From: Gammaproteobacteria bacterium
GTDB taxonomy: Bacteria > Pseudomonadota > Gammaproteobacteria > Steroidobacterales > Steroidobacteraceae
Direction: 5' to 3'
Assembly (NCBI GenBank): GCA_025359565.1
Contig: JANYFY010000009.1
Coordinates: forward strand, 124,001-188,000
Length of the DNA: 64,000 nt
Part shown: positions 1 to 64,000 of the stretch, in pieces
How positions within the stretch are numbered: the stretch's first letter is position 1
How the letters are laid out: each line of letters starts with the position of its first letter
Notes under the pieces: model-generated
Database searches by the model: none
Seen by the model: only the letters and a program-made list of their open reading frames with translations
What the model was told of the DNA's origin: nothing
Program-made: the position numbers and the translations under genes

Positions 1-6
1 TAAGTT

Positions 7-1944
7 ATGAAAACAATATACATCAGCATTATGGCGATCGCGGTTGGAACGTCAAGTTGTAACGGTAAAGGTCCGCGTCCTATGCTGCATGAAAACACTA
101 GTATTGTAAGTGGGGGTGCCGCTAGCAACAAGGTGAAATTCAATCGACATATTCTCGTCGATCAATTTGGCTATAGACCCGGCGATCCCAAAGTGGCTGT
201 TATTCGCGATCCCCAAATTGGCTATGACGCCAATGATCATTTTGTGGCGGGTGCTCGCTACCAGGTACGACATGCCGAAGATGGGTCAGTGGTATTCGAA
301 GGTTTACCTAAGCCTTGGAATAAAGGCGTGATGGAGGCATCCTCCGGAGATCGTGGCTGGTGGTTTGATTTTTCGTCTGTTTCGGCACCCGGGAACTATT
401 TTATTTTTGATATAGTCAATAAAGCACGTTCCGCAACTTTTAAGATTGATCAAAAAGTATACAGTGATATCCTGGTGGCGGCGACGCGGATGTTTTACTA
501 CCAGCGTAGTAGTTTTGCTAAGCAATTACCATTCGCCGAGAGCTGTTGGCTGGATGCGCCGGCCTACTTAGGGCCTAATCAAGATACGGCCGCGCGGGAT
601 GTTACAGATATACGAAATATCAGCAAAGTAAAGGATTTGAGCGGTGGGTGGTTTGATGCCGGCGATACCAATAAATATGTGACAAACGCAGCTCCGGTAG
701 TGCATCAACTATTAACCGCTTTCGAGCAAAATGCGGCGGCTTTCGCCCTGAGTTCTAAAATTCCGGAATCAGGCAATGGGGTTCCGGACGTGCTTAACGA
801 GATTAAGTGGGAGATCGATTGGTTAAAAAAAACACAGTATTCCGACGGTAGCGCGCTGCTAAAAGTCGGGGCTATCGTATGGGCGAAGGCAAGTCCTCCC
901 AGTTTAGATAAATCGGAGCGATTTTATGTGCCGAGTTGTACGGCCTCTACGATTGCAATCGCGGGAATATTTGCACATGCATCTTATGTATATATAGGCA
1001 TACCGAATTTGTTAAGCGATGCCGCGGATTTAAAGTATCGTGCTACTAAAGCATGGAATAATTATACAGGCATTAAAACTAAACAAATTCATTGCGATAG
1101 CGGCGCAGTGCATGCAGGTCCTGCTGATCAAAACGCTGAAACCCAAGATTCAGAAGCCGTGGTTGCTGCTGTATATCTCTTCGCGCTAACCGGGGAGGTT
1201 ATTTACAATGACTATATAAAAGCGCATTACCGCATGCTTCGTCCTTACCGCGATATAGGCTGGTCACGCTATGATCCAGAGCAAGGTGAAGCCTTGTTGT
1301 TTTACACCAGGCTTTCGTTCGCCGATCCTGAGTTGAAGAGAGCTATAACTAACGATAAGCGTCGCGACATGCAGGTTAATAATAAAATATATGGTTTTGA
1401 CGAGAGCGATGACTTATACCGAAATTTTCTGCATGACTCGCAATATCACTGGGGAAGTAACCAAGTTCGTGCCAATTACGGTAATAGCAATATGGACGCG
1501 ACTGCCTATAGTAATTCAGTGGAGGATGCCCATGGTTATCAAATGCGTGCCCTTGATACCCTACATTATTTCCATGGCGTGAATCCTTTCGCCAAAGTGT
1601 ATTTAACTAATATGTATGAGTACGGCGCGACCTCGTCGGTAAACGAGATCTTTCACGCTTGGTACCGAGCAGATTCTAAACATTGGTATGGCGCCAAGTC
1701 GAAATGGAGTGACGCCATAACTTCGGAGTGCGGACCCGCACCCGGATATGTTCCCGGAGGTCCGGTGGCTAATGCGGTATGGGCAGGAATTTCAGCGTCT
1801 ATAGTGCCGCCGGCTGGTCAACCGCCACAAAAATCGTATCGCGACTGGAATCATGACGATTGGGAAAGGTCATGGATAATTAATGAACCAGGCATTTACT
1901 ATCAATCGGCCTATTTGAAGTTGCTGGCTAACTTTGCCCACTGA
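7..1944 (+). CDS. Glycoside hydrolase family 9 (endoglucanase-like), exported
   Basis: A 645-residue exported enzyme expected to cleave beta-1,4-glucan-like chains. The start is fixed by an in-frame TAA at 1-3. Residues 1-18 form a short hydrophobic leader ending TSSC, an imperfect lipobox, so it may be a lipoprotein. Residues ~45-145 look like the Ig-like domain that precedes many GH9 catalytic domains (starts ILVDQFGYRPGDPKVAV). The catalytic domain follows: GGWFDAGDTNKYV carries the paired aspartates D217 and D220, NGVPDVLNEIKWEIDWL is a family hallmark, and NEP near the C terminus supplies the candidate acid E627. It ends 3 bases from the tail of the glycosyltransferase operon on the other strand. 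In this context it may trim or release an exopolysaccharide, as GH8 BcsZ does for cellulose; that role is inference. Confidence 0.85.
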   Translation: MKTIYISIMAIAVGTSSCNGKGPRPMLHENTSIVSGGAASNKVKFNRHILVDQFGYRPGDPKVAVIRDPQIGYDANDHFVAGARYQVRHAEDGSVVFEGLPKPWNKGVMEASSGDRGWWFDFSSVSAPGNYFIFDIVNKARSATFKIDQKVYSDILVAATRMFYYQRSSFAKQLPFAESCWLDAPAYLGPNQDTAARDVTDIRNISKVKDLSGGWFDAGDTNKYVTNAAPVVHQLLTAFEQNAAAFALSSKIPESGNGVPDVLNEIKWEIDWLKKTQYSDGSALLKVGAIVWAKASPPSLDKSERFYVPSCTASTIAIAGIFAHASYVYIGIPNLLSDAADLKYRATKAWNNYTGIKTKQIHCDSGAVHAGPADQNAETQDSEAVVAAVYLFALTGEVIYNDYIKAHYRMLRPYRDIGWSRYDPEQGEALLFYTRLSFADPELKRAITNDKRRDMQVNNKIYGFDESDDLYRNFLHDSQYHWGSNQVRANYGNSNMDATAYSNSVEDAHGYQMRALDTLHYFHGVNPFAKVYLTNMYEYGATSSVNEIFHAWYRADSKHWYGAKSKWSDAITSECGPAPGYVPGGPVANAVWAGISASIVPPAGQPPQKSYRDWNHDDWERSWIINEPGIYYQSAYLKLLANFAH

Positions 1945-1947
1945 GGT

Positions 1948-3129
1948 TTAAGGCTCACGGTCGGTGCGTATCCATTCCTTGGTTTTTTTGCGACGCGCGA
2001 GTAGTAGAATTTTCCAGATCAGGAAAAAGGGTGCTCGTCCTAAGTCTGCAATGCCGCGAAGTCCAATGCCGCTGAGTTGCCAGCCTCGTATGACGTATAG
2101 CATCAGAAAAATACCGTTGATTAGTCCTAAGTATTGCCAGAGTTGAAATATGGAGCGCCATGCATTCGCAAATGCCGCAGCTAAGCTTAAGGCCGCTACA
2201 TTGAGGACCACGTAGGATAACGGCAGTACTAAAAGATCGAGCGCCAAATCTAAACATATTGCACTTGGAGTGGCACATGCTGTCTTCAGCAGAAGAACGG
2301 TTTTCGTGCGGATGAGATCGAATCGGCCGGACTCCCAACGTTGGCGCTGATTCCGAGCGACCTGTTCACCAGACACCATGTCGGCATCGGAATGGGCTTC
2401 GTCAGCATAGGCAACTCGCACACCGGCTAATCCGAGCGTGATACCGTATTCCAAGTCTTCTGTTAGGGAAAAAGCTCCGTAAGGAACTCGATGCAGTAGC
2501 TCGTGGGTGACGCACCAGCCATTGCCACGTATTCCGCAGGATAGTCGAAGGCGCTCGCGCGCTCGCGAACGCACAATATGAAAAGCGGCTTTAGCGATTG
2601 TTATTAAGCGAGTTCGCCATGAGTCGTTTGGATTAAGGACTCCGTAGTGGGCTTGCACCGCTTGCTCACCGCCCTCGAGTCTTGCAGCGAACGCTTCCAA
2701 TAGATTACTCGAAGCTTCCGCGTCAGCGTCGATAACTACTACGGCCTGCGCCCAACCAGCACGTTGACTTGCATTGAAAGCGAAATCTAACGCATATCCT
2801 TTGCCACGGTGCTCTAGATTTGAGCGTTCAAGTACTACAGCCCCCGCATCGCGTGCAATATCGGCGGTGGTGTCGGTGCAATTGTCGGCAACCACCAACA
2901 CTCGGAATTGGTCCGCCGGCCAATCTAAGCCGCGTAAATTGGTTACCGTACGCGCAATGACTGCCGCTTCGTTGTGTGCTGGCACGATGACATCAAAGCG
3001 TATTTTGCGCAACGACGCGGACGGTAGCGGTAATCTTGCCGACAACAGAGTACTCACGAATAGGTAAGTGCAGGCTAAACTTGCAGGTATGGCTAGTCCC
3101 AGGAGAAGAATATTCAATAAAAATATCAT
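1948..3129 (-). CDS. Processive-type family 2 glycosyltransferase, membrane bound
   Basis: About 393 residues. I chose the ATG at 3129 because the upstream gene stops at 3134; a longer frame to 3219 would overlap that gene by 86 bases and lacks family sequence. An N-terminal membrane segment (FLLNILLLGLAIPASLACTY) precedes a GT-A domain beginning VIVPAHNEAAV. The catalytic set is that of processive synthases: DAD at 134-136, ED at 224-225 and QRQRW at 261-265. At least two hydrophobic segments follow, then a basic tail. It probably polymerises or extends a beta-linked glycan from a nucleotide sugar at the inner membrane. It is the last gene of the epsE-epsF-epsG-GT-GT operon. The donor sugar cannot be read from sequence. 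Confidence 0.85.
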   Translation of the reverse strand: MIFLLNILLLGLAIPASLACTYLFVSTLLSARLPLPSASLRKIRFDVIVPAHNEAAVIARTVTNLRGLDWPADQFRVLVVADNCTDTTADIARDAGAVVLERSNLEHRGKGYALDFAFNASQRAGWAQAVVVIDADAEASSNLLEAFAARLEGGEQAVQAHYGVLNPNDSWRTRLITIAKAAFHIVRSRARERLRLSCGIRGNGWCVTHELLHRVPYGAFSLTEDLEYGITLGLAGVRVAYADEAHSDADMVSGEQVARNQRQRWESGRFDLIRTKTVLLLKTACATPSAICLDLALDLLVLPLSYVVLNVAALSLAAAFANAWRSIFQLWQYLGLINGIFLMLYVIRGWQLSGIGLRGIADLGRAPFFLIWKILLLARRKKTKEWIRTDREP

Positions 3130-3133
3130 CGAG

Positions 3134-4042
3134 TTATCCGTACTCCCGATATTGCCAATTTGTAAAAGCCGACAATTTTCCAAGGTTAGCGGAAACCTTG
3201 GTAAGCCAATGTGCCGCATGGTGGCGACCCCATGGCCAAGAAACTACCGTCATAACAGCGGCGGCGAATGCCTGTAGCGCAGCGCGCAAGAAAAATCTAG
3301 TGCGATCCCATGTCGATAATTTTCCGTAGCGTCCGTTCAATGTGTGGCGAGCGAAATCCTGGCCGCCACTAAGTGCTCGCCGCAACAGCCATCGCAGCGA
3401 CAAACGCAGTGCCTCCACGGGCTCGTGAACGATAGCTTCATCGCACCACACGATGCGTGCTCCCTGTTGTGTAAGACGCGACAGCATGTCGCCGTCTTCT
3501 CCTCCTGTGAGGCCGTAGGCAGGATCGAATGGGCCATCGAGGCGCTGTAGCCAAGATCTGTGCAGCAATGCATTGCCGAATCTAAGCCGATTCGGCGGAA
3601 CTATGCTGCCCGTGGGCAAGCGGGGGAAATCGTAAAATTCCCCGCGACGAATCCAAAGCGGCGCGTCAAGAGGTATCACGGGAATAACTGGCCCCAACAC
3701 GCCATGGGCGGAAAAGAGTTTTGCGGCGCTCACTAGTTGTTCCAACCAAAGTTCAGGCGCGCGTTCGTCGTCATCAATAAATGCTACCCATTCGTGCTGG
3801 GTTAGCTCTACCGTCCTATTGCGCGTGAGTGAGATATTCTTTTTGGGTTGAATGTCATAACGAATAGCAAAAGGTGCACCTAACGCTATTCTTTTTTGCA
3901 CAACCAAACGCGCGCTCGCATCGGCATCGTTGTCAACTATGATTACTTCGTCAGGGAGACATCTCTGACGAGTCAAATCGCAGAGTAAGAGGCTAAGGCG
4001 GTCGGGTCGACGATACGTGGCAATGCAAAGACTAATGCTCAT
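3134..4042 (-). CDS. Family 2 glycosyltransferase
   Basis: About 302 residues. The ATG at 4042 overlaps the stop of the upstream kinase gene as TAATG, a typical translational-coupling junction; the longer frame to 4195 has an implausible Cys-rich leader. The protein starts SISLCIATYRRPDRL, the standard GT-A nucleotide-binding start, and has a metal-binding IDDDE at 89-93. A C-terminal stretch with amphipathic and hydrophobic segments (near FFLRAALQAFAAAVMTVVSW) suggests peripheral membrane attachment. It probably adds one sugar of the exopolysaccharide repeat unit on the cytoplasmic face. Donor and acceptor are unknown. It sits between the EpsG-like kinase and the processive glycosyltransferase. 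Confidence 0.82.
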   Translation of the reverse strand: MSISLCIATYRRPDRLSLLLCDLTRQRCLPDEVIIVDNDADASARLVVQKRIALGAPFAIRYDIQPKKNISLTRNRTVELTQHEWVAFIDDDERAPELWLEQLVSAAKLFSAHGVLGPVIPVIPLDAPLWIRRGEFYDFPRLPTGSIVPPNRLRFGNALLHRSWLQRLDGPFDPAYGLTGGEDGDMLSRLTQQGARIVWCDEAIVHEPVEALRLSLRWLLRRALSGGQDFARHTLNGRYGKLSTWDRTRFFLRAALQAFAAAVMTVVSWPWGRHHAAHWLTKVSANLGKLSAFTNWQYREYG

Positions 4043-4965
4043 TAGAAATGATTGAGCACTGCACCAAGTATCTTCGACTGAGTAGTTGCAAGGCGTCTGA
4101 GCATATCTCGTGTCGATTTGAATGATGTATGTTGAGCCCGGCTGACTACAAGGACTCGCGCTGCCATGGTGGCTATAGCCAAACCGTCGGCACATTGAGA
4201 AATCGGGGGTGTATCTAGTACCACAAACTCAAAATTATTTCGCCAATCGAGTAATAGTCTCTCGAATCGACCGTCCGACAGAAGTTCTAAAGGATTGCTT
4301 GGGATCGGCCCCGCCGTCAGCAAATGCATTTGCATTAAGCCGACTACCGGATGGTATTGAGGTTTTTCATTGCGAGAAATGGCTTGCGATAATCCATAGT
4401 CGTTAGTGGCACCAAATAATAGGTGCTGTTGGGGTTTGCGTAAATCTGCATCGACCAGTAACGTACGCCGTCCCAATTGGGCAAATGAAATAGCTAGTTC
4501 TGCCGCTAATTGTGAGCGACCCTCGCCAGCGCAGGGGCTTAAGACCGCTACCATGTTGGCACCACGGCCTTCATTCAGCAGCAACAGCTCCGTACGCAGT
4601 GCACGCAGCGTCTCGCTACGAGGATTGTCTGGATCGTGCGCAAGAATTAATTTCGCGCCTGGATTTACCCGTTCGCCCTGTCGTAACACCATTCGACGGT
4701 CGGAAGAAAGCTTGAGTATCGCAGTTTCGATCGGGCTGGTGGAATTCTCATTGCCTCCGCCTATTCGATCTAATGCTTGTTCGACATCTTCGGCGGTCAC
4801 AAATCCCATATGTTGTGCCATTTCGCTAAACTTTAAATGACTGGTCTCCATGGCTGCGTAAATGGCGTCAATTGCCTGCGGAGATAAGTGATAGTGCGCA
4901 ATCAATACAGCACGCAAGTCGCTTTCACTATCGTCACTAACAGTAGGCGGGAATTGCGCGCTCAT
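4042..4965 (-). CDS. epsG: EpsG-type chain-length tyrosine kinase (BY-kinase)
   Basis: A 307-residue cytoplasmic ATPase of the bacterial tyrosine kinase family that works with a Wzz-like membrane partner to control polysaccharide assembly. Residues ~1-70 are a helical domain and the MinD/ParA-like kinase fold follows. Its Walker A is SPCAGEGRSQLA: the usual Lys is Arg150. From memory, EpsG-type members carry GEGRS, so this may be a subfamily trait rather than a loss. Walker A' is LLVDADLRKPQ and Walker B is FVVLDTPP. The protein ends at GAVLNHF, with no C-terminal tyrosine cluster of the kind found in Wzc. The start overlaps the stop of the EpsF gene as ATGA. EpsG rather than MinD or ParA is supported by the flanking EpsF and EpsE genes. 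Confidence 0.85.
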   Translation of the reverse strand: MSAQFPPTVSDDSESDLRAVLIAHYHLSPQAIDAIYAAMETSHLKFSEMAQHMGFVTAEDVEQALDRIGGGNENSTSPIETAILKLSSDRRMVLRQGERVNPGAKLILAHDPDNPRSETLRALRTELLLLNEGRGANMVAVLSPCAGEGRSQLAAELAISFAQLGRRTLLVDADLRKPQQHLLFGATNDYGLSQAISRNEKPQYHPVVGLMQMHLLTAGPIPSNPLELLSDGRFERLLLDWRNNFEFVVLDTPPISQCADGLAIATMAARVLVVSRAQHTSFKSTRDMLRRLATTQSKILGAVLNHF

Positions 4966-6410
4966 GCAGTACCCAGTGTGGGTCCGATCGCATTAAATTC
5001 GACTAAAACGGGTACCGCAAAATCGCGCTCGAAATCATCGCGGCAGCGAATTCGACGATTAATCAATAACTCGTACACCAAGGGACCGAGAAAACCGAAT
5101 AAAAGACCGGTACCCACGCCCATCATTAGAATTTTAAGAATATTGGGCTTGCTGGGTTTTTGGGGCGGCACGGCACGACTCACAATGTAAATATTAGTAG
5201 TATGCGCGCCTGAAGCGAACATTATTTGATCGTAGCCGTCTAAGGCACGTTTATAGACGGATTGCGCGGAGTCAAGTTCAAGAACGTACTTTGTGCCCTC
5301 GTCTTGAAGTCGGCTTATACTGAGGACTTTGCGCCGTTGTTCTTCTACGTCGGTCCGCAACTTACTTTCTAACTGGCGGGCGGCACTCAAGTCTGAGGAT
5401 GCACCATTTGAGAAACCATGCACCGCCGCGCTTAAATTTCGTTGAGTCGCGTCAATTTGACTCTGTAGTTCAAGCACCTTCGGATGTTTAAAGCCCAGAG
5501 TTGCTCGCATTTGAGCGAGTTGTCCTCGAAGCAGATTGAGTTGGGACTTCAGAGCTTGGAACTCAGGAGTACCCGCAGCACCGGTGCTCAAATCCTGGTT
5601 AGCCATTGCTCGCACTTCAGCGTTGCGTCGCGCACTTTGCACTTCTTGTAATCGAGTCTCAAGACTCGATAGTAGGTCCGCCTCAATATTATTATTCTTG
5701 GCCGCCGCGTCTGTAACTCCGGTTCGCTGCCTAAACGCCGTCACCTGATCTTGGGCGGTGTGCACCTTGTTTTTTAGTTCTCCGAGTTCTTGCGCGTATC
5801 GTTTAGCGCGTTCGCTCGCTGGGCCGTATACCCTTTGGCGTTCTTGATCTAAGTATATTTCGGCCACTGAGTTCGCGATTTTCGACGCTAAAATCGGGTC
5901 GGAGGCTGTGGCCGTAACATAGACTAACTGGCTACCGTATTGACCTTGCACGATTTCTAAATCTTTTACTAAAATATCTTTAGCCCAACTTGGCAGTGTA
6001 CTCGCTTCGCCGCGATGACCTGCCGTATAGTGTTTCATGGTAGTTAGTTCGAGTCGCTCAATAACGGGAATCAAGACCTCTGCACTCAGCATTAACTGAA
6101 CTTCGGTTTGGATGTTATTGCTCGCCTGCGGTGCGCCTGGTGCGGCACCCGCTAGAGGCTCATTAGTCTCGTTACTGAACATGAGCGTGGCAGTCGCTGT
6201 GTAGGTCTTGGACAATGATTTGGCAAACAACGCCGCAAGCAAAATTGTGGCACCGGCAATAATCAACGCATGTTTTCGGTAAGCCCATAGAATCGTAATA
6301 ATTTGGGCCATAGACGGACCAGCACTAGCGTGATCTTGAGGTAACTCCGCATCCGACATGATAGGTGCTGCCGCTACCGACAGAACTGGCAAATTTCTAC
6401 GAGATCTCAA
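4962..6410 (-). CDS. epsF: EpsF-type chain length determinant (Wzz/GNVR)
   Basis: A 482-residue inner-membrane polysaccharide co-polymerase. One membrane segment lies near residues 48-66 (ALIIAGATILLAALFAKSL) and a second near 425-445 (ILMMGVGTGLLFGFLGPLVY). Between them is a long periplasmic coiled coil, and the second segment is preceded by the proline-rich VPPQKPSKPN typical of Wzz proteins. It lacks its own kinase domain; the separate EpsG gene overlaps its end by 4 bases, and its own start overlaps the end of epsE by 4 bases. An alternative start at Met18 (MSDAELPQD) is possible. It likely sets chain length and couples polymerisation to export through EpsE. Confidence 0.88.
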   Translation of the reverse strand: MRSRRNLPVLSVAAAPIMSDAELPQDHASAGPSMAQIITILWAYRKHALIIAGATILLAALFAKSLSKTYTATATLMFSNETNEPLAGAAPGAPQASNNIQTEVQLMLSAEVLIPVIERLELTTMKHYTAGHRGEASTLPSWAKDILVKDLEIVQGQYGSQLVYVTATASDPILASKIANSVAEIYLDQERQRVYGPASERAKRYAQELGELKNKVHTAQDQVTAFRQRTGVTDAAAKNNNIEADLLSSLETRLQEVQSARRNAEVRAMANQDLSTGAAGTPEFQALKSQLNLLRGQLAQMRATLGFKHPKVLELQSQIDATQRNLSAAVHGFSNGASSDLSAARQLESKLRTDVEEQRRKVLSISRLQDEGTKYVLELDSAQSVYKRALDGYDQIMFASGAHTTNIYIVSRAVPPQKPSKPNILKILMMGVGTGLLFGFLGPLVYELLINRRIRCRDDFERDFAVPVLVEFNAIGPTLGTA

Positions 6411-7282
6411 AAAATACTCTCCTTTACCCTTATAACATCATCAGCCTGTACCGGATCATTTGGTTTCGCTTTAGACGTGACGTAGTTGCCATCTGCGGCG
6501 TGCCGCTTAATCTCAACCCGTCTTTGGCTGCCACGGATCGAAATCCCGCCGGCTCGTGCAATAGCTTGAATTACCGTCATTCCAGACTCAATACGAAATT
6601 TTCCCGGTTGATTGACTTCACCATAAATGTAGAACTGTTCGGCGCGCGGGACAAAAATTGAATCTCCACCCCTCAGACCTTGAGTGGGAAGTGCTTTCAT
6701 GCCGTCGGTTAGTTCTTTTATGTTGATGGGGTAGCGAACTTCCCGGCCTTGGGGATCTGCGCGCAACAAATAAACCGTCTCTGAACCGGTCTCCGTGACG
6801 CCGCCGGCTTGTGCCAAGAGATCGATTATCGAGGTATTCGATTCAATCGCGTAACGCCCCGGGGTTCCGACCTGACCCAGAACTGACACGCGTTGACTAC
6901 GGGACTGAGTGACCGTCAGCGTTACATGTGGGTCAACCAGAAAATTGCCACGCTTTAACGCCAACTCAATTCTGCCGGCAGCACTCGCTGGCGACAATCC
7001 AGCAATTTGTACGGGGCCCGCAAGTGGCACAGGAATAGACCCATCGTCCGATACATAGACGGTGGCGCTCATGTCGGGCTGCCCGTAAACCAATATCGCA
7101 ACGCTGTCGCCCGCACCCAGTTGCAGCAAAGGCCCCGGCACAGAGGCTTTAGGTACCTCTGGGTTGGAGTTTATGGCGCTGCTAAAATCAACCGGAAGCA
7201 TTAATAGGCAAATTACTGACAGCGGAATTCTTAGCCTACTCCAATCAATACGCACTATCTGCCTCCACGCAATTTTGAACAA
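6407..7282 (-). CDS. epsE: EpsE-type polysaccharide export protein (Wza-like)
   Basis: A 291-residue periplasmic/outer-membrane export protein. Translation probably starts at a TTG (7282-7280): a GGAG lies 9 bases upstream, and the first 37 residues make a signal peptide (basic start, then PLSVICLLMLPV). No lipobox Cys is visible, unlike E. coli Wza. A polysaccharide export domain follows (LGAGDSVAILVYGQPDMS to TLTVTQSRSQRVSVLG), then two SLBB-like repeats, each beginning G-PG-(Y/F)-IES (GTPGRYAIES and QPGKFRIES). First gene of the operon epsE-epsF-epsG-GT-GT, with each successive start overlapping or abutting the previous stop. It should form the outer-membrane exit channel for the exopolysaccharide. 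Confidence 0.87.
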   Translation of the reverse strand: MFKIAWRQIVRIDWSRLRIPLSVICLLMLPVDFSSAINSNPEVPKASVPGPLLQLGAGDSVAILVYGQPDMSATVYVSDDGSIPVPLAGPVQIAGLSPASAAGRIELALKRGNFLVDPHVTLTVTQSRSQRVSVLGQVGTPGRYAIESNTSIIDLLAQAGGVTETGSETVYLLRADPQGREVRYPINIKELTDGMKALPTQGLRGGDSIFVPRAEQFYIYGEVNQPGKFRIESGMTVIQAIARAGGISIRGSQRRVEIKRHAADGNYVTSKAKPNDPVQADDVIRVKESIF

Positions 7283-7415
7283 AGTCGCTCACTCCGAGCT
7301 TAAACCGCATCTTACTATTATACTATTTTAGGCGCGCTCCCAAATGAGGAATGTGTCAAGGAGCCGAACCAGTTATGACATTTACACCGCTAAAATGTAC
7401 TTTCTTGAGCACTAA
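7283..7415. promoter_or_regulatory. Divergent intergenic region between epsE operon and flippase gene
   Basis: This 133-base gap must hold the promoters of both divergent units. On the minus strand a perfect TATAAT lies at 7322-7317, about 35 bases before the epsE TTG; the hexamer 16-17 bases upstream is a poor -35 match, so an activator may be needed. The minus-strand element GGCTCCTTGAC (7365-7355) recurs upstream of the phosphopantetheinyl transferase gene at 20923-20933. No convincing plus-strand promoter was found. Confidence 0.45.
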
Positions 7416-8852
7416 TTGAAGCTTTTCGTGCAGTTGTCGCCTGCTTCGTGGCTTACTGCACGCGCAATCTTTGGGCAAGTTTTTGCCCTTGGGCTATTCG
7501 CGATTCAGGCACCATTACTCGGTCCACGAGCTTTTGGGCTCATTTCCATGGTGATGATATTTGTGGGGGCATGTGAATCGGTCTTAATCGAAGCCGCGGC
7601 GGAATCGCTCATATCGATTCGATCTATTGAGGATGAACACTACAGCACGATGACGAGTGTGAACGTCGGCATCGCGGTGTTATTCGGTATCGCGATTTTT
7701 GTTACTGCGCCGCTAATTGCGACTCTTTTCGGCGCTGCAAGCTTAGTGGCAATATTGCATTGGATGTCGATACTGCCCGCTGTCACGGCGTTTTCGGCAG
7801 CGCCGACGGCCGCTACTAAGCGAGACATGCAATTCAGACCTTTGGCCATTAGATCCATGGGCAGCGTGCTAGTGGGAGGAGGTGTGGGGTTGATTCTAAC
7901 CCTCGCGGGGGCGGGTGTCTGGGCCTTGGTCTGGCAGGCCCTTGTGACACGGCTGGTGGCTGCGTGGGTGCTTTGGTATGCAGTATCGTTGAAATTCCAA
8001 TTAGGATTCTCTAAGCGGCATTTTGACGATTTGCTGCGATTTGGGGTTCCGACCCTGTTGTCACGAGTAATGAACTGGGCAGGTGCGCAAGTTCCGCGAC
8101 TTATTCTGGGCATTTACTGGGGTCCCGTGCAGTTGGGGCTTTTCAGCCTTGCCAGTCGGTTAAGTGATATTTTAATGGAAATAGTGGTGGTACCACGTTA
8201 TGCCGTGGCACGTGTAGAATTGCGAAAATTTGCATTGATGCCAGCAAACTTCGATGCCGCTTTACGGCGAATATCGACTCGGATGAGTGTTTTTTGTTTT
8301 CCCGCTTGCATCGGCGGTGCTGTGGTTTTGCCGACTTTGTTCCACGTGTGGCTAAATCCTGGTTGGTATTTAGGGATTATCCCAGCCCAATTGATGCTGT
8401 TGATCTGCATGCCGTTGATAACTCACTACTGTGTGGGGGCTGCGCTACTGGCCTTGAATCATCAGTCCACCGAGGCGCTCGGATCCATCGCGCAAACAGT
8501 GGCCATTGTAATTATCGTATTTCTGTCGGCTCCTTTAAGTCTTAATGTTGCGTGTGCGGCGATTGCGTTGAGACCATTAGTATTGCTACCTGTACCGCTC
8601 GCACTATTAAAATTTCGCAGTGCAATACCAATCCGCACTCTCCTGAAGTCTCAGATCAGACCGCTAGTAGCGGCATTGCTGATGGGCACTTGTGTTTGGT
8701 TTTTGCGCGAATTTCTGTCGCATTTGGCAAATAAACTTATACTGTTAATGGTGCTGACCTGTACAGGCGCTCTCCTATACGGGCTATTAATTGTAGTATT
8801 GATGCCCGAATTTGCCTCAAGATACGGGTATCGCGCCACTAGCGAGAGTTGA
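7416..8852 (+). CDS. Wzx-like oligosaccharide flippase (MOP superfamily)
   Basis: A 478-residue polytopic membrane protein with about a dozen hydrophobic segments, matching polysaccharide flippases of the WzxC/MOP type that move undecaprenyl-linked repeat units across the inner membrane. The N-terminal part (LTARAIFGQVFALGLF, then LLGPRAFGLISMVMIFVG) follows the usual pattern of helix 1-2 separated by a G-P-x-x-F/Y-G turn. The start is a TTG at 7416; no ATG lies near and no strong ribosome binding site is seen, so the start is uncertain. It is divergent from epsE and its last 14 bases overlap, tail to tail, the end of the NRPS gene. An alternative role, exporting the NRPS product, cannot be excluded. 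Confidence 0.8.
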   Translation: MKLFVQLSPASWLTARAIFGQVFALGLFAIQAPLLGPRAFGLISMVMIFVGACESVLIEAAAESLISIRSIEDEHYSTMTSVNVGIAVLFGIAIFVTAPLIATLFGAASLVAILHWMSILPAVTAFSAAPTAATKRDMQFRPLAIRSMGSVLVGGGVGLILTLAGAGVWALVWQALVTRLVAAWVLWYAVSLKFQLGFSKRHFDDLLRFGVPTLLSRVMNWAGAQVPRLILGIYWGPVQLGLFSLASRLSDILMEIVVVPRYAVARVELRKFALMPANFDAALRRISTRMSVFCFPACIGGAVVLPTLFHVWLNPGWYLGIIPAQLMLLICMPLITHYCVGAALLALNHQSTEALGSIAQTVAIVIIVFLSAPLSLNVACAAIALRPLVLLPVPLALLKFRSAIPIRTLLKSQIRPLVAALLMGTCVWFLREFLSHLANKLILLMVLTCTGALLYGLLIVVLMPEFASRYGYRATSES

Positions 8853-11800
8853 CGCTATCTAACGTCGCCGCGATCTGAGCAGCCATTTGTACAACGCCCG
8901 GCTCGTTAAACATGGTGAAATGATCGCCGTCGATGAAAAACACCTCAACGCCGTCGGCAACGAATGGTTGCCAACCAGCAGTGCGCTCTGCAAACCAGCC
9001 AGCAGGTTCCCGACGACTGCGTAGCAGGGTTAATTTCCCAGGATATGTCTGTGGTTGGTATGTAGCACTAATTTTTTGCAAATAGGTCAATAACCATTGA
9101 TCGTAAGTTTCCGAGTTTGCGTAGTCTGCAATAAAAATATTTTCAGCGTTATGCTGAGTCGGAAAGAAAATTTTTGATATTTTTTTTACGAGCATTCGTT
9201 TCGCAAAAAAAGACGATAACGATTGAGCGCCAGACACCGCCTTGAACCAATCTCTGGCTATTATCTGCAATCGCATCGAGTAAGTCCCAATGAGCGCGCG
9301 TACTCTCGGTAGTCGATCTAAATATCGCGGTACCCACGAATCAATTAAGAATAAATGTGTAACCTCTTGGCCCGATTTCTTGATCTGACAAGCGATTTCA
9401 AACGCTAAAGCACCGGCCACGCACCAGCCCATCAAATCATAGGGGCCCTGCGGTTGAACACGACGAATTAGTTCGACATAGCCCGCAGCAATTTCTTCTA
9501 AGCTACTAGGTAACGAGGCGTTCCGCAGCGATGGATCAAATAACTGCAATGAGGTGACTGGTTGATCCGGACCTAAATATTTGGACAGGCCGAAAAATAT
9601 CCCTGTGTTATTAATGCCAATGAGTGGTGGTTTTAAACCGCCTGGCTGGATCTTGACCATTTGCCGAAAATCAAATTCCCTGGTGTGGGGTTTTCTTAAG
9701 ATATCAGCCAACCCCTTAATGGTTGGCGCAGCGAATAATGCCGCCAATCTTATTTTCCGATTAAATATTTTTTCTACTTGAACTAACATCCGCGCAGCAA
9801 GCAAAGAATGTCCGCCCAGCTCAAAAAAGTTATTCGTCGGTTCAGTCTTCTTAACTCGAAGTATCGAACACCATATTTTTTGCAATTTATCTTCGATTTC
9901 ATCCGATGACTGTACGTTAGCTGCCCGAACAGCGACCGGTCGGGAAAGTTTAAGCGAGCGACGATCTATTTCTCCATCTGCCATAAGCGGTAATGAATCG
10001 CTTAGCATAATTGGTGAAGGCACTAAGTCATGTGGCAACAGTTGCGCTAAGTTGTTTCGCAGTTCGGTCAACAACGCTTCTGAATCAGTGGTAGGCGTAC
10101 GCGATACTACGTATGCCGATATTGATCCGTTACCCGGATCGTCCCAGTGCACTACGGCTGCCTGGGCGACGTTTAGATGCCGTTGTAACAAGGCCTCAAT
10201 GCTTGCGGGATTAATGTGGCGGCCGCGAAAACTGAATTGATGGTCGGCGCGCCCCAGATATTCTAGCTGGCCATTTGATTTGAGCCGCGCTAGTGCGCCG
10301 GTCGCGCAAAGTCGTGAATCGGCAATGTTGTTGATAGGAGCAGTGACGAAAGAGTTGCCTACGGTTAGTCTGTCACCCCCAATGTACAAGTTGCCGGTTG
10401 CGCCTACCGGTGATGGTTGAAAAGACGCGTCTAATACACACAATGCCATATTTGCTAATGGCTTTAAGTCAAAAAACGCATGATTTGGATTTACTCGCGC
10501 CGCAGACGACACGACGCTCGACTCAGTTTGGCCGTAAAGTGCCCAGAGCTCACCGCCCATGCGCGATAATTGATCTGCTAGTTGCGAGTTTAATTCACTG
10601 ACCGAACATAGCATTTTTAACGATGGGTGGCCTACCCATCCAGCTGATAATAGGTTGCGCCATAGGGTGGAAGAAGCCTGCATCGTGGTTGCTCCGCAAT
10701 GCTGCACTAACTGCAGCAGTTTACGGCCGTTCTCGAGGTCAAGTTCAGTGGGTAATACTAGGCGGGCACCTGCGAGGAGTGGCAAAAGTATTTCCACTGA
10801 CGAAATGTCGAGCGATATGTTGGATGTGGCAATCAACGTATCTCGTTCGCTAAATCTTAAGCGACTAGACAGTGAATAAATCAGATTCACAAGGTTTCCG
10901 TGTGTCAGCGCTACACACGACCCATCGGTGGCATCGGCTCGGTACATCAAGCAAGCATTTGTCGCAACGTCGCCGGAATGCAACCACTTGCGTTCTATTT
11001 CGCGCGCAATCGATGGAATAATTGAATTAATTACTATGCTACGACTGCGGATATCCCACGATAAATCTGACCTTTGAATTATGGCAAAGGCGTTAGAAAC
11101 CTTGGTCACGGCTACACGATGTGCGGTTGGGTCTTTTGGGTCTAACACTAAAAAGGTGGCGCCTAATTTGAGAATGGCTAGAATGTTGATCGCTAACTCT
11201 AGCGATCGTTCTATGCATACCGCGACTACCGCCCCGGCCGTCACGCCCTTTTCGCTCAAGTAGTAAGCGAATTTCTCTGCTGCGCTGTTGAGGTCGGAGT
11301 AGCTAAGTTGGCGACCATCGAAACTGATTGCGATAGCGTCGGGCAAGCGCATAACTTGCATTTCGAATAACTTCGAAACTGTAAGTTCGCGTGGATACAA
11401 CGCGCGGCAATCATTTAATCTATTCGTTAATACCCTGGCTTCACCGGCCACGGGCAACGTGAGGTCTGAAATACGTTTGCTCGGATTGGATATGGCACTT
11501 CCCATGGCATTTTGAAAATAAGCGATTAGACGCTCGGCGGTTTCAGATTCAAACTGGTCAGTATTATATTGGCATGAGAACCGCCACCCATCGGGACGCT
11601 CAACCATAAAAAAATTCAGATCGTAAATTGCGCCCGTGGGAAGGGAAGGTAAATCTACGAGTGAAAAGGAGGAATATCGGGTGTTTTGAATAAACGTTTT
11701 CTGAAAAATGAAGTTGACCGATATAGCCGGAGAATTCCCATCTGCGCGTTCTGGCTTTATCAAACCTAACAATTGTTCGATTGGTATATGTCTGTGCTCT

Positions 11801-12846
11801 AACGCTTGCGCAGTTGTCTCTGCAATTCGTCCGAGTAGCTCATTGAACGGCGGATCGTCGCTTAAGTTATTACGTAGAATTAGGGAGCTGACAAATTGCC
11901 CGATCATGGGCTCTAGTTCCACTTGATCACGCCCAGAGACTTGGGTGCCCAGGACTATATCGCCCGCATTTGCGACGCGCGCGAGTACAGCACAAAGACT
12001 GGCTAAGGCTGTGGTAAACAGAGTTGTTCCGTGATTGACACTCAACGCTTGGGCTTTATTAGTCAATTCACGAGGTAACACGCGCGATGCGATGGCTCCG
12101 TTGGTCGTGGGTAGCCCGGTCCGTGCGCGATCTGGCAGAATCTTAAATGGCTTTGCGCCCGCAAGCTGATGGGTCCAATACGTCGTTTCTTCCGCAGTGC
12201 CACGGACTTTTAGCCACTCAAGTTGCCACAGCGAATAATCCGCATACTGAATGGCGAGCGGCTCTAACATAACGGGTTCTTCGCGGGATAGCGCTTCGTA
12301 GATCAAACCCATTTCTCGCGCCATTATGCCGATAGACCAACCGTCAGACACGATTTGATGGGTGGTCACTAATATAACGGCGACATCGAGACTCAACCTT
12401 AAGAGAGTGACCCTGAGCACCGGACTTGTGGTCAGGTCAAACGGTGCACGAGCCTCAATAACCCCAATTCGATCAGCTTCTATCTGGGCTGTTTCGGACG
12501 ACATATGCGATAAATCAATCTCGATTAATTTAAACGCGGCCCGGTCCCGTACTCTTTGGGTAATAACTCCGTGTAGTTCAAGAAACTGAGTTCGTAAAAT
12601 TTCGTGACGCTCTATAATGGTATCCCACGCCGTTTGCAGCAAGCTTGTGGAGAGTAATCCCTCAAGGCGCCATCTGACAGCCACGTTGTAGGACGAGTTG
12701 CCAGGGTCTAAGCGATCCAGTAGCCAAAAGCGTTCCTGTCCCACAGAACAGGGGAAATCGGTGCGATTGGAACTGGTCATCGTAGGTACCGCATCGCCTT
12801 CAACTGCAGAGAACGAATTTGCTACATAGTTGGCGAGCTTAGTCAT
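8839..12846 (-). CDS. NRPS terminal module C-A*-T-TE with degenerate A domain
   Basis: A 1335-residue protein. The C domain (~25-460) has HQIVSDG in place of HHxxxDG: His163 is kept but the second, catalytic His is Gln164. The A domain (~475-970) keeps its overall length but lacks the SGSTGxPKG P-loop (ADATDGSCVA near 635), has TGA for TGD (A851), YGQTE for YGPTE, and DGEIDR for NGKVDR so the A10 Lys is Glu959. The T domain is intact (LGGHSLLA, Ser1014). The TE domain (~1060-1335) has GWCVAG with Cys1142 for the usual Ser; Asp1169 lies 27 residues on, the same spacing as in surfactin TE, and His1309 is in GDHF. The frame is open throughout. It starts 3 bases after the PKS-NRPS stop, so it is the second protein of the line. 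With no working A domain it probably adds no residue of its own. Confidence 0.9.
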   Translation of the reverse strand: MTKLANYVANSFSAVEGDAVPTMTSSNRTDFPCSVGQERFWLLDRLDPGNSSYNVAVRWRLEGLLSTSLLQTAWDTIIERHEILRTQFLELHGVITQRVRDRAAFKLIEIDLSHMSSETAQIEADRIGVIEARAPFDLTTSPVLRVTLLRLSLDVAVILVTTHQIVSDGWSIGIMAREMGLIYEALSREEPVMLEPLAIQYADYSLWQLEWLKVRGTAEETTYWTHQLAGAKPFKILPDRARTGLPTTNGAIASRVLPRELTNKAQALSVNHGTTLFTTALASLCAVLARVANAGDIVLGTQVSGRDQVELEPMIGQFVSSLILRNNLSDDPPFNELLGRIAETTAQALEHRHIPIEQLLGLIKPERADGNSPAISVNFIFQKTFIQNTRYSSFSLVDLPSLPTGAIYDLNFFMVERPDGWRFSCQYNTDQFESETAERLIAYFQNAMGSAISNPSKRISDLTLPVAGEARVLTNRLNDCRALYPRELTVSKLFEMQVMRLPDAIAISFDGRQLSYSDLNSAAEKFAYYLSEKGVTAGAVVAVCIERSLELAINILAILKLGATFLVLDPKDPTAHRVAVTKVSNAFAIIQRSDLSWDIRSRSIVINSIIPSIAREIERKWLHSGDVATNACLMYRADATDGSCVALTHGNLVNLIYSLSSRLRFSERDTLIATSNISLDISSVEILLPLLAGARLVLPTELDLENGRKLLQLVQHCGATTMQASSTLWRNLLSAGWVGHPSLKMLCSVSELNSQLADQLSRMGGELWALYGQTESSVVSSAARVNPNHAFFDLKPLANMALCVLDASFQPSPVGATGNLYIGGDRLTVGNSFVTAPINNIADSRLCATGALARLKSNGQLEYLGRADHQFSFRGRHINPASIEALLQRHLNVAQAAVVHWDDPGNGSISAYVVSRTPTTDSEALLTELRNNLAQLLPHDLVPSPIMLSDSLPLMADGEIDRRSLKLSRPVAVRAANVQSSDEIEDKLQKIWCSILRVKKTEPTNNFFELGGHSLLAARMLVQVEKIFNRKIRLAALFAAPTIKGLADILRKPHTREFDFRQMVKIQPGGLKPPLIGINNTGIFFGLSKYLGPDQPVTSLQLFDPSLRNASLPSSLEEIAAGYVELIRRVQPQGPYDLMGWCVAGALAFEIACQIKKSGQEVTHLFLIDSWVPRYLDRLPRVRALIGTYSMRLQIIARDWFKAVSGAQSLSSFFAKRMLVKKISKIFFPTQHNAENIFIADYANSETYDQWLLTYLQKISATYQPQTYPGKLTLLRSRREPAGWFAERTAGWQPFVADGVEVFFIDGDHFTMFNEPGVVQMAAQIAATLDSVNSR

Positions 12847-12849
12847 TAA

Positions 12850-15800
12850 TTATTTACGAAGCCGATTACGTTGGAATTGACCCAACGTCGGGAGTGGTTC
12901 CGCTCGATCGTGTGCAGGGTCCAATAAACTTGCCTCGATTACCTTGCCTAGACTTGCCGCAGTACGCGATTGCAGTAGTTGCTTAGCCGTGATTTTAATG
13001 CCTGCGCGGTTCGCGCGCGCGGTAATCTGAAATAATTGAATCGAGTCGGCCCCTAGTTTCAATAGATCTGAGTTTATGCTGACACGCTGCATCCCCAGTA
13101 CTTCCTCAAATATCTTGGTCAAAGTTTCCTCCGCGGTTGTCCTCGGGGCCACAAAATCTTCTGCTACTAATGTACTCGATTCTGGCATAGGTAACGCCTT
13201 ACGATCCACTTTCCCGTTTGGAGTCAGTGGCAGCGTCTCCAAGCGTAACCAAGTGGATGGAATCATGTACTCGGGCAGCTCAACCGCTATAAGCGAACGT
13301 ATCTGATCATAGGAGCGGTTAACACCGGTTTTTTCCACAAAAAAGGCCATCAAACGCGGCGTTCCAGCGGCATCATTGCGCAATATCACTGACGCGGCGG
13401 CGACCTGCGCGGTTTTGGTAAGAACAGCTTCAATTTCGCCAAGTTCAATACGAAAACCGCGTAGTTTGACTTGTTGGTCGGTACGGCCCAACACGTGTAC
13501 CCCTAGGCCCGGCATAGAACGCGCCAAATCACCGGTTCGATACAGCCGTTGCGGCTCCTTAGGATTTGTAGGAGCAAAGGGATTGTGAATGAATTTCTCG
13601 GCGGTTAGAGCATCCCGATGATAGTAGCCGCGAGCCACCCCGTCACCTCCAATGTGAAGTTCGCCTGGAACTCCATAGGGTAACGGTTGGTCGTTAGGGT
13701 CCAAAACATAAAACTGTGTATTGGCGATTGGCGCACCTACCGTGATCGGAGTTTTACCGGGCATCACTCGAATGCATGAAGACCAAATAGTCGTTTCGGT
13801 CGGTCCGTACATATTCCAAAGTTCACCATTGCCTTGTAGGAGCCGATCGGCAAGTTCGCGCGAAAGAGCCTCACCGCCGCACAACATTTTAAAGCCAGGC
13901 CTAGCTTGAAAGCCCGCCTCCAATAGGAGACTCCAACCGGAAGGCGTGGCCTGCATAGCGGTGGCCTTCACCGCATCAAGTTGCTTTAACAGCCGAAATC
14001 CATCGATCACAGCGTCCCGCTCGGCGATCACGACTTTAGCACCAACCAGCAGAGGTAAAAACAACTCAAGACCTGCAATATCAAAGGATATAGTAGTAAC
14101 CGCACAAAATACGTCCGTTTGGTTGAGCCCCGGAGTTTTTGCCATGGACGTTAGCAAGTTAATAACCGCGCGATGGCCAATTTCAACGCCCTTCGGAGCG
14201 CCAGTGGAACCTGATGTATAGATGACATAGGCCAAGCTATCGGCGTCTGAGAGTAGCGCGGGGGCAGTAATAGAAGCCGATGCAATGGCTTTAACATCGC
14301 GTAAAACGTCGATGACGGGTACTGCATTACCGACTAGGGTGGCGTTCTCGGAGCCATCCGAAATTAATGCGCTTACCTTAGCTTCTTCGAGTATATATTT
14401 GAGGCGGCTCGCTGGGTGCATAGGGTCTAGTGGTAGATAGGCGCATCCAGCCTTGAGCACGGCGAGCAAAGCGACAAGCATGTCGAGCGAGCGCTCGACC
14501 GAGACGCCAATCAATGGTTGCGATTTGCTTGCACCTTGGATGCGTTCACGCAGCACATTGCAGAGCTGGTTGGCACGCTCATCCAGCATTTGATAGGTCA
14601 GTGTCGAATCACCGAACTGCGCAGCCACCGCATGAGGGGTCGCACGCGCTTGCGCTTCGATTAGTTGATGTAAAGTGCTGTTACGCGGGTATTGGGCTGC
14701 GGTTGCACCGACACTAGTCATCAGTGTCGAGTACTCAGCAGCGGGTAAACAGGAAGTCTTGACTAGCGGTTGATCTATATCCGCGACAATAGATTCCAGT
14801 AGTGCTCGATAACATTCGAGCCAATGATCAACCGTGTTGGCGTCAAAAAGATCCGAGTTATAGTCGCAGTCCATGCGCAATCCATCGGTGGATTCGATAA
14901 CATTCAAAAATAAGTCAAAATTTACGAAGGCTTTAGCATTCGGTTCAACATCGACTTGTAAGTTTCCTAAGGTTATGCGATCTGCCAATCGTTCGAGGTT
15001 GAACTGAACTTCAACGAGAGGTAGCCGTCCCGGTTCGCGGGGCAGATTTAATTTTTGAACCAAAGTGCCAAACGTATAGTCCTGATGTTCAAAAGCATCG
15101 ATCACGTGTTTGGCGTTTTGGGCGAGATATTGTGCCACGGAGGTGGTTTTTTCCCACCTGCCACGAAGCGCTAAAAAATTCACGCAATGTCCCACTAAAA
15201 TCTTATCTTCCACCAGCGATTGACCCGCGGTAGGCACGCCGATAATGACTTCATTCTGACTACTAAGCCGGCCCATTAACGCTTGAAAAGTCGAGAGTAG
15301 GGTGACAAATAATGTACTGCCGCGACTGGCGCCAGCTTTCTTAACGGCCTGGTATAGTTTTTTCTCTATGCGATGACAGCGGCTGCCGCCCTTAAAGGAT
15401 TTGGCGCTGGGGCGCGGTCGGTCGGTGGGCAATTCTAACGTTGAGGAAGGTGTAGAAAATTTTTCGAGCCAAAAATTTTCAATCTTCGCAATATTTTCTG
15501 GGTCCCTTGCAGCCTGTTGACCCGCATAGGTACTGAAGTTAAGCACTTCTGCCAATACTGGCGTGCCGCCGCGAAGATACGCAGAATAGATTTCCGCTAG
15601 TTCGTTGACCAAAACGTTAAAGGACCAACCATCGCAGATAATGTGATGCGCAGTGAGCATCAGAGCGTGACCACTCGCCGGTAAGTGTACTAGGTGGGCG
15701 CGAATCGCCGCTCCGTGGACAAGATCAAAGGGCGTCGCGGCGTCGCTGTCCAGTATTTTTTTAAATAAGGCTTCCGCGTCCTCGCTCGCATAGCCTGACA

Positions 15801-18800
15801 AATCGGTCACCGGGCAATTAAACGGCTTGATAGGGGAAAACAGCATGGCTTCGCCAGTAGGACTGAATGTGGCGCGCAGTGCATCGTGCCGTGCCAGTAA
15901 TAAATTCATAGCTTTTTGCAATGTTGGAACGTCTAGTTGTCCCTGCATCCGCAAAGTGATCGATTCGTTAAATGCGCATGATGCCGCATCGCCTAACTGG
16001 GCTGACAACCATACTTCGATTTGACTTTCTGTTAACGAAACTGCACTCGGTTGAGGAGCGCCAAGAATGCCGACGGTCTGTAATGACGCTAAACTTTCCT
16101 TGAAGGCAAAAAATATTCGCTCCAGATCTTGGTCGGAATGCGCGGTAGTTAGAAAACACGGAAATCCCTCTTGGATGTGAATGCCGCGCTCACGCAAGTG
16201 ATAATAAAACAAACTCGCAAGCGGATGTTCGTTGTGAAAATTAAAATAAAACCAGCTCGAATAACTTTCGATGACAGTTTTGACTCCTTGAGTCATAAAC
16301 AGCTCGTTTAATCGCGAAACCAAGGCTGCCGTACGGGTGTTAAGATTCTCCTGCAACGTGGGTCCTTGTTCCCGCAAATGGTTAAGTACTGCCCAGATAG
16401 CTGCCAGCGTTAACGGGTGCCTTACGAAAGTTCCGGCGAAAAAAGTCACTCCGACTTCGGGTACCGAGTCATCGCCAAAACTCCATTGACCGCCGTCCAG
16501 AGCGTCCATGAACTTTGCTTTACCGGCCAATACGCCGACGGGCATGCCGCCGCCAATGACTTTGCCGTAGGTCACCAGGTCCGCTTGTATGCCGGTAACC
16601 GCTTGCATGCCACCAATGTGAACTCGGAACCCCGTGACGACTTCGTCCATGACGAAGGCTGTTCCCGAATCGGCAGTAATCTGGCGCACCTCGCGTAAAA
16701 AATCGAATGGTCTTAAGTTGGGATGCCGACTTTGCACGGGTTCGACGATAACCGCTGCGAGGTCGGCGGCATTATCGCGAATCCATTGCAGACTTTGCGG
16801 AGTTCCATAATCCAAAACCACCATTTTATCGACGGAGGTTCTAGGTATGCCTGGTGCAACGGGTACAGATCTCGGGGAGGCATTGCCTCGCTGTACGCCC
16901 TTGACCAGTACTTCATCGAATTGACCGTGATAGTCGCCATTAAAAATGGCGATCTTTTCACGACCGGTTACCGTGCGCGCAATGCGCATAGCCGCCATTA
17001 CCGCTTCAGAACCAGTATTGCAGAAGGTCATGCGCTCATTGCCAGTGAGTTCAGTAAATAATGTGGCGATTTTGCAAGCAAGCTCGGCTTGCGGTCCGAT
17101 GGCGAATCCTTGCTCCAACTGACGCTTAACGGCTTCAACTACGAAGGGCGGACAGTGACCAAACGCGGTTTGTCCGAAGCCGTTAACCACATCGATGTAT
17201 TCGTTGCCATCCACATCGGTAATTTTGGATCCCGCGGATTTTTCGCTCACAATCGGATAGACCATCTCCTTCCATTCGCTTCTGAATCCTGCGGCTGCGC
17301 GCGGGTCGGCCAGACTTGCGCGATGCGCCTGAGTAATGCGTTTTGATCCGGCAGTCTTTTGCGTATAGCGGTGGATTAAGGAGTCGATGTGCTTGTGCTG
17401 AGCCGCAGTGACGGCGCTACGCACCACACTTTGCACGGGCTTGAACACGGCGTAACGCGAGGGACTTTCCTCGTTTAAATCCGCTACAGGCTGAACTACG
17501 GCTGCTGGCTGAAGTACGGCGGCTGGGAGCGGTGCCGTTGCCGGCAGCGTAACGGCCGGTGATCTCTGCAACATTTCAAATTGACGGTTAATTAACTGCG
17601 ACATAGCCTCAAGCTGTTCGCGAAAAATTCCTTCCATAGCGGATTTGGGTGTGGGAGCGGCAATTGAGGGTAGTACAGCCGTGGCAACCGGTGGTAGTCG
17701 CGGCTCCAACGCCGGGGCTGCCGGCACCCCTTGGTTAGCAAGGTAGGCTGCTAAGGTGGGTATGCTGGATAACTCTCCGAGTAATTGCCTAAAAGTGATT
17801 TTTACTTTCAATTCACTTTGAATTTTTTGTGCCACTTGAGTCAAAAACAGCGAGTCGTAACCCATTTCTAGGAAACTTAAGGCGGAATCATCAGCAGGTT
17901 TATCGCCGGAGAGCTCTTCGATGAGACTGGCAATTCGCGTGCGCAAGGTAGCGTGAGGTTGTTCTATGGGCTTAAGACTCATCGTACTTTCGTCCTGAGG
18001 TTGAGTTTGTTTCGGCGTCATCCAGTGTCGGCTGCGCTCAAAAGGATAGGTGGGAAGCGAAATGCGCTTTGAGGGGTTTTTGTGTACGCTTGCCCAATTG
18101 GGTTGGTAACCGTATTTCCAAATTTTTCCAAGAGCGTTGAGCAGAACATCACGGTCATTGTCTGCACGGGTTGAGTCTTGCAAAGAGGTAACCACGGGTA
18201 TGCTATGTCCGCGTGTGGCCTGCAGCGTTAGGGTCGATAGTGCATTTCCAGGGCCGACCTCAATCATGATCGAGTCATTGGTACTAGTCAGCTTAGTGAT
18301 GCCATCGGCAAAACGAACCGGCGCACGTGCGTGATTCGCCCAGTATTGCGGTGAGGTTGCCTGTGCGGCGCTAATCCAGTCTCCCGTTACACATGAGATA
18401 TAGGGAATATGGGGCGACTTGAGGCTTAATCCCTGAAGCTGTTGCAGTAATGGCAAGATCACTGGATCGACCATGGCCGAGTGGAAAGCATGCGAGGTGT
18501 GTAATCGGCGACTAACAGTGTTGGTCGCTGCCAGTGATATTTCGAATGCGTCCACGGCCTCAAACGGGCCGGAAACGACGCACAGTGAGGGACCGTTGAT
18601 TGCCGCAATGGATAGCGATGAACTAAGTTGACTCTGTAATTCTGCCTCTGGCAGGCGTACCGCGAGCATTGCACCTCGAGGTAAGGACTGCATGAGTCGT
18701 CCCCGAGTGGCGACTACCCTCAGTGCCTCCTCTAATGACATGACTCCCGCCAATACGGCCGCTACAAACTCGCCGATACTATGACCTATCATCGCGTCTG

Positions 18801-20703
18801 GGCGAACTCCCCAGCTCATCCAGAGTTGTGCTAAAGCGTACTCGATACTAAATAGGGCGGGTTGCGCGGCACCCGTCTCCATGAGTCGTTGCTGGGTATC
18901 ACTAGAAGTAAGCGCAGGATAGAGTAAATCAAGCAAATTGCTGTGCATAAATGGCGTTAAAATTCGAGCACAGTGTTCGATATGGCGACGGAATTCTGGC
19001 TCGCGCTCGTAAAGATTGCGACCCATATCCGAGTACTGGGATCCTTGGCCTGGAAACATGAATACGATTTTAGGATTAGTTTTTAAAGGTTGCGCAATTT
19101 GGGCTTTGGTGTCGCTTTCGTTAAGGCGAGTAATAGCGTCCAGGGCCGTGTGCGCAACCAAGGTAAATCGATGATCAAAAGCGCGGCGACCGACCTGTAA
19201 GGTGTATGCCACATCGTTTAACGAGGACGTAGGATGTGCTGCTAAATATTGACTTAACTCAATGCGCGCCACTTGCAATGCGGCGGTGCTACGCGCGGAC
19301 AAAACAATGAGTTGCGAAAAGGGCGGATTTTGTTTTGATTCGTCTGCCGCCGCAGGCCTCGCGGGAAGTTTGGGTGCTTGTTCAAGCACTACGTGTACGT
19401 TAGTGCCCCCGACTCCGAAAGCGCTCACCCCAGCTCTGCGTATTTTTTCGGAATCCGGCCACGGCGTGAGTTTGTCATTGACAAAAAACGGTGTTTTAGA
19501 AAAATTGATTTGTTTGTTGGGATGCCGGTAATGCAGCGTAGGGGGCAACGCCTGAAACTTAAGTGACAAGGCGGTTTTGATCAGTCCGGTGATTCCAGCG
19601 GCAGCGTCGAGATGTCCGATATTGCTTTTTACCGATCCTACGGCGCAGAACTGTAAATCAGCGGTACTGGATTGGAATGCTTTGGTCAAACCTGCAATTT
19701 CAATGGGGTCACCTAAAGGGGTGGCTGTCCCATGGCATTCCACATAACCAATGGAGCGTGCGTCAACGCCGGCTGCGGTGAGAGCCATTTCTATGACGGC
19801 CGCTTGACCTTCGACGCTAGGGGCCGTGAATCCAACCTTGCTGGCGCCGTCGTTGTTGACGCCGCTGCCGCGAATCACGGCATAGATATGATCACCATCA
19901 GCAATCGCATCCTCTACTCGTTTGAGCAACACCACCCCCGCGCCGCTGCCAAAGATAGTACCGCTGGCTGCGTCGTCAAAAGGGCGACAGGTACCGTCGG
20001 CTGATACCATCGCGCCTTCTAGGTGCTGGTAGCCGCGCTTCTGCGGAAAAGTTGCGGAAACACCGCCCGCTAGAGCCATATCTGATTCATAAACGAGTAG
20101 GCTTTGACAGGCTTGTGCGACTGCTAGCAATGAGGTGGAGCAGCCGGTTTGAAGCGTAAAGCTTGGACCCCTAAGGTCTAGTTTGTAAGAGACGCGCGTG
20201 GCTAAAAAATCAGCGCCGGCACCAAGCAACATCGGATAGCAGCCCACTTGATAGCTACTTGTGAATTCCTCAATTGTCTTGCGATCGACGCAAATATTAT
20301 TGAGAAAATAGGTATTCATACTCGAGCCTGCAAAAACGCCAATAGCGCCCTGATATCGGGCGGGGTCATAACCCGCATCCTCAAGCGCTTCCCAGGAAAT
20401 TTCCAAAAATATTCGATGCTGAGGGTCGGTTAGAGCTGCCTCTTTAGCGTACATGCCAAAAAAATCCGCGTCGAACAGATCGACGTCGTCGAGGATGGGC
20501 CGAGCTTTAACGAAATTAGCTGCTGCACGGATCTCGGGACTAAAACTGTCTTCAAGCTCAGCGTCGTTAAAGCGGGTAATCGATTCAACACCTGCACATA
20601 GATTTTGCCAAAATTCGGCAATGGTCTTCGCGCCTGGGAATCGTCCCGACATACCGACGATCGCAATGCCGCCAACGGCCAGGTCAGTATTTGAAGTCGA
20701 CAT
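12850..20703 (-). CDS. Hybrid PKS-NRPS: KS-AT-ACP-aminotransferase-C-A-T
   Basis: A 2617-residue megasynthase. KS ~10-430: Cys188 in QTGCSTS, with ECHGTATPLGDPIE and NIGHLDAAAG supplying both His. AT ~545-840: GHSIGE with Ser642 and HAFHS, the malonyl-type signature. ACP ~920-990: Ser951 in MGYDSL. An Ala/Pro-rich linker follows. Class III PLP aminotransferase ~1120-1545: DEVVTGFR and Lys1381 in YGKVIGGG, like glutamate-1-semialdehyde aminotransferase. C ~1552-1985: intact HHIICDG (1686-1692). A ~2010-2505: intact SGSTGAPKG (Lys2171), TGD and NGKVDR. T ~2525-2590: Ser2554 in LGADSI. The order is that of microcystin McyE without its methyltransferase. It should extend an acyl chain by malonate, convert the beta-keto to a beta-amino group, and couple it to the A-domain amino acid; my reading of the pocket, D-I-L-Q-L-G-M-I-W-K, suggests Gly. 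There is no loading domain, so the starter must arrive in trans. Confidence 0.93.
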   Translation of the reverse strand: MSTSNTDLAVGGIAIVGMSGRFPGAKTIAEFWQNLCAGVESITRFNDAELEDSFSPEIRAAANFVKARPILDDVDLFDADFFGMYAKEAALTDPQHRIFLEISWEALEDAGYDPARYQGAIGVFAGSSMNTYFLNNICVDRKTIEEFTSSYQVGCYPMLLGAGADFLATRVSYKLDLRGPSFTLQTGCSTSLLAVAQACQSLLVYESDMALAGGVSATFPQKRGYQHLEGAMVSADGTCRPFDDAASGTIFGSGAGVVLLKRVEDAIADGDHIYAVIRGSGVNNDGASKVGFTAPSVEGQAAVIEMALTAAGVDARSIGYVECHGTATPLGDPIEIAGLTKAFQSSTADLQFCAVGSVKSNIGHLDAAAGITGLIKTALSLKFQALPPTLHYRHPNKQINFSKTPFFVNDKLTPWPDSEKIRRAGVSAFGVGGTNVHVVLEQAPKLPARPAAADESKQNPPFSQLIVLSARSTAALQVARIELSQYLAAHPTSSLNDVAYTLQVGRRAFDHRFTLVAHTALDAITRLNESDTKAQIAQPLKTNPKIVFMFPGQGSQYSDMGRNLYEREPEFRRHIEHCARILTPFMHSNLLDLLYPALTSSDTQQRLMETGAAQPALFSIEYALAQLWMSWGVRPDAMIGHSIGEFVAAVLAGVMSLEEALRVVATRGRLMQSLPRGAMLAVRLPEAELQSQLSSSLSIAAINGPSLCVVSGPFEAVDAFEISLAATNTVSRRLHTSHAFHSAMVDPVILPLLQQLQGLSLKSPHIPYISCVTGDWISAAQATSPQYWANHARAPVRFADGITKLTSTNDSIMIEVGPGNALSTLTLQATRGHSIPVVTSLQDSTRADNDRDVLLNALGKIWKYGYQPNWASVHKNPSKRISLPTYPFERSRHWMTPKQTQPQDESTMSLKPIEQPHATLRTRIASLIEELSGDKPADDSALSFLEMGYDSLFLTQVAQKIQSELKVKITFRQLLGELSSIPTLAAYLANQGVPAAPALEPRLPPVATAVLPSIAAPTPKSAMEGIFREQLEAMSQLINRQFEMLQRSPAVTLPATAPLPAAVLQPAAVVQPVADLNEESPSRYAVFKPVQSVVRSAVTAAQHKHIDSLIHRYTQKTAGSKRITQAHRASLADPRAAAGFRSEWKEMVYPIVSEKSAGSKITDVDGNEYIDVVNGFGQTAFGHCPPFVVEAVKRQLEQGFAIGPQAELACKIATLFTELTGNERMTFCNTGSEAVMAAMRIARTVTGREKIAIFNGDYHGQFDEVLVKGVQRGNASPRSVPVAPGIPRTSVDKMVVLDYGTPQSLQWIRDNAADLAAVIVEPVQSRHPNLRPFDFLREVRQITADSGTAFVMDEVVTGFRVHIGGMQAVTGIQADLVTYGKVIGGGMPVGVLAGKAKFMDALDGGQWSFGDDSVPEVGVTFFAGTFVRHPLTLAAIWAVLNHLREQGPTLQENLNTRTAALVSRLNELFMTQGVKTVIESYSSWFYFNFHNEHPLASLFYYHLRERGIHIQEGFPCFLTTAHSDQDLERIFFAFKESLASLQTVGILGAPQPSAVSLTESQIEVWLSAQLGDAASCAFNESITLRMQGQLDVPTLQKAMNLLLARHDALRATFSPTGEAMLFSPIKPFNCPVTDLSGYASEDAEALFKKILDSDAATPFDLVHGAAIRAHLVHLPASGHALMLTAHHIICDGWSFNVLVNELAEIYSAYLRGGTPVLAEVLNFSTYAGQQAARDPENIAKIENFWLEKFSTPSSTLELPTDRPRPSAKSFKGGSRCHRIEKKLYQAVKKAGASRGSTLFVTLLSTFQALMGRLSSQNEVIIGVPTAGQSLVEDKILVGHCVNFLALRGRWEKTTSVAQYLAQNAKHVIDAFEHQDYTFGTLVQKLNLPREPGRLPLVEVQFNLERLADRITLGNLQVDVEPNAKAFVNFDLFLNVIESTDGLRMDCDYNSDLFDANTVDHWLECYRALLESIVADIDQPLVKTSCLPAAEYSTLMTSVGATAAQYPRNSTLHQLIEAQARATPHAVAAQFGDSTLTYQMLDERANQLCNVLRERIQGASKSQPLIGVSVERSLDMLVALLAVLKAGCAYLPLDPMHPASRLKYILEEAKVSALISDGSENATLVGNAVPVIDVLRDVKAIASASITAPALLSDADSLAYVIYTSGSTGAPKGVEIGHRAVINLLTSMAKTPGLNQTDVFCAVTTISFDIAGLELFLPLLVGAKVVIAERDAVIDGFRLLKQLDAVKATAMQATPSGWSLLLEAGFQARPGFKMLCGGEALSRELADRLLQGNGELWNMYGPTETTIWSSCIRVMPGKTPITVGAPIANTQFYVLDPNDQPLPYGVPGELHIGGDGVARGYYHRDALTAEKFIHNPFAPTNPKEPQRLYRTGDLARSMPGLGVHVLGRTDQQVKLRGFRIELGEIEAVLTKTAQVAAASVILRNDAAGTPRLMAFFVEKTGVNRSYDQIRSLIAVELPEYMIPSTWLRLETLPLTPNGKVDRKALPMPESSTLVAEDFVAPRTTAEETLTKIFEEVLGMQRVSINSDLLKLGADSIQLFQITARANRAGIKITAKQLLQSRTAASLGKVIEASLLDPAHDRAEPLPTLGQFQRNRLRK

Positions 20704-20947
20704 AATTTAACTACGTGAATTTAACCTATTATGCTGCATAGCAGCGATAGTCGCATTCTTGAGAGAGTTGCGAAGCGGGTGGTTGGCATTTTAAGTCGAT
20801 GTTGCATAATCCGAGCATTGTTGCGCAACTTTATTGATACCACAGCGACATAACGCACATTTCAAGCGCCTAAAAGGTATTACAGGGATAGGTTATAGTA
20901 GGCCCGTTGGTGCGGTGCAATAGGCTCCTTGACGTTTTCTAGCAATC
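20704..20947. promoter_or_regulatory. Divergent intergenic region upstream of PKS-NRPS and PPTase genes
   Basis: The largest gap in the window (244 bases). It holds a small perfect inverted repeat GCTGC-ATA-GCAGC at 20733-20745 overlapping a minus-strand -10-like CATAAT (20734-20729), which could be an operator for the PKS-NRPS operon. It also holds a TTGCGCAA palindrome near 20823 and the plus-strand element GGCTCCTTGAC at 20923-20933, shared with the epsE upstream region. No open frame or RNA gene was recognised. Confidence 0.4.
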
Positions 20948-21667
20948 ATGATGATCCAATCACTAAACATCCGTAACCCAGCTCAATTTTCAAAAGTGCT
21001 GATGCCGCTGTTCCCTAGCGAGGTGCGGGTGGCGGAGCTGCGCCTCGCGGGCGATACAGCATTACTAATGCCTACGGAGGCGCTCTGCTTAGGAGAGTCG
21101 GTAGACAAGCGTCGGCAAGAATTTGCAGCTGGGCGCCTGTGCGCGCGGTGCGCAATGGACGCATTCGAAATTCACGAATTCCCCTTGTTAGTTGCTCCAG
21201 ATCGCCAACCCCAATGGCCCCCCACGCTGGTCGGTAGTATTACTCATACTCAAGGATTGTGTGCCGCGGCACTCGGCCCTCGCCACAGCCTGGCCGCTAT
21301 TGGTATGGATTGCGAAGTGGTGGGTCACGTTAAGCCCGAGCTATGGAATACGATTTGTTTAAGGCAAGAGTTGTTATGGGTTCATTCGCTACCGTTTGCC
21401 GAACAGGAGGCGGCGGTAAGCCTTATTTTTTCTGCTAAGGAAGCATTTTACAAATGCCAGTTTCCATTGACTACCGAGTGGTTAGATTTTGATGACCTTT
21501 ACATTGTTGCGTCGCAATGGAGAGGTATGCAAGAACAGGCGCTGGCAGAATTTTCAGTGAACTTGACGCGGCGCCGAAAAATTGAGAAGTACACGAATTT
21601 TCCGGTGATGGGTCGCTATTTATTTCACGACCCATTTATTGCAACAGGAGTGGTGTTGCCAAGTTAA
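20948..21667 (+). CDS. 4'-phosphopantetheinyl transferase (Sfp/EntD type)
   Basis: A 239-residue enzyme that transfers phosphopantetheine from CoA to carrier-domain serines, here presumably Ser951 and Ser2554 of the PKS-NRPS and Ser1014 of the second protein. The metal-binding motif is IGMDCE (Asp121, Glu123) and the second signature is FSAKEAFYK (Lys164, Glu165). Upstream are RRQEFAAGRLCARCAM, the family's E-F-x-x-G-R motif, and GSITHTQGLCAAAL, the conserved S-x-x-H-T/S loop. The start could be 20948, 20951 or Met19 at 21002; no clear ribosome binding site decides. It is divergent from the megasynthase gene and overlaps the end of the glycosylphosphotransferase gene by 4 bases. Its position supports a dedicated role in activating this assembly line. 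Confidence 0.9.
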   Translation: MMIQSLNIRNPAQFSKVLMPLFPSEVRVAELRLAGDTALLMPTEALCLGESVDKRRQEFAAGRLCARCAMDAFEIHEFPLLVAPDRQPQWPPTLVGSITHTQGLCAAALGPRHSLAAIGMDCEVVGHVKPELWNTICLRQELLWVHSLPFAEQEAAVSLIFSAKEAFYKCQFPLTTEWLDFDDLYIVASQWRGMQEQALAEFSVNLTRRRKIEKYTNFPVMGRYLFHDPFIATGVVLPS

Positions 21668-23067
21668 TAGGCCTTGTCATCGCGAAATATTTTTAAGGCT
21701 GTCAAAAGTATAATTTTGATATCGAGCATGGGTGACCAATGCCTAAGATAATCGAGATCGAAACTGACACGGGCTTCCATATCTTCTAACTTTGCGGTTT
21801 CGCCACGGCAACCATTAACCTGAGCAAGACCTGTAATGCCTGGCAATACTTTATGACGCACCATGTACCCTTTAATCAGTTTGCGGTATTCCTCGTTGTG
21901 CGCTACGGCGTGCGGACGCGGACCCACGAGACTCATGCGACCCTGTAGCACATTGATGAGCTGTGGTAGTTCATCCAAAGACGTGCGACGCAAGACACGG
22001 CCAATTTTCGTGATTCGGTGGTCGGTTTTCGAGGCTTGTCGAACATTCGACCCATCTTCAGTAACACTCATGGTGCGAAATTTATACACTGCAATCTCGC
22101 GTCCGTCTAACCCATAGCGGCGTTGTTTAAAAATAATTGGGCCAGGAGATGAGGTTTTTACCAAAATAGCCACCAACGCCAATAACGGTAAACACATTAA
22201 GAGCACTAAGGTGGAGAGCACGATATCAGTCATTCGCTTAGTGACGCCGCGATAGCCGTAAAAAGGAGTCTCGCACATAGCCACAACCGGTATGCCATGA
22301 ATTTCGCCCGACCGCGCTTGCACCAAATCAAAAACGAAAACATCCGGGACGTAATAAATCGAGGCAGTTGTGTCGCGCAAATCATCGAGTAAGCTCATGA
22401 CCCGTTGAACATGCCTGATAGGAAGCGCGACAAAAATCACGTCGGTACGATGTTCTTTTACATACGTAGATAAATCACTCAAAGGCCCGAGCAAAGTAGC
22501 ATCTGTTTCCATGCCTAAACGGTCACTGCTTCGGTCATCAAAAAATCCTGATACTTCGATTCTCATACTGGGATTTAGTTTAAGACGGCGAGCAAGTTCG
22601 AGACTGCTACCGTTATAGCCCGCAATAATAGCGCTGCGTTTATCGAACGACATCATCAAGAAACGGCGCATGATTTCTTGCATCACCAAAGTGGCGAGAA
22701 TTAGCACAACCGGGGTTGCGACTGCCCAGGTCAAAAAAATGCGTCGCGGATAATCAGACAAAGACTTGGTGACGTAACCTATGGCCAAAAGAATGGCAAG
22801 TAAGACTAACCATCTGATGGTGATGTCAATAACGGCCGAACTGCGCTCCGAAGTTATTTGGGCGCTAACTTCGCGCGGCGGTTGGATTAGGAATATACAA
22901 AGCACTGAGACCACTACGATGGCCTCCGAGGATCGATCAAAAATGTGGCCAAAAAAAATAATGGTGACATATAAAGTTGCCACTGCGATTACGGCCGGAA
23001 TTACCGCCTGTAGAACGGTTGCCGTCGCAATAAGGAAACTTTTATTGACTAGAATCGGTTGAGTCAT
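21664..23067 (-). CDS. Undecaprenyl-phosphate glycosylphosphotransferase (WcaJ/EpsB-like)
   Basis: A 467-residue polyisoprenyl-phosphate hexose-1-phosphate transferase that loads the first sugar onto undecaprenyl phosphate. About four N-terminal membrane segments come first, then a Rossmann-like CoA-binding-fold region (AIIAGYNGSSLELARRL), a fifth hydrophobic segment (IVLSTLVLLMCLPLLALVAI), and the catalytic bacterial sugar transferase domain: SPGPIIFKQRRYGLDG, KFRTM, RRTSLDELPQLINVL, GRMSLVGPRP and PGITGLAQVNG. The full-length form with the CoA-binding-like domain matches the WcaJ/EpsB group, usually glucose- or galactose-specific. It should start the repeat unit that the nearby glycosyltransferases extend. 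Confidence 0.9.
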   Translation of the reverse strand: MTQPILVNKSFLIATATVLQAVIPAVIAVATLYVTIIFFGHIFDRSSEAIVVVSVLCIFLIQPPREVSAQITSERSSAVIDITIRWLVLLAILLAIGYVTKSLSDYPRRIFLTWAVATPVVLILATLVMQEIMRRFLMMSFDKRSAIIAGYNGSSLELARRLKLNPSMRIEVSGFFDDRSSDRLGMETDATLLGPLSDLSTYVKEHRTDVIFVALPIRHVQRVMSLLDDLRDTTASIYYVPDVFVFDLVQARSGEIHGIPVVAMCETPFYGYRGVTKRMTDIVLSTLVLLMCLPLLALVAILVKTSSPGPIIFKQRRYGLDGREIAVYKFRTMSVTEDGSNVRQASKTDHRITKIGRVLRRTSLDELPQLINVLQGRMSLVGPRPHAVAHNEEYRKLIKGYMVRHKVLPGITGLAQVNGCRGETAKLEDMEARVSFDLDYLRHWSPMLDIKIILLTALKIFRDDKAY

Positions 23068-23156
23068 AGCAGTTGATTATTGACCAATTGTGCCTTCAAG
23101 GCGTGACCTAATCCGGCAAAAGTTAAATTCATCCAGCAATGGTATTCTAGGAAGCC

Positions 23157-24323
23157 ATGACAATCGTTCCATTACTTGATCTTAAGGCTCAATTCGCCCA
23201 AATTCGTGACGAAGTAATGCCCGTCATTGACCAAATATGTGCTAGCCAGCAGTTTATTCTGGGTGAACATGTGCTCGGGCTAGAGCAGGAAGTGGCGGCC
23301 TACTGTGGCAGTAGCTCAGCTATTGGCGTCTCGTCGGGTACAGACGCGCTGTTGCTGGCATTGATGGCATTAAAGATAGGGCCTGGGGATGAAATTATTA
23401 CGTCACCTTTTACCTTTTTTGCAACCGCGGGGGTGGTTGCTCGCTTAGGTGCAAGGCCGATTTTCTGTGACATTGATCCTTATTCCTATAATTTGTCCGC
23501 TGCTGCCGTACAGTCATTTATAGACCATCACTGTGAGACTCAAGGATCGAAACTTATCAACCACAGCACAGGCGGAATTATACGCGCGTTGATGCCCGTC
23601 CATCTTTATGGACAGGCGGCGGATATGGATGCATTCATGGCAATCGCGAAAACCTACAATTTACGAATAGTTGAAGATGCCGCTCAGGCTATTGGTACCA
23701 CGGATAACAACGCTCGTCGCGTCGGTTCACTTGGCGATATTGGCTGTTTTTCGTTTTTCCCGAGCAAAAATTTGGGTGCGTTTGGAGATGCTGGGCTGTG
23801 CACTACGCAAGATGCGGCGCTTGCCGACGATATGCGGGTATTGCGTGTGCATGGGGGTAATCCTAAATATTTTCACGCCGTCATCGGCGGTAATTTCCGA
23901 ATAGATGCGCTGCAAGCTGCGGTATTACGGGTCAAATTGCGATACCTTGACAGTTGGACGGAGGCGCGTCAACGCAATGCCGCCTACTACTTCGAGGCAT
24001 TTGCCCAGGCGGAATTAAGTCAAGTGGTGACGCCGACTTTGCTAGGGGGACGGCATATATTTAATCAATTTGTCGTTCGCGCTAAAAATCGTGACGCACT
24101 CAAGAAATATTTGGGCGAGCAAGGCATTGGTACCGAAATCTACTATCCGGTGCCATTGCATTTGCAGAAATGTTTCGCCTATTTGGGCTATCAGCCACAC
24201 AATTTCCCGGAGTCTGAGTTAGCCGCTATGACGACATTGGCTCTGCCCATCTATCCTGAGCTTAGCGAGATTCAGTTGGCGCACGTCGTTGCGTGCATCG
24301 TTAAATTTTACCGCGAGCTCTAA
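23157..24323 (+). CDS. DegT/DnrJ/EryC1-type sugar aminotransferase
   Basis: A 388-residue PLP enzyme that transaminates a nucleotide-linked keto sugar to an amino sugar. It begins VPLLDLKAQ, typical of the WbpE/ArnB-like group, with SSGTDALLLALMAL for the phosphate-binding loop, EDAAQAIG (Asp contacting the PLP ring nitrogen) and the Schiff-base Lys204 in FFPSKNLGAFGDAG. GNFRIDALQAAVLRVKL completes the signature. It starts 89 bases from the divergent glycosylphosphotransferase gene and overlaps the response-regulator gene tail to tail by 4 bases. The substrate is probably a UDP- or dTDP-sugar for the exopolysaccharide, implying an amino sugar in the polymer. Confidence 0.88.
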   Translation: MTIVPLLDLKAQFAQIRDEVMPVIDQICASQQFILGEHVLGLEQEVAAYCGSSSAIGVSSGTDALLLALMALKIGPGDEIITSPFTFFATAGVVARLGARPIFCDIDPYSYNLSAAAVQSFIDHHCETQGSKLINHSTGGIIRALMPVHLYGQAADMDAFMAIAKTYNLRIVEDAAQAIGTTDNNARRVGSLGDIGCFSFFPSKNLGAFGDAGLCTTQDAALADDMRVLRVHGGNPKYFHAVIGGNFRIDALQAAVLRVKLRYLDSWTEARQRNAAYYFEAFAQAELSQVVTPTLLGGRHIFNQFVVRAKNRDALKKYLGEQGIGTEIYYPVPLHLQKCFAYLGYQPHNFPESELAAMTTLALPIYPELSEIQLAHVVACIVKFYREL

Positions 24324-25744
24324 GCTTTCTTAAAATCATCCGGTAGTAATTGGTGCCGCGACAATAATTTATAAAAATCGGTGCGATTACGTTTTGCGAG
24401 CCGTGCTGCTTGGCTGACATTTCCCGTAGTTATTTGCAATATCTGTGATAAATAGTTACGCGTGAATTCGTCGCGCGCCTCGTCGAACGAAGGTAATCGC
24501 GTCGGGTTACCCCCTAGCGATTGTTGCACTAACTCTGCGGTGATTATAGCTCCGTGAGAAAGAGCAACATTTTGTCGCACCACGCTGTAAAGCTGACGCA
24601 CATTGCCGGGCCACTCAGCAGTTGCTAATAATTCCAAGGCTTCTGGCGCATAAATTCGCCTTTGGCCAGTTTCCTTGGCAATTTGTTCGAGAAAGTGCGC
24701 GACCAGCAACGGAATATCTTCGCGACGACGAGCTAAGGAAGGCATCTCAATATGCACAACATTAAGCCGATAATACAGATCTTCGCGAAATTGCCCGCTT
24801 AACATTAATTGATGTAAATCACGATGTGAGGAGGAAATGATTCGCACATTGGGAGAAATGGCATTATTTATTGCGGATGGATGAATTTGATCTTCTTGCA
24901 GTAATCGCAAAACCTTGACTTGAATGCCCATCGGCATATAGCCGACTTCCGCCAGCAACAGGGTGCCACCTTCGGCCTTTAGAAATAGACCCCTGCTCGC
25001 AGTGCCATCAAGCGTACCTACCTCCTGGCCAAACAGCTCAGCTTCCAAAAGATTCTCAGCCATACCGCTACAATTAACGATCATGAAAGGTTTGCTGCGA
25101 CGAGGGCTTGCGTCGTGAATAGCACGCGCTAACTGTTCCTTTCCCGTACCGCTCTCGCCGGTCAGCAACACTCGCGCATCGGTGCCGGCAACCATATTGG
25201 CTTGCGCTAATTTGTCCTCCATAAGTTGGTTTCGGGTGATGATTCCGGCTCGCCAATCTTCGTCCACGTGAGCAAATCCGGAAACTTTCAAGGCTTTCTG
25301 TACGTGATCGAGCAACTCCTGTTTGTCCACCGGTTTAGTTAAAAACGCAAAAGCGCCTACCTGCGTAGCGTGCACAGCATCGGGAATAGTGCCGTGTGCG
25401 GTGAGAATTATGACCCGTAAACCTGGCCAGCGACTTTGTAATTCTTTAAGCAGCCCAATACCATCCATTTGATCCATGCGTAAATCCGTAACTACCAGGT
25501 CAGGACGAAAGCGGACACAGGCAGAAAGGGCTTCGGCCGCACTCTCTACCGCTTCCACCTCGTAATTTGCGGCGCGCAAACGAATAGTTAAGAGACGCAA
25601 TAATCCTGGATCGTCGTCGACAACTAAAATGCGCGCCTTGCGCTTTTGGGCTGTCACGGTTTCTCGATTGAGTGGGGTTTGCATACCGAAAGACAAAGAG
25701 GTCGTGGCGGCATTGGAATGGGCGTTCAAGTCTGAATCCTCCAA
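24320..25744 (-). CDS. NtrC-family response regulator (GlrR/QseF-like) lacking GAFTGA
   Basis: 474 residues. Receiver domain ~36-155 with phospho-acceptor Asp87 and the conserved Lys in FLTKP; AAA+ domain ~175-400 with Walker A GESGTGKE; C-terminal Fis-type helix-turn-helix (GNVSQAARLAKRNRTDFYKL). The sigma-54 contacting GAFTGA loop reads GTLDGT (243-248), and Walker B has LLLAEVG, with Ala265 where family members have Asp. The arginine-finger region FREDLYYRLNV remains. It is therefore unlikely to hydrolyse ATP well or activate a sigma-54 promoter, and may act as a DNA-binding regulator of another class. The first 36 residues are an extension; Met21 (25684) is an alternative start. It is third in an operon with the lipoprotein and kinase below, as in qseE-qseG-qseF. 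Confidence 0.85.
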   Translation of the reverse strand: MEDSDLNAHSNAATTSLSFGMQTPLNRETVTAQKRKARILVVDDDPGLLRLLTIRLRAANYEVEAVESAAEALSACVRFRPDLVVTDLRMDQMDGIGLLKELQSRWPGLRVIILTAHGTIPDAVHATQVGAFAFLTKPVDKQELLDHVQKALKVSGFAHVDEDWRAGIITRNQLMEDKLAQANMVAGTDARVLLTGESGTGKEQLARAIHDASPRRSKPFMIVNCSGMAENLLEAELFGQEVGTLDGTASRGLFLKAEGGTLLLAEVGYMPMGIQVKVLRLLQEDQIHPSAINNAISPNVRIISSSHRDLHQLMLSGQFREDLYYRLNVVHIEMPSLARRREDIPLLVAHFLEQIAKETGQRRIYAPEALELLATAEWPGNVRQLYSVVRQNVALSHGAIITAELVQQSLGGNPTRLPSFDEARDEFTRNYLSQILQITTGNVSQAARLAKRNRTDFYKLLSRHQLLPDDFKKA

Positions 25745-25749
25745 AAAAT

Positions 25750-26394
25750 CTAAGGCACTCGCGTAATGTGAGTGCCACGGTCATTAATCGATCGCTCCAC
25801 GTGGGTGACGGCATCGATTTTAGCAAGCGCCTCTTCTAAGGCCTTGCGCAGTCGCACGTTTTCCTCGGTTTCCGCTGACAAACGATGATTTACCGCAGCC
25901 AATTTCTCACGTGAATCTCGTGGTAATTCTTCCCGAATACGCCTATTTTCCGCTTGTAGTATCAGTCGCTGTTCGACCTCTTTAAGTTCTACATCGGCAA
26001 GCAAACGCTCTACGGGCAACAGAGTTTCAGGCCTAGCCAGTAGTTCCGCCAACTGTCGCTGTGCCGCGACGGGATCAGAACCGCTATGTCCAGGGGTAGC
26101 CAGGGTAAGAGCCAGCTTTAGTTGGTTGCTGGTGGTAGGCGTAATTTTTGCAGAAGTCTGTGCAGCCTGTATGAGTTCGGCTTGCTGTGCTGGGTCGCCC
26201 TTCGGGAGCACGCTCATCATCTCGAGTAGCGAGGCAACAGGGCTTAAATCGGGTTGCAACCTATCGGGTAGACTAGGGGTGGCGTTTTTGGGGCGGGTGA
26301 GTGCACCCTCTGAGGTGCAGCTTAGCAGGCAGCAAAGGAGAAATAAGGTGGGAATCCCCTTAATTTTTACTCTATGCGGCATCGGCAGTCTCAT
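25750..26394 (-). CDS. QseG-like outer membrane lipoprotein
   Basis: A 214-residue probable lipoprotein: basic start, hydrophobic core PTLFLLCC and lipobox LLSC (Cys at ~26). The mature part is helical, with leucine- and alanine-rich stretches and a C-terminal coiled coil rich in E, R and K (from about residue 120). It lies between a histidine kinase gene (overlapping its end) and an NtrC-type regulator gene, the position held by qseG (yfhG) in enterobacteria, where the lipoprotein activates the kinase. Sequence similarity to QseG is not something I can show directly; the call rests on architecture and gene order. Met5 at 26382 is an equally good start. Confidence 0.6.
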   Translation of the reverse strand: MRLPMPHRVKIKGIPTLFLLCCLLSCTSEGALTRPKNATPSLPDRLQPDLSPVASLLEMMSVLPKGDPAQQAELIQAAQTSAKITPTTSNQLKLALTLATPGHSGSDPVAAQRQLAELLARPETLLPVERLLADVELKEVEQRLILQAENRRIREELPRDSREKLAAVNHRLSAETEENVRLRKALEEALAKIDAVTHVERSINDRGTHITRVP

Positions 26395-27847
26395 TTAGGG
26401 GAGCCACAACCTGACGCAATGGCAAACGCACCTGAAAATGTGCTCCTCCGATTTTTGCCTCGAGTATTTCTATGCTTCCGCCATGTGCATTGACAAATTC
26501 AGTGACCACCGACAACCCTATACCAGTGCCTTTAACATGGCCCCCTTGCGGAGTTTTCCCCTGATAAAACGCTTCAAATATTCGCTTACGTTCTTCCTTG
26601 GGTATGCCGGGACCGCTATCAGCGACATCTAGCAATAGTTGCTCGTGCTCGCCACGGGCGTGGATAGCAATGGTGCCACCTCGCGGAGTGAACTTAATCG
26701 CATTTGAAAGTAAATTGTCCAAGATCAAGCGAATTTTGGCTCGATCTGCGCGCGTGGTCAGGTCTTCAACTTGCACATCTAGACGCACGCGTTGAGCTAC
26801 TAGCGTGAGTTGTTGATTTTCTAATACCGATTTGATCAAGGGGCGCAACTTGAACTCCGATACGTCTAAACCAACACTCTTCGCTTGCCAGGCGCTGAAG
26901 GATAGTAAATTCTCAATGAGCCGCTGAAGTTTCATGCCATTTTCACGCAATATAGCGGTAACTTCGCGTTGATTACTCTGTAATTCACCGACCGCACCAT
27001 CCATCAATAGTTCCGTTCCCTCACGAATGTTGGCAAGAGGCGTTTTTAATTCATGTGACATATGTCTCAAGAAACGATTCTTCTCCTGGGCAAGATCCAA
27101 CAATCGAACCCTTAACCATTCCAGTTGTGTGGCGAGATTCTCAAGATCAGCGGGTCCGCGAATGACGATGGGCCGCGAGAATGCACCGCGACCGAGCTCG
27201 CCAATCGCGCGATCGATAGCGCGAATGGGGCGTCCAAATAAATAAGTAAAGAGCGCAACCGCCGCGAGCGTTATGGGCACTAAAAGCAGGGTTTGCCGCA
27301 GCAGCGTTTGTTGGGCGCGTTGTGCCTCCAACTCTAGAGTGGTCAATTCAAGATTTATCTGCGCAGCTATGTGGCTAGAGACCTTCGAGGCTAGGTCGCT
27401 AATTTTTGGGAACGAAGCAATGAGCTCACTCATCTGCGCCGAATGCGCTTTGGGAGTACTCACCTCATTATGTAGTCGCGCAGATTCAGCCTGAAGCTCG
27501 CGAACGTCGATTTGCATGCTGTCATCTAAGGGTAATAGTGCTAGATCGTTCAAGGTAGCGGTAAGCCGTATGTAATTGCGTGCGTAAACTTCCATTAAGT
27601 CTGGGCTGCCAATAATTTGGTAGAGTCGTGCGTTGCGTTCCAGTGAGCTAAGTTCTTCAACTATAAGTTGGGTGAAGCGCGTGCCCTGCATTCCGTGAAT
27701 CACTAACTGCTGGCTGTGATTCGACAGACGGCTCATCTGCACAGCAGCGTTAACAATGGCGAATAATAGCGGTGCCGCAACGATGGTAAAGCCAATCAGT
27801 ATGAGTCCACTCAATGATTTAGGTCGCGGAAAGCGCATCCCCGACAT
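26372..27847 (-). CDS. Sensor histidine kinase (GlrK/QseE-like)
   Basis: About 491 residues from the ATG at 27847 (27838 also possible); a longer frame to 27889 would overlap the divergent srkA gene. Two membrane segments (LSGLILIGFTIVAAPLLFAIV near the N terminus and LLVPITLAAVALFTYLF near 190) flank a helical periplasmic sensor. A HAMP domain follows, then HisKA with His265 in SHELKTP, and HATPase_c with NLLSNAIKFTP (N box), DSGPGIP (G1) and GTGIGLSVV (G2). All motifs for autophosphorylation are intact. Its partner is presumably the downstream regulator, reached through the lipoprotein gene in the same operon. Confidence 0.85.
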   Translation of the reverse strand: MSGMRFPRPKSLSGLILIGFTIVAAPLLFAIVNAAVQMSRLSNHSQQLVIHGMQGTRFTQLIVEELSSLERNARLYQIIGSPDLMEVYARNYIRLTATLNDLALLPLDDSMQIDVRELQAESARLHNEVSTPKAHSAQMSELIASFPKISDLASKVSSHIAAQINLELTTLELEAQRAQQTLLRQTLLLVPITLAAVALFTYLFGRPIRAIDRAIGELGRGAFSRPIVIRGPADLENLATQLEWLRVRLLDLAQEKNRFLRHMSHELKTPLANIREGTELLMDGAVGELQSNQREVTAILRENGMKLQRLIENLLSFSAWQAKSVGLDVSEFKLRPLIKSVLENQQLTLVAQRVRLDVQVEDLTTRADRAKIRLILDNLLSNAIKFTPRGGTIAIHARGEHEQLLLDVADSGPGIPKEERKRIFEAFYQGKTPQGGHVKGTGIGLSVVTEFVNAHGGSIEILEAKIGGAHFQVRLPLRQVVAPLNETADAA

Positions 27848-27875
27848 TCTAGCATCGTGTCTGTAGAATCCCGGT

Positions 27876-28874
27876 ATGAACCTTGACACGCCTTACAGTG
27901 AATTGTCTCCGGAAGCGGTAATCGACGCCTTGGAGAACTCGGGCCACCGTTGTGACGGGCGCGTATTGGCGCTTAATAGTTACGAAAATAGAGTGTACCA
28001 AATCGGTGTTGAGGGTGGTGATCCGGTCATTGCTAAATTTTACCGCCCGGCTCGCTGGAGCGATGCCGAGATCCTTGAGGAACACGCTTTTTCTCTTGAA
28101 TTGGCGGCCGCTGAGATTCCGGTAATTGCACCCCTTGTGGGGTTATCCGCTACGCCGCAAGCCGGATCAACGCTTAATAGTCATGATGGTTTTCGTTTTG
28201 CGGTATTCCCACGGCGCGGCGGTCGTTGGCCCGAGCTTGGAACTGTGTTAGATAGAGAATGGGTGGGTCGGTTTCTCGGGCGAATTCATGGTGTGGGACG
28301 AGCGCGGTCCTTCAAGGAGCGCAAAACGCTAGACTCGCAGGCACTGGGTCGAGACGCACGCAATTTTGTGTTGGACCAGGATTTGATGCCAGATTATTTG
28401 GCAGTTAAGTACGAGGAGCTCACCGACGAGTTATTGATGGAGGTCGAAGAAAAAGCTGCCCTTTGGGGCGGCGCGCGGCTGGGTCGGATACTCGGCGACT
28501 GTCACCGCGGTAATATTCTCTGGACGGATTTAGGGCCGCATTTTGTCGACCTTGACGATTGTCTAATGGGTCCTGCTATTCAGGACCTATGGATGTTGCT
28601 GGCCGGCGATATGCAGGAAATGGCCAAGGATTTGCGTGACTTGCTACGAGGCTATGAGCAGTTTTTGCCGTTTGATCGGCGTGAGCTAGCCCTAATTGAA
28701 CCATTGCGAACCTTGCGCATGGTGCATTACTCGGCCTGGTTGGCGCGGCGCTGGCACGATCCGGCTTTTCCGAAGGCTTTTCCTTGGTTTGCTGAGCCAC
28801 GTTATTGGGAAGAACACTTTCGCGCGCTGCAGGATCAACTGCGAGCCATGCAAGATCCGCCAATTGAGTTGTGA
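27876..28874 (+). CDS. srkA: Stress response kinase A (YihE/RdoA family)
   Basis: A 332-residue cytoplasmic Ser/Thr kinase of the aminoglycoside-phosphotransferase fold. The N-terminal lobe has LNSYENRVYQIG and the ATP-binding Lys in VIAKFYRP, both hallmarks of SrkA. The catalytic loop is GDCHRGNILW and the metal-binding motif is FVDLDDC. The length agrees with E. coli SrkA (328). In E. coli it protects against Cpx-linked stress and cell death. The gene is divergent from the histidine kinase with fewer than 40 bases between starts, so their promoters must overlap the genes. Confidence 0.9.
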   Translation: MNLDTPYSELSPEAVIDALENSGHRCDGRVLALNSYENRVYQIGVEGGDPVIAKFYRPARWSDAEILEEHAFSLELAAAEIPVIAPLVGLSATPQAGSTLNSHDGFRFAVFPRRGGRWPELGTVLDREWVGRFLGRIHGVGRARSFKERKTLDSQALGRDARNFVLDQDLMPDYLAVKYEELTDELLMEVEEKAALWGGARLGRILGDCHRGNILWTDLGPHFVDLDDCLMGPAIQDLWMLLAGDMQEMAKDLRDLLRGYEQFLPFDRRELALIEPLRTLRMVHYSAWLARRWHDPAFPKAFPWFAEPRYWEEHFRALQDQLRAMQDPPIEL

Positions 28875-28903
28875 TTAGTAACGATTTTGGTGATGATGCA
28901 GTT

Positions 28904-29413
28904 ATGAGAAGTCGTTTTATTTTGTTGCTAAGCGCTGGATTGATCCTGGTCGGATGTCAGCGTGACGCGGGCAGTGCTTCAGTTAATAAGCCCGTAGTGC
29001 GGACTAAGACACCGGCGCCGGAAAAAAAAGGACCTTCGCAAGATGAGTTGACCGCAGGCATGGTCGAAGCGGCGAGTACTTTGAAGTCAGACGCGCCCAT
29101 CGATTTGAAGTTTGATTTACGCACTCGACCAGAACTGGGTAAGCCCATGGAAATAGAGATAGCGCTGATGCCGCAGGTCTCTGCAAATTTAGGGATTATC
29201 CGGGTCACCGGCCCCGATACTTTAACTTTAGCCGCAGGCAGTGTTCAGTTCGATATTCCCAACATATCAGAGTCCCAGGTGTACAGGCGTGTGATTCACG
29301 TGACGCCGAGCGCAGAAGGAGTCTTAGTTCTTACCCTCAATACGACACTGAAACACGAGGAAGTCGAAGAGTATCGGGTATTTTCCATACCTTTAATTGT
29401 ATCTGGGAAATGA
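28904..29413 (+). CDS. Small putative lipoprotein of unknown function
   Basis: About 169 residues from the ATG at 28904 (a GTG at 28871 overlapping the srkA stop would add 11 residues before the signal). Signal peptide RSRFILLLSAGLILVGC with a good lipobox LVGC. The mature N terminus is Pro/Lys-rich and disordered (TKTPAPEKKGPS). The rest is predicted beta-rich, with alternating hydrophobic strands such as IDLKFDLRTRPELGKPMEIEIAL and VLVLTLNTTL, suggesting a single Ig-like domain. I do not recognise the family. It follows srkA closely and may share its transcript. Confidence 0.65.
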   Translation: MRSRFILLLSAGLILVGCQRDAGSASVNKPVVRTKTPAPEKKGPSQDELTAGMVEAASTLKSDAPIDLKFDLRTRPELGKPMEIEIALMPQVSANLGIIRVTGPDTLTLAAGSVQFDIPNISESQVYRRVIHVTPSAEGVLVLTLNTTLKHEEVEEYRVFSIPLIVSGK

Positions 29414-29419
29414 AGAAAA

Positions 29420-29449
29420 GCGACACTACGGTAGTTTTGCCGCTATAAT
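29420..29449 (+). promoter_or_regulatory. Putative sigma-70 promoter of typA
   Basis: A perfect -10 TATAAT lies at 29444-29449 with GCGACA, four of six matches to TTGACA, 18 bases upstream at 29420-29425. Transcription would start near 29456, leaving a short leader before the GTG at 29473. It lies in the 59-base gap after the lipoprotein gene. Confidence 0.55.
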
Positions 29450-29472
29450 GGTGAGTTTCCTGGGGTCTCTTT

Positions 29473-31308
29473 GTGACGCAGAAACTTCGCAATATTGCCA
29501 TCATCGCCCATGTTGACCATGGCAAAACCACATTAGTCGATCAGTTATTACGGCAGTCCGGGACATTGGACGCACGCAAGGACTTGCAAGAGCGAGTAAT
29601 GGATTCCAACGCGATCGAGCGCGAGCGCGGAATCACGATCTTAGCCAAAAATACTGCAATAACCTGGAATGATTATCGCATCAATATAGTCGATACGCCG
29701 GGTCACGCTGATTTCGGCGGTGAGGTTGAGCGGGTGCTTGCCATGGTGGACTGTGTGCTGTTGTTGGTGGATGCCGTTGACGGACCAATGCCTCAGACCC
29801 GCTTTGTAACGCAAAAAGCCTTTAAACACGGCCTTCGGCCTATTGTGGTCATCAATAAAATCGATCGAGATGAAGCACGTCCAGGTTGGGTGCTCGATCA
29901 GACGTTCGATCTGTTTGATCGATTGGGTGCTACTGACGAGCAGTTGGATTTCCCCGTGGTATATGCCTCAGCTTTGCGGGGTTTTGCGGGTCTTGAATCC
30001 ACGGTTCGTGATGGTGATATGCAGCCGCTATTCCAAACCATCGTGGCGCATTGTCCGCCGCCTGACGTGGACGTTGACGGGGCACTACAGCTGCAGGTTA
30101 CTTTGCTCGACTACTCAAGTTATGTCGGTGCTATTGGGATTGGCCGCATTAAGCGTGGCACCCTCAAGCGTGGGATGGCTGTGACCGTAGTCAATCGCGA
30201 AGGCAAACAGCGCAGTGAACGTATCACCCAAATATTAGGTTTTCATGGACTAACTCGCATTGAAGTGGAATCAGCCAGCGCCGGCGATATTGTGGCTTTT
30301 GCCGGTATCGCAGAGCCTAAGGTTTCGGATACTTTGTGTGATCCATTGAATGTAGAGCCTTTACCGAGCCTGACGGTGGATGAACCGACAATTAGTATGA
30401 CTTTTGAAGTCAATACCTCGCCTTTTTTGGGGCGCGACGGTAAATTTGTCACTAGTCGACAAATTCGCGAACGCTTGGATCGTGAGGCTATCCATAATGT
30501 GGCTCTAAGGGTGGAGCCTACCGCTGATCCGGATAAATTTGTGGTTTTTGGTCGTGGTGAACTTCATCTTGGCGTGTTGCTTGAGAATATGAGGCGGGAA
30601 GGCTACGAAATGGCCGTATCAAGGCCTCGAGTAGTGATCAAGCAGGTGGACGGAGTGGCACACGAGCCCTATGAACAAGTTACGGTCGATGCGGACAGCG
30701 AATCGCAGGGCAGCATTATGTCGGCATTGGGTAGTCGCGGTGCTGAGCTTAAGGACATGCAAGCCGACGGACGCGGCCGAGTACGTTTGGATTACATAGT
30801 TCCTTCGCGCGGATTGATTGGCTTTCAAACCGAGTTTCGCACAATGACTCGGGGTACCGGTTTACTGCACCATGTGTTCGACCATTACGGTCCGGTTGTG
30901 CAGCGCGAACTGGGTCAACGGCCGCAAGGAGTGCTTATTGCCAATGGCCAAGGTACCGCATTGGCTTACTCTTTATTCAGTCTCCAAGAGCGCGGACGAC
31001 TTTGTATTAATCCTGGCGATGAAGTCTACGAAGGTATGATTATTGGACTTAACAATCGTGAGAATGACTTGGTTGTTAATCCGCTTAAAGGAAAAAAATT
31101 GACGAATATGCGAGCGGCGGGTAAGGATGAAAACGTTGTCCTCACGCCTCCCCTGCGGTTTTCACTAGAACAAGCCATGGAATTCATCGATGATGATGAA
31201 CTGATTGAAGTCACGCCGGGTTCAATTCGTTTGCGTAAGCGCAACTTGCGCGAAAATGAACGTAAACGTACCGGACGAGAGTCAATCGATCAGGGGGTTT
31301 CCAATTGA
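29473..31308 (+). CDS. typA: Ribosome-associated GTPase TypA/BipA
   Basis: A 611-residue translational GTPase that helps 50S subunit assembly and growth at low temperature or under stress. G motifs are intact: AHVDHGKTTLVD (G1), RGITI (G2), DTPGHADFGGEV (G3) and NKID (G4). Then come beta-barrel domain II, EF-G-like domains III and V (GRGELHLGVLLENMRREGYE) and the BipA-specific C-terminal domain (RGLIGFQTEFRTMTRGTG). The start is GTG at 29473; the conserved TQKLRNIAIIAHVDHG follows at once and no closer ATG exists. Length matches E. coli BipA (607). Confidence 0.97.
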   Translation: MTQKLRNIAIIAHVDHGKTTLVDQLLRQSGTLDARKDLQERVMDSNAIERERGITILAKNTAITWNDYRINIVDTPGHADFGGEVERVLAMVDCVLLLVDAVDGPMPQTRFVTQKAFKHGLRPIVVINKIDRDEARPGWVLDQTFDLFDRLGATDEQLDFPVVYASALRGFAGLESTVRDGDMQPLFQTIVAHCPPPDVDVDGALQLQVTLLDYSSYVGAIGIGRIKRGTLKRGMAVTVVNREGKQRSERITQILGFHGLTRIEVESASAGDIVAFAGIAEPKVSDTLCDPLNVEPLPSLTVDEPTISMTFEVNTSPFLGRDGKFVTSRQIRERLDREAIHNVALRVEPTADPDKFVVFGRGELHLGVLLENMRREGYEMAVSRPRVVIKQVDGVAHEPYEQVTVDADSESQGSIMSALGSRGAELKDMQADGRGRVRLDYIVPSRGLIGFQTEFRTMTRGTGLLHHVFDHYGPVVQRELGQRPQGVLIANGQGTALAYSLFSLQERGRLCINPGDEVYEGMIIGLNNRENDLVVNPLKGKKLTNMRAAGKDENVVLTPPLRFSLEQAMEFIDDDELIEVTPGSIRLRKRNLRENERKRTGRESIDQGVSN

Positions 31309-31434
31309 TCGTGCGGACGGCAATAAGTTAAATTTCGCGGAATCGCGACTCCTGTCACGTCAAGGTGGCGGCATGTCCTTACTATCAACCCGACCCAATA
31401 AGGGTTGTTGGTGTAGATTAAGGAGGTTGCTGGG

Positions 31435-32634
31435 TTGTCACGCGATTTTGCACTTGCAGTCCGTGCTTCCCCCGCGCGTGAAATCTTCAATCGGCTGTTA
31501 AAAATTGCTGAAGTCGGTCAAGAGAACTTTGATTTCAGCGTTTTGCGGCAAGCCATCACCGCCCACTATGACTGTATGGAGGCCGAGCGGCGGGGCGTGG
31601 TACGCTCGATGCAGATCATGTCGGAGGAGGCGATGTGCCTTACGCGCGCCGTTCGCGAACAGACGACGTCATACTTACAGGCGATTCTCGATAATGTAAA
31701 AGACGCTATTTTAACGCTCGACTATGTGGGCCATATCGAGACCTTTAATCCGACAGGCGAGCGGATATTTGGGTATTCGGTCGCCGAAATTTTAGGTCGA
31801 TCGATTGATTTTTTACTTCCGGAATCCGATTCCGACGGTACGTGGGCTTTCCTACATGCCTGCGCGTCCCGCAGTGACTACACCCCTACGGATTTGGCTG
31901 CCCACCAGACTTGGGGTGTGAGCAAGCAGGGTAAGCGCATCCCGCTAGAGGTCTCGGTAAGTTCGGCGAAATTCAACGGTCGTGAAGGTTTTATACTTTG
32001 TATTCGTGATTGTACTGAACGGCATTTTGCCGAGAAGTTAATTCGCGACAGCGAGACGCGCGCGGCAATAATTGCGGCAGGTGAACACAGAATTCTCGAA
32101 AAAATCGCGTCAAACGCTGCGCAGCTATCGATATTAGGGAGTATCTGCACGGTCATTCAACAAGCTATCCAAGATGCGAGCTGTGCTATTAGTTTTTACG
32201 ATTCCGAGGCGAAGTGCCTAAATTATGGCGTTGCTCCTAACCTTGCGCGGGAGTTTGTGGTGGCCATGGATGGTACTCCGACGGGTATTCGTTTTGGCAG
32301 CTGTGCAGCCGCCGTTTATTTGGCCCGACAGGTGGTAGTAGCCGACGTGCAGCAAGATGCCCTGTGGGAATACCGACGCGATACGGCGTTCGCTGCGGGC
32401 TTAAAAGCAGCGTGGTCTACGCCAATCGTTGCATCTGGAGCCCATATAGTAGGCACTTTAGCTGTCTATCGGTCTAATCCAGGGTTGCCGGCCTCACGCG
32501 ATTATGAATTAATTGCGCGTATGACAAAAATTGCTGGAATAGCCATCGAAAAAAGTTCAGTTGAAGATGCCTTGCGCCAAAGTGAAGCGCGTTTTCGCGG
32601 CTTATCGGAGCAGTTTTCCTTACTAAAAAATTGA
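31435..32634 (+). CDS. PAS-GAF sensory protein, output domain missing
   Basis: 399 residues, starting at a TTG (31435) well supported by AGGAGG at 31421-31426 with 8-base spacing. A helical N-terminal region (~1-80) precedes a PAS domain (~80-200: AILDNVKDAILTLDYVGHIE then NPTGERIFGYSVAEILGRS), a PAC-like end and a GAF domain (~230-370, containing IRFGSCAAAVYLARQVVVADV). The end, VEDALRQSEARFRGLSEQF, looks like the opening of a second PAS or linker of the kind that usually precedes GGDEF/EAL or kinase domains, but the frame stops at once. No catalytic domain is present. It may be a truncated remnant or a stand-alone sensor; the next gene faces it 2 bases away, so no fragment of the missing part is left. 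Confidence 0.7.
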   Translation: MSRDFALAVRASPAREIFNRLLKIAEVGQENFDFSVLRQAITAHYDCMEAERRGVVRSMQIMSEEAMCLTRAVREQTTSYLQAILDNVKDAILTLDYVGHIETFNPTGERIFGYSVAEILGRSIDFLLPESDSDGTWAFLHACASRSDYTPTDLAAHQTWGVSKQGKRIPLEVSVSSAKFNGREGFILCIRDCTERHFAEKLIRDSETRAAIIAAGEHRILEKIASNAAQLSILGSICTVIQQAIQDASCAISFYDSEAKCLNYGVAPNLAREFVVAMDGTPTGIRFGSCAAAVYLARQVVVADVQQDALWEYRRDTAFAAGLKAAWSTPIVASGAHIVGTLAVYRSNPGLPASRDYELIARMTKIAGIAIEKSSVEDALRQSEARFRGLSEQFSLLKN

Positions 32635-32636
32635 GC

Positions 32637-33617
32637 CTAAAATGCATAGCTTGTACCTACACTGAGCGCGTACCGAGAAAATATTTGATAGCCGGATAAA
32701 TTGCTGTAGATCGGAATTTGAGCGAATGCATAAAATCGCGCGTGGTCCGTGGCCTTGATAGCGATCCCCGGGCTTAAATAGGCGACCGATCCAGCCGACC
32801 CTACGGTGTCGGCACGAGCGCCGCTCTCGCTATTTTTATGCGTAAGATTTATTTGTAGTTGCGGTACCCACTGTGGACTAACTACATACCGTAACCCGAA
32901 GGTTGCACTCTGCGAATCGCCGGGCCGATAATCGTTGCCGGGTTGATCAAGGTGCTGCTTGATAGAGCGTTGCATTTGCCCCGTCGCCACCATATCCAGG
33001 GAATCCCCTAACGATGTAAGAAAATAGGCTCCCGCGATTAAGTCGGTACTACCGGTACCGGCCTGTAGGCTCGTATCAAGCGGCGTATCGAGATAGGGTC
33101 CGCTAACAAAATGAGTTGCATCACCGAATTGACCTGTGGGTAGTTTAAGTCCTATTTGCACGCCCAGGTTGTGTGTTGGCAGAATACCTTGGTAGCTGAG
33201 GATCAACTTGACGTCCCCGATGCTAGAACTATGGGATTCGCTTAACGCCGGTAGGGGTTGTGATGCATCATAATTACCGTAGGTCGAGTGAGCGCGAATA
33301 ATATAGGGAGCTTTTAAGCTAAGGCTCCAATTAGCGTTGGGAAGGTAAGTAATGCCAGCAGTATAAGTTCGCGTAAGCGTATCGTTTTGCAGCTCACTGC
33401 CTTGTGGCACTTGGGATGCTCCACGTCGCCCAGTGCGTAAAGTATCTTGGTTGAGGTAGTCAAATTGGAAATTAAGCTGCCAACCGGCGTGGGTCGAATA
33501 TCCTATGGCGGCATCGGTATTCAGACTGCACCCACAAGTCGCACAGCCCCAAGAATTTAATGGAATCAACAGGGCAATCAAGCTTGCCCTAACAAAAATA
33601 TTATTAGCATGAAGCAT
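32637..33617 (-). CDS. Putative outer-membrane beta-barrel with CATCGCS motif
   Basis: A 326-residue exported protein. The signal peptide (IFVRASLIALLIPLNSWG) is followed at once by CATCGCSLNTD, a cysteine motif I associate with a proteobacterial family often loosely labelled transporter or TonB receptor. The rest is a run of amphipathic beta strands ending in a terminal aromatic, SVGTSYAF, the usual beta-barrel C-terminal signal. No TonB plug domain is present, so the TonB label does not fit. It is downstream of, and on the same strand as, a His/Met-rich DUF2946-like gene, so a metal-related role is possible but unproven. Confidence 0.65.
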   Translation of the reverse strand: MLHANNIFVRASLIALLIPLNSWGCATCGCSLNTDAAIGYSTHAGWQLNFQFDYLNQDTLRTGRRGASQVPQGSELQNDTLTRTYTAGITYLPNANWSLSLKAPYIIRAHSTYGNYDASQPLPALSESHSSSIGDVKLILSYQGILPTHNLGVQIGLKLPTGQFGDATHFVSGPYLDTPLDTSLQAGTGSTDLIAGAYFLTSLGDSLDMVATGQMQRSIKQHLDQPGNDYRPGDSQSATFGLRYVVSPQWVPQLQINLTHKNSESGARADTVGSAGSVAYLSPGIAIKATDHARFYAFAQIPIYSNLSGYQIFSRYALSVGTSYAF

Positions 33618-33665
33618 TTTTGCTGTCCCGCACCCATTGTTTTTAGGCGCTTACACGATTGAATG

Positions 33666-33678
33666 GGCTACGGTAGCC
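33666..33678. repeat. Small perfect inverted repeat in the gap between two putative metal-associated genes
   Basis: GGCTAC-G-GTAGCC forms 6-base arms around one base, about 50 bases before the start of the beta-barrel gene on the minus strand. It could be an operator or a short processing hairpin. No T-tract follows on either strand, so it is not a standard terminator. Confidence 0.3.
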
Positions 33679-33691
33679 GGATAAATTCAAA

Positions 33692-34063
33692 TCACGTGAG
33701 AGCTGGCGGTCCTCGAGCAGAGTGAGAGTAATTAAGGCTCGCCGAATATTGCGAAGACTTAAATTGACCTAGTAGCTGATGTCCGATCACATCAACGGAA
33801 ACTAACGTGACGGCCTGAGTTGTCGGAGCTATTCCGGGTAGTGCTCCATATGAGCAGTGTTCATGATTGCCTGGATGCGTATCCGACGAATGACTGCCCG
33901 CCGGCATGTGATGCATCGTGAGACCAGCTGGACATATTTGCAGCCCAAAGGCATGTTCCGCCGGCATAAATCCTACAGGAATAGCAGCGCGAAATGCGAG
34001 TGCTATCAGTAAAATGCTCGCAAGAAGCTTGCGTTGGGCTAAATGGACGCGGTGGTTACGCAT
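33692..34063 (-). CDS. DUF2946-like His/Met-rich exported protein
   Basis: About 123 residues from Met at 34063 (an upstream Met at 34108 gives a leader with no signal character before RNHRVHLAQRK). One hydrophobic N-terminal segment (LLASILLIALAFRAAIPVGFMP) is followed by ICPAGLTMHHMPAG and a His-rich stretch with HPGNHEHC. The C terminus reads ARGPPALT; a terminal R-x-PP motif is what I recall for DUF2946 proteins. The His, Met and Cys content suggests periplasmic metal binding, copper being the usual proposal for this family. It probably forms an operon with the downstream CATCGCS beta-barrel gene. Confidence 0.6.
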   Translation of the reverse strand: MRNHRVHLAQRKLLASILLIALAFRAAIPVGFMPAEHAFGLQICPAGLTMHHMPAGSHSSDTHPGNHEHCSYGALPGIAPTTQAVTLVSVDVIGHQLLGQFKSSQYSASLNYSHSARGPPALT

Positions 34064-34187
34064 GGCAGGCAATACCAAAAGCCTAACCGACGTTGAGCCC
34101 GACCGCAACCGAGCAATACTACTACTACCTTACGCTTTGTCTCATTCTTATAACCCTAGCAAGGATGGCGCCTAGTATCATTCTGTT

Positions 34188-35189
34188 ATGAACCTTTGCG
34201 AGCAGCAGACCCTCGATCGACGCATTAGTGTTGCGCCCATGATGGATTGGACTGATCGCCACTGCAGGTTTCTGCATCGCCTATATGCACCTCATGCGCT
34301 GCTCTATACCGAGATGATTGTTGCCGCGGCATTGGTACGCGGCGATGCGCAACGTTTGCTAGACCACGATGCTTCGGAGCACCCGGTCGCACTTCAGTTG
34401 GGCGGATGTAGTCCGACCGAATTGGCGCAGGCCGCACGAATCGGCACCGCTGCGGGCTACGCGGAAATCAATCTCAATGTGGGCTGCCCCAGTGACCGGG
34501 TCAAAAACGGCTCTTTTGGTGCTTGCTTAATGCTAAAGCCTGATCTTGTTGCGACGTGCGTGCGGCATATGAAAGAGGCTACTCATGTGCCCGTTACCGT
34601 CAAATGCCGTATCGGCATTGACGAGCGCGACAGTTATGAGTTTTTTAGTGAATTTGTGGATGCCGTTTGCGCGGCCGGAATCGACGCTCTGATTGTGCAC
34701 GCGCGTGCGGCTATATTGGGTGGTTTGTCGCCGAAGGAAAATCGTGAAATTCCGCCCTTAAAATACGGTTATGTCTATCGGATTAAGCAGGAGCGTCCCA
34801 CTTTGCCCGTGGTCTTAAATGGAGGTTTAATCGACTTAGATAGCGTTCTGGCTCAGTTTGAAGTAGGTTTGAATGGGGTGATGTTGGGACGGGCTGCCTA
34901 TTACAGGCCTGCGTTGCTGGCGGAATTAGAGCAGGCCGTGCTGAATCCGGGGTGGCAAGTGCCTCATCCCGCTGAGATCGTTGAAAAAGTGGTCATTTAT
35001 GCCAATCATCACGCAAGTGCTGGACTGCGACTGCATTCGATCACTCGACATATGCAGGGTTTAGTCGTGGGCAAGGAGGGTGCGCGCGCGTGGCGGCGGT
35101 TTTTATCGGAGGTTGCAGCGCGACCTGATGCTTCTCCTGAAACGCTGTATAGGGGGTTGTCGTTGCTGAATGCCAAGATAGCTAGTTAA
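34188..35189 (+). CDS. dusA: tRNA-dihydrouridine synthase A
   Basis: A 333-residue FMN enzyme that reduces U20/U20a of tRNA with NADPH. FMN-barrel motifs are SVAPMMDWTDRHCRF at the N terminus, LQLGGCSPTELAQAA, and the catalytic Cys113 in NLNVGCPSDRVKNGSFGACL. The DusA-specific loop ARAAILGGLSPKENREIPPL is present; it separates DusA from DusB and DusC. Length is near E. coli DusA (330-345). Single transcription unit between a divergent DUF2946-like gene and the cyclase gene. Confidence 0.96.
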   Translation: MNLCEQQTLDRRISVAPMMDWTDRHCRFLHRLYAPHALLYTEMIVAAALVRGDAQRLLDHDASEHPVALQLGGCSPTELAQAARIGTAAGYAEINLNVGCPSDRVKNGSFGACLMLKPDLVATCVRHMKEATHVPVTVKCRIGIDERDSYEFFSEFVDAVCAAGIDALIVHARAAILGGLSPKENREIPPLKYGYVYRIKQERPTLPVVLNGGLIDLDSVLAQFEVGLNGVMLGRAAYYRPALLAELEQAVLNPGWQVPHPAEIVEKVVIYANHHASAGLRLHSITRHMQGLVVGKEGARAWRRFLSEVAARPDASPETLYRGLSLLNAKIAS

Positions 35190-35226
35190 ACCTAAGGCAC
35201 TAGAAGCCAGGATAAGTATAATCACC

Positions 35227-36138
35227 GTGGATATGGGTAACGAAATTGAATTAGCCATTTTGTTTGCCGACGTAGTCGGCAGCACTAAGCTTTATGAGTT
35301 GTTGGGTGACGTGCGGGCTCGTGACACAGTCGGTATTTGCATCGATGTTATGCGCGCGGCCACCGAACAAAATCACGGCACCGTGATTAAGACCATGGGT
35401 GATGAGGTGATGGCTACTTTCCCGACTTCCGATGATGCTTTAAATGCAGCGGCACAAATGCAGAAATGCATCACTTTGCATCCTGGATTGAAAATACCGG
35501 AGCAGTCTGTTGCGATACGTATTGGCTGTAATTACGGGCCGGTAGTGATGGAAAATCGCGATGTATTCGGGTCTGCGGTTCATACCGCCAATCGAATGAC
35601 CAGTCAGGCAAAGGCCGGACAGATTATGACCACTGCAACTATGGTGGAAAATTTGTCTGCGGAGTGGCGGGCGTCGGTACGCCAGATTGATATTGCGACC
35701 TTAAAAGGACGTAGCAGCGAAGTCGCACTATTTGAGGTTTTATGGCAGACCGAGGACGTCACTAGCATGGTGCCCGCGATCGCTAACGTATCGCGGGACG
35801 GCGCTAATAAAATCAAAAGGCTGCGCTTACGCTACCAGGGCCAAGAGGTGGTGGTGGATGAGGCGCGTGCGAATATTACAATGGGTCGAGCAGAAGAAAA
35901 TGATTTGGTTATTAAGGGTAATTTGATTTCGCGACTGCACGCACGGGTAGAGGTTAATCGTAGTAAATTCATGTTAGTGGATCAAAGCACCAATGGCACC
36001 TTTGTGCTTGGAAAAGAGGGTGAAGAGGCATTCGTGCGGCGTGATTCTATGCAGCTTCGAGGCGAGGGCCTGATCGGTTTAGGCAAAGCTCCTGACAGTA
36101 ATTCCTCACAGGTGGTGCGTTACACCTGTGAGGAATGA
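35227..36138 (+). CDS. Class III nucleotide cyclase with C-terminal FHA domain
   Basis: 303 residues, starting at GTG 35227 or ATG 35233. The N-terminal domain (~8-165) is a class III cyclase: metal ligands Asp15 (FADVVGST) and Asp59 (MGDE), a purine-selecting Lys55 in VIKTMGDE, and HTANRM with the Asn/Arg pair that stabilises the transition state. The C-terminal domain (~195-295) is FHA: ITMGRAEENDLVI, SRLHARVE and STNGTFV, which bind phosphothreonine. No membrane or other sensor domain is visible, so a phosphoprotein partner may control activity. Most likely adenylate cyclase, given the Lys. The last codons form half of a perfect inverted repeat shared with the facing pckG gene. Confidence 0.85.
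   Translation: MDMGNEIELAILFADVVGSTKLYELLGDVRARDTVGICIDVMRAATEQNHGTVIKTMGDEVMATFPTSDDALNAAAQMQKCITLHPGLKIPEQSVAIRIGCNYGPVVMENRDVFGSAVHTANRMTSQAKAGQIMTTATMVENLSAEWRASVRQIDIATLKGRSSEVALFEVLWQTEDVTSMVPAIANVSRDGANKIKRLRLRYQGQEVVVDEARANITMGRAEENDLVIKGNLISRLHARVEVNRSKFMLVDQSTNGTFVLGKEGEEAFVRRDSMQLRGEGLIGLGKAPDSNSSQVVRYTCEE
36101..36136. repeat. Perfect 14-base inverted repeat at convergent gene ends
   Basis: ATTCCTCACAGGTG (36101-36114) and CACCTGTGAGGAAT (36123-36136) flank an 8-base loop. The repeat spans the last codons of the cyclase gene and the stop of pckG (36120-36122), so both transcripts would carry the same strong hairpin at their 3' end. There is no T-tract on either side, so it is not a canonical intrinsic terminator; it could stop or protect both messages or bind a protein. 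Confidence 0.6.
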
Positions 36139-37901
36139 ATTCGAGCAATAGCGTCCGCGAGCTCGGTTTTTAAACTTTGCGGAAGGCGCGCGCCGAACTC
36201 GCTAAAATATGCACTAATTCCGGAATATTCTAACTTCCAGAGCTCTGGATCAACCGCAAATAGTTCCTCGATCGCGCTCGACGGGAGATCGAGTCCCCCA
36301 ATATCCAGGTCTGAGATTTCAGGAAGATGTCCGATGGCTGTGTCTTTGGCTCTTATGTTGCGCTTGCAACGGTCAATGATCCACCGCAGTACTCGCAAAT
36401 TTTCGCCAAACCCGGGCCAGAGAAACTTTCCGGAAGTATCTTGGCGGAACCAATTGACGTGAAAAATTTGGGGAGGATTTTTAAGCGCTGAACCCATATT
36501 GATCCAATGTGACCAATAGTCCGCAAAGTTATATCCGGCAAAGGGCTTCATTGCCATTGGGTCACGGCGTACGACGCCTACAGTTCCGGTCGCGGCGGCG
36601 GTCGTTTCTGAGGCTAGCCCTGCACCCACTAATACACCATGCAACCAATTGCGCGCCTGGTAGACCAAAGGAGTTAAAGAGCGGCGACGACCGCCAAATA
36701 CAATGGCTGAGAGGGGTACTCCACCGGGTGCGTCAGCTAGTTTTGAATAGCTGGGGTTTTGATGGGCACCCACCGTAAACCTAGAATTCGGTTGTGCCGC
36801 CGGTCCGTTAGACGGATCGTAAGGACGACCCTGCCAATCGATGACGGGCTTGCCTGGTAATCCCTCCCACCAGGGTTGATTGTCGGCCGTTAAAGCAACA
36901 TTAGTGAAAATAGTATCGCGACGAATAGTTTCGTAGGCGTTGCGGTTGGTTTTAAGATTCGTGCCTGGCGCAACACCGAAATAACCCGATTCTGGATTGA
37001 TCGCATAAAGTCTGCCGTCTTGGCCGGGGTGTAACCAAGCAATATCGTCACCGACGGTCCATACCTTCCATCCGGGATAGCTTTCCGGCGGAATCAACAT
37101 GGCAAGGTTAGTCTTGCCGCAGGCGGATGGAAAGGCGCAGGCGAGGTAGTGAATTTCCCCTTGTGGGTTTTCGATACCTACGATCAGCATATGTTCGGCA
37201 AGCCAGCCTTCGGTGCGCGCTTGCCAACTAGCAATGCGCAGTGCATGACATTTTTTTCCTAGTAGCGCGTTGCCCCCATATCCTGACCCGATACTTTGGA
37301 TGGAAAGCTCTTCGGGGAAATGCATGATAAAGCGGCGTTCGGGATTAAGATCGCCTGTTGAATGCAAGCCCTTAACGAAAGTGCCATCCTGCGCTATGCG
37401 CTCTAACGCAGCCCGCCCCATGCGAGTCATGAGCTTCATATTAAGGACCACATACGCACTATCGGTTATTTCTACACCGCCGCGCGCGAACGGCGAGTCG
37501 ATTGGCCCCATACAATAAGGGACCACATACAAGGTGCGGCCTTGCATGCATCCACGAAATAGCGCATCCATGCGTGCATGCGCAATATCAGGCGCAATCC
37601 AGTGATTATTAGGGCCGGCGTCGTCTTGATTTTGCGTACAAACATACGTCAAATGCTCTACGCGCGCGACATCCGAGGGATCTGAGCGTGATAAAAAACA
37701 TCCAGGATTAGTCGCTTCGTTCAGTGGCAGCAATTCGTTTTTGCCGACCAACTCTTTTTCCAACCGTTGAAACTCAAGTTCAGTGCCGTCGCACCAGTAA
37801 ATGCGCTCAGGTCTAGTAAGTCTTGCGACACCGTCGACCCAGGCAGTTACAGAGGGACTCAGTGAATCAAGTGCAGGAGCGTACTTAAAGGTTGTTGCCA
37901 T
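36120..37901 (-). CDS. pckG: Phosphoenolpyruvate carboxykinase (GTP)
   Basis: A 593-residue gluconeogenic enzyme: oxaloacetate + GTP to PEP + CO2 + GDP. The ATG at 37901 gives MATTFKYAPALDS; a longer frame to 38003 adds an unrelated leader. GTP-class signatures are FPSACGKTNLAMLIPP (P-loop with reactive Cys261 and Lys263), WTVGDDIAWLHPG, GYFGVAPGTN and GDCRRDP-type VRRDPMAMKPFAGYNFADYW. The R-rich mobile substrate loop is seen in GGRRRSLTPLVYQA. The GTP form occurs in some gammaproteobacteria, including Xanthomonadales, while enterobacteria use the ATP form. Convergent with the cyclase gene and overlapping its last codons. Confidence 0.96.
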   Translation of the reverse strand: MATTFKYAPALDSLSPSVTAWVDGVARLTRPERIYWCDGTELEFQRLEKELVGKNELLPLNEATNPGCFLSRSDPSDVARVEHLTYVCTQNQDDAGPNNHWIAPDIAHARMDALFRGCMQGRTLYVVPYCMGPIDSPFARGGVEITDSAYVVLNMKLMTRMGRAALERIAQDGTFVKGLHSTGDLNPERRFIMHFPEELSIQSIGSGYGGNALLGKKCHALRIASWQARTEGWLAEHMLIVGIENPQGEIHYLACAFPSACGKTNLAMLIPPESYPGWKVWTVGDDIAWLHPGQDGRLYAINPESGYFGVAPGTNLKTNRNAYETIRRDTIFTNVALTADNQPWWEGLPGKPVIDWQGRPYDPSNGPAAQPNSRFTVGAHQNPSYSKLADAPGGVPLSAIVFGGRRRSLTPLVYQARNWLHGVLVGAGLASETTAAATGTVGVVRRDPMAMKPFAGYNFADYWSHWINMGSALKNPPQIFHVNWFRQDTSGKFLWPGFGENLRVLRWIIDRCKRNIRAKDTAIGHLPEISDLDIGGLDLPSSAIEELFAVDPELWKLEYSGISAYFSEFGARLPQSLKTELADAIARIHSSQV

Positions 37902-38003
37902 TCGAATCCTCAGCCATAAGCTATCAATATCGGCCGCAGAATGACATATAGGGCTAAATGATGCCAATTTCCTACCAAAAACACCGTAGGCTTGCGCCAT
38001 CAC

Positions 38004-39965
38004 ATGAATACCGATTTTAAAGATATCTTTGGTTCTGCGGGACCACTAGCGCGAGCCTTGCCGGGATATGCCTATCGATCGGAACAGGCGGCGATGGCAA
38101 AGGCTGTAGGTCTCGCTTTGGCTCGCGAGGAACCGTTGTTGGTAGAGGCAGGGACGGGGACTGGCAAGACCTTCGCTTACCTTGTCCCTGCCTTGTTATC
38201 GGGTCGCAGCGTCATTATTTCGACCGGTACTCGCACCCTGCAAGATCAATTGTTTCATCGTGACTTGCCGCTGCTCGCGAAAGCTTTGGGTTTGCCGGTC
38301 AAAGTGGCATTGCTGAAAGGACGTAGCAATTATTTATGTCGGCACCGATTGGAAATGGTCACTCAGCAAGCCAGTTTGTTAGCAGTAGGACGCGGCGAAC
38401 TTGAGACTTTGGCGAAGGTTGCTCGGTGGGCGGCAGTTACCAAAACCGGTGATTTGTCTGAACTTGAGGAGTTACCGGAACAATCTTCATTGTGGCCCGC
38501 TGTCACTTCAACGCGCGAGAACTGCTTAGGGCAAGAATGTCCGCAGTTCGGTGGATGTTATATAATTGACGCGAGACGTAGGGCACAAGCATCTGAAATT
38601 GTTGTAGTTAATCATCACCTACTCTTGGCGGATCTGGCCCTAAAAGAGGACGGTTTTGGTGATTTACTACCAGGTGCTGGGGCCGTCATTTTGGATGAGG
38701 CTCACCAAGTACCGGATATTGCGGCCCAGTTTTTTGGTCAAATTTGGTCGGTGCGACAGGTCCAATTGTTGCTACGCGACCTTGCGGCGGAGTTAACCAC
38801 TGCCGGGGTGCAATCGCCTGCGGCCAATAGTGTGATCGAGGGTCTAAGCCTAAAACTGGATGAGCTTCGCAGTATTTTACCGGCGGGTGGACCTCGCTAT
38901 GACTGGGCGCGGTTGCCTGAAGGATTTGTGGATTTATTGACGGGTCTTCAAACAACATTAGCCGACCTTACTCACTTGTTGGAGGGTTTGGGTGCGAGCT
39001 CCGGTATCGCCAATTGCGCCAAACGAGCCACCACCTTGTCGAGTGGACTTGCAACTTTGCAAACCATTTCAGACGAGTCAGGTTTGCGCTGGGTGGAAGT
39101 GACGCATAAGGGTTTATCATTGCATTTTACTCCCTTTGAGATCGCAGATCGTCTACGCGGGTTCATTGAGGCTCGACCTTCATCGTGGGTTTTTACTTCA
39201 GCGACCTTGGCAATTGGCGAGGATTTTTCGCATTTTGCAGCCCGCATAGGCCTTACGTCGGCACGAACGCTGCGTATTGAGAGTCCTTTTGATTATCGTG
39301 AACAGGCCCGTATTTTTCTACCTTCTAATATGCCAGAGCCGCAAAGTGCACTTTTTGCAGGGGCATTTATCGACGCTTGTGCACCTTTGCTCGAAGCGAG
39401 TGGGGGCAGAGCATTTTTACTGTACACAAGTTATCGTGGGTTGGCCGAGGGCGAGGCGGCGCTACGCAAGCGTTTTCCAAAACCGCCCTTTCCGGTCCTT
39501 GTCCAAGGCCAGGCTCCTCGCGAAGTGTTGTTGGCGCGTTTTCGCAAGTTAGGTAACGCCGTGTTATTGGCAACCGGGAGCTTCTGGGAGGGTGTGGATG
39601 TTAAGGGCGAGGCGCTTTCGATTGTTGCAATAGACAAGCTGCCTTTTGCATCGCCCGATGACCCTTTGCTCAAGGCGCGCCTTGAGGGCATTAGGCGGCG
39701 CGGTGGTAATCCTTTTTTTGAATACCAGGTGCCCCAGGCAGTGCTGGCGCTGAAACAGGGGGTCGGGAGACTGATTCGTGATTTTGACGATTTTGGTGTG
39801 GTTGTTATCGGCGATCCGCGGGTGCGAACCAAGGCATACGGGAGAGCTTTCCTAGAGTCACTCCCGCCAAGTCCAGTGGTTGTCGAAAGTTCGGTTGTGG
39901 AAGAGTTTCTTCGGGAACGATTGCGTGCGCTGCACGCGCATCGGCCCTCGCCACGGGTGATCTAG
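38004..39965 (+). CDS. yoaA: DinG/XPD-family DNA helicase YoaA
   Basis: About 653 residues from ATG 38004; a TTG at 37992 would add four residues (MRHH) and is less likely. Superfamily 2 helicase with an iron-sulfur cluster: Walker A EAGTGTGKT (Lys55), cluster cysteines 112, 174, 179 and 185, DEAH box at ~231-234, and C-terminal motifs GSFWEGVDVKGEAL and QGVGRLIRDFDDFG. Length and the position next to tsaB (yeaZ) match YoaA, whose E. coli gene also neighbours tsaB. YoaA works with the HolC subunit of DNA polymerase III in repair of replication-blocking damage. The stop is immediately followed by the tsaB start. Confidence 0.92.
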   Translation: MNTDFKDIFGSAGPLARALPGYAYRSEQAAMAKAVGLALAREEPLLVEAGTGTGKTFAYLVPALLSGRSVIISTGTRTLQDQLFHRDLPLLAKALGLPVKVALLKGRSNYLCRHRLEMVTQQASLLAVGRGELETLAKVARWAAVTKTGDLSELEELPEQSSLWPAVTSTRENCLGQECPQFGGCYIIDARRRAQASEIVVVNHHLLLADLALKEDGFGDLLPGAGAVILDEAHQVPDIAAQFFGQIWSVRQVQLLLRDLAAELTTAGVQSPAANSVIEGLSLKLDELRSILPAGGPRYDWARLPEGFVDLLTGLQTTLADLTHLLEGLGASSGIANCAKRATTLSSGLATLQTISDESGLRWVEVTHKGLSLHFTPFEIADRLRGFIEARPSSWVFTSATLAIGEDFSHFAARIGLTSARTLRIESPFDYREQARIFLPSNMPEPQSALFAGAFIDACAPLLEASGGRAFLLYTSYRGLAEGEAALRKRFPKPPFPVLVQGQAPREVLLARFRKLGNAVLLATGSFWEGVDVKGEALSIVAIDKLPFASPDDPLLKARLEGIRRRGGNPFFEYQVPQAVLALKQGVGRLIRDFDDFGVVVIGDPRVRTKAYGRAFLESLPPSPVVVESSVVEEFLRERLRALHAHRPSPRVI

Positions 39966-40670
39966 TTGCGTGTTTTAGCGTTGGATACGGCGACCGAAGC
40001 TTGCTCAGTGGCGCTGTTAGTAAATGGTGAGTGCATAGGTCGGTTTGCGGAGTTACAGAGGGGCCATGCAGAACGGATTCTCGACATGGTGGACTCAGTA
40101 CTAGCAGAAGCCGGAATGAGCTTGAGTGGGCTTGATGGCATTGCAGCGAGCATAGGTCCCGGTGCCTTTACCGGGGTTCGTATTAGCGTGGCGGTAGCGC
40201 AAGGGCTCGCCTTTGGTGCGGGGCTTGGAGTGGTGCCCGTGACTACGCTGGAAGCCTTGGGCTTAGCCGCGATGAGCATCAGTGCGCGGGCTTTGGCCTG
40301 TCTCGATGCGCGTATGGGCGAAGTGTACTGGGGTTGTTTTGAGCGCCATGCGACGCAAGGGTTGATTGCGTTAGGCGCGCCGCAGGTGAGTCCTGCGAGT
40401 GGTGTAAAGTGGCTGGGTGGTGCTAAGAACAATATGCAAGAGATCAATATCCGAGGCATTGGCCGGGGCTTTGCGGTCTACCCTGAGCTTTACAATCTTG
40501 GGCTGGTTGTTGAGCCGGGTGCTGCCAATGCCTTGCCTCATTCGCGCGAGATCGCGCGGATTGCCGTAATGCGTTTAAACACAGGAGCGAGTCTTGATCC
40601 GGCGCGCCTTGAGCCTTTGTACCTGCGTAATCAGGTGGCACTGACCGAGGCTGAGCGCGGCATTAAATAG
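39966..40670 (+). CDS. tsaB: tRNA threonylcarbamoyladenosine protein TsaB
   Basis: A 234-residue actin-like fold protein that with TsaD and TsaE completes t6A37 modification of ANN-decoding tRNAs. It starts at TTG 39966, the base after the yoaA stop, giving [17 protein letters not shown], the conserved first strand. [20 protein letters not shown] is the family signature. TsaB keeps this fold but does not carry the metal-binding His pair of TsaD. Translation is likely coupled to yoaA. Confidence 0.95.
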
Positions 40671-40673
40671 CTC

Positions 40674-40691
40674 GCGTCATGCAACTGTCAC
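40674..40691 (+). promoter_or_regulatory. Putative Pho box upstream of phoB
   Basis: GCGTCAT-GCAA-CTGTCAC has the 7-4-7 layout of the PhoB site and 14 of 18 matches to CTGTCATAWAWCTGTCAY. A -10-like TAATAC follows at 40704-40709. That places the transcription start close to the phoB ATG at 40714, so the message may be nearly leaderless. The site would give autoregulation of phoBR. Confidence 0.55.
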
Positions 40692-40713
40692 ATCTGATCG
40701 CTGTAATACCCTG

Positions 40714-41409
40714 ATGGCTGCAAAACGTATATTGATAGTGGAAGACGAAAAACCGATTCGCGACATGATTGCATTCGGCTTGCGTCGTGCCGGGTATCAA
40801 GTATCGGAAGCCGAGGATTGTCGCGAAGCGCGGGCACAAATAGTCGATTTAAGACCGGATTTGATGCTGGTCGATTGGATGTTGCCCGATATGAGTGGTT
40901 TGGAGTTGACGCGCTCACTTAAACGGGTGAAGGACACCCGGGAAATTCCAGTCATTATGTTAACCGCCAAGGCGGAAGAACAGGACAAAGTGGGCGCTTT
41001 AGAGGGTGGTGCGGACGATTACGTCACTAAGCCGTTTTCACCACGCGAATTGCAGGCGCGAATTCAGGCGGTCTTGCGGCGGGCCATTCCTGTTGGATCC
41101 GCTGACGTGGTGGAGGTTAATGGCTTAAGACTTGATGATTCTAGTCATCGTGTGAGTTCCGGTGATCAGGAAATTAGTTTAGGACCGACTGAATATAGGT
41201 TGTTGCATTTTTTTATGACCCACCCCGAACGGGTTTTTAGTCGCGGGCAACTATTGGATCGCGTCTGGGGCGGAAATAGCTATGTGGAAGAGCGCACCGT
41301 CGATGTACATATCCGTCGGTTGCGTAAGGCTTTAGAGCCGTATTCCCTGGAGTCTTTGGTGCAAACGGTTCGCGGTTCGGGTTATCGATTTTCCACGCGA
41401 GAGACCTAA
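40714..41409 (+). CDS. phoB: Phosphate regulon response regulator PhoB
   Basis: 231 residues. Receiver domain with acidic pocket EDE, phospho-acceptor Asp54 in [11 protein letters not shown], and conserved Thr/Lys ([19 protein letters not shown]). C-terminal OmpR-type winged helix ([41 protein letters not shown]). Phosphorylated PhoB binds Pho boxes and activates phosphate-starvation genes. No clear ribosome binding site precedes the ATG. Followed closely by phoR and phoU. Confidence 0.96.
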
Positions 41410-41432
41410 GAACGCGCTATCTTGCTTATCCA

Positions 41433-42734
41433 ATGGTAGCGATGTGGACTTTTGCGCTTGCGCGACTCGCGGGCCTGCTGATATTGGGCTTATGTTTAGG
41501 TCTGATCGTAGGACCTATTTGGCTGTGGATATTAGCGGCTGCCTGTGTGTATTTAGGTCGGCTGTTGCTTAATCTATATCGACTCGACCGTTGGTTGCGA
41601 TTGCGCTCGCAGATCGATCCACCGTTAATGGGCGGTATTTGGGGCGATGTGGTTGCGCAGGTGGTGCGGTTGCATCGACGCAAACAGTTTCACAAGCAAC
41701 GCTTGGCGCAGCTGTTGCGCGAAGTACGTCGCTCCACGGCTGCCTTGCCGGATGGCGTGATTATCCTAAGTAGTCAAAACGATATTGTTTGGTTTAATCG
41801 TCAGGCCGGGCGATTACTAGGGTTGAAGCGACCGTCCGATCTGGGATTACGGATTGATAACTTGATAAGGTCGCCGGAATTTGTGCTGTATTTGCATTCG
41901 GATGAGTATGCAGTACCGCTGGTTATTCATCCTCCGGTGCAATTGGATGTTTTTTTGGCGTTGCAACTCGTGCCGTATGGAGCAGGGCAGCTGTTGTTGT
42001 TGGTGCGTGACGTGACCCGTCAAATGCGTCTTGAGGCTATGCGCAAAGATTTTGTCGCCAATGCGTCGCATGAGTTGCGTACACCCTTGACGGTAATCTC
42101 AGGCTACCTGGATTCACTCGCGGACGATAAGGGGTTGGATCCCGTATGGTCGAGTCCAATTCGCGATATGCGGAGTCAAGCTCAACGAATGAATGGCATA
42201 ATCGCAGACTTGCTAGAGCTCTCGCGATTAGAGTCTGCGGACGATGAAGCGGTGCGCGAAATAGTTGATATTCCGAACCTCTTACGGCGTCTGCAACGCG
42301 ATGCGTTGGCGCGTTCTCTGCGTCCTCATGAAGTGTTCCTCGATCTCGAGTCGACTTGCGGATTATGGGGTTCAAGCCAGGAACTTGAGTCGGCATTCAC
42401 CAATCTATTGGTCAATGCACTGAAATATACTGCGGTCGACGGCTCGGTGCGGATGCGCTGGTGGAACGATAGTGAAGGTGCCTATTTCTCAGTAGCCGAC
42501 ACCGGAATGGGTATACCGCCAGAACATATGCCGCGACTCACTGAGCGTTTTTATCGAGTAGATGTGGGGCGTTCGCGTGCTCAGGGAGGATCGGGTTTAG
42601 GCCTCGCCATCGTGAAGCATGCATTGCAACGGCACGGCGGTTGGCTGGAGGTGGTCAGTGTCGAGGGTAAAGGGAGTACTTTTACTTGTCATTTTCCTGT
42701 GCAGCGTGTTTCACTAACGGCTGTAGAAGATTAA
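41433..42734 (+). CDS. phoR: Phosphate regulon sensor kinase PhoR
   Basis: 433 residues, the E. coli length (431). Two adjacent N-terminal membrane segments without a large periplasmic loop, a PAS domain (~95-190: LPDGVIILSSQNDIVWFN), HisKA with His213 in NASHELRTPLTVISGYLD, and HATPase_c with NLLVNALKYT, DTGMGIP and GGSGLGLAIV. In the family it senses phosphate supply through PstSCAB and PhoU rather than directly. It starts 23 bases after phoB. Confidence 0.95.
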   Translation: MVAMWTFALARLAGLLILGLCLGLIVGPIWLWILAAACVYLGRLLLNLYRLDRWLRLRSQIDPPLMGGIWGDVVAQVVRLHRRKQFHKQRLAQLLREVRRSTAALPDGVIILSSQNDIVWFNRQAGRLLGLKRPSDLGLRIDNLIRSPEFVLYLHSDEYAVPLVIHPPVQLDVFLALQLVPYGAGQLLLLVRDVTRQMRLEAMRKDFVANASHELRTPLTVISGYLDSLADDKGLDPVWSSPIRDMRSQAQRMNGIIADLLELSRLESADDEAVREIVDIPNLLRRLQRDALARSLRPHEVFLDLESTCGLWGSSQELESAFTNLLVNALKYTAVDGSVRMRWWNDSEGAYFSVADTGMGIPPEHMPRLTERFYRVDVGRSRAQGGSGLGLAIVKHALQRHGGWLEVVSVEGKGSTFTCHFPVQRVSLTAVED

Positions 42735-42764
42735 GTGTTAGCTTTTTTTGCATTGAGGTGATTT

Positions 42765-43499
42765 ATGGAAACCGCTGACCTTACACATCATATTTCGCGG
42801 CGATTTAACGAAGATTTGGAAAAAGTACGCAATCAAGTGTTGCAAATGGGCGGTTTTGTGGAGCAACAGCTGCACAAGGCTATTACCGCCTTGGTTGAAG
42901 GCGACAGCCGATTAGGTGAGTCGGTTGCTACGGATGACTACAAAGTCAATGGAATGGAAGTGTCTATTGACGAAGAGTGTAGCCGAATCTTGGCGATCCG
43001 CGCGCCTGCGGCCGGCGACCTGAGGGTTATCGTGGCTATCATCAAGACGATTACCGACCTTGAACGGATTGGCGATGAGGGCGAGAAAATCGGTTACATC
43101 GCCTCCCGTCTCGCGACTATGGAACGACCGGCGGATAAGTATCGAGAAGTTAAACACTTGGGTCGCCAAGTGGCTCAAATGGTGCACGACTCACTCGACG
43201 CCTTTGCTCGCATGGACTCCCAGGCGGCCCTCAAAACGGCGCAAGAAGATAAAATGGTGGACGAGGAATACGAAGCTATTCATCGTCAATGTATTACCTT
43301 CATGATGGAAGATCCGCGGACGATTCGGCGCGCGCTAGAGATTATGTGGATCGTTCGCGCCCTGGAGCGCATCGGCGATCATGCTAAGAATATTTGTGAA
43401 TATGTTATCTACATGGTTCATGGTAAGGATGTTCGCCATACCTCGCTTGAGGATGTCGCCAAACAGATTGACGCCGCGCACGCGACCGCCCGTCGCTAA
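42765..43499 (+). CDS. phoU: Phosphate signalling protein PhoU
   Basis: 244 residues, all helical, two tandem PhoU repeats with the metal-binding E/DxxxD patterns (RIGDEGEKIGYIASRL in the first, RIGDHAKNICEYVIYM in the second). It inhibits PhoR when phosphate is plentiful and restrains Pst transport. A GAGGTGA ribosome binding site lies just upstream. Here phoU follows phoBR instead of sitting at the end of the pst operon as in E. coli. Confidence 0.95.
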   Translation: METADLTHHISRRFNEDLEKVRNQVLQMGGFVEQQLHKAITALVEGDSRLGESVATDDYKVNGMEVSIDEECSRILAIRAPAAGDLRVIVAIIKTITDLERIGDEGEKIGYIASRLATMERPADKYREVKHLGRQVAQMVHDSLDAFARMDSQAALKTAQEDKMVDEEYEAIHRQCITFMMEDPRTIRRALEIMWIVRALERIGDHAKNICEYVIYMVHGKDVRHTSLEDVAKQIDAAHATARR

Positions 43500-43999
43500 T
43501 GTCCACGCGAAGCGCTAATTATTTGGGATTCATGGCGTGTGCGCTGCTGTTGGCCTACGGATACTACGCTCAATTTTTTCTGCATTTAGAACCCTGTCCG
43601 CTTTGCATATTTCAGCGAATTGGAATGTTTGCTCTCGGCGTGGTGTTTTTAGTGGCTGCGGTCCATGATCCAGTGAGGAGCGGTAGACGCATTTATGCTG
43701 CGCTTATTGCATTAGCTGCGCTGGGGACTATTTTGGTGGCGGGTCGACATCTTTACATTCAGAGTCTACCGCCGGGAAGCGTACCGGCTTGCGGTGCATC
43801 CCTGGATTTCATGTTGAAAATTTTTAGTTTGAGTGAAGTGTTGACCAGAGTTTTCTCTGGATCAGGTGAGTGCGCCAAAATCGAGTGGCAATTTTTAGGT
43901 TTGGCAATGCCGGCTTGGGTGTTCATTGTTTCGTTAGCATTAGGTGCTGGGGGTATCTGGGCGAATCTGCGTAGGCAAGCACCGGTCTTGCGTTTCTGA
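43499..43999 (+). CDS. dsbB: Disulfide bond formation protein DsbB
   Basis: 166 residues with four membrane segments. Redox pairs are present: Cys33-Cys36 in EPCPLC and Cys98-Cys125 in VPACG and GECAK. It reoxidises DsbA and passes electrons to quinone; RIGMF after the CxxC contains the Arg important for quinone use. The start overlaps the phoU stop by one base (TAATG) and its stop overlaps the dapE start the same way (TGATG), so the three are probably co-translated. Confidence 0.93.
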   Translation: MSTRSANYLGFMACALLLAYGYYAQFFLHLEPCPLCIFQRIGMFALGVVFLVAAVHDPVRSGRRIYAALIALAALGTILVAGRHLYIQSLPPGSVPACGASLDFMLKIFSLSEVLTRVFSGSGECAKIEWQFLGLAMPAWVFIVSLALGAGGIWANLRRQAPVLRF

Positions 44000-45132
44000 T
44001 GTCGGCGACCGTCGAGCTTGCGAAAGAGTTAATATCGCGACCATCGATAAGTCCCCTAGATGGGGGCTGCCAAGCAGTGATGATTGAGCGGCTGCGCGCG
44101 ATAGGGTTTAAAGTTGAGATTCTAAATTTCGGATCCGTGCAGAATTTTTGGGCCACAAGAGGTGACGTGGGGCCGGTGTTCTGTTTTGCGGGACATACCG
44201 ATGTAGTTCCCACAGGTCCGCTTGAGGAATGGAGCACCGATCCCTTTACGCCGAGTGTTCGCGATGGGTCGCTATACGGGCGTGGGGCTGCCGATATGAA
44301 AAGCGGGCTCGCCGCAATGCTAACCGCAGTTGAAGCGTTTGTCGCACAGTATCCTGATCATCAAGGCACACTCGCGTTCCTGATTACGAGTGATGAGGAA
44401 GGTCCTTCGGTGGACGGTACTCGGCGTGTGGTCGAGGAATTGCGGGCCCGCAAACAAAACATTGATTGGTGCTTAGTCGGGGAGCCTTCCAGTGAAAGCA
44501 TTTTGGGCGATACCCTTAAAATCGGTCGCCGCGGCAGTTTAAGCGGTCATCTTACCGTGCATGGAGTGCAAGGGCATATCGCTTATCCGCAATTCGCGGA
44601 CAACCCGGTCCATGCATTCGCGCCGGCTCTCGTTGATTTAACCACGCGCACCTGGGATAACGGGAATGAGCATTTCCAACCTTCGAGCTTGCAGGTTTCA
44701 AATATTGTGGCGGGAACCGGCGCACCTAATGTGATACCCGGACACCTGACGGTACGGTTCAATCTGCGATTCTCAACGGCGCAAACGGTGGAAAAACTAC
44801 AACTGACGGTTGAAAATATATTAAAAGTTCATCGAGTTAAATACTCGCTGGATTGGGTTGTCTCTGGATTGCCATTCTTGACTGTGCCTGGGGCACTGTC
44901 GCAGGCCGCCTCCCGCGCGGTCGAGGAGATTACCCGACAGATTCCAAAATTATCGACTACCGGTGGGACTTCGGATGGTCGCTTCATTGCACCGATGGGT
45001 GCGCAGGTCGTCGAACTGGGTGTTATCAATCGCTCTATTCACAAGGTGAACGAATGCGTGCGCCTTGCCGATATTGATGTCTTACATCAAATCTATAGGC
45101 GCACGCTGGAGCTTATACTTCAAAAAGCGTAG
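43999..45132 (+). CDS. dapE: Succinyl-diaminopimelate desuccinylase
   Basis: A 377-residue zinc peptidase-family enzyme that makes LL-2,6-diaminopimelate for lysine and peptidoglycan. Zinc ligands are in FCFAGHTDVVPTG (His), GRGAADMKSGLAAM (bridging Asp) and SDEEGPSVDGT (catalytic Glu then Glu ligand); the C-terminal His is in SIHKVNE. TGGTSDGRF is the family signature. Length matches E. coli DapE (375). Its last 13 bases overlap the end of the porin gene on the opposite strand. dapD, another step of the same pathway, is at 51-52 kb. Confidence 0.96.
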   Translation: MSATVELAKELISRPSISPLDGGCQAVMIERLRAIGFKVEILNFGSVQNFWATRGDVGPVFCFAGHTDVVPTGPLEEWSTDPFTPSVRDGSLYGRGAADMKSGLAAMLTAVEAFVAQYPDHQGTLAFLITSDEEGPSVDGTRRVVEELRARKQNIDWCLVGEPSSESILGDTLKIGRRGSLSGHLTVHGVQGHIAYPQFADNPVHAFAPALVDLTTRTWDNGNEHFQPSSLQVSNIVAGTGAPNVIPGHLTVRFNLRFSTAQTVEKLQLTVENILKVHRVKYSLDWVVSGLPFLTVPGALSQAASRAVEEITRQIPKLSTTGGTSDGRFIAPMGAQVVELGVINRSIHKVNECVRLADIDVLHQIYRRTLELILQKA

Positions 45133-46307
45133 TGGGCATACACTCCGATTTCACTGAATTTTCCACTATTTGTGGCATTGGAGCCTCCAATAATGTACGT
45201 GCCGTTAGCATCGGCGCTACTGACGCCGATAGCACCGTTTTCGACTTTCTCATTTTTGTATACCAGCGCTAAATCTAGTTTCTTATTGGGTTTGTAAGCG
45301 ACGCCGATGTGAGCGTAGGTATCCTTAAGGTCTGGATTCACCTCTTTGCTCAGCTTGGCGTTGTCATAGCGTGCGAATATGGACAATAGCTCAGAAAAAC
45401 TATACGAGACCCAAATGGATTCACCCGTGGCTTTGTCAGAAACGACGGTACCTGGACTCGTGGTGACACCATTGGTGACGACACCGTTAGTGGCCACCAC
45501 GACGCCTGCCGGACCCGCTAAGATCCCAGCTGCATTGGTCGACTTGTAATTTTTTGCTGTGAAATATTCGCCGCCAATGCGAAATCCCTCAAACTTATAA
45601 CCGATGGCTGCATCAAAGCGACTTGCGGTATTACTGGCGAAATTAGCATTTGCTTGCGTGACTTGTCCGAGGTGTCCACTGTAAACACCCAGCGCTAGAG
45701 TCAAACCCGTGACCGGTACGATACCGACGCGTGCTTCGAAATCAACGTCTTTAGTGCGAGTTGGATTCTTGTGTCCGCCGCCATTAACTACTGAGGCTGA
45801 ATAAGTGAGCAGCGAATCGGCAATTTTGCCCGTTGCATTTAAACCCCAGTCGGAAGTGTTGCCAAATCCAAGGCGGTCAGTTTGTGTCTTTTCAATATAT
45901 CGATATCCATACAACCCCTCGACAAACGGAGCCCACGGTGAGGTGTAGGCGCCAGCATGGACGACTAAAGCATCATCCAGCTTCGCTTGTAAGTATAGTT
46001 TCTTGATGAACACTTCGGTAACGCCACCGCTGCCGGCGGTCGTGCTGCTACTAAATTGAGCGTCGGTGGTTATGTTTGCTGACCATACATCGTCAAATTG
46101 ATGCTCGGCGACGAGATAAAAACGCTTAGCATCGAAGCCGACTCCAGTCGGATTGACATCGCTGCCATTTTGTTGATTGTTGATGTGACTCACATCGAGA
46201 AAAGCCTCCCCGCCGATGGTGGTGTTGGGGGCAACTTCAGTTTGAGCGTGCGCGCTTAAGCCAAGTGCTCCGATAAGCGGTAGCGCGAATAAAATTTCTT
46301 TAAACAT
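45120..46307 (-). CDS. Phosphate-starvation porin (putative)
   Basis: 395 residues. Clear signal peptide (FALPLIGALGLSAHA, cleavage before QTEV) and about 16 predicted amphipathic strands ending in YAHYAF, the terminal aromatic needed for outer-membrane insertion. Strand and turn pattern (FDAKRFYLVAEHQFDDVWSANI, KLYLQAKLDDALVVHAGAY) resembles OprO/OprP-type or other short-chain porins. Ligand selectivity cannot be read directly. A Pho-box-like site lies 50 bases before the ATG, and the gene is divergent from pstS, so import of phosphate or organic phosphates across the outer membrane is the best guess. Confidence 0.75.
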   Translation of the reverse strand: MFKEILFALPLIGALGLSAHAQTEVAPNTTIGGEAFLDVSHINNQQNGSDVNPTGVGFDAKRFYLVAEHQFDDVWSANITTDAQFSSSTTAGSGGVTEVFIKKLYLQAKLDDALVVHAGAYTSPWAPFVEGLYGYRYIEKTQTDRLGFGNTSDWGLNATGKIADSLLTYSASVVNGGGHKNPTRTKDVDFEARVGIVPVTGLTLALGVYSGHLGQVTQANANFASNTASRFDAAIGYKFEGFRIGGEYFTAKNYKSTNAAGILAGPAGVVVATNGVVTNGVTTSPGTVVSDKATGESIWVSYSFSELLSIFARYDNAKLSKEVNPDLKDTYAHIGVAYKPNKKLDLALVYKNEKVENGAIGVSSADANGTYIIGGSNATNSGKFSEIGVYAHYAF

Positions 46308-46356
46308 GAATTAACTCTCCGATATTAATATGCACCGCAGAAAGTACCTTAGATAT

Positions 46357-46374
46357 ATGACAAAATGATTACAG
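46357..46374 (-). promoter_or_regulatory. Putative Pho box upstream of the porin gene
   Basis: On the minus strand CTGTAAT-CATT-TTGTCAT keeps the 7-4-7 layout, with 6 of 7 matches in each half (14 of 18 overall). Its downstream edge is 50 bases from the porin ATG, almost the same distance as the facing pstS site. Confidence 0.6.
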
Positions 46375-46414
46375 CTAATGTTGTTTTCAAGCAACGGATA
46401 GTCGATTAGCGTTA

Positions 46415-46432
46415 CTGTCATGAAATTGACAC
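46415..46432 (+). promoter_or_regulatory. Putative Pho box upstream of pstS
   Basis: CTGTCAT-GAAA-TTGACAC: the first half is a perfect match, the second 5 of 7, and 15 of 18 match overall. A weak -10 candidate TAGAGA lies at 46441-46446. The pstS ATG at 46484 is 52 bases beyond the site's edge. Expected to be bound by phosphorylated PhoB. Confidence 0.68.
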
Positions 46433-46483
46433 ATTTCTTGTAGAGACTTCCTTTGCAGCTTTTAAACCCACCGTGGAGTGTCT

Positions 46484-47524
46484 ATGCAATTAAATAGTAT
46501 CAAAATCAGCGCGATTGCTGCGTTGGCGGTATTTCTCGTAGGCACTGGGGCGGCCGGTGACATATCGGGCGCGGGTGCCACCTTTCCCTATCCGATTTAT
46601 GCCAAGTGGGCGGATGCGTATAAAAAGTTGACCAATGTCGGAATGAATTACCAATCTATCGGTTCCGGGGGGGGCATCAAACAAATCAAGGCGAAGACTG
46701 TTACCTTCGGTGCATCGGATATGCCGTTGAAGCCTGACGACTTAAAATCGGCCGGTTTACTGCAGTTTCCAATGATCATTGGTGGTGTGGTGCCCGTCGT
46801 TAATATCGTCGGAGTCAAGCCAGGCCAATTACATTTAGATGGCGCCATTATTGCCAGTATTTATCTGGGTGAAATTACTCAGTGGGATGATCCGAAGATT
46901 AAAGCGCTCAATCCAAAATTAACCCTCCCAAACACGGCTATCGCGCCGGTGTATCGATCGGATGGTTCGGGTACCAATTTTCTTTTCTCAGACTATTTGT
47001 CTAAAGTTAGCCCTAACTTTCAGTCGAAAATTGGCGCTAATGCGTCGGTGCAATGGCCCACGGGCATTGGCGCTAAGGGTAATGAGGGTGTGGCCAACAT
47101 GACCAAGCAAACCGACGGCGCCATGGGGTACGTTGAGTATGCTTACGCGAAACAAAACAATATGGCTTTTGTGACGCTCACAAATAAAGAGGGTAAAACG
47201 ATTACGCCAAGCACCGAGTCGTTTCAAGCGGCGGCGGCGAATGCGGATTGGGCCACAGCGGATTCTTACTATTTGATACTGACAAATCAGGCTGGCGCTA
47301 AAAGTTGGCCGATCACGGGCGCAAGCTTTATATTGCTATACAAGCAGCCCGAGGATCCAGTTCCGGTGGGCGAGGCGTTGAAATTTTTCGCTTGGGCATA
47401 TAAGGATGGCGCGACTATGGCGGCTGCACTTGATTATGTTCCCTTACCCGCGGCACTCGTGACTCAAGTTAAAAAGACTTGGGGTTCTGAAATCACTGCC
47501 AATGGTCATCCGATATGGAAGTGA
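46484..47524 (+). CDS. pstS: Phosphate ABC transporter, periplasmic binding protein PstS
   Basis: About 346 residues. ATG 46484 is preferred to the GTG at 46478 because GGAG at 46475-46478 sits 5 bases before it. Signal peptide SAIAALAVFLVGTGAAG, then GAGATFPYPIYAKWADAY and QSIGSGGGIKQIKAKTVTFGASDMP, the phosphate-contacting loops, and RSDGSGTNFLFSDYL. Length and end (ITANGHPIWK) are standard for PstS. First gene of pstS-pstC-pstA-pstB-pstB. Confidence 0.96.
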   Translation: MQLNSIKISAIAALAVFLVGTGAAGDISGAGATFPYPIYAKWADAYKKLTNVGMNYQSIGSGGGIKQIKAKTVTFGASDMPLKPDDLKSAGLLQFPMIIGGVVPVVNIVGVKPGQLHLDGAIIASIYLGEITQWDDPKIKALNPKLTLPNTAIAPVYRSDGSGTNFLFSDYLSKVSPNFQSKIGANASVQWPTGIGAKGNEGVANMTKQTDGAMGYVEYAYAKQNNMAFVTLTNKEGKTITPSTESFQAAAANADWATADSYYLILTNQAGAKSWPITGASFILLYKQPEDPVPVGEALKFFAWAYKDGATMAAALDYVPLPAALVTQVKKTWGSEITANGHPIWK

Positions 47525-47566
47525 AATTTTAAATAAGTTATCCCTGAAGGGTATTTGTTTAAACTG

Positions 47567-47607
47567 GTCGAAGTCGGCGTATGCTTGAGTCGCTGACTTC
47601 GACTTTT
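47567..47607 (+). terminator. Intrinsic terminator or attenuator between pstS and pstC
   Basis: GTCGAAGTC (47567-47575) pairs perfectly with GACTTCGAC (47595-47603); three more pairs (GCG/CGC) extend it past one mismatch, and TTTT follows at 47604-47607. Partial termination here would give more binding protein than membrane components, as is common for such operons. Confidence 0.7.
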
Positions 47608-47635
47608 ATGTTTATGTGGGAGCTGAACTGAAATC

Positions 47636-48592
47636 GTGGCGATCATTGACCCGAGACACGCCGCAACGCAGTTGATTTACGAACGAGTCTTCCGGACTGC
47701 GACGTTGGGAGCGGCGATTCTAGTGCTGTTGATATTGGGCGGCGTTGCAATTTCGTTGGTGCGCGGTGCCTGGCCAGCGATGGCTCATTTTGGGTTTGGC
47801 TTTGTAACTCACGAAGTTTGGAATCCGGTGACTGATGAATTTGGGGCGTTAGCTCCAATTTACGGCACCGTGGTGACGTCGGTGATTGCAATGGCGATCG
47901 CGGTTCCGGTCGGTTTTGGCATCGCTTTGTTTCTAACTGAGTTGTGTCCTCCATTATTGAAGCGACCTATCGGAGTGGCGGTTGAATTGCTGGCAGCGGT
48001 GCCTAGCATTATATTTGGAATTTGGGGTTTATTTGTGTTGGCCCCGATTCTGCAAAAACACGTTCAACCTTGGCTCATCAAACACATTGGGCATATTCCA
48101 GGAATCGGCGGTATATTTCACGGTCCGCCTTTTGGGATCGGAATATTAACCGCCGGTCTCGTCTTGGCTATTATGGTGCTACCCTTTATTGCGGCTACCA
48201 TGCGCGACGTATTTGACACGGTTCCACCCATGCTTAAAGAGTCGGGTTATGGGTTGGGAGCGACAACTTGGGAAGTCATTTGGAATGTTGTGGTACCCCA
48301 TTCGCGGGTCGGCATCGTCGGTGGAATCATGTTGGGGTTAGGACGAGCGTTAGGCGAGACTATGGCGGTGACTTTTGTGATTGGCAATGCGCATCGTGTT
48401 AGCGCTTCCCTGCTGGCTCCTGGTACGACCATATCATCGTCTATTGCTAACGAATTCACCGAAGCGGTAGGCGATTTGTATACATCATCGTTGATTGCGC
48501 TTGGGCTTTTGTTGTTCTTAATTACCTTTACCGTGATCGCCATTGCGCAAGCGATGCTGCGTCGATTAGAGCGTCAAGCGGCTAACACATGA
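47636..48592 (+). CDS. pstC: Phosphate ABC transporter permease PstC
   Basis: 318 residues, six membrane segments, starting at GTG 47636 (no nearer ATG in frame). The EAA loop that contacts the ATPase is in [23 protein letters not shown]. Other PstC traits are [21 protein letters not shown] and [16 protein letters not shown]. With PstA it forms the channel for phosphate. It follows pstS after a hairpin and overlaps pstA by 4 bases. Confidence 0.95.
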
Positions 48593-49440
48593 ATCGGCGT
48601 CTGTTACGTAAGCTAAGAAATGGCGCTTTTTTGGCGCTTTCGTTGTTGGCGACTCTTCTGGGACTTGCATGTTTGGCAGCGATACTGTGGACGCTGCTAG
48701 CGCATGGGCTTGCCGGTATGTCGGGGCAGTTATTCACGCAAATGACGCCGCCGCCAGGCGAGAAAGGCGGATTACTCAATGCGCTGTATGGCAGCGCCAT
48801 GATGACCTTATTAGGAATTCTGATCGGTTCTCCGATTGGAGTTTTGGCGGGAACTTATCTTGCGGAATACGGCAAAAACTCTCGCCTAAGCGTGGTGATT
48901 CGTTTCATTAATGATGTCCTCCTGAGTGCGCCCTCGATCATTATTGGTCTTTTTATCTACGAGCTAGTGGTGGTACGCATGGGGCATTTTTCAGCCATTG
49001 CTGGAGCGCTTGCGCTCGCGGTACTCGCCATACCTGTAACCTTAAGAACGACCGAAGATATGCTTAATTTAGTGCCGCCTGGTATGAAGGACTCGTCAGC
49101 CGCACTAGGTGCCTACCCTTGGCGCACTACCTTGAGCGTGTTATATCCAGCCGCGCGCAGCGGTATCGTCACTGGACTGCTATTGGCAATCGCCCGCATC
49201 AGTGGTGAGACTGCACCTTTGCTGTTCACGGCATTGAATAATCAGTTCTGGAGTACCAACCTAAACGCTCCGATCGCTAATCTCCCGGTAGTTATTTTTT
49301 TGTATGCCTTAAGTCCCTACAAGGATTGGCAGGATTTGGCTTGGGCAGGCGCGTTAATTATAACGATGACCATTTTGCTATTAAGTATTGCCGCGCGGGT
49401 GATTTTGGCTTATCTACAGACCGAGCGCGGCTTTAAATAA
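48589..49440 (+). CDS. pstA: Phosphate ABC transporter permease PstA
   Basis: 283 residues with six membrane segments; start overlaps the pstC stop as ATGA. Motifs: [33 protein letters not shown], the ATPase-coupling loop [22 protein letters not shown] and [15 protein letters not shown]. The stop abuts the ATG of the first pstB gene, so the operon is tightly coupled. Confidence 0.95.
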
Positions 49441-50268
49441 ATGATTCCTTCCTTTAAATTACCGAAGCATCTGAAAATGCGTTCGCCGCAAGTTGATTCG
49501 GAGTTAAAAGTTGTTGAAGTCGGTCCTGCGAAAATCGAGATTCGGAATTTGAATTTTTTCTACGGTGCGGTGCAATCGCTGCACCATATCAATATGTCGC
49601 TTGCTGATCGATCTATCACCGCGTTTATAGGACCGTCAGGTTGTGGGAAATCGACGCTATTGCGGGTACTCAATAGGATGTATGCGCTCTACCCGGGGCA
49701 GCGTGCCGAAGGCGAAGTGCTGATTGGCGGCCAAGATATTATGGAGGCCGATGTAGCCGAGCTGCGCTATCGGGTCGGCATGGTTTTCCAAAAACCCACG
49801 CCGTTCCCCATGTCGGTATTCGACAATGTGGCATTTGGCCTGCGTTTAGCGGGCGCCAAACGCAGCGCTCTGAGTGAGCGCGTCGAATCGGCATTGCGAG
49901 ATGCGGCGATTTGGGATGAAGTAAAAGATAAACTTAAGTCGGATGGGCGCAGCTTATCGGGTGGGCAGCAGCAACGACTATGCATTGCGCGTGCTATAGC
50001 GGTCCAACCTGAAGTGTTGTTGCTTGATGAACCTACCGCTGCGCTTGATCCTATTTCAACATTGAAGGTCGAAGAGACTTTACAGGCTTTACGCGAGAAA
50101 TATTGCATTGTGGTGGTAACCCATAACTTGCAGCAGGCGGCGCGCGTATCGAATGTTACCGGCTTTATGTATTTGGGTGAATTGGTGGAATTGGGGCCTT
50201 CGGCAGATATATTTACCTCTCCCAAAAATCGGAAAACCGACGATTACATCACCGGAAAATTTGGATAG
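49441..50268 (+). CDS. pstB: Phosphate ABC transporter ATPase PstB (first copy)
   Basis: 275 residues. Complete ABC ATPase: Walker [11 protein letters not shown] loop [12 protein letters not shown], signature LSGGQQQR, Walker [13 protein letters not shown], and switch His in [13 protein letters not shown]. An N-terminal extension of about 30 residues precedes the usual start of the domain. YITGKFG at the end is typical of PstB. It is followed 15 bases later by a second PstB gene with all motifs also intact. Whether the two pair as a heterodimer or serve in different conditions is unknown. Confidence 0.94.
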
Positions 50269-50283
50269 TCTTCGCACACCCGT

Positions 50284-51090
50284 ATGGATACATTTACCCC
50301 TGCTGGAACTATTTTGAACGGTGCCTCGGTGCAAGACGCGCTTATGTCGGCGCGCGCGGTTAATGTTTTTTATGCTACTAAACATGCCGTCAAGAATGTG
50401 AGTCTGGATATTGCGCGGCATCAAGTGCTGGCCTTGATTGGTCCGTCGGGATGCGGAAAATCAAGTTTTTTACGTTGTCTTAACCGCATGAACGATACGA
50501 TTCAGGGTGCGCGGGTCGAGGGCCTCATTACCTTGGATGGGCAAGATATTTACGAGGCTCGGCAGGATGTTGCTCAGTTAAGAGCACGCGTCGGTATCGT
50601 TTTTCAAAAACCGACGCCATTCCCTCAGTCGATTTACGCCAATGTTGCGTATGGTCCCAGAATTCACGGATTGGCGAAGGATCGGGGCAGCATGGATGAG
50701 TTAGTACAAACCAGTTTGGAACGCGCAGGACTTTGGGAAGAGGTAAAAGATCGATTGTCGCAAACTGGCACGAGCCTTTCAGGCGGGCAACAGCAACGAC
50801 TATGCATCGCGCGTACGATTGCGGTAAATCCGGAAGTCATTCTGATGGACGAACCCACTTCGGCGCTTGACCCTATTGCAAGCGCGAAAATTGAGGATCT
50901 CATCGATGTACTTCGTACTAACTATGCGATTGTGATTGTCACACACAATATGCAACAGGCAGCTCGCGTTTCGCAGCGCACAGCATATTTTCACATGGGC
51001 GACTTAGTTGAAGTCGGGACTACCAATATGATGTTCACGAATCCGCAGCAAAAACTCACTGAAGATTATATTAGTGGCCGATTCGGCTAG
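50284..51090 (+). CDS. pstB: Phosphate ABC transporter ATPase PstB (second copy)
   Basis: 268 residues, paralogous to the preceding gene: Walker [48 protein letters not shown] and [18 protein letters not shown]. Its GDLVE and YISGRFG ending, and the MDEPTSALD Walker B, look closer to the common single-copy PstB than the first copy. The stop codon abuts the dapD stop on the other strand with no base between, so termination must occur inside dapD or by collision. Confidence 0.94.
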
Positions 51091-51912
51091 TTATTCGATA
51101 TTACGCAATAGCTCGTTGAGTGACGTTTTGGCCCGCGTTTGTGCATCGACGCGTTTGACAATCACCGCACAGTTGAGATTGTACTTACCGTTAATCGCAG
51201 GTAGTGACCCGCTAACGACCACAGCTCCAGCGGGTACGCGACCGTATAGAATTCGATCATGTTCGCGATCATAAATACGGGTGCTCTGACCAATGAATAC
51301 CCCCATTGAAATTACTGCGCCGGTTTCGACGATGACGCCTTCCACAATTTCCGACCTGGCGCCAATAAAGCAATTATCTTCAATAATTGTAGGATGGGCT
51401 TGCAGCGGTTCAAGCACGCCACCGATACCCACGCCGCCCGATAGGTGTACGTTCTTACCAATTTGAGCACAGGATCCGACGGTTGCCCAAGTGTCCACCA
51501 TTGTGCCGGAGTCTATGTAGGCGCCGACATTAACGTAACTAGGCATTAGTACCACATTACTGGCGATGTAGGCGCCGTGGCGCACAGTGGCAGGAGGCAC
51601 TACTCGGGTTCCCGCAGCTTCCCATTGCGCGACGGACCAGCCTTTATATTTAAGGGCGACCTTATCGTAAAAACTAAAATCTCCGCTTGTAACCGGTTGA
51701 TTGTCATTGATACGAAAAGACAGCAGTACGGCTTTTTTCAACCATTCACTCACTCTCCAGTCGCCGTTTACTTTTTCAGCCACGCGCAATGTACCCGTGT
51801 CCAAGCCTTCTATCGCCTGAGTAACAGCGTCGCGAATTTCGGACGTGGCGTTTTGGGGCGTAATATTTTGCCGTTGTTCATAGGCAGTTTCTATAACGTG
51901 TTGCATAGGCAT
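51091..51912 (-). CDS. dapD: Tetrahydrodipicolinate N-succinyltransferase
   Basis: 273 residues from Met at 51912 (Met at 51906, MQHVIE, is equally plausible); a longer frame to 51996 runs into glnD. It transfers succinyl from CoA to tetrahydrodipicolinate for diaminopimelate synthesis. N-terminal helical domain (VIETAYEQR), then a left-handed beta-helix of hexapeptide repeats with [19 protein letters not shown] and [12 protein letters not shown], and a C-terminal [19 protein letters not shown]. Follows glnD by 4 bases, the usual gammaproteobacterial order. Confidence 0.96.
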
Positions 51913-51916
51913 TAAC

Positions 51917-54583
51917 TTAACTTGCGCTCTGGTCGAGAGCTCGCACCAGGGATTCTTGAACGCGGTTGCAGGCTTCTTGGTGTAAGGGTCGATCATCCGG
52001 ATCGGCGATATAAAAAACGTCTTCGGCTCGTTCGCCCACTGTCATTATTTTGGCGCCATTGATAGTAATGTGCTCGGCTTTAAAGACCTTACCGACTTCA
52101 GATAGGAGGCCTGGCCTGTCGGCGGCAACCAGCTCGAGAATGGTGCGATTATTGCGCGTATCAAGACTGAAGTTTACTTGTGTAGGAGTGCTAAACATAC
52201 GTACTTGACGCGGTGCGCGACGGGTGACGGCCTGCGGTGAGTCCTCCGGTTGCTGCAAATTACGCCACAGGCCGCGTTCGATTTCTTGTATTCGATGGGT
52301 ATCGCTAATTACCGCACCGTTGCCTTCTAACACCACATAGGTCTCTAGGCTAAAACCATGTGTACTTGAAATCAAACGCGCGTCAACCACATTCAGGCCC
52401 ATTTGATCAAGCACAGCTGTGGTGCGAGCGAAACTGTGTAAACCGCGTGTCGTATAGGTCAGGACTGCCGTACCCCCAGCGTCCGAAGGCTTCCCAATTG
52501 CCACCAAAGGGGCATCATCATTGGGGTGTCGATCCGCTAATAAAGAAGTATGCCACGCAATTTCTTCAGGCGTGCAACGCAAAAAATACGCTTCGTTCCA
52601 CTGCGACCAAATTTGATTGATTTGGTGTGCCGGGATATGTCGCATTTGCTCACGCGCGTACTCTTGCGTCTCGCGAATCAATTCTTCTTGATCGATGGGC
52701 GTCTCAAGCCCTCGGCGTAAGGCGCGTTTTATGCGCTCGTAAAACTCTTCAAAAAGGCGCGCTTTCCACGAATTCCAGAGTTTGGGGTTAGTGCCGCGAA
52801 CGTCGGCCGCAGTTAATACGTAAAGGTAGTCTAGATGAGCTTGGTCGCCTACGCGCCGTGCAAAATCGTGAATAACATCCGGATCGCTGATATCTTTTTT
52901 CTGCGAAGTGATAGAAAACACCAAATGATTTTTCACTAACCAGGCGACCAAGCGCGCTTCGTAGCGTCCCAGACCCTGTTCGAGACAAAAGGCCTCGGCG
53001 TCTACCGCGCCGAGTTCAGAGTGGTCGCCACCGCGACCCTTCGCAATATCGTGAAACAATGCTGCAAGATAAGCGAGTTCTTGTCGTGGCAACGACTGCA
53101 TAATTTGGCTAAGGGTCGGAAATTCCTCATTGTATTTTGGTATGGCTAAACGACGTAAATTACTGACCACAAACAGCGTATGCGCGTCCACAGTATAGGC
53201 ATGGAATAAATCGTATTGCATGCGACCCACAATCCGTCCGAACGCTGGAATGTAGCGACCGAGAACGCCATATAGATTCATACGCCGCAATTCGTGAGTA
53301 ACCCCAACGGGCGCACAGAGTATTTCCATAAAGACACGATGATGGCGCGGATTCTGGCGAAACTCCTCGTCAATAAGCCACAAATGGGTACCGATTAAAC
53401 GAATAGTCTCAGCCCGTACGCCGCGAAGTTCCGGATGCTGTTGAAGTAACACAAATAGTTCTAAAAGTGCTGATGGATAGCGTGCAAAAACCTCTGGATT
53501 AGTGACTTCTAAATAGTCGTTACGAATTTGAAAACGCGCATTTATCGGCAGCGGTGGCGCACTCTGCGTCAATATTGCTTCGCGAAATAGCTGCAGCAGC
53601 ATTTCATTGAGCAAACTGATGTCCATGACCGTGCGGTAATATTTTTGCATTAACTGTTCAACAGCTAACGTGAAACTAGCGTCTTCGTAACCAAATAGTT
53701 TTGCGAGTTTAATCTGGTAATCAAAAAGTAAGCGGTCTTCGCGTCGACCGGTCAACATGTGCAGTCCGAAGCGGATCCGCCACAAAAAAGATTGTCCCAA
53801 TTTAAGCTTGCGTAATTCTTCGGGAGTTAGAAAACCGTGCGCGACTAATTCGTCAAGGGTGTCGGTGCCAAAATGGCGCTTGGCGACCCAGCCGATAGTT
53901 TGAATGTCGCGTAAGCCCCCCGGGCTTGATTTAACGTTGGGTTCGAGGTTGTAGGCAGTATCGAAATAGCGATGGTGGCGCTCGGTTTGCTCATGCACTT
54001 TCGCTTCAAAAAAATTCATGGATGACCATAGCCGGTCATTAGCTAGAGCGCGGCGCATCCCGGCAAATAGCGATTCTGGACCGGAGAGTAATCTGGCTTC
54101 AAAAAGTGTAGTAGCAACACTAATGTCCGCAAGACTCTCGCGTTGGCAGTCGTCAATGGATCTTACGCTATGCCCGACCTCAAGACCGATATCCCAAAGA
54201 AAGGTCAGGAACGTTTCGATGGCTGATTGCCAATTGTCAGAATCACTTTTAGGGAGCAACACCATGATATCAATATCGGAACAGGGGTGTAGTTCGCCGC
54301 GCCCGTAGCCGCCGACGGCTATCAAGCCTAAATCGTCTACGTACTGTCCAGCACAATTGAGCCAGGCTGCGCGCAATACAATATCGACCAGCAGAGCGCG
54401 ATCGCGTACTAAGTTCTCCACACCGTCATCTGCACTAAAACGCTCTTGGAGTATTTCAGTGCCACTATCGAGTACTTTGCGGAAAATGAGCGGTGAAAAT
54501 TGGTCGCTCTGTAACAACCCGGGTGCAGCGGCCAAATAAGGCCATTCAAGTAATGGATCTAAAAACGGATTTCGGGTGCTCAA
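51917..54583 (-). CDS. glnD: PII uridylyltransferase / uridylyl-removing enzyme GlnD
   Basis: 888 residues, close to E. coli GlnD (890). Nucleotidyltransferase domain with [20 protein letters not shown], a GlnD-specific helical region, an HD hydrolase domain ([18 protein letters not shown]) and two C-terminal ACT domains that sense glutamine (second begins [17 protein letters not shown]). It adds UMP to PII proteins at low glutamine and removes it at high glutamine. The start overlaps the map stop by 4 bases; dapD follows. Confidence 0.97.
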
Positions 54584-55329
54584 AGGGTCAGGACCTCAAA
54601 ACCGCTCTCAGTAACCAGTATCGTGTGCTCCCATTGGGCCGAGAGAGATTGATCCTTAGTAACTACGGTCCAGCCGTCTGGCAAAAGGCGTACTTCGCGG
54701 CGACCGGAGTTAATCATGGGTTCGATGGTAAAAGTCATGCCGGGATGCAGTTCAAGACCGGTACCAGCCTTGCCGTAGTGCAGCACTTGCGGATCCTCAT
54801 GGTAGATCCGTCCGATTCCGTGACCGCAATACTCTCGCACCACTGAGAAATTTTGACTCTCAGCCAAGGTTTGAATGGCATTGCCAATGTCTCCCAATCT
54901 AGCACCCGGTTTGACAATACGAATTCCCTTCCACATCGCTTCAAAACAAATGGTGGTGAGACGGCGAGCCGCCAGCGTAGGCTCGCCCGCAAAATACATG
55001 CGGCTGGTGTCGCCATGGAATCCATCGCGAATGACGGTGACGTCGATATTGACGATATCCCCGTTTTTTAGGCGTTTGTCACCGGGAATACCATGACATA
55101 CGACATGGTTTACGGAGGTGCAAATGGTCTTGGGGAATCCGCGATAATTTAGGTTGGCTGGGATAGATTGCAATTCATTCACGATAAAGTCATGACAGCG
55201 CTGGTCCAGTTCTTCAGTACTGACGCCCGGTATCACGAACGGTTCGATCATATCGAGGACGCTTGCTGCAAGTCGGCCTGCGGTGCGCATTTTTTCCTGT
55301 TCGGCAGGGGTTTTGATAGTCACGTTCAT
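54580..55329 (-). CDS. map: Methionine aminopeptidase type I
   Basis: 249 residues from ATG 55329 (MNVTIKTPAEQEKMR), the conserved start; in-frame Met codons further upstream lie in what should be leader sequence. The metal-binding pita-bread fold has VCHGIPGD, NIDVTVIRDGFHGDTSR (two Asp ligands), GHGIGRIYHEDP (His) and MTFTIEPM (Glu) with a final Glu near SAQWEHT. It removes initiator Met co-translationally. It is divergent from rpsB, as in many gammaproteobacteria. Confidence 0.97.
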   Translation of the reverse strand: MNVTIKTPAEQEKMRTAGRLAASVLDMIEPFVIPGVSTEELDQRCHDFIVNELQSIPANLNYRGFPKTICTSVNHVVCHGIPGDKRLKNGDIVNIDVTVIRDGFHGDTSRMYFAGEPTLAARRLTTICFEAMWKGIRIVKPGARLGDIGNAIQTLAESQNFSVVREYCGHGIGRIYHEDPQVLHYGKAGTGLELHPGMTFTIEPMINSGRREVRLLPDGWTVVTKDQSLSAQWEHTILVTESGFEVLTL

Positions 55330-55344
55330 AAGGTACTTTAGACT

Positions 55345-55373
55345 TTGTTTCCGGTGGTAGTTCATGGTATAAA
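55345..55373 (+). promoter_or_regulatory. Putative rpsB promoter with GC-rich discriminator
   Basis: TTGTTT (55345-55350) and TATAAA (55368-55373) are separated by exactly 17 bases, followed by GCCCGGC, a GC-rich discriminator of the kind found in stringently controlled ribosomal promoters. The leader to the ATG at 55493 would be about 110 bases, room for a translational control element; I cannot assign its fold. Confidence 0.45.
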
Positions 55374-55492
55374 GCCCGGCTATTTTTAACAACCCCACAC
55401 GTGTGTCGTCACAATTGGCTGGGTGCTTGAGGCTTTTAGGGCTTTAAGTGGCCAATTGGGATACACGGAGGCTTAACCCAACAGGAGTTTAT

Positions 55493-56470
55493 ATGTCTAG
55501 CGTGTCAATGCGACAAATGCTGGAAGCGGGCGTCCATTTTGGACATCAAACTCGTTTCTGGAATCCGAAGATGGCCCCTTTTATCTTCGGTGAACGTAAT
55601 AAAATTCACATTATTAACCTTGAAAAGACCCAGCCTCTCTACACTGAGGCGGCAGCCTTTATCAAGAGAGTGGCGGCCTCTGGCGGTCGAGTGCTGTTCG
55701 TCGGTACGAAGCGTTCGGCCCGGGATGCCGTTCAAAAAGAAGCAAGCCGTTGTGGCATGCCTTACGTCAACCAGCGGTGGTTAGGCGGCATGCTAACCAA
55801 TTTTAAGACTATTCGTCAGTCCATCAAGCGTTTGAACGAGCTTGACGAGATGGCGCAAAGCGGCGCTTTAGATCGGCGCGGCAAAAAAGAGGCGCAAATG
55901 TTGCGTCGCGAAATGGATAAATTATTGCGTAGTTTGGGTGGGATCCGCGATATGAACGGACTACCTGATGCTTTATTTGTAATTGATGTGGGACATGAAG
56001 AGATTGCGATTCATGAGGCGCGTAAATTGGGTATTCCGGTGGTGGCAGTGGTTGATACCAATTGTTCGCCAGACGGTATCGACTATGTGATTCCGGGTAA
56101 CGATGACGCCATGCGCGCCATTTTACTGTACGCCGGCGGAGCGGCTGATGCCGTGCTCGAAGGCAGGGCCTCATTGCCCGAAGTGCCGATGGGCGAAGAT
56201 GATTTTGTTGAACTTGACGAGGATGGCAACCCGAAAAAACGCGTCGCCGGTGCCAAGCGGACCGCTCCGCAGCCTCGGGGTAAGAAGCCCGTTCCTGCGC
56301 GTCGTAAGGTTCCGGTGACCGTGGTCCCGGGTGTCGCGGCCGTAACGCCAATCGATGAGGTTGAGGTCGAAGATGTTGAAGTAGCGGACACGGCTCCAGC
56401 TGAAACGCGTCCAGCAAGTGCCCCGCGACGTCGTCCGGTGGGGCGGCGTACTCCGGCACGAGGCGCTTAA
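55493..56470 (+). CDS. rpsB: 30S ribosomal protein S2 with long C-terminal extension
   Basis: 325 residues from ATG 55493, preceded by ACAGGAG. The S2 core is standard: [59 protein letters not shown] and [20 protein letters not shown]. coli S2 has 241 residues; here about 85 more follow from roughly residue 240. The extension is low complexity: first basic ([20 protein letters not shown]), then a short acidic block ([12 protein letters not shown]), then Arg/Pro-rich to the end ([14 protein letters not shown]). Its role is unknown; it may touch rRNA or a neighbour near the S2 site. Confidence 0.96.
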
Positions 56471-56475
56471 AGTTT

Positions 56476-57348
56476 ATGAATATTACGGCAGATAGCGTTA
56501 AGCGCTTACGTGAGCGTACGGGCGCCGGCATGATGGAGTGTAAGAAAGCCCTGGTTGAAACCGCAGGTGATTTGGACGCCGCTGCGGAACTTATGCGTAA
56601 AACAGGACTTGCTAAGGCGGACAAAAAAGCGGCTCGAATTGCCGCCGAGGGATCCGTTGTGGTGGAGCGATCCGGCAAAAATGCCGCGATGGTTGAAGTG
56701 AATTGCGAGACCGACTTTGTTGCGCGTAGCGATGAGTTTCAAGGGTTTGCACGCGATGTTGCTAGCGTAGTATTGGCTAGCGCTCCTGCAAATTTACCGG
56801 ATCTGTTAGCGTTGATGCATAACGGCGCCAGTCTCGATGAACATCGCCGTGCATTAATCGCGAAAATTGGCGAAAATATATCGGTACGTCGGTTTGTGCG
56901 AGTCTCGGCGCCCGGGGCACTTGGAATTTATGTGCACGGCAGCCGTATCAGCACCGTCGTTGCGCTCGAAGGTGGGGATGAAGCGTTAGCGCGTGATTTG
57001 GCTATGCATGTCGCTGCGGTTAATCCGGCCTATATCGATGCGGGTGCGGTGCCGGCGGCGACACTCGATAAAGAGCGCGAAATTCTGACCGAACAAACTA
57101 AACTGGAAAAAAAACCGGCTGATATCATTGCCAAAATGGTCGAAGGCCGTTTGCGGAAGTATTTGGCCGAAATTACGCTTTTGGGACAACCCTTTGTTAA
57201 GGATCCAGACATTACCGTCGAGAAACTTCTTGCAACAGCGAAGGCTAAGGTGCTGCAGTTCGTCCGTTATGAAGTTGGTGCGGGTATTGAAAAGAAGCAA
57301 GATGATTTTGTGGGTGAGGTAATGGCTCAGGTCAAAGCGAAATCCTGA
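56476..57348 (+). CDS. tsf: Elongation factor Ts
   Basis: 290 residues. N-terminal UBA-like domain ([26 protein letters not shown]), core with the [10 protein letters not shown] signature ([16 protein letters not shown]) that inserts into EF-Tu, and a C-terminal coiled-coil region. It exchanges GDP on EF-Tu. Five bases after rpsB, the universal rpsB-tsf operon. Confidence 0.97.
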
Positions 57349-57352
57349 AAGT

Positions 57353-58078
57353 ATGACCTCCAAGACTCGCTATCGCAGGATTTTGGTCAAATTATCGGGC
57401 GAAGCTCTGTTAGGGAGCGAAGATTACGGCATTGACCCTAAAATTCTTAAGCGCATCGCGGGAGAAATTCGCGATCTAACCAATCTCGGTGTTCAGGTGG
57501 CGGTAGTGATTGGTGGTGGCAATATTTTTAGGGGAGCAGGTCTCGCCCGCGCTGGCATGGATCGGGTCACCGGCGATCATATGGGGATGCTCGCCACCGT
57601 AATTAACGCCTTAGCCATGCAGGACGCATTGGAGAGCTTGGGTACCTATGTGCGGGTTATGTCCGCATTGCGTATTAATGAGGTTTGCGAGGACTATATT
57701 CGACGCCGGGCAATACGGCATTTAGAGAAGGGCAGAGTAGTGATCTTCGGTGCCGGTACGGGCAATCCTTTTTTTACGACAGATACCGCTGCAAGCCTAC
57801 GCGCCATTGAAATAAACGCGGAAATACTGCTTAAAGCCACCAAAGTCAATGGTATTTATGATTCTGATCCGTTGATAAACCCTAATGCTAAGCGTTATAC
57901 CCATTTGACCTATGACAAAGTGCTGAATGATCGTCTTAATGTGATGGACGCAAACGCTATTGTCTTATGTCGAGAAAATAACTTACCTTTACAAGTGTTT
58001 AATTTGTTTAACGCGGGTGACTTAGGCCGTATTGTGCAAGGTGAAGACGTTGGCACAGTGGTATCTGCCGAGACTTAA
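57353..58078 (+). CDS. pyrH: UMP kinase
   Basis: 241 residues, same as E. coli. Amino-acid-kinase fold with [13 protein letters not shown] (phosphate loop), [25 protein letters not shown] and [13 protein letters not shown], all UMP kinase hallmarks. It phosphorylates UMP to UDP and is allosterically controlled by GTP and UTP. Starts 4 bases after tsf. Confidence 0.97.
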
Positions 58079-58087
58079 GGGGAATTC

Positions 58088-58645
58088 ATGCTCGATGACA
58101 TTAAGAAAGATGCGATCGTGCGTATGCAGAAGTGTGTCGCAACTTTTCGAGATCAGTTGAAGAAATTGCGCACAGGTAGGGCGCATACCAGTCTAATCGA
58201 GCACATCAAGGTTGATTACTATGGCTCAGAGATGCCACTCAATCAGGTGGCAAATGTGGCGACCGAAGATGCCCGGACCCTTACCGTGACCCCTTGGGAA
58301 AAGGCGATGGTGCCGATCATTGAGAAGGCTATCTACAAATCTGATTTAGGATTAACTCCCAATACTGCGGGTCAGTTGATTCGAATCTCGATGCCAGCGT
58401 TGACCGAAGAACGTCGGCGCGATATCACAAAGGTAGTGCGCTCGGAAGCCGAAGGAGCTCGGGTGGCTGTGCGCAATGTACGTCGCGAAATTATGAATGA
58501 GCTCAAAGAAATGCTCAAAGAAAAACTGATCGCGCAGGACGACGATCGGCGTGCACAGGACGATGTTCAAAAGCTCACTGATAAGCATGTAGCCGAAATC
58601 GACCAGGCCATGGCCGACAAGGAAAAAGAATTGATGCAGGTTTGA
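58088..58645 (+). CDS. frr: Ribosome recycling factor
   Basis: 185 residues, same as E. coli RRF. Three-helix bundle plus beta domain: LRTGRAHTSLIEHIKVDYYG near the start, TVTPWEKAMVPIIEKAI in the middle and LTEERRRDITKVVRSEAEGARVAVRNVRRE (recognition helix) toward the end. It splits post-termination ribosomes with EF-G. A GGGGAATTC stretch just before the ATG supplies a ribosome binding site. Overlaps the uppS start by 4 bases. Confidence 0.97.
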   Translation: MLDDIKKDAIVRMQKCVATFRDQLKKLRTGRAHTSLIEHIKVDYYGSEMPLNQVANVATEDARTLTVTPWEKAMVPIIEKAIYKSDLGLTPNTAGQLIRISMPALTEERRRDITKVVRSEAEGARVAVRNVRREIMNELKEMLKEKLIAQDDDRRAQDDVQKLTDKHVAEIDQAMADKEKELMQV

Positions 58646-59379
58646 TGATGCAAGACTCACCGCAGCATGTTGCAATCATTATGGACGGCAACGGTCGGTG
58701 GGCAAAGGCACGCGGCCTGCCGCGGACTGCGGGGCATCGCGCCGGCCTTAAAGTAGTACGTCAAATCGTCGAAGAATGCGTCGGGCGCAAAGTGGGTTTT
58801 CTGACGCTATTTACTTTTAGCAGCGAGAACTGGCGTAGACCACCCGATGAAGTGGGTATGCTGATGGGCCTGGTATTAGATGCGCTGGAACGTGAAGCCA
58901 CTGATTTGCACCGTAATGGCGTGAGACTTCGATTTATTGGTGATCGTAAAATGCTGGGTGCGGAATTAACGGCACGCATTTTAAGCGCCGAAGCGTTAAC
59001 TTTTGAGAATACTGGGCTTGGACTTAACGTGGCAATGGCCTACGGAGGACGTTGGGATATTCTCCAAGCGTGTCGCTCGCTTGCGAGCGAGGTGGCGAGT
59101 GGGATTTTACAGGCAAATGACATCACTGAAACATGTATCGGTTCGCGGCTTAGCCTCGCGGGACTGCCTGAACCTGATTTAATGATTCGTACTGGCGGTG
59201 AACAACGAATCAGCAATTTCTTGTTGTGGAATTTGGCCTATACCGAGCTATATTTTTGCGATGTGCTGTGGCCTGAATTCTCGGTGCAGCATTTACAAAA
59301 GGCTTTTGATAATTTCAAGGATCGGGAACGGCGTTTCGGTAAAATTTCTCTGCAAGTGGCGTCGCCTCCCAATGCTTGA
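58642..59379 (+). CDS. uppS: Undecaprenyl pyrophosphate synthase
   Basis: 245 residues. Cis-prenyltransferase: HVAIIMDGNGRWAKARG with the catalytic Asp, GHRAGLKVV, LFTFSSENWRRP and RTGGEQRISNFLLWNLAY. It makes the C55 lipid carrier needed for peptidoglycan and for the exopolysaccharide pathway at the left end of the window. ATG 58642 (ATGATG overlap with the frr stop) or 58645 may start it. Confidence 0.97.
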   Translation: MMMQDSPQHVAIIMDGNGRWAKARGLPRTAGHRAGLKVVRQIVEECVGRKVGFLTLFTFSSENWRRPPDEVGMLMGLVLDALEREATDLHRNGVRLRFIGDRKMLGAELTARILSAEALTFENTGLGLNVAMAYGGRWDILQACRSLASEVASGILQANDITETCIGSRLSLAGLPEPDLMIRTGGEQRISNFLLWNLAYTELYFCDVLWPEFSVQHLQKAFDNFKDRERRFGKISLQVASPPNA

Positions 59380-59403
59380 GACCTACAATGTTTGAGATTT
59401 GCG

Positions 59404-60210
59404 ATGCTTAAAGTTCGGATAATAACCGCCGTGGCTCTGGCTGTGGGATTATGGATCAGTTTATTTGTATTACCCCTGCATTGGGGTTTAAGTGTCATGG
59501 GTGCCGCATTTTTAGTAGGCGCATGGGAGTGGGCAGGGTTTGCACAACTCAACCGTACATCTCGTCTTATTTATAGCGCGGTCATCGGGCTATTGATGTT
59601 TTGTGCTTGGGTATGGAGCGAAACAACGCAGCATCTCGTAATTCTGATGGGCACCGCTTGCGTATGGTGGTTGGCCGCTTTTAGCTGGGTGGGGTTTGCC
59701 CCGCAGTGGCAAAATCGTAATGTCACGCTGGGCTGCGGAGTAATAGTTTTAGTGCCGGCCTACGTTGGATTAGCTCGTATGCATGTCGATCGAGGAGTCT
59801 TACCTCCCATGGGTCTGGTGTTGTCATTTCTATTGTTGGTATTTGCAGCCGATGTAGGCGCTTATTTTGTCGGCCGTTGGTTGGGTCGGCAGAAATTGGC
59901 ACCACGGGTCAGCCCGGGGAAGACTCGTGAAGGGGCCATGGGCGGTCTCGCGCTAGTGTTGCTCGTTGCGTGGGCGGGCGCCTATCGATTCAACCTTGCT
60001 GTGTTCGAGGTGTTAGGGTTGGCCTGCATCGTAGGAGTTTTTTCCATCGTCGGTGATCTGACGGAAAGCATGTTCAAACGAGCTGCGGGGCTTAAAGATA
60101 GTGGTCGCTTGTTACCCGGTCATGGTGGTGTATTGGATCGAATTGATAGTGTCACCGCTGCCGCGCCATTTTTTGTGCTGGGCGTGATTGGATTAGGCGT
60201 ACTAACATGA
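59404..60210 (+). CDS. cdsA: Phosphatidate cytidylyltransferase
   Basis: 268 residues from ATG 59404; an in-frame TTG at 59392 would add four. Seven or eight membrane segments and the C-terminal CDP-DAG synthase signature (SIVGDLTESMFKRAAGLKD then GRLLPGHGGVLDRIDS), with SPGKTREGAMGG before it. It makes CDP-diacylglycerol for all phospholipids. It overlaps dxr by 4 bases. Confidence 0.95.
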   Translation: MLKVRIITAVALAVGLWISLFVLPLHWGLSVMGAAFLVGAWEWAGFAQLNRTSRLIYSAVIGLLMFCAWVWSETTQHLVILMGTACVWWLAAFSWVGFAPQWQNRNVTLGCGVIVLVPAYVGLARMHVDRGVLPPMGLVLSFLLLVFAADVGAYFVGRWLGRQKLAPRVSPGKTREGAMGGLALVLLVAWAGAYRFNLAVFEVLGLACIVGVFSIVGDLTESMFKRAAGLKDSGRLLPGHGGVLDRIDSVTAAAPFFVLGVIGLGVLT

Positions 60211-61403
60211 GTACCCGGGGCGTGGCGATATTGGGATCCACCGGCAGTATTGGGCGCAGTACGTTAGCGGTTTTGAGTCTACACCCAGATCGATACCGGG
60301 TGCGGCTCTTGGCCGCGCGCAGCAGTTGGCAAGCGCTAGTCGATCAAGCGCTGAAGTTTAAGCCTGACCGGGTGATATTAATTGATGCGGGCGCTGCTTT
60401 GCTGGCGGCTCGTGCTCTGCGAGAACAGGGCTCCGTCACCCGCGTGGAGCACGGCGCTACGGCGCTTAAAAGTGCGGTGGCTGAATCGGACATAGACGTT
60501 GTGATGGCGGCTATTGTCGGTGCTGCGGGGCTGCTGCCGACCTTGAGTGCGGTACGCGCCGGCAAACGCGTGTTGCTCGCTAATAAGGAGTCGCTAGTCA
60601 TGGCGGGCCGCTTGCTAATGGATGAAGTGCAACATGCCGGCGCAGTATTGATTCCCATCGATAGCGAACACAATGCGATTTTTCAGTGCATGCCCGCCGG
60701 GTATTTGCCGGGTAGCGCAGGGCGCGGCGTGACGCGTCTGATTTTGACGGCCTCTGGCGGTCCGTTTCGTGGCACTCAATGGGCGGATCTCTCGACCGTA
60801 ACGCCAGATCAGGCTTGTGCTCACCCTAAGTGGAAAATGGGTCGTAAGATTTCGGTCGATTCGGCCACTTTAATGAACAAGGGTTTAGAAGTTATCGAGG
60901 CGACGTGGTTATTTGGCTTGCCTGAATCCAAAGTCGAGGTGTTAGTGCACCCGCAAAGTGTGGTGCACTCTCTGGTTGAGTATAAGGATGGGTCAATATT
61001 GGCGCAAATGGGTGCTCCGGATATGCGGACCCCCATTGCGCAGGCGTTGGCATGGCCAGAACGGATAGATTCCGGTGTACAATCGCTGAACTTAAGCGAG
61101 ATTGGTCGTCTGGAATTCGAGCCTCCGGACCATGTGCGCTTTCCCAGCCTTGAGCTTGCGAGAATGGCTGCACGTGCGGGCGGAACCGCCCCGGCGGTGC
61201 TGAACGCAGCGAACGAAGTGTCGGTACAAGCTTTTCTGGACCGACGCTTGAACTTTACTGACATTCCCGTGGTCATTGACAGAGTGCTGCAACGCCTCAA
61301 CATAGTCCCTATAAGGGCACTGAGCGATGTGTTGGAGGCTGACGCTGCGGCACGACGCGTGGCTGCGCTACAGATTGAGACGGTCTATGGAGCCCTTGCA
61401 TGA
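60207..61403 (+). CDS. dxr: 1-deoxy-D-xylulose 5-phosphate reductoisomerase
   Basis: 398 residues, as in E. coli. NADPH-binding ILGSTGSIGRSTL, LANKESLVMAG, metal and substrate loop IDSEHNAIFQCM, TASGGPFR, and HPKWKMGRKISVDSATLMNKGLE. It commits DXP to the MEP isoprenoid pathway, which supplies the farnesyl substrate of UppS. The start overlaps cdsA and the stop overlaps rseP by 4 bases each. Confidence 0.97.
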   Translation: MSTRGVAILGSTGSIGRSTLAVLSLHPDRYRVRLLAARSSWQALVDQALKFKPDRVILIDAGAALLAARALREQGSVTRVEHGATALKSAVAESDIDVVMAAIVGAAGLLPTLSAVRAGKRVLLANKESLVMAGRLLMDEVQHAGAVLIPIDSEHNAIFQCMPAGYLPGSAGRGVTRLILTASGGPFRGTQWADLSTVTPDQACAHPKWKMGRKISVDSATLMNKGLEVIEATWLFGLPESKVEVLVHPQSVVHSLVEYKDGSILAQMGAPDMRTPIAQALAWPERIDSGVQSLNLSEIGRLEFEPPDHVRFPSLELARMAARAGGTAPAVLNAANEVSVQAFLDRRLNFTDIPVVIDRVLQRLNIVPIRALSDVLEADAAARRVAALQIETVYGALA

Positions 61404-62767
61404 AAATTTTAATTTTTTTGATCGCTTTTTTGGTGGCGATTGGCATCCTGGTTGCGGTACATGAATTCGGTCACTACTGGGTTGCCAAGAAACTAGGTTT
61501 CAAGGTGCTGCGTTTTAGTATCGGGTTTGGCAAACCGTTGTGGACGCGCGTGGGGAAAGATGCCGATCGAACCGAGTACTGCATTGCCGCGATTCCGTTG
61601 GGCGGGTATGTTAAGTTACTAGATGAGCGCGAAGGTGAAGTGTTGCCTGCCGAGTTACCGCGCTCCTTCACACGCAAACCCGTTACCCATCGGGTTGCGG
61701 TGTTGCTTGCGGGCCCCCTCATGAATTTCATTTTTGCGGTAGTGCTCTATGCCGTCATTGGTGTGATTGGCACCGAAATCGTCAAACCGGTGGTGGGCCA
61801 GGTTCGAGCCGATAGTCCGGCGGCGCTCGCCGGCTTGAAGGGCGGTGATTTAATAGTGCGGGTGGGCGATCGTGCGGTAGCGGATACCGAACAGTTGCAA
61901 ATGGCGTTGCTGGGCCTGGTCTCGGATGGAAGTCCCCTTAACTTGACTTTGCGGGGTGCCAGTGGCGAGCGCTCGATCGTGTTACGCGTTGACACGGAGC
62001 GCCGGGTACTCACTGAGCCTGGAAAATTATTATCTGGGTTAGGGTTTGATTTAGACAGTTGGCATGCGGATTCCATTGTGGGTGCAGTGCCAGCGCAGAG
62101 TGCAGGTGCGAGTGCAGGATTGAGAGCAGGCGATCATTTGTTGTCGGTGGATGGTCGGACTATTAATAATAGTTCGCAATTTGTGGCTGCGGTGAATGCG
62201 GCTTTAAATCGTGTGATCACCATCCAATATGCCAGGGCAGGTGTATCGGCTAGTACATCGGTGCGAGTGCCACAAGTTTTAGATCAAGGTCGCTATATTG
62301 GTCGACTAGGTATTGCGCTGGCAGAAGGTCCCCGCTCATGGCCGGCGGGTGTTCTGATCACTCAGCGATTGGGTTTAATCGATGCAACTTTCGCTGGAAT
62401 CGCTAAGACATGGGAAATGTCATCAATGACCGTGCGGATGCTATGGCGAATGGTCACGGGTCAAGTGTCCGCGAAGAACATTAGCGGACCCATCAGTATT
62501 GCCGAGTTTGCAGGAATTAGTGCTTTGATGGGTGGCGCCGCATTCTTATCGTTTCTTGCCATTATCAGCGTGAGCTTGGGGGTCTTAAATTTGATGCCGG
62601 TGCCGTTACTCGATGGCGGTCAGGTCGTGTACCAGATAGTAGAGGCTGTTAAGGGAAGTCCACTTTCTGAGCGCACGCAGATATTCGGGCAACAGGTCGG
62701 CATCGCTTTGCTACTCGTACTGATGAGTTTGGCTTTCTATAATGATATTTCAAGACATTTAAACTAA
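61400..62767 (+). CDS. rseP: Site-2 protease RseP
   Basis: 455 residues (E. coli 450). Intramembrane zinc protease: HEFGHYWVAK in the first membrane helix carries the two His ligands and catalytic Glu, and NLMPVPLLDGG near the end supplies the Asp ligand. Two PDZ domains lie between (VGQVRADSPAALAGLKGGD and VPAQSAGASAGLRAGD). It cleaves the anti-sigma factor RseA in the sigma-E envelope stress response; its neighbour bamA encodes the barrel assembly factor whose failure triggers that response. Confidence 0.96.
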   Translation: MKILIFLIAFLVAIGILVAVHEFGHYWVAKKLGFKVLRFSIGFGKPLWTRVGKDADRTEYCIAAIPLGGYVKLLDEREGEVLPAELPRSFTRKPVTHRVAVLLAGPLMNFIFAVVLYAVIGVIGTEIVKPVVGQVRADSPAALAGLKGGDLIVRVGDRAVADTEQLQMALLGLVSDGSPLNLTLRGASGERSIVLRVDTERRVLTEPGKLLSGLGFDLDSWHADSIVGAVPAQSAGASAGLRAGDHLLSVDGRTINNSSQFVAAVNAALNRVITIQYARAGVSASTSVRVPQVLDQGRYIGRLGIALAEGPRSWPAGVLITQRLGLIDATFAGIAKTWEMSSMTVRMLWRMVTGQVSAKNISGPISIAEFAGISALMGGAAFLSFLAIISVSLGVLNLMPVPLLDGGQVVYQIVEAVKGSPLSERTQIFGQQVGIALLLVLMSLAFYNDISRHLN

Positions 62768-62807
62768 TGGATGATCATGATGACAAATTGCCTCTGGTTT
62801 TTAGCGC

Positions 62808-64000
62808 GTGCGTCCTAATTTAAGGTGCTTAGGGTTGATCGGGCTCTTTGCAGCACCGCTCGCCTTACACGCACAGGTAGCGCAGGAGCCTTTTACGGTC
62901 GGCGACATTAGAGTGGAGGGATTGCAGCGAATTTCAGAAGGGACGGTGTTCAATTACCTACCTGTGAATATTGGTGATCGCCTCGATGGTCAGCGGATTG
63001 GCGAGGCGATGCGAGCGCTTTATACAACTGGGTTTTTTCGTGACGTTGAGCTGCGTCGTGATGGCAACACGCTCATTGTTGTCGTGATCGAGCGGCCGTC
63101 AATTGCTAAATTTGAGCTTAAGGGCAATAAGGATATTAAAACGGAGGATTTGCAGAAAAGTTTGCGTAACGTAGGATTGGCTCAAGGTAAAACTTTTGAC
63201 CGATCAGTGCTTGATGAAGTAAAACAATATTTGACCGATCAATATTTTAGCCGCGGGAAGTACGCGGTGCGCGTGGATACCAAGGTAACCGATTTGCCTG
63301 GCAATAAAGTAGATGTCGTGGTTGACATTAAAGAGGGTAAACGTTCGAAAATCCGTCAAATTAATCTGGTCGGTAATACTAAATTCAAGGAGCAAGATGT
63401 CCTCGACAATTTTGAGTTAAAAACTCCTAATTGGTTATCTTGGTATAAACAGGATGATCGGTATTCGCGTGAGTCGTTGACCGGCGATTTGGAAAAGTTA
63501 CGCTCCTATTATATGGATCGTGGCTATGCTAATTTCCAAATCGAATCCACCCAGGTCGCCATAGCGCCAGAAAAAGACGATATGTTCATCACGGTGAATG
63601 TCAACGAGGGTGAAGTATTTAAAGTATCCGAAATTAAACTTGCGGGGACTCTTGTAGTCCCGGAAGCCGAACTGCGAAAATTATTACTGATTAAACCAGG
63701 TGATGTTTTTTCTAGAAAATTGGTCACAAGTTCGCAAGAGCTCATGAGTTATCGTCTGGGTGCTGATGGTTATGCTTTTTCTAAAATTGATCCGGTGCCC
63801 ACTGCGGATAATGGGAAAAAAACCGTATCTCTAACTTTTTTTATTGAACCTGGTAATCGTGTGTATGTGCGGCATATTAATTTTAATAATACGACTGCCA
63901 TCAATGATGAAACCTTGCGGCGTGAAATGCGCCAGTTGGAAGGTGCTTGGTTGTCGAACTCTGCCCTGGAGCGATCCAAAGAGCGGTTACAACGCGAGCC
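62808..64000 (+). CDS. bamA: Outer membrane protein assembly factor BamA (partial, 5' end)
   Basis: About 397 codons, open to the window edge. The start is GTG 62808, four codons after an in-frame TAG; it gives RPNLRCLGLIGLFAAPLALHAQ, a good signal peptide, then EPFTVGDIRVEGLQRI, the start of POTRA 1. Successive POTRA domains begin near FELKGNKDIKTEDL, IRQINLVGNTKF, VSEIKLAGTLVV and VRHINFNNTTAI, so POTRA 1-4 and part of 5 are present. The barrel lies outside. It inserts beta-barrel proteins, including EpsE's outer-membrane neighbours and the porin here. Confidence 0.93.
   Translation, partial: MRPNLRCLGLIGLFAAPLALHAQVAQEPFTVGDIRVEGLQRISEGTVFNYLPVNIGDRLDGQRIGEAMRALYTTGFFRDVELRRDGNTLIVVVIERPSIAKFELKGNKDIKTEDLQKSLRNVGLAQGKTFDRSVLDEVKQYLTDQYFSRGKYAVRVDTKVTDLPGNKVDVVVDIKEGKRSKIRQINLVGNTKFKEQDVLDNFELKTPNWLSWYKQDDRYSRESLTGDLEKLRSYYMDRGYANFQIESTQVAIAPEKDDMFITVNVNEGEVFKVSEIKLAGTLVVPEAELRKLLLIKPGDVFSRKLVTSSQELMSYRLGADGYAFSKIDPVPTADNGKKTVSLTFFIEPGNRVYVRHINFNNTTAINDETLRREMRQLEGAWLSNSALERSKERLQRE

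Follow-up and report, generated by a model that had tools for sequence, protein, structure and literature searches.

A degenerate adenylation domain in the terminal C-A*-T-TE module of a PKS-NRPS locus among polysaccharide genes

The locus and the state of its adenylation domains

The stretch of DNA analysed here, which we call the window, comprises 64,000 nucleotides of a gammaproteobacterium of the Steroidobacteraceae (contig JANYFY010000009.1, positions 124,001 to 188,000). On its reverse strand, a single uninterrupted open reading frame of 1335 codons (8839..12846) encodes a 1335-aa protein whose Pfam domains give it a terminal C-A*-T-TE layout. A condensation (C) domain (residues 29-473, 11428..12762; PF00668, E 3.2e-83) is followed by a degenerate adenylation domain, designated A* (residues 476-966, 9949..11421), a thiolation (T) domain (residues 986-1049, 9700..9891; PF00550, PP-binding) with Ser1014 in the motif GGHSL, and a thioesterase (TE) domain (residues 1083-1321, 8884..9600; PF00975), all on the same strand. 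A* is defined by matches to PF00501 and PF13193 (AMP-binding, residues 494-828; AMP-binding_C, residues 883-958), by loss of motifs and by a predicted A fold, and its extent lies near the 9880-11420 given in the original prediction. By Pfam and motif analysis, it is an inactive A domain inside an otherwise complete module.

The A3 P-loop of A* has been reduced to the remnant YRADATDGSCV (residues 635-645, 10912..10944, minus strand as for the other motifs), which reads YRADATDGSC where YTSGSTGxPKG is expected. The A7 motif is TGA (ATGA; residues 849-851, 10294..10302), with Ala851 in place of Asp, and A10 is DGEIDR (residues 957-962, 9961..9978), with Lys959 changed to Glu. A5 reads YGQTE (residues 771-775, 10522..10536) and retains Glu775, as A4 retains Asp680. 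Measured against a functional A domain, the P-loop [ST]G[ST]TGxPKG, the A7 Asp and the A10 Lys are thus missing and the A5 Glu is present. These losses are as the original prediction described them, and the A8 Lys872, replaced by Ser, has to be added to its list. Its assertion that each altered position is essential went too far: the Pro of A5 is dispensable, since an intact stand-alone A-T protein of the same genome reads YGITE, and neither the A5 Glu nor the A4 Asp has been lost. Judged from these motifs, A* is almost certainly catalytically inactive.

The T and TE domains had been described as intact. This holds for the carrier serine (the 'T1014' of the original prediction is to be understood as the T domain at position 1014, the carrier residue itself being Ser1014) and for the catalytic triad, and it overlooked two substitutions. 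The C-domain motif is HQIVSDG (residues 163-169, 12340..12360, minus strand), in which Gln164 takes the place of the second His of HHxxxDG; according to a review, that His helps to position the acceptor amine (PMC11546977). In the TE domain, the nucleophile is Cys1142 (GWCVAG; 9421..9423, minus strand) instead of the usual Ser, presumably forming a triad with Asp1169 and His1309.

The upstream gene (12850..20703, minus strand) encodes the partner, a KS-AT-ACP-AMT-C-A-T protein of 2617 aa by Pfam, whose A domain is intact (13189..14658, minus strand; Pfam and motifs). By pocket position numbering, its code is DILQLGMIWK and that of A* is DIVQLSLVVE; the former is presumably Gly-type. The C-terminal tail of the partner, LPTLGQFQRNRLRK (12853..12894, minus strand), is presumed to be a docking peptide, and its motif LP[TS]L[GA]QFxR is kept in all nine complete partner tails. 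A 4'-phosphopantetheinyl transferase gene (20948..21667, plus strand; PF17837, PF01648) follows, and polysaccharide genes surround the module: EpsG-, EpsF- and EpsE-like EPS export genes (4042..7282, minus strand; NCBIfam), a Wzx-type polysaccharide flippase (7416..8852, plus strand; PF13440), a WcaJ-type undecaprenyl-phosphate glucose phosphotransferase (21664..23067, minus strand; TIGR03023 above cut-off), a DegT-type sugar aminotransferase (23157..24323, plus strand; PF01041, E 6e-106) and a GT2 gene. This locus accounts for both of the condensation domains in the genome (3.14 Mb in 33 contigs, 98% complete). A Wzx flippase homologue lies within ~8 kb of the module in 8/8 relatives with a readable flank, and a cupin-like gene is found near it in seven of the same eight; this neighbourhood points to a function at the cell surface, as far as gene context can indicate one. 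In the ORF lists of six relatives (L026, L038, L030, L031, L018, L013), an alpha/beta hydrolase gene, recognized by motif or sequence, was observed near C-A*-T-TE; none was seen beside the module in our window.

The window also holds a sigma-54-type response regulator with an open frame (24320-25744, minus strand) that is 84% identical to that of the relative G021. It has lost the Walker B Asp (LLLAEVG versus LLLDEVG) and the GAFTGA-type loop (GTLDGT versus GAFAGA), and by its sequence looks like a second catalytically dead enzyme in the window.

The stand-alone A-T gene and a cupin-like gene sit on another contig, away from the PKS-NRPS genes (cupin-like gene at 7816-8778 and A-T at 8754-10739 of L020, G000:C30); in G021 the corresponding pair is directly upstream of the KS gene. 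Among the eight A-T codes that were read, five are DAFWLGGTFK (L011, at 3738-5750, L022, L026, L038 and L031) and three, our own, G010 and G021 (L020, L021, L016), are DFWNIGMVHK, which for our genome is presumably Thr-type. The loading A-T has thus been exchanged between relatives while the downstream modules stayed unchanged. L031 has an A-T and the KS fused in one protein, G018 has overlapping genes for the two, and in G021 the A-T lies just upstream; most likely, therefore, the A-T serves the KS as its loading module and does not charge T1014.

Relatives, rates of change and an intact outgroup

Of 23 genomes of the genus, 5 contained the gene in a protein search at E <= 1e-150. Further records, from Nevskia and other Gammaproteobacteria, came from scanning named genomes with peptide patterns; these peptides were taken from the C domain, so the scan did not select on the state of the A domain. 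The family sample consists of ten distinct members with a readable C domain, nine with a readable P-loop stretch and eight that are complete. Further sampling at E <= 1e-180 across the order (396 genomes) and the class (369 genomes) gave no additional orthologue, only fragments or copies of known ones (G367 and G391, matching L030 and L032 by eye), together with two unrelated active modules (G032, G575) and one informative gene, in G486.

The P-loop is gone in all nine orthologues that can be read at that stretch. Among members with a residue at the site, the A3 Lys643 is kept in 0/8, the A8 Lys872 in 0/6 and the A10 Lys959 in 0/7; the A7 Asp persists in six of eight, the A5 Glu in four of eight and the A4 Asp likewise in four. 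The replacement residues at A3 and in the pocket vary from member to member without a common substitute motif, and L030 and L031 are missing the whole C-terminal subdomain of A. The open frame that the original prediction stressed is found not only here but in 7/7 complete orthologues. The partner's A domain keeps SGSTGxPKG in 10/10 genomes, a count to be read with the fact that the domain was located by the same motif, which none of the ten proteins was missing. Given an intact partner A domain in the relatives, the loss of the P-loop in A* appears to be more than chance, and the alignments make a convincing case that loss of adenylation is old, common to the relatives and progressive, and not the accident of one broken gene.

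How fast, and where, has the module changed? Across the eight complete members, mean identity is 68.2% for C, 60.6% for T and 56.3% for TE, and falls to 35.9% for the A core and 32.7% for the A C-terminal subdomain. In four members of the same genus, A* is 45.0% identical (dN 0.52), versus 72.0% (dN 0.22) for the partner's intact A domain. Synonymous change in A* exceeds nonsynonymous change (pS 0.68, dN 0.52); synonymous sites are saturated (pS 0.66-0.72), and the values therefore serve as relative rates only and not as a proper dN/dS. On these alignments, relaxation or fast evolution is limited to the A domain and the rest of the module is spared; relaxed selection across the whole module, which the original prediction had named as evidence against its view, was not seen. 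Of 79 columns that are near-invariant in 20 intact A domains, A* retains 332/592 cells, distributed as 112/265 in the core motifs and 220/327 elsewhere; the Fisher value for this comparison serves as description only, since it counts the related sequences as if they were independent. Catalytic positions thus seem to have been lost ahead of structural ones. Structure prediction, which had been proposed as a check, gave an A*-T model with mean pLDDT 84.3 and pTM 0.77 that folds like a normal A-T, with an ANL core and a C-terminal subdomain, and Foldseek aligned it at TM 0.79 to LgrA (5es8) and EntF (5t3d); nine of the 17 rows of the underlying alignment were intact A domains, which biases the model toward a normal fold.

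The carrier serine is kept in 8/8 members, and the Cys, Asp and His of the TE, assigned as a triad by position, in the same 8/8 and in G486. All ten family C domains have HQxxxDG, which occurs in 0/88 of the others among 98 distinct C domains scored across all loci examined, a small sample skewed to the order and searched with a profile built from eight C domains, four of them family members. Within that sample, we reject the idea that HQ is a common C-domain variant.

The outgroup G486, from another family of the class, encodes a C-A-T-TE protein with a Cys TE (L050, 4006-8202, minus strand). Its motifs read HHIVSDS, SGSTGRPKG, YGPTE, TGD and NGKID; both the C-domain His and the A domain are therefore intact. 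The gene adjoins a PPTase and EpsF and EpsG homologues, and no other condensation-domain gene was found in the genome. The C-domain tree joins G486, a long branch, to the family (100/99), and the A tree keeps the eight A* together (100/100). Since G486 retains both HH and a working A domain, the His to Gln change in C and the loss of A go together, and the trees suggest that both arose on the branch leading to the family, in either order.

Candidate explanations for a module with a dead A domain

Based on these observations, we propose that the dead A domain is a spacer within a release module whose acceptor is other than an A-loaded residue, a reading of sequences to which we assign a probability of roughly 45%. 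The chain would arrive on the carrier domain of the partner; A*, still folded, would act as a spacer separating C from T; and the termination module would add no A-selected residue. The HQxxxDG C domain would use an acceptor not chosen by A*, perhaps a free amine. A part in folding, relay or release would account for the retention of T and the Cys thioesterase. The parts of this proposal are not equally firm. That A* serves as a folded spacer is probable. The original prediction had spoken of a structural or recognition domain, and the structural half of that description stands; a recognition surface is disfavoured because the pocket differs from relative to relative, the A core is 36% identical and two relatives have dispensed with a subdomain. 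That the acceptor is not an amino acid loaded by an A domain onto T is a tentative idea with a little less than even odds; we prefer it because the family combines loss of the A domain with a substitution at the C-domain acceptor site, and neither is seen in the outgroup. Against the proposal, the conserved carrier Ser and TE triad would be superfluous in a pure free-amine release, although the glidonin product was also lost when T13 was mutated; and the C13 domain of glidonin, a possible analogue, keeps HH and its second His matters (PMC10587159).

Could T1014 instead be charged by another A domain, either the Gly-type domain of the neighbour or the Thr-type stand-alone A-T, with C still performing a condensation? 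We regard such loading in trans or between modules as less likely. It has been described in SidD (PMC10192304) and in albicidin, ramoplanin and enduracidin (PMC8949500); HQ C domains can still form amide bonds (PMC11546977); and all eight members conserve both the carrier Ser and the TE triad. A* seems to derive from an A domain with a code close to that of the neighbour (DIVQLSLVVE versus DILQLGMIWK), so the neighbour could stand in for it, and a stand-alone A-T does exist in the genome, on another contig. However, the fusion, overlap and upstream position noted above mark that protein as a probable loading module for the KS, and loading in trans does not predict the His to Gln change in C, which is absent from the outgroup with its working A domain. 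The same change at the acceptor-positioning site, found in 10/10 C domains, would suit a distinctly less probable arrangement in which C moves the chain off the carrier of the partner and onto T1014 with no residue added, and release or cyclisation is left to the Cys thioesterase. The conservation of C (68.2%), T and TE while A* drifts, and the docking-like tail in 9/9 partners, also agree with a pass-through; against it, we know of no characterised NRPS C domain that acts in this way, and our literature search, within the parts of the sources it covered, turned up no obvious case.

The remaining explanations concern A* itself. If the domain were functionless and on its way to being lost, its fast, lineage-specific change and the deletion of a subdomain in L030 and L031 would be readily understood. 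Such plain decay is nevertheless very unlikely: an A core is still present in all eight complete members, structurally invariant positions have been kept more often than motif positions (220/327 versus 112/265 cells) and synonymous change outweighs nonsynonymous change (pS 0.68 against dN 0.52, with pS saturated). Least credible of all is that A* still adenylates through an unusual mechanism. Its own copy keeps the A5 Glu and A4 Asp and is predicted to fold normally, but the relatives share no replacement motif, A3 and the pocket differing in each, and two of them do without the subdomain that bears A8 and A10.

To return to our proposal of a spacer and an acceptor that is not A-loaded, the polysaccharide genes around the module invite a guess at what that acceptor might be. 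We think it improbable, if worth stating, that the HQ C domain moves a short amino-acid/polyketide chain with a Gly-type end onto an exopolysaccharide amine, with A* a mere spacer. The DegT gene adjoins the sugar transferase in our genome, G018 and G021. A DegT-made amino sugar as acceptor was considered and rejected as a rule, because both Nevskia genomes (G770, G771) show weak family matches alone (best matches to DegT-type aminotransferases at 1.4e-6 and 1.2e-6).

Known systems and implications

Inactive A domains are already known. The nearest likeness is glidonin, whose terminal C-A*-T-TE module likewise contains a non-functional A and in which C13 of C13-A*-T13-TE adds free putrescine, A*-T13 is needed for stability and mutation of T13 also abolished the product (PMC10587159). 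The need of A* for folding is known there and proposed here. The glidonin A* is a C-terminal subdomain alone, whereas here the core is kept and it is the C-terminal subdomain that two relatives have lost; glidonin has HH and a double TE with Ser, compared with HQIVSDG and a single Cys TE; and its acceptor is putrescine, while a free amine is suggested in our case. Streptothricin ORF18 likewise has Gln where the C motif normally has its second His, and its HQxxxDM domain acylates an aminoglycoside (PMC11546977); that protein is a C-PCP with HQxxxDM, however, and ours has HQxxxDG within C-A*-T-TE. In albicidin, ramoplanin and enduracidin, an inactive A is complemented by stand-alone A-T proteins (PMC8949500), and SidD has an inactive second A, so that its A1 loads T2 as well as T1 (PMC10192304). 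All four contain, as here, an A without working core motifs in an otherwise complete module; they differ in that our A-T resembles a PKS loading module, our C has HQ and loading in trans is hypothetical. A Cys nucleophile, as here, is also found in the thioesterases of SulM (PMC11298585) and ObiF (PMC6668435), but the Gln-Cys-Asn motif of SulM is absent, the family having Trp-Cys-Val/Ala and our protein Trp-Cys-Val. In the portions of the literature searched, we did not find the combination of an HQ C domain, an eroding A core, a Cys TE, a conserved polysaccharide locus and an intact relative.

What are the implications of such a family? It provides a natural series within one module, running from an intact A domain in G486 through loss of motifs to loss of a subdomain while the other domains are conserved. 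With this series one can test which portion of an A domain is required by an NRPS purely as a scaffold, and whether a C domain that exchanges His for Gln also changes its acceptor. It also carries a warning, as specificity predictors would assign to this module a residue that is probably never added. For the organisms that share it, the common loss points to an ancient rebuilding of the last step of the enzyme.
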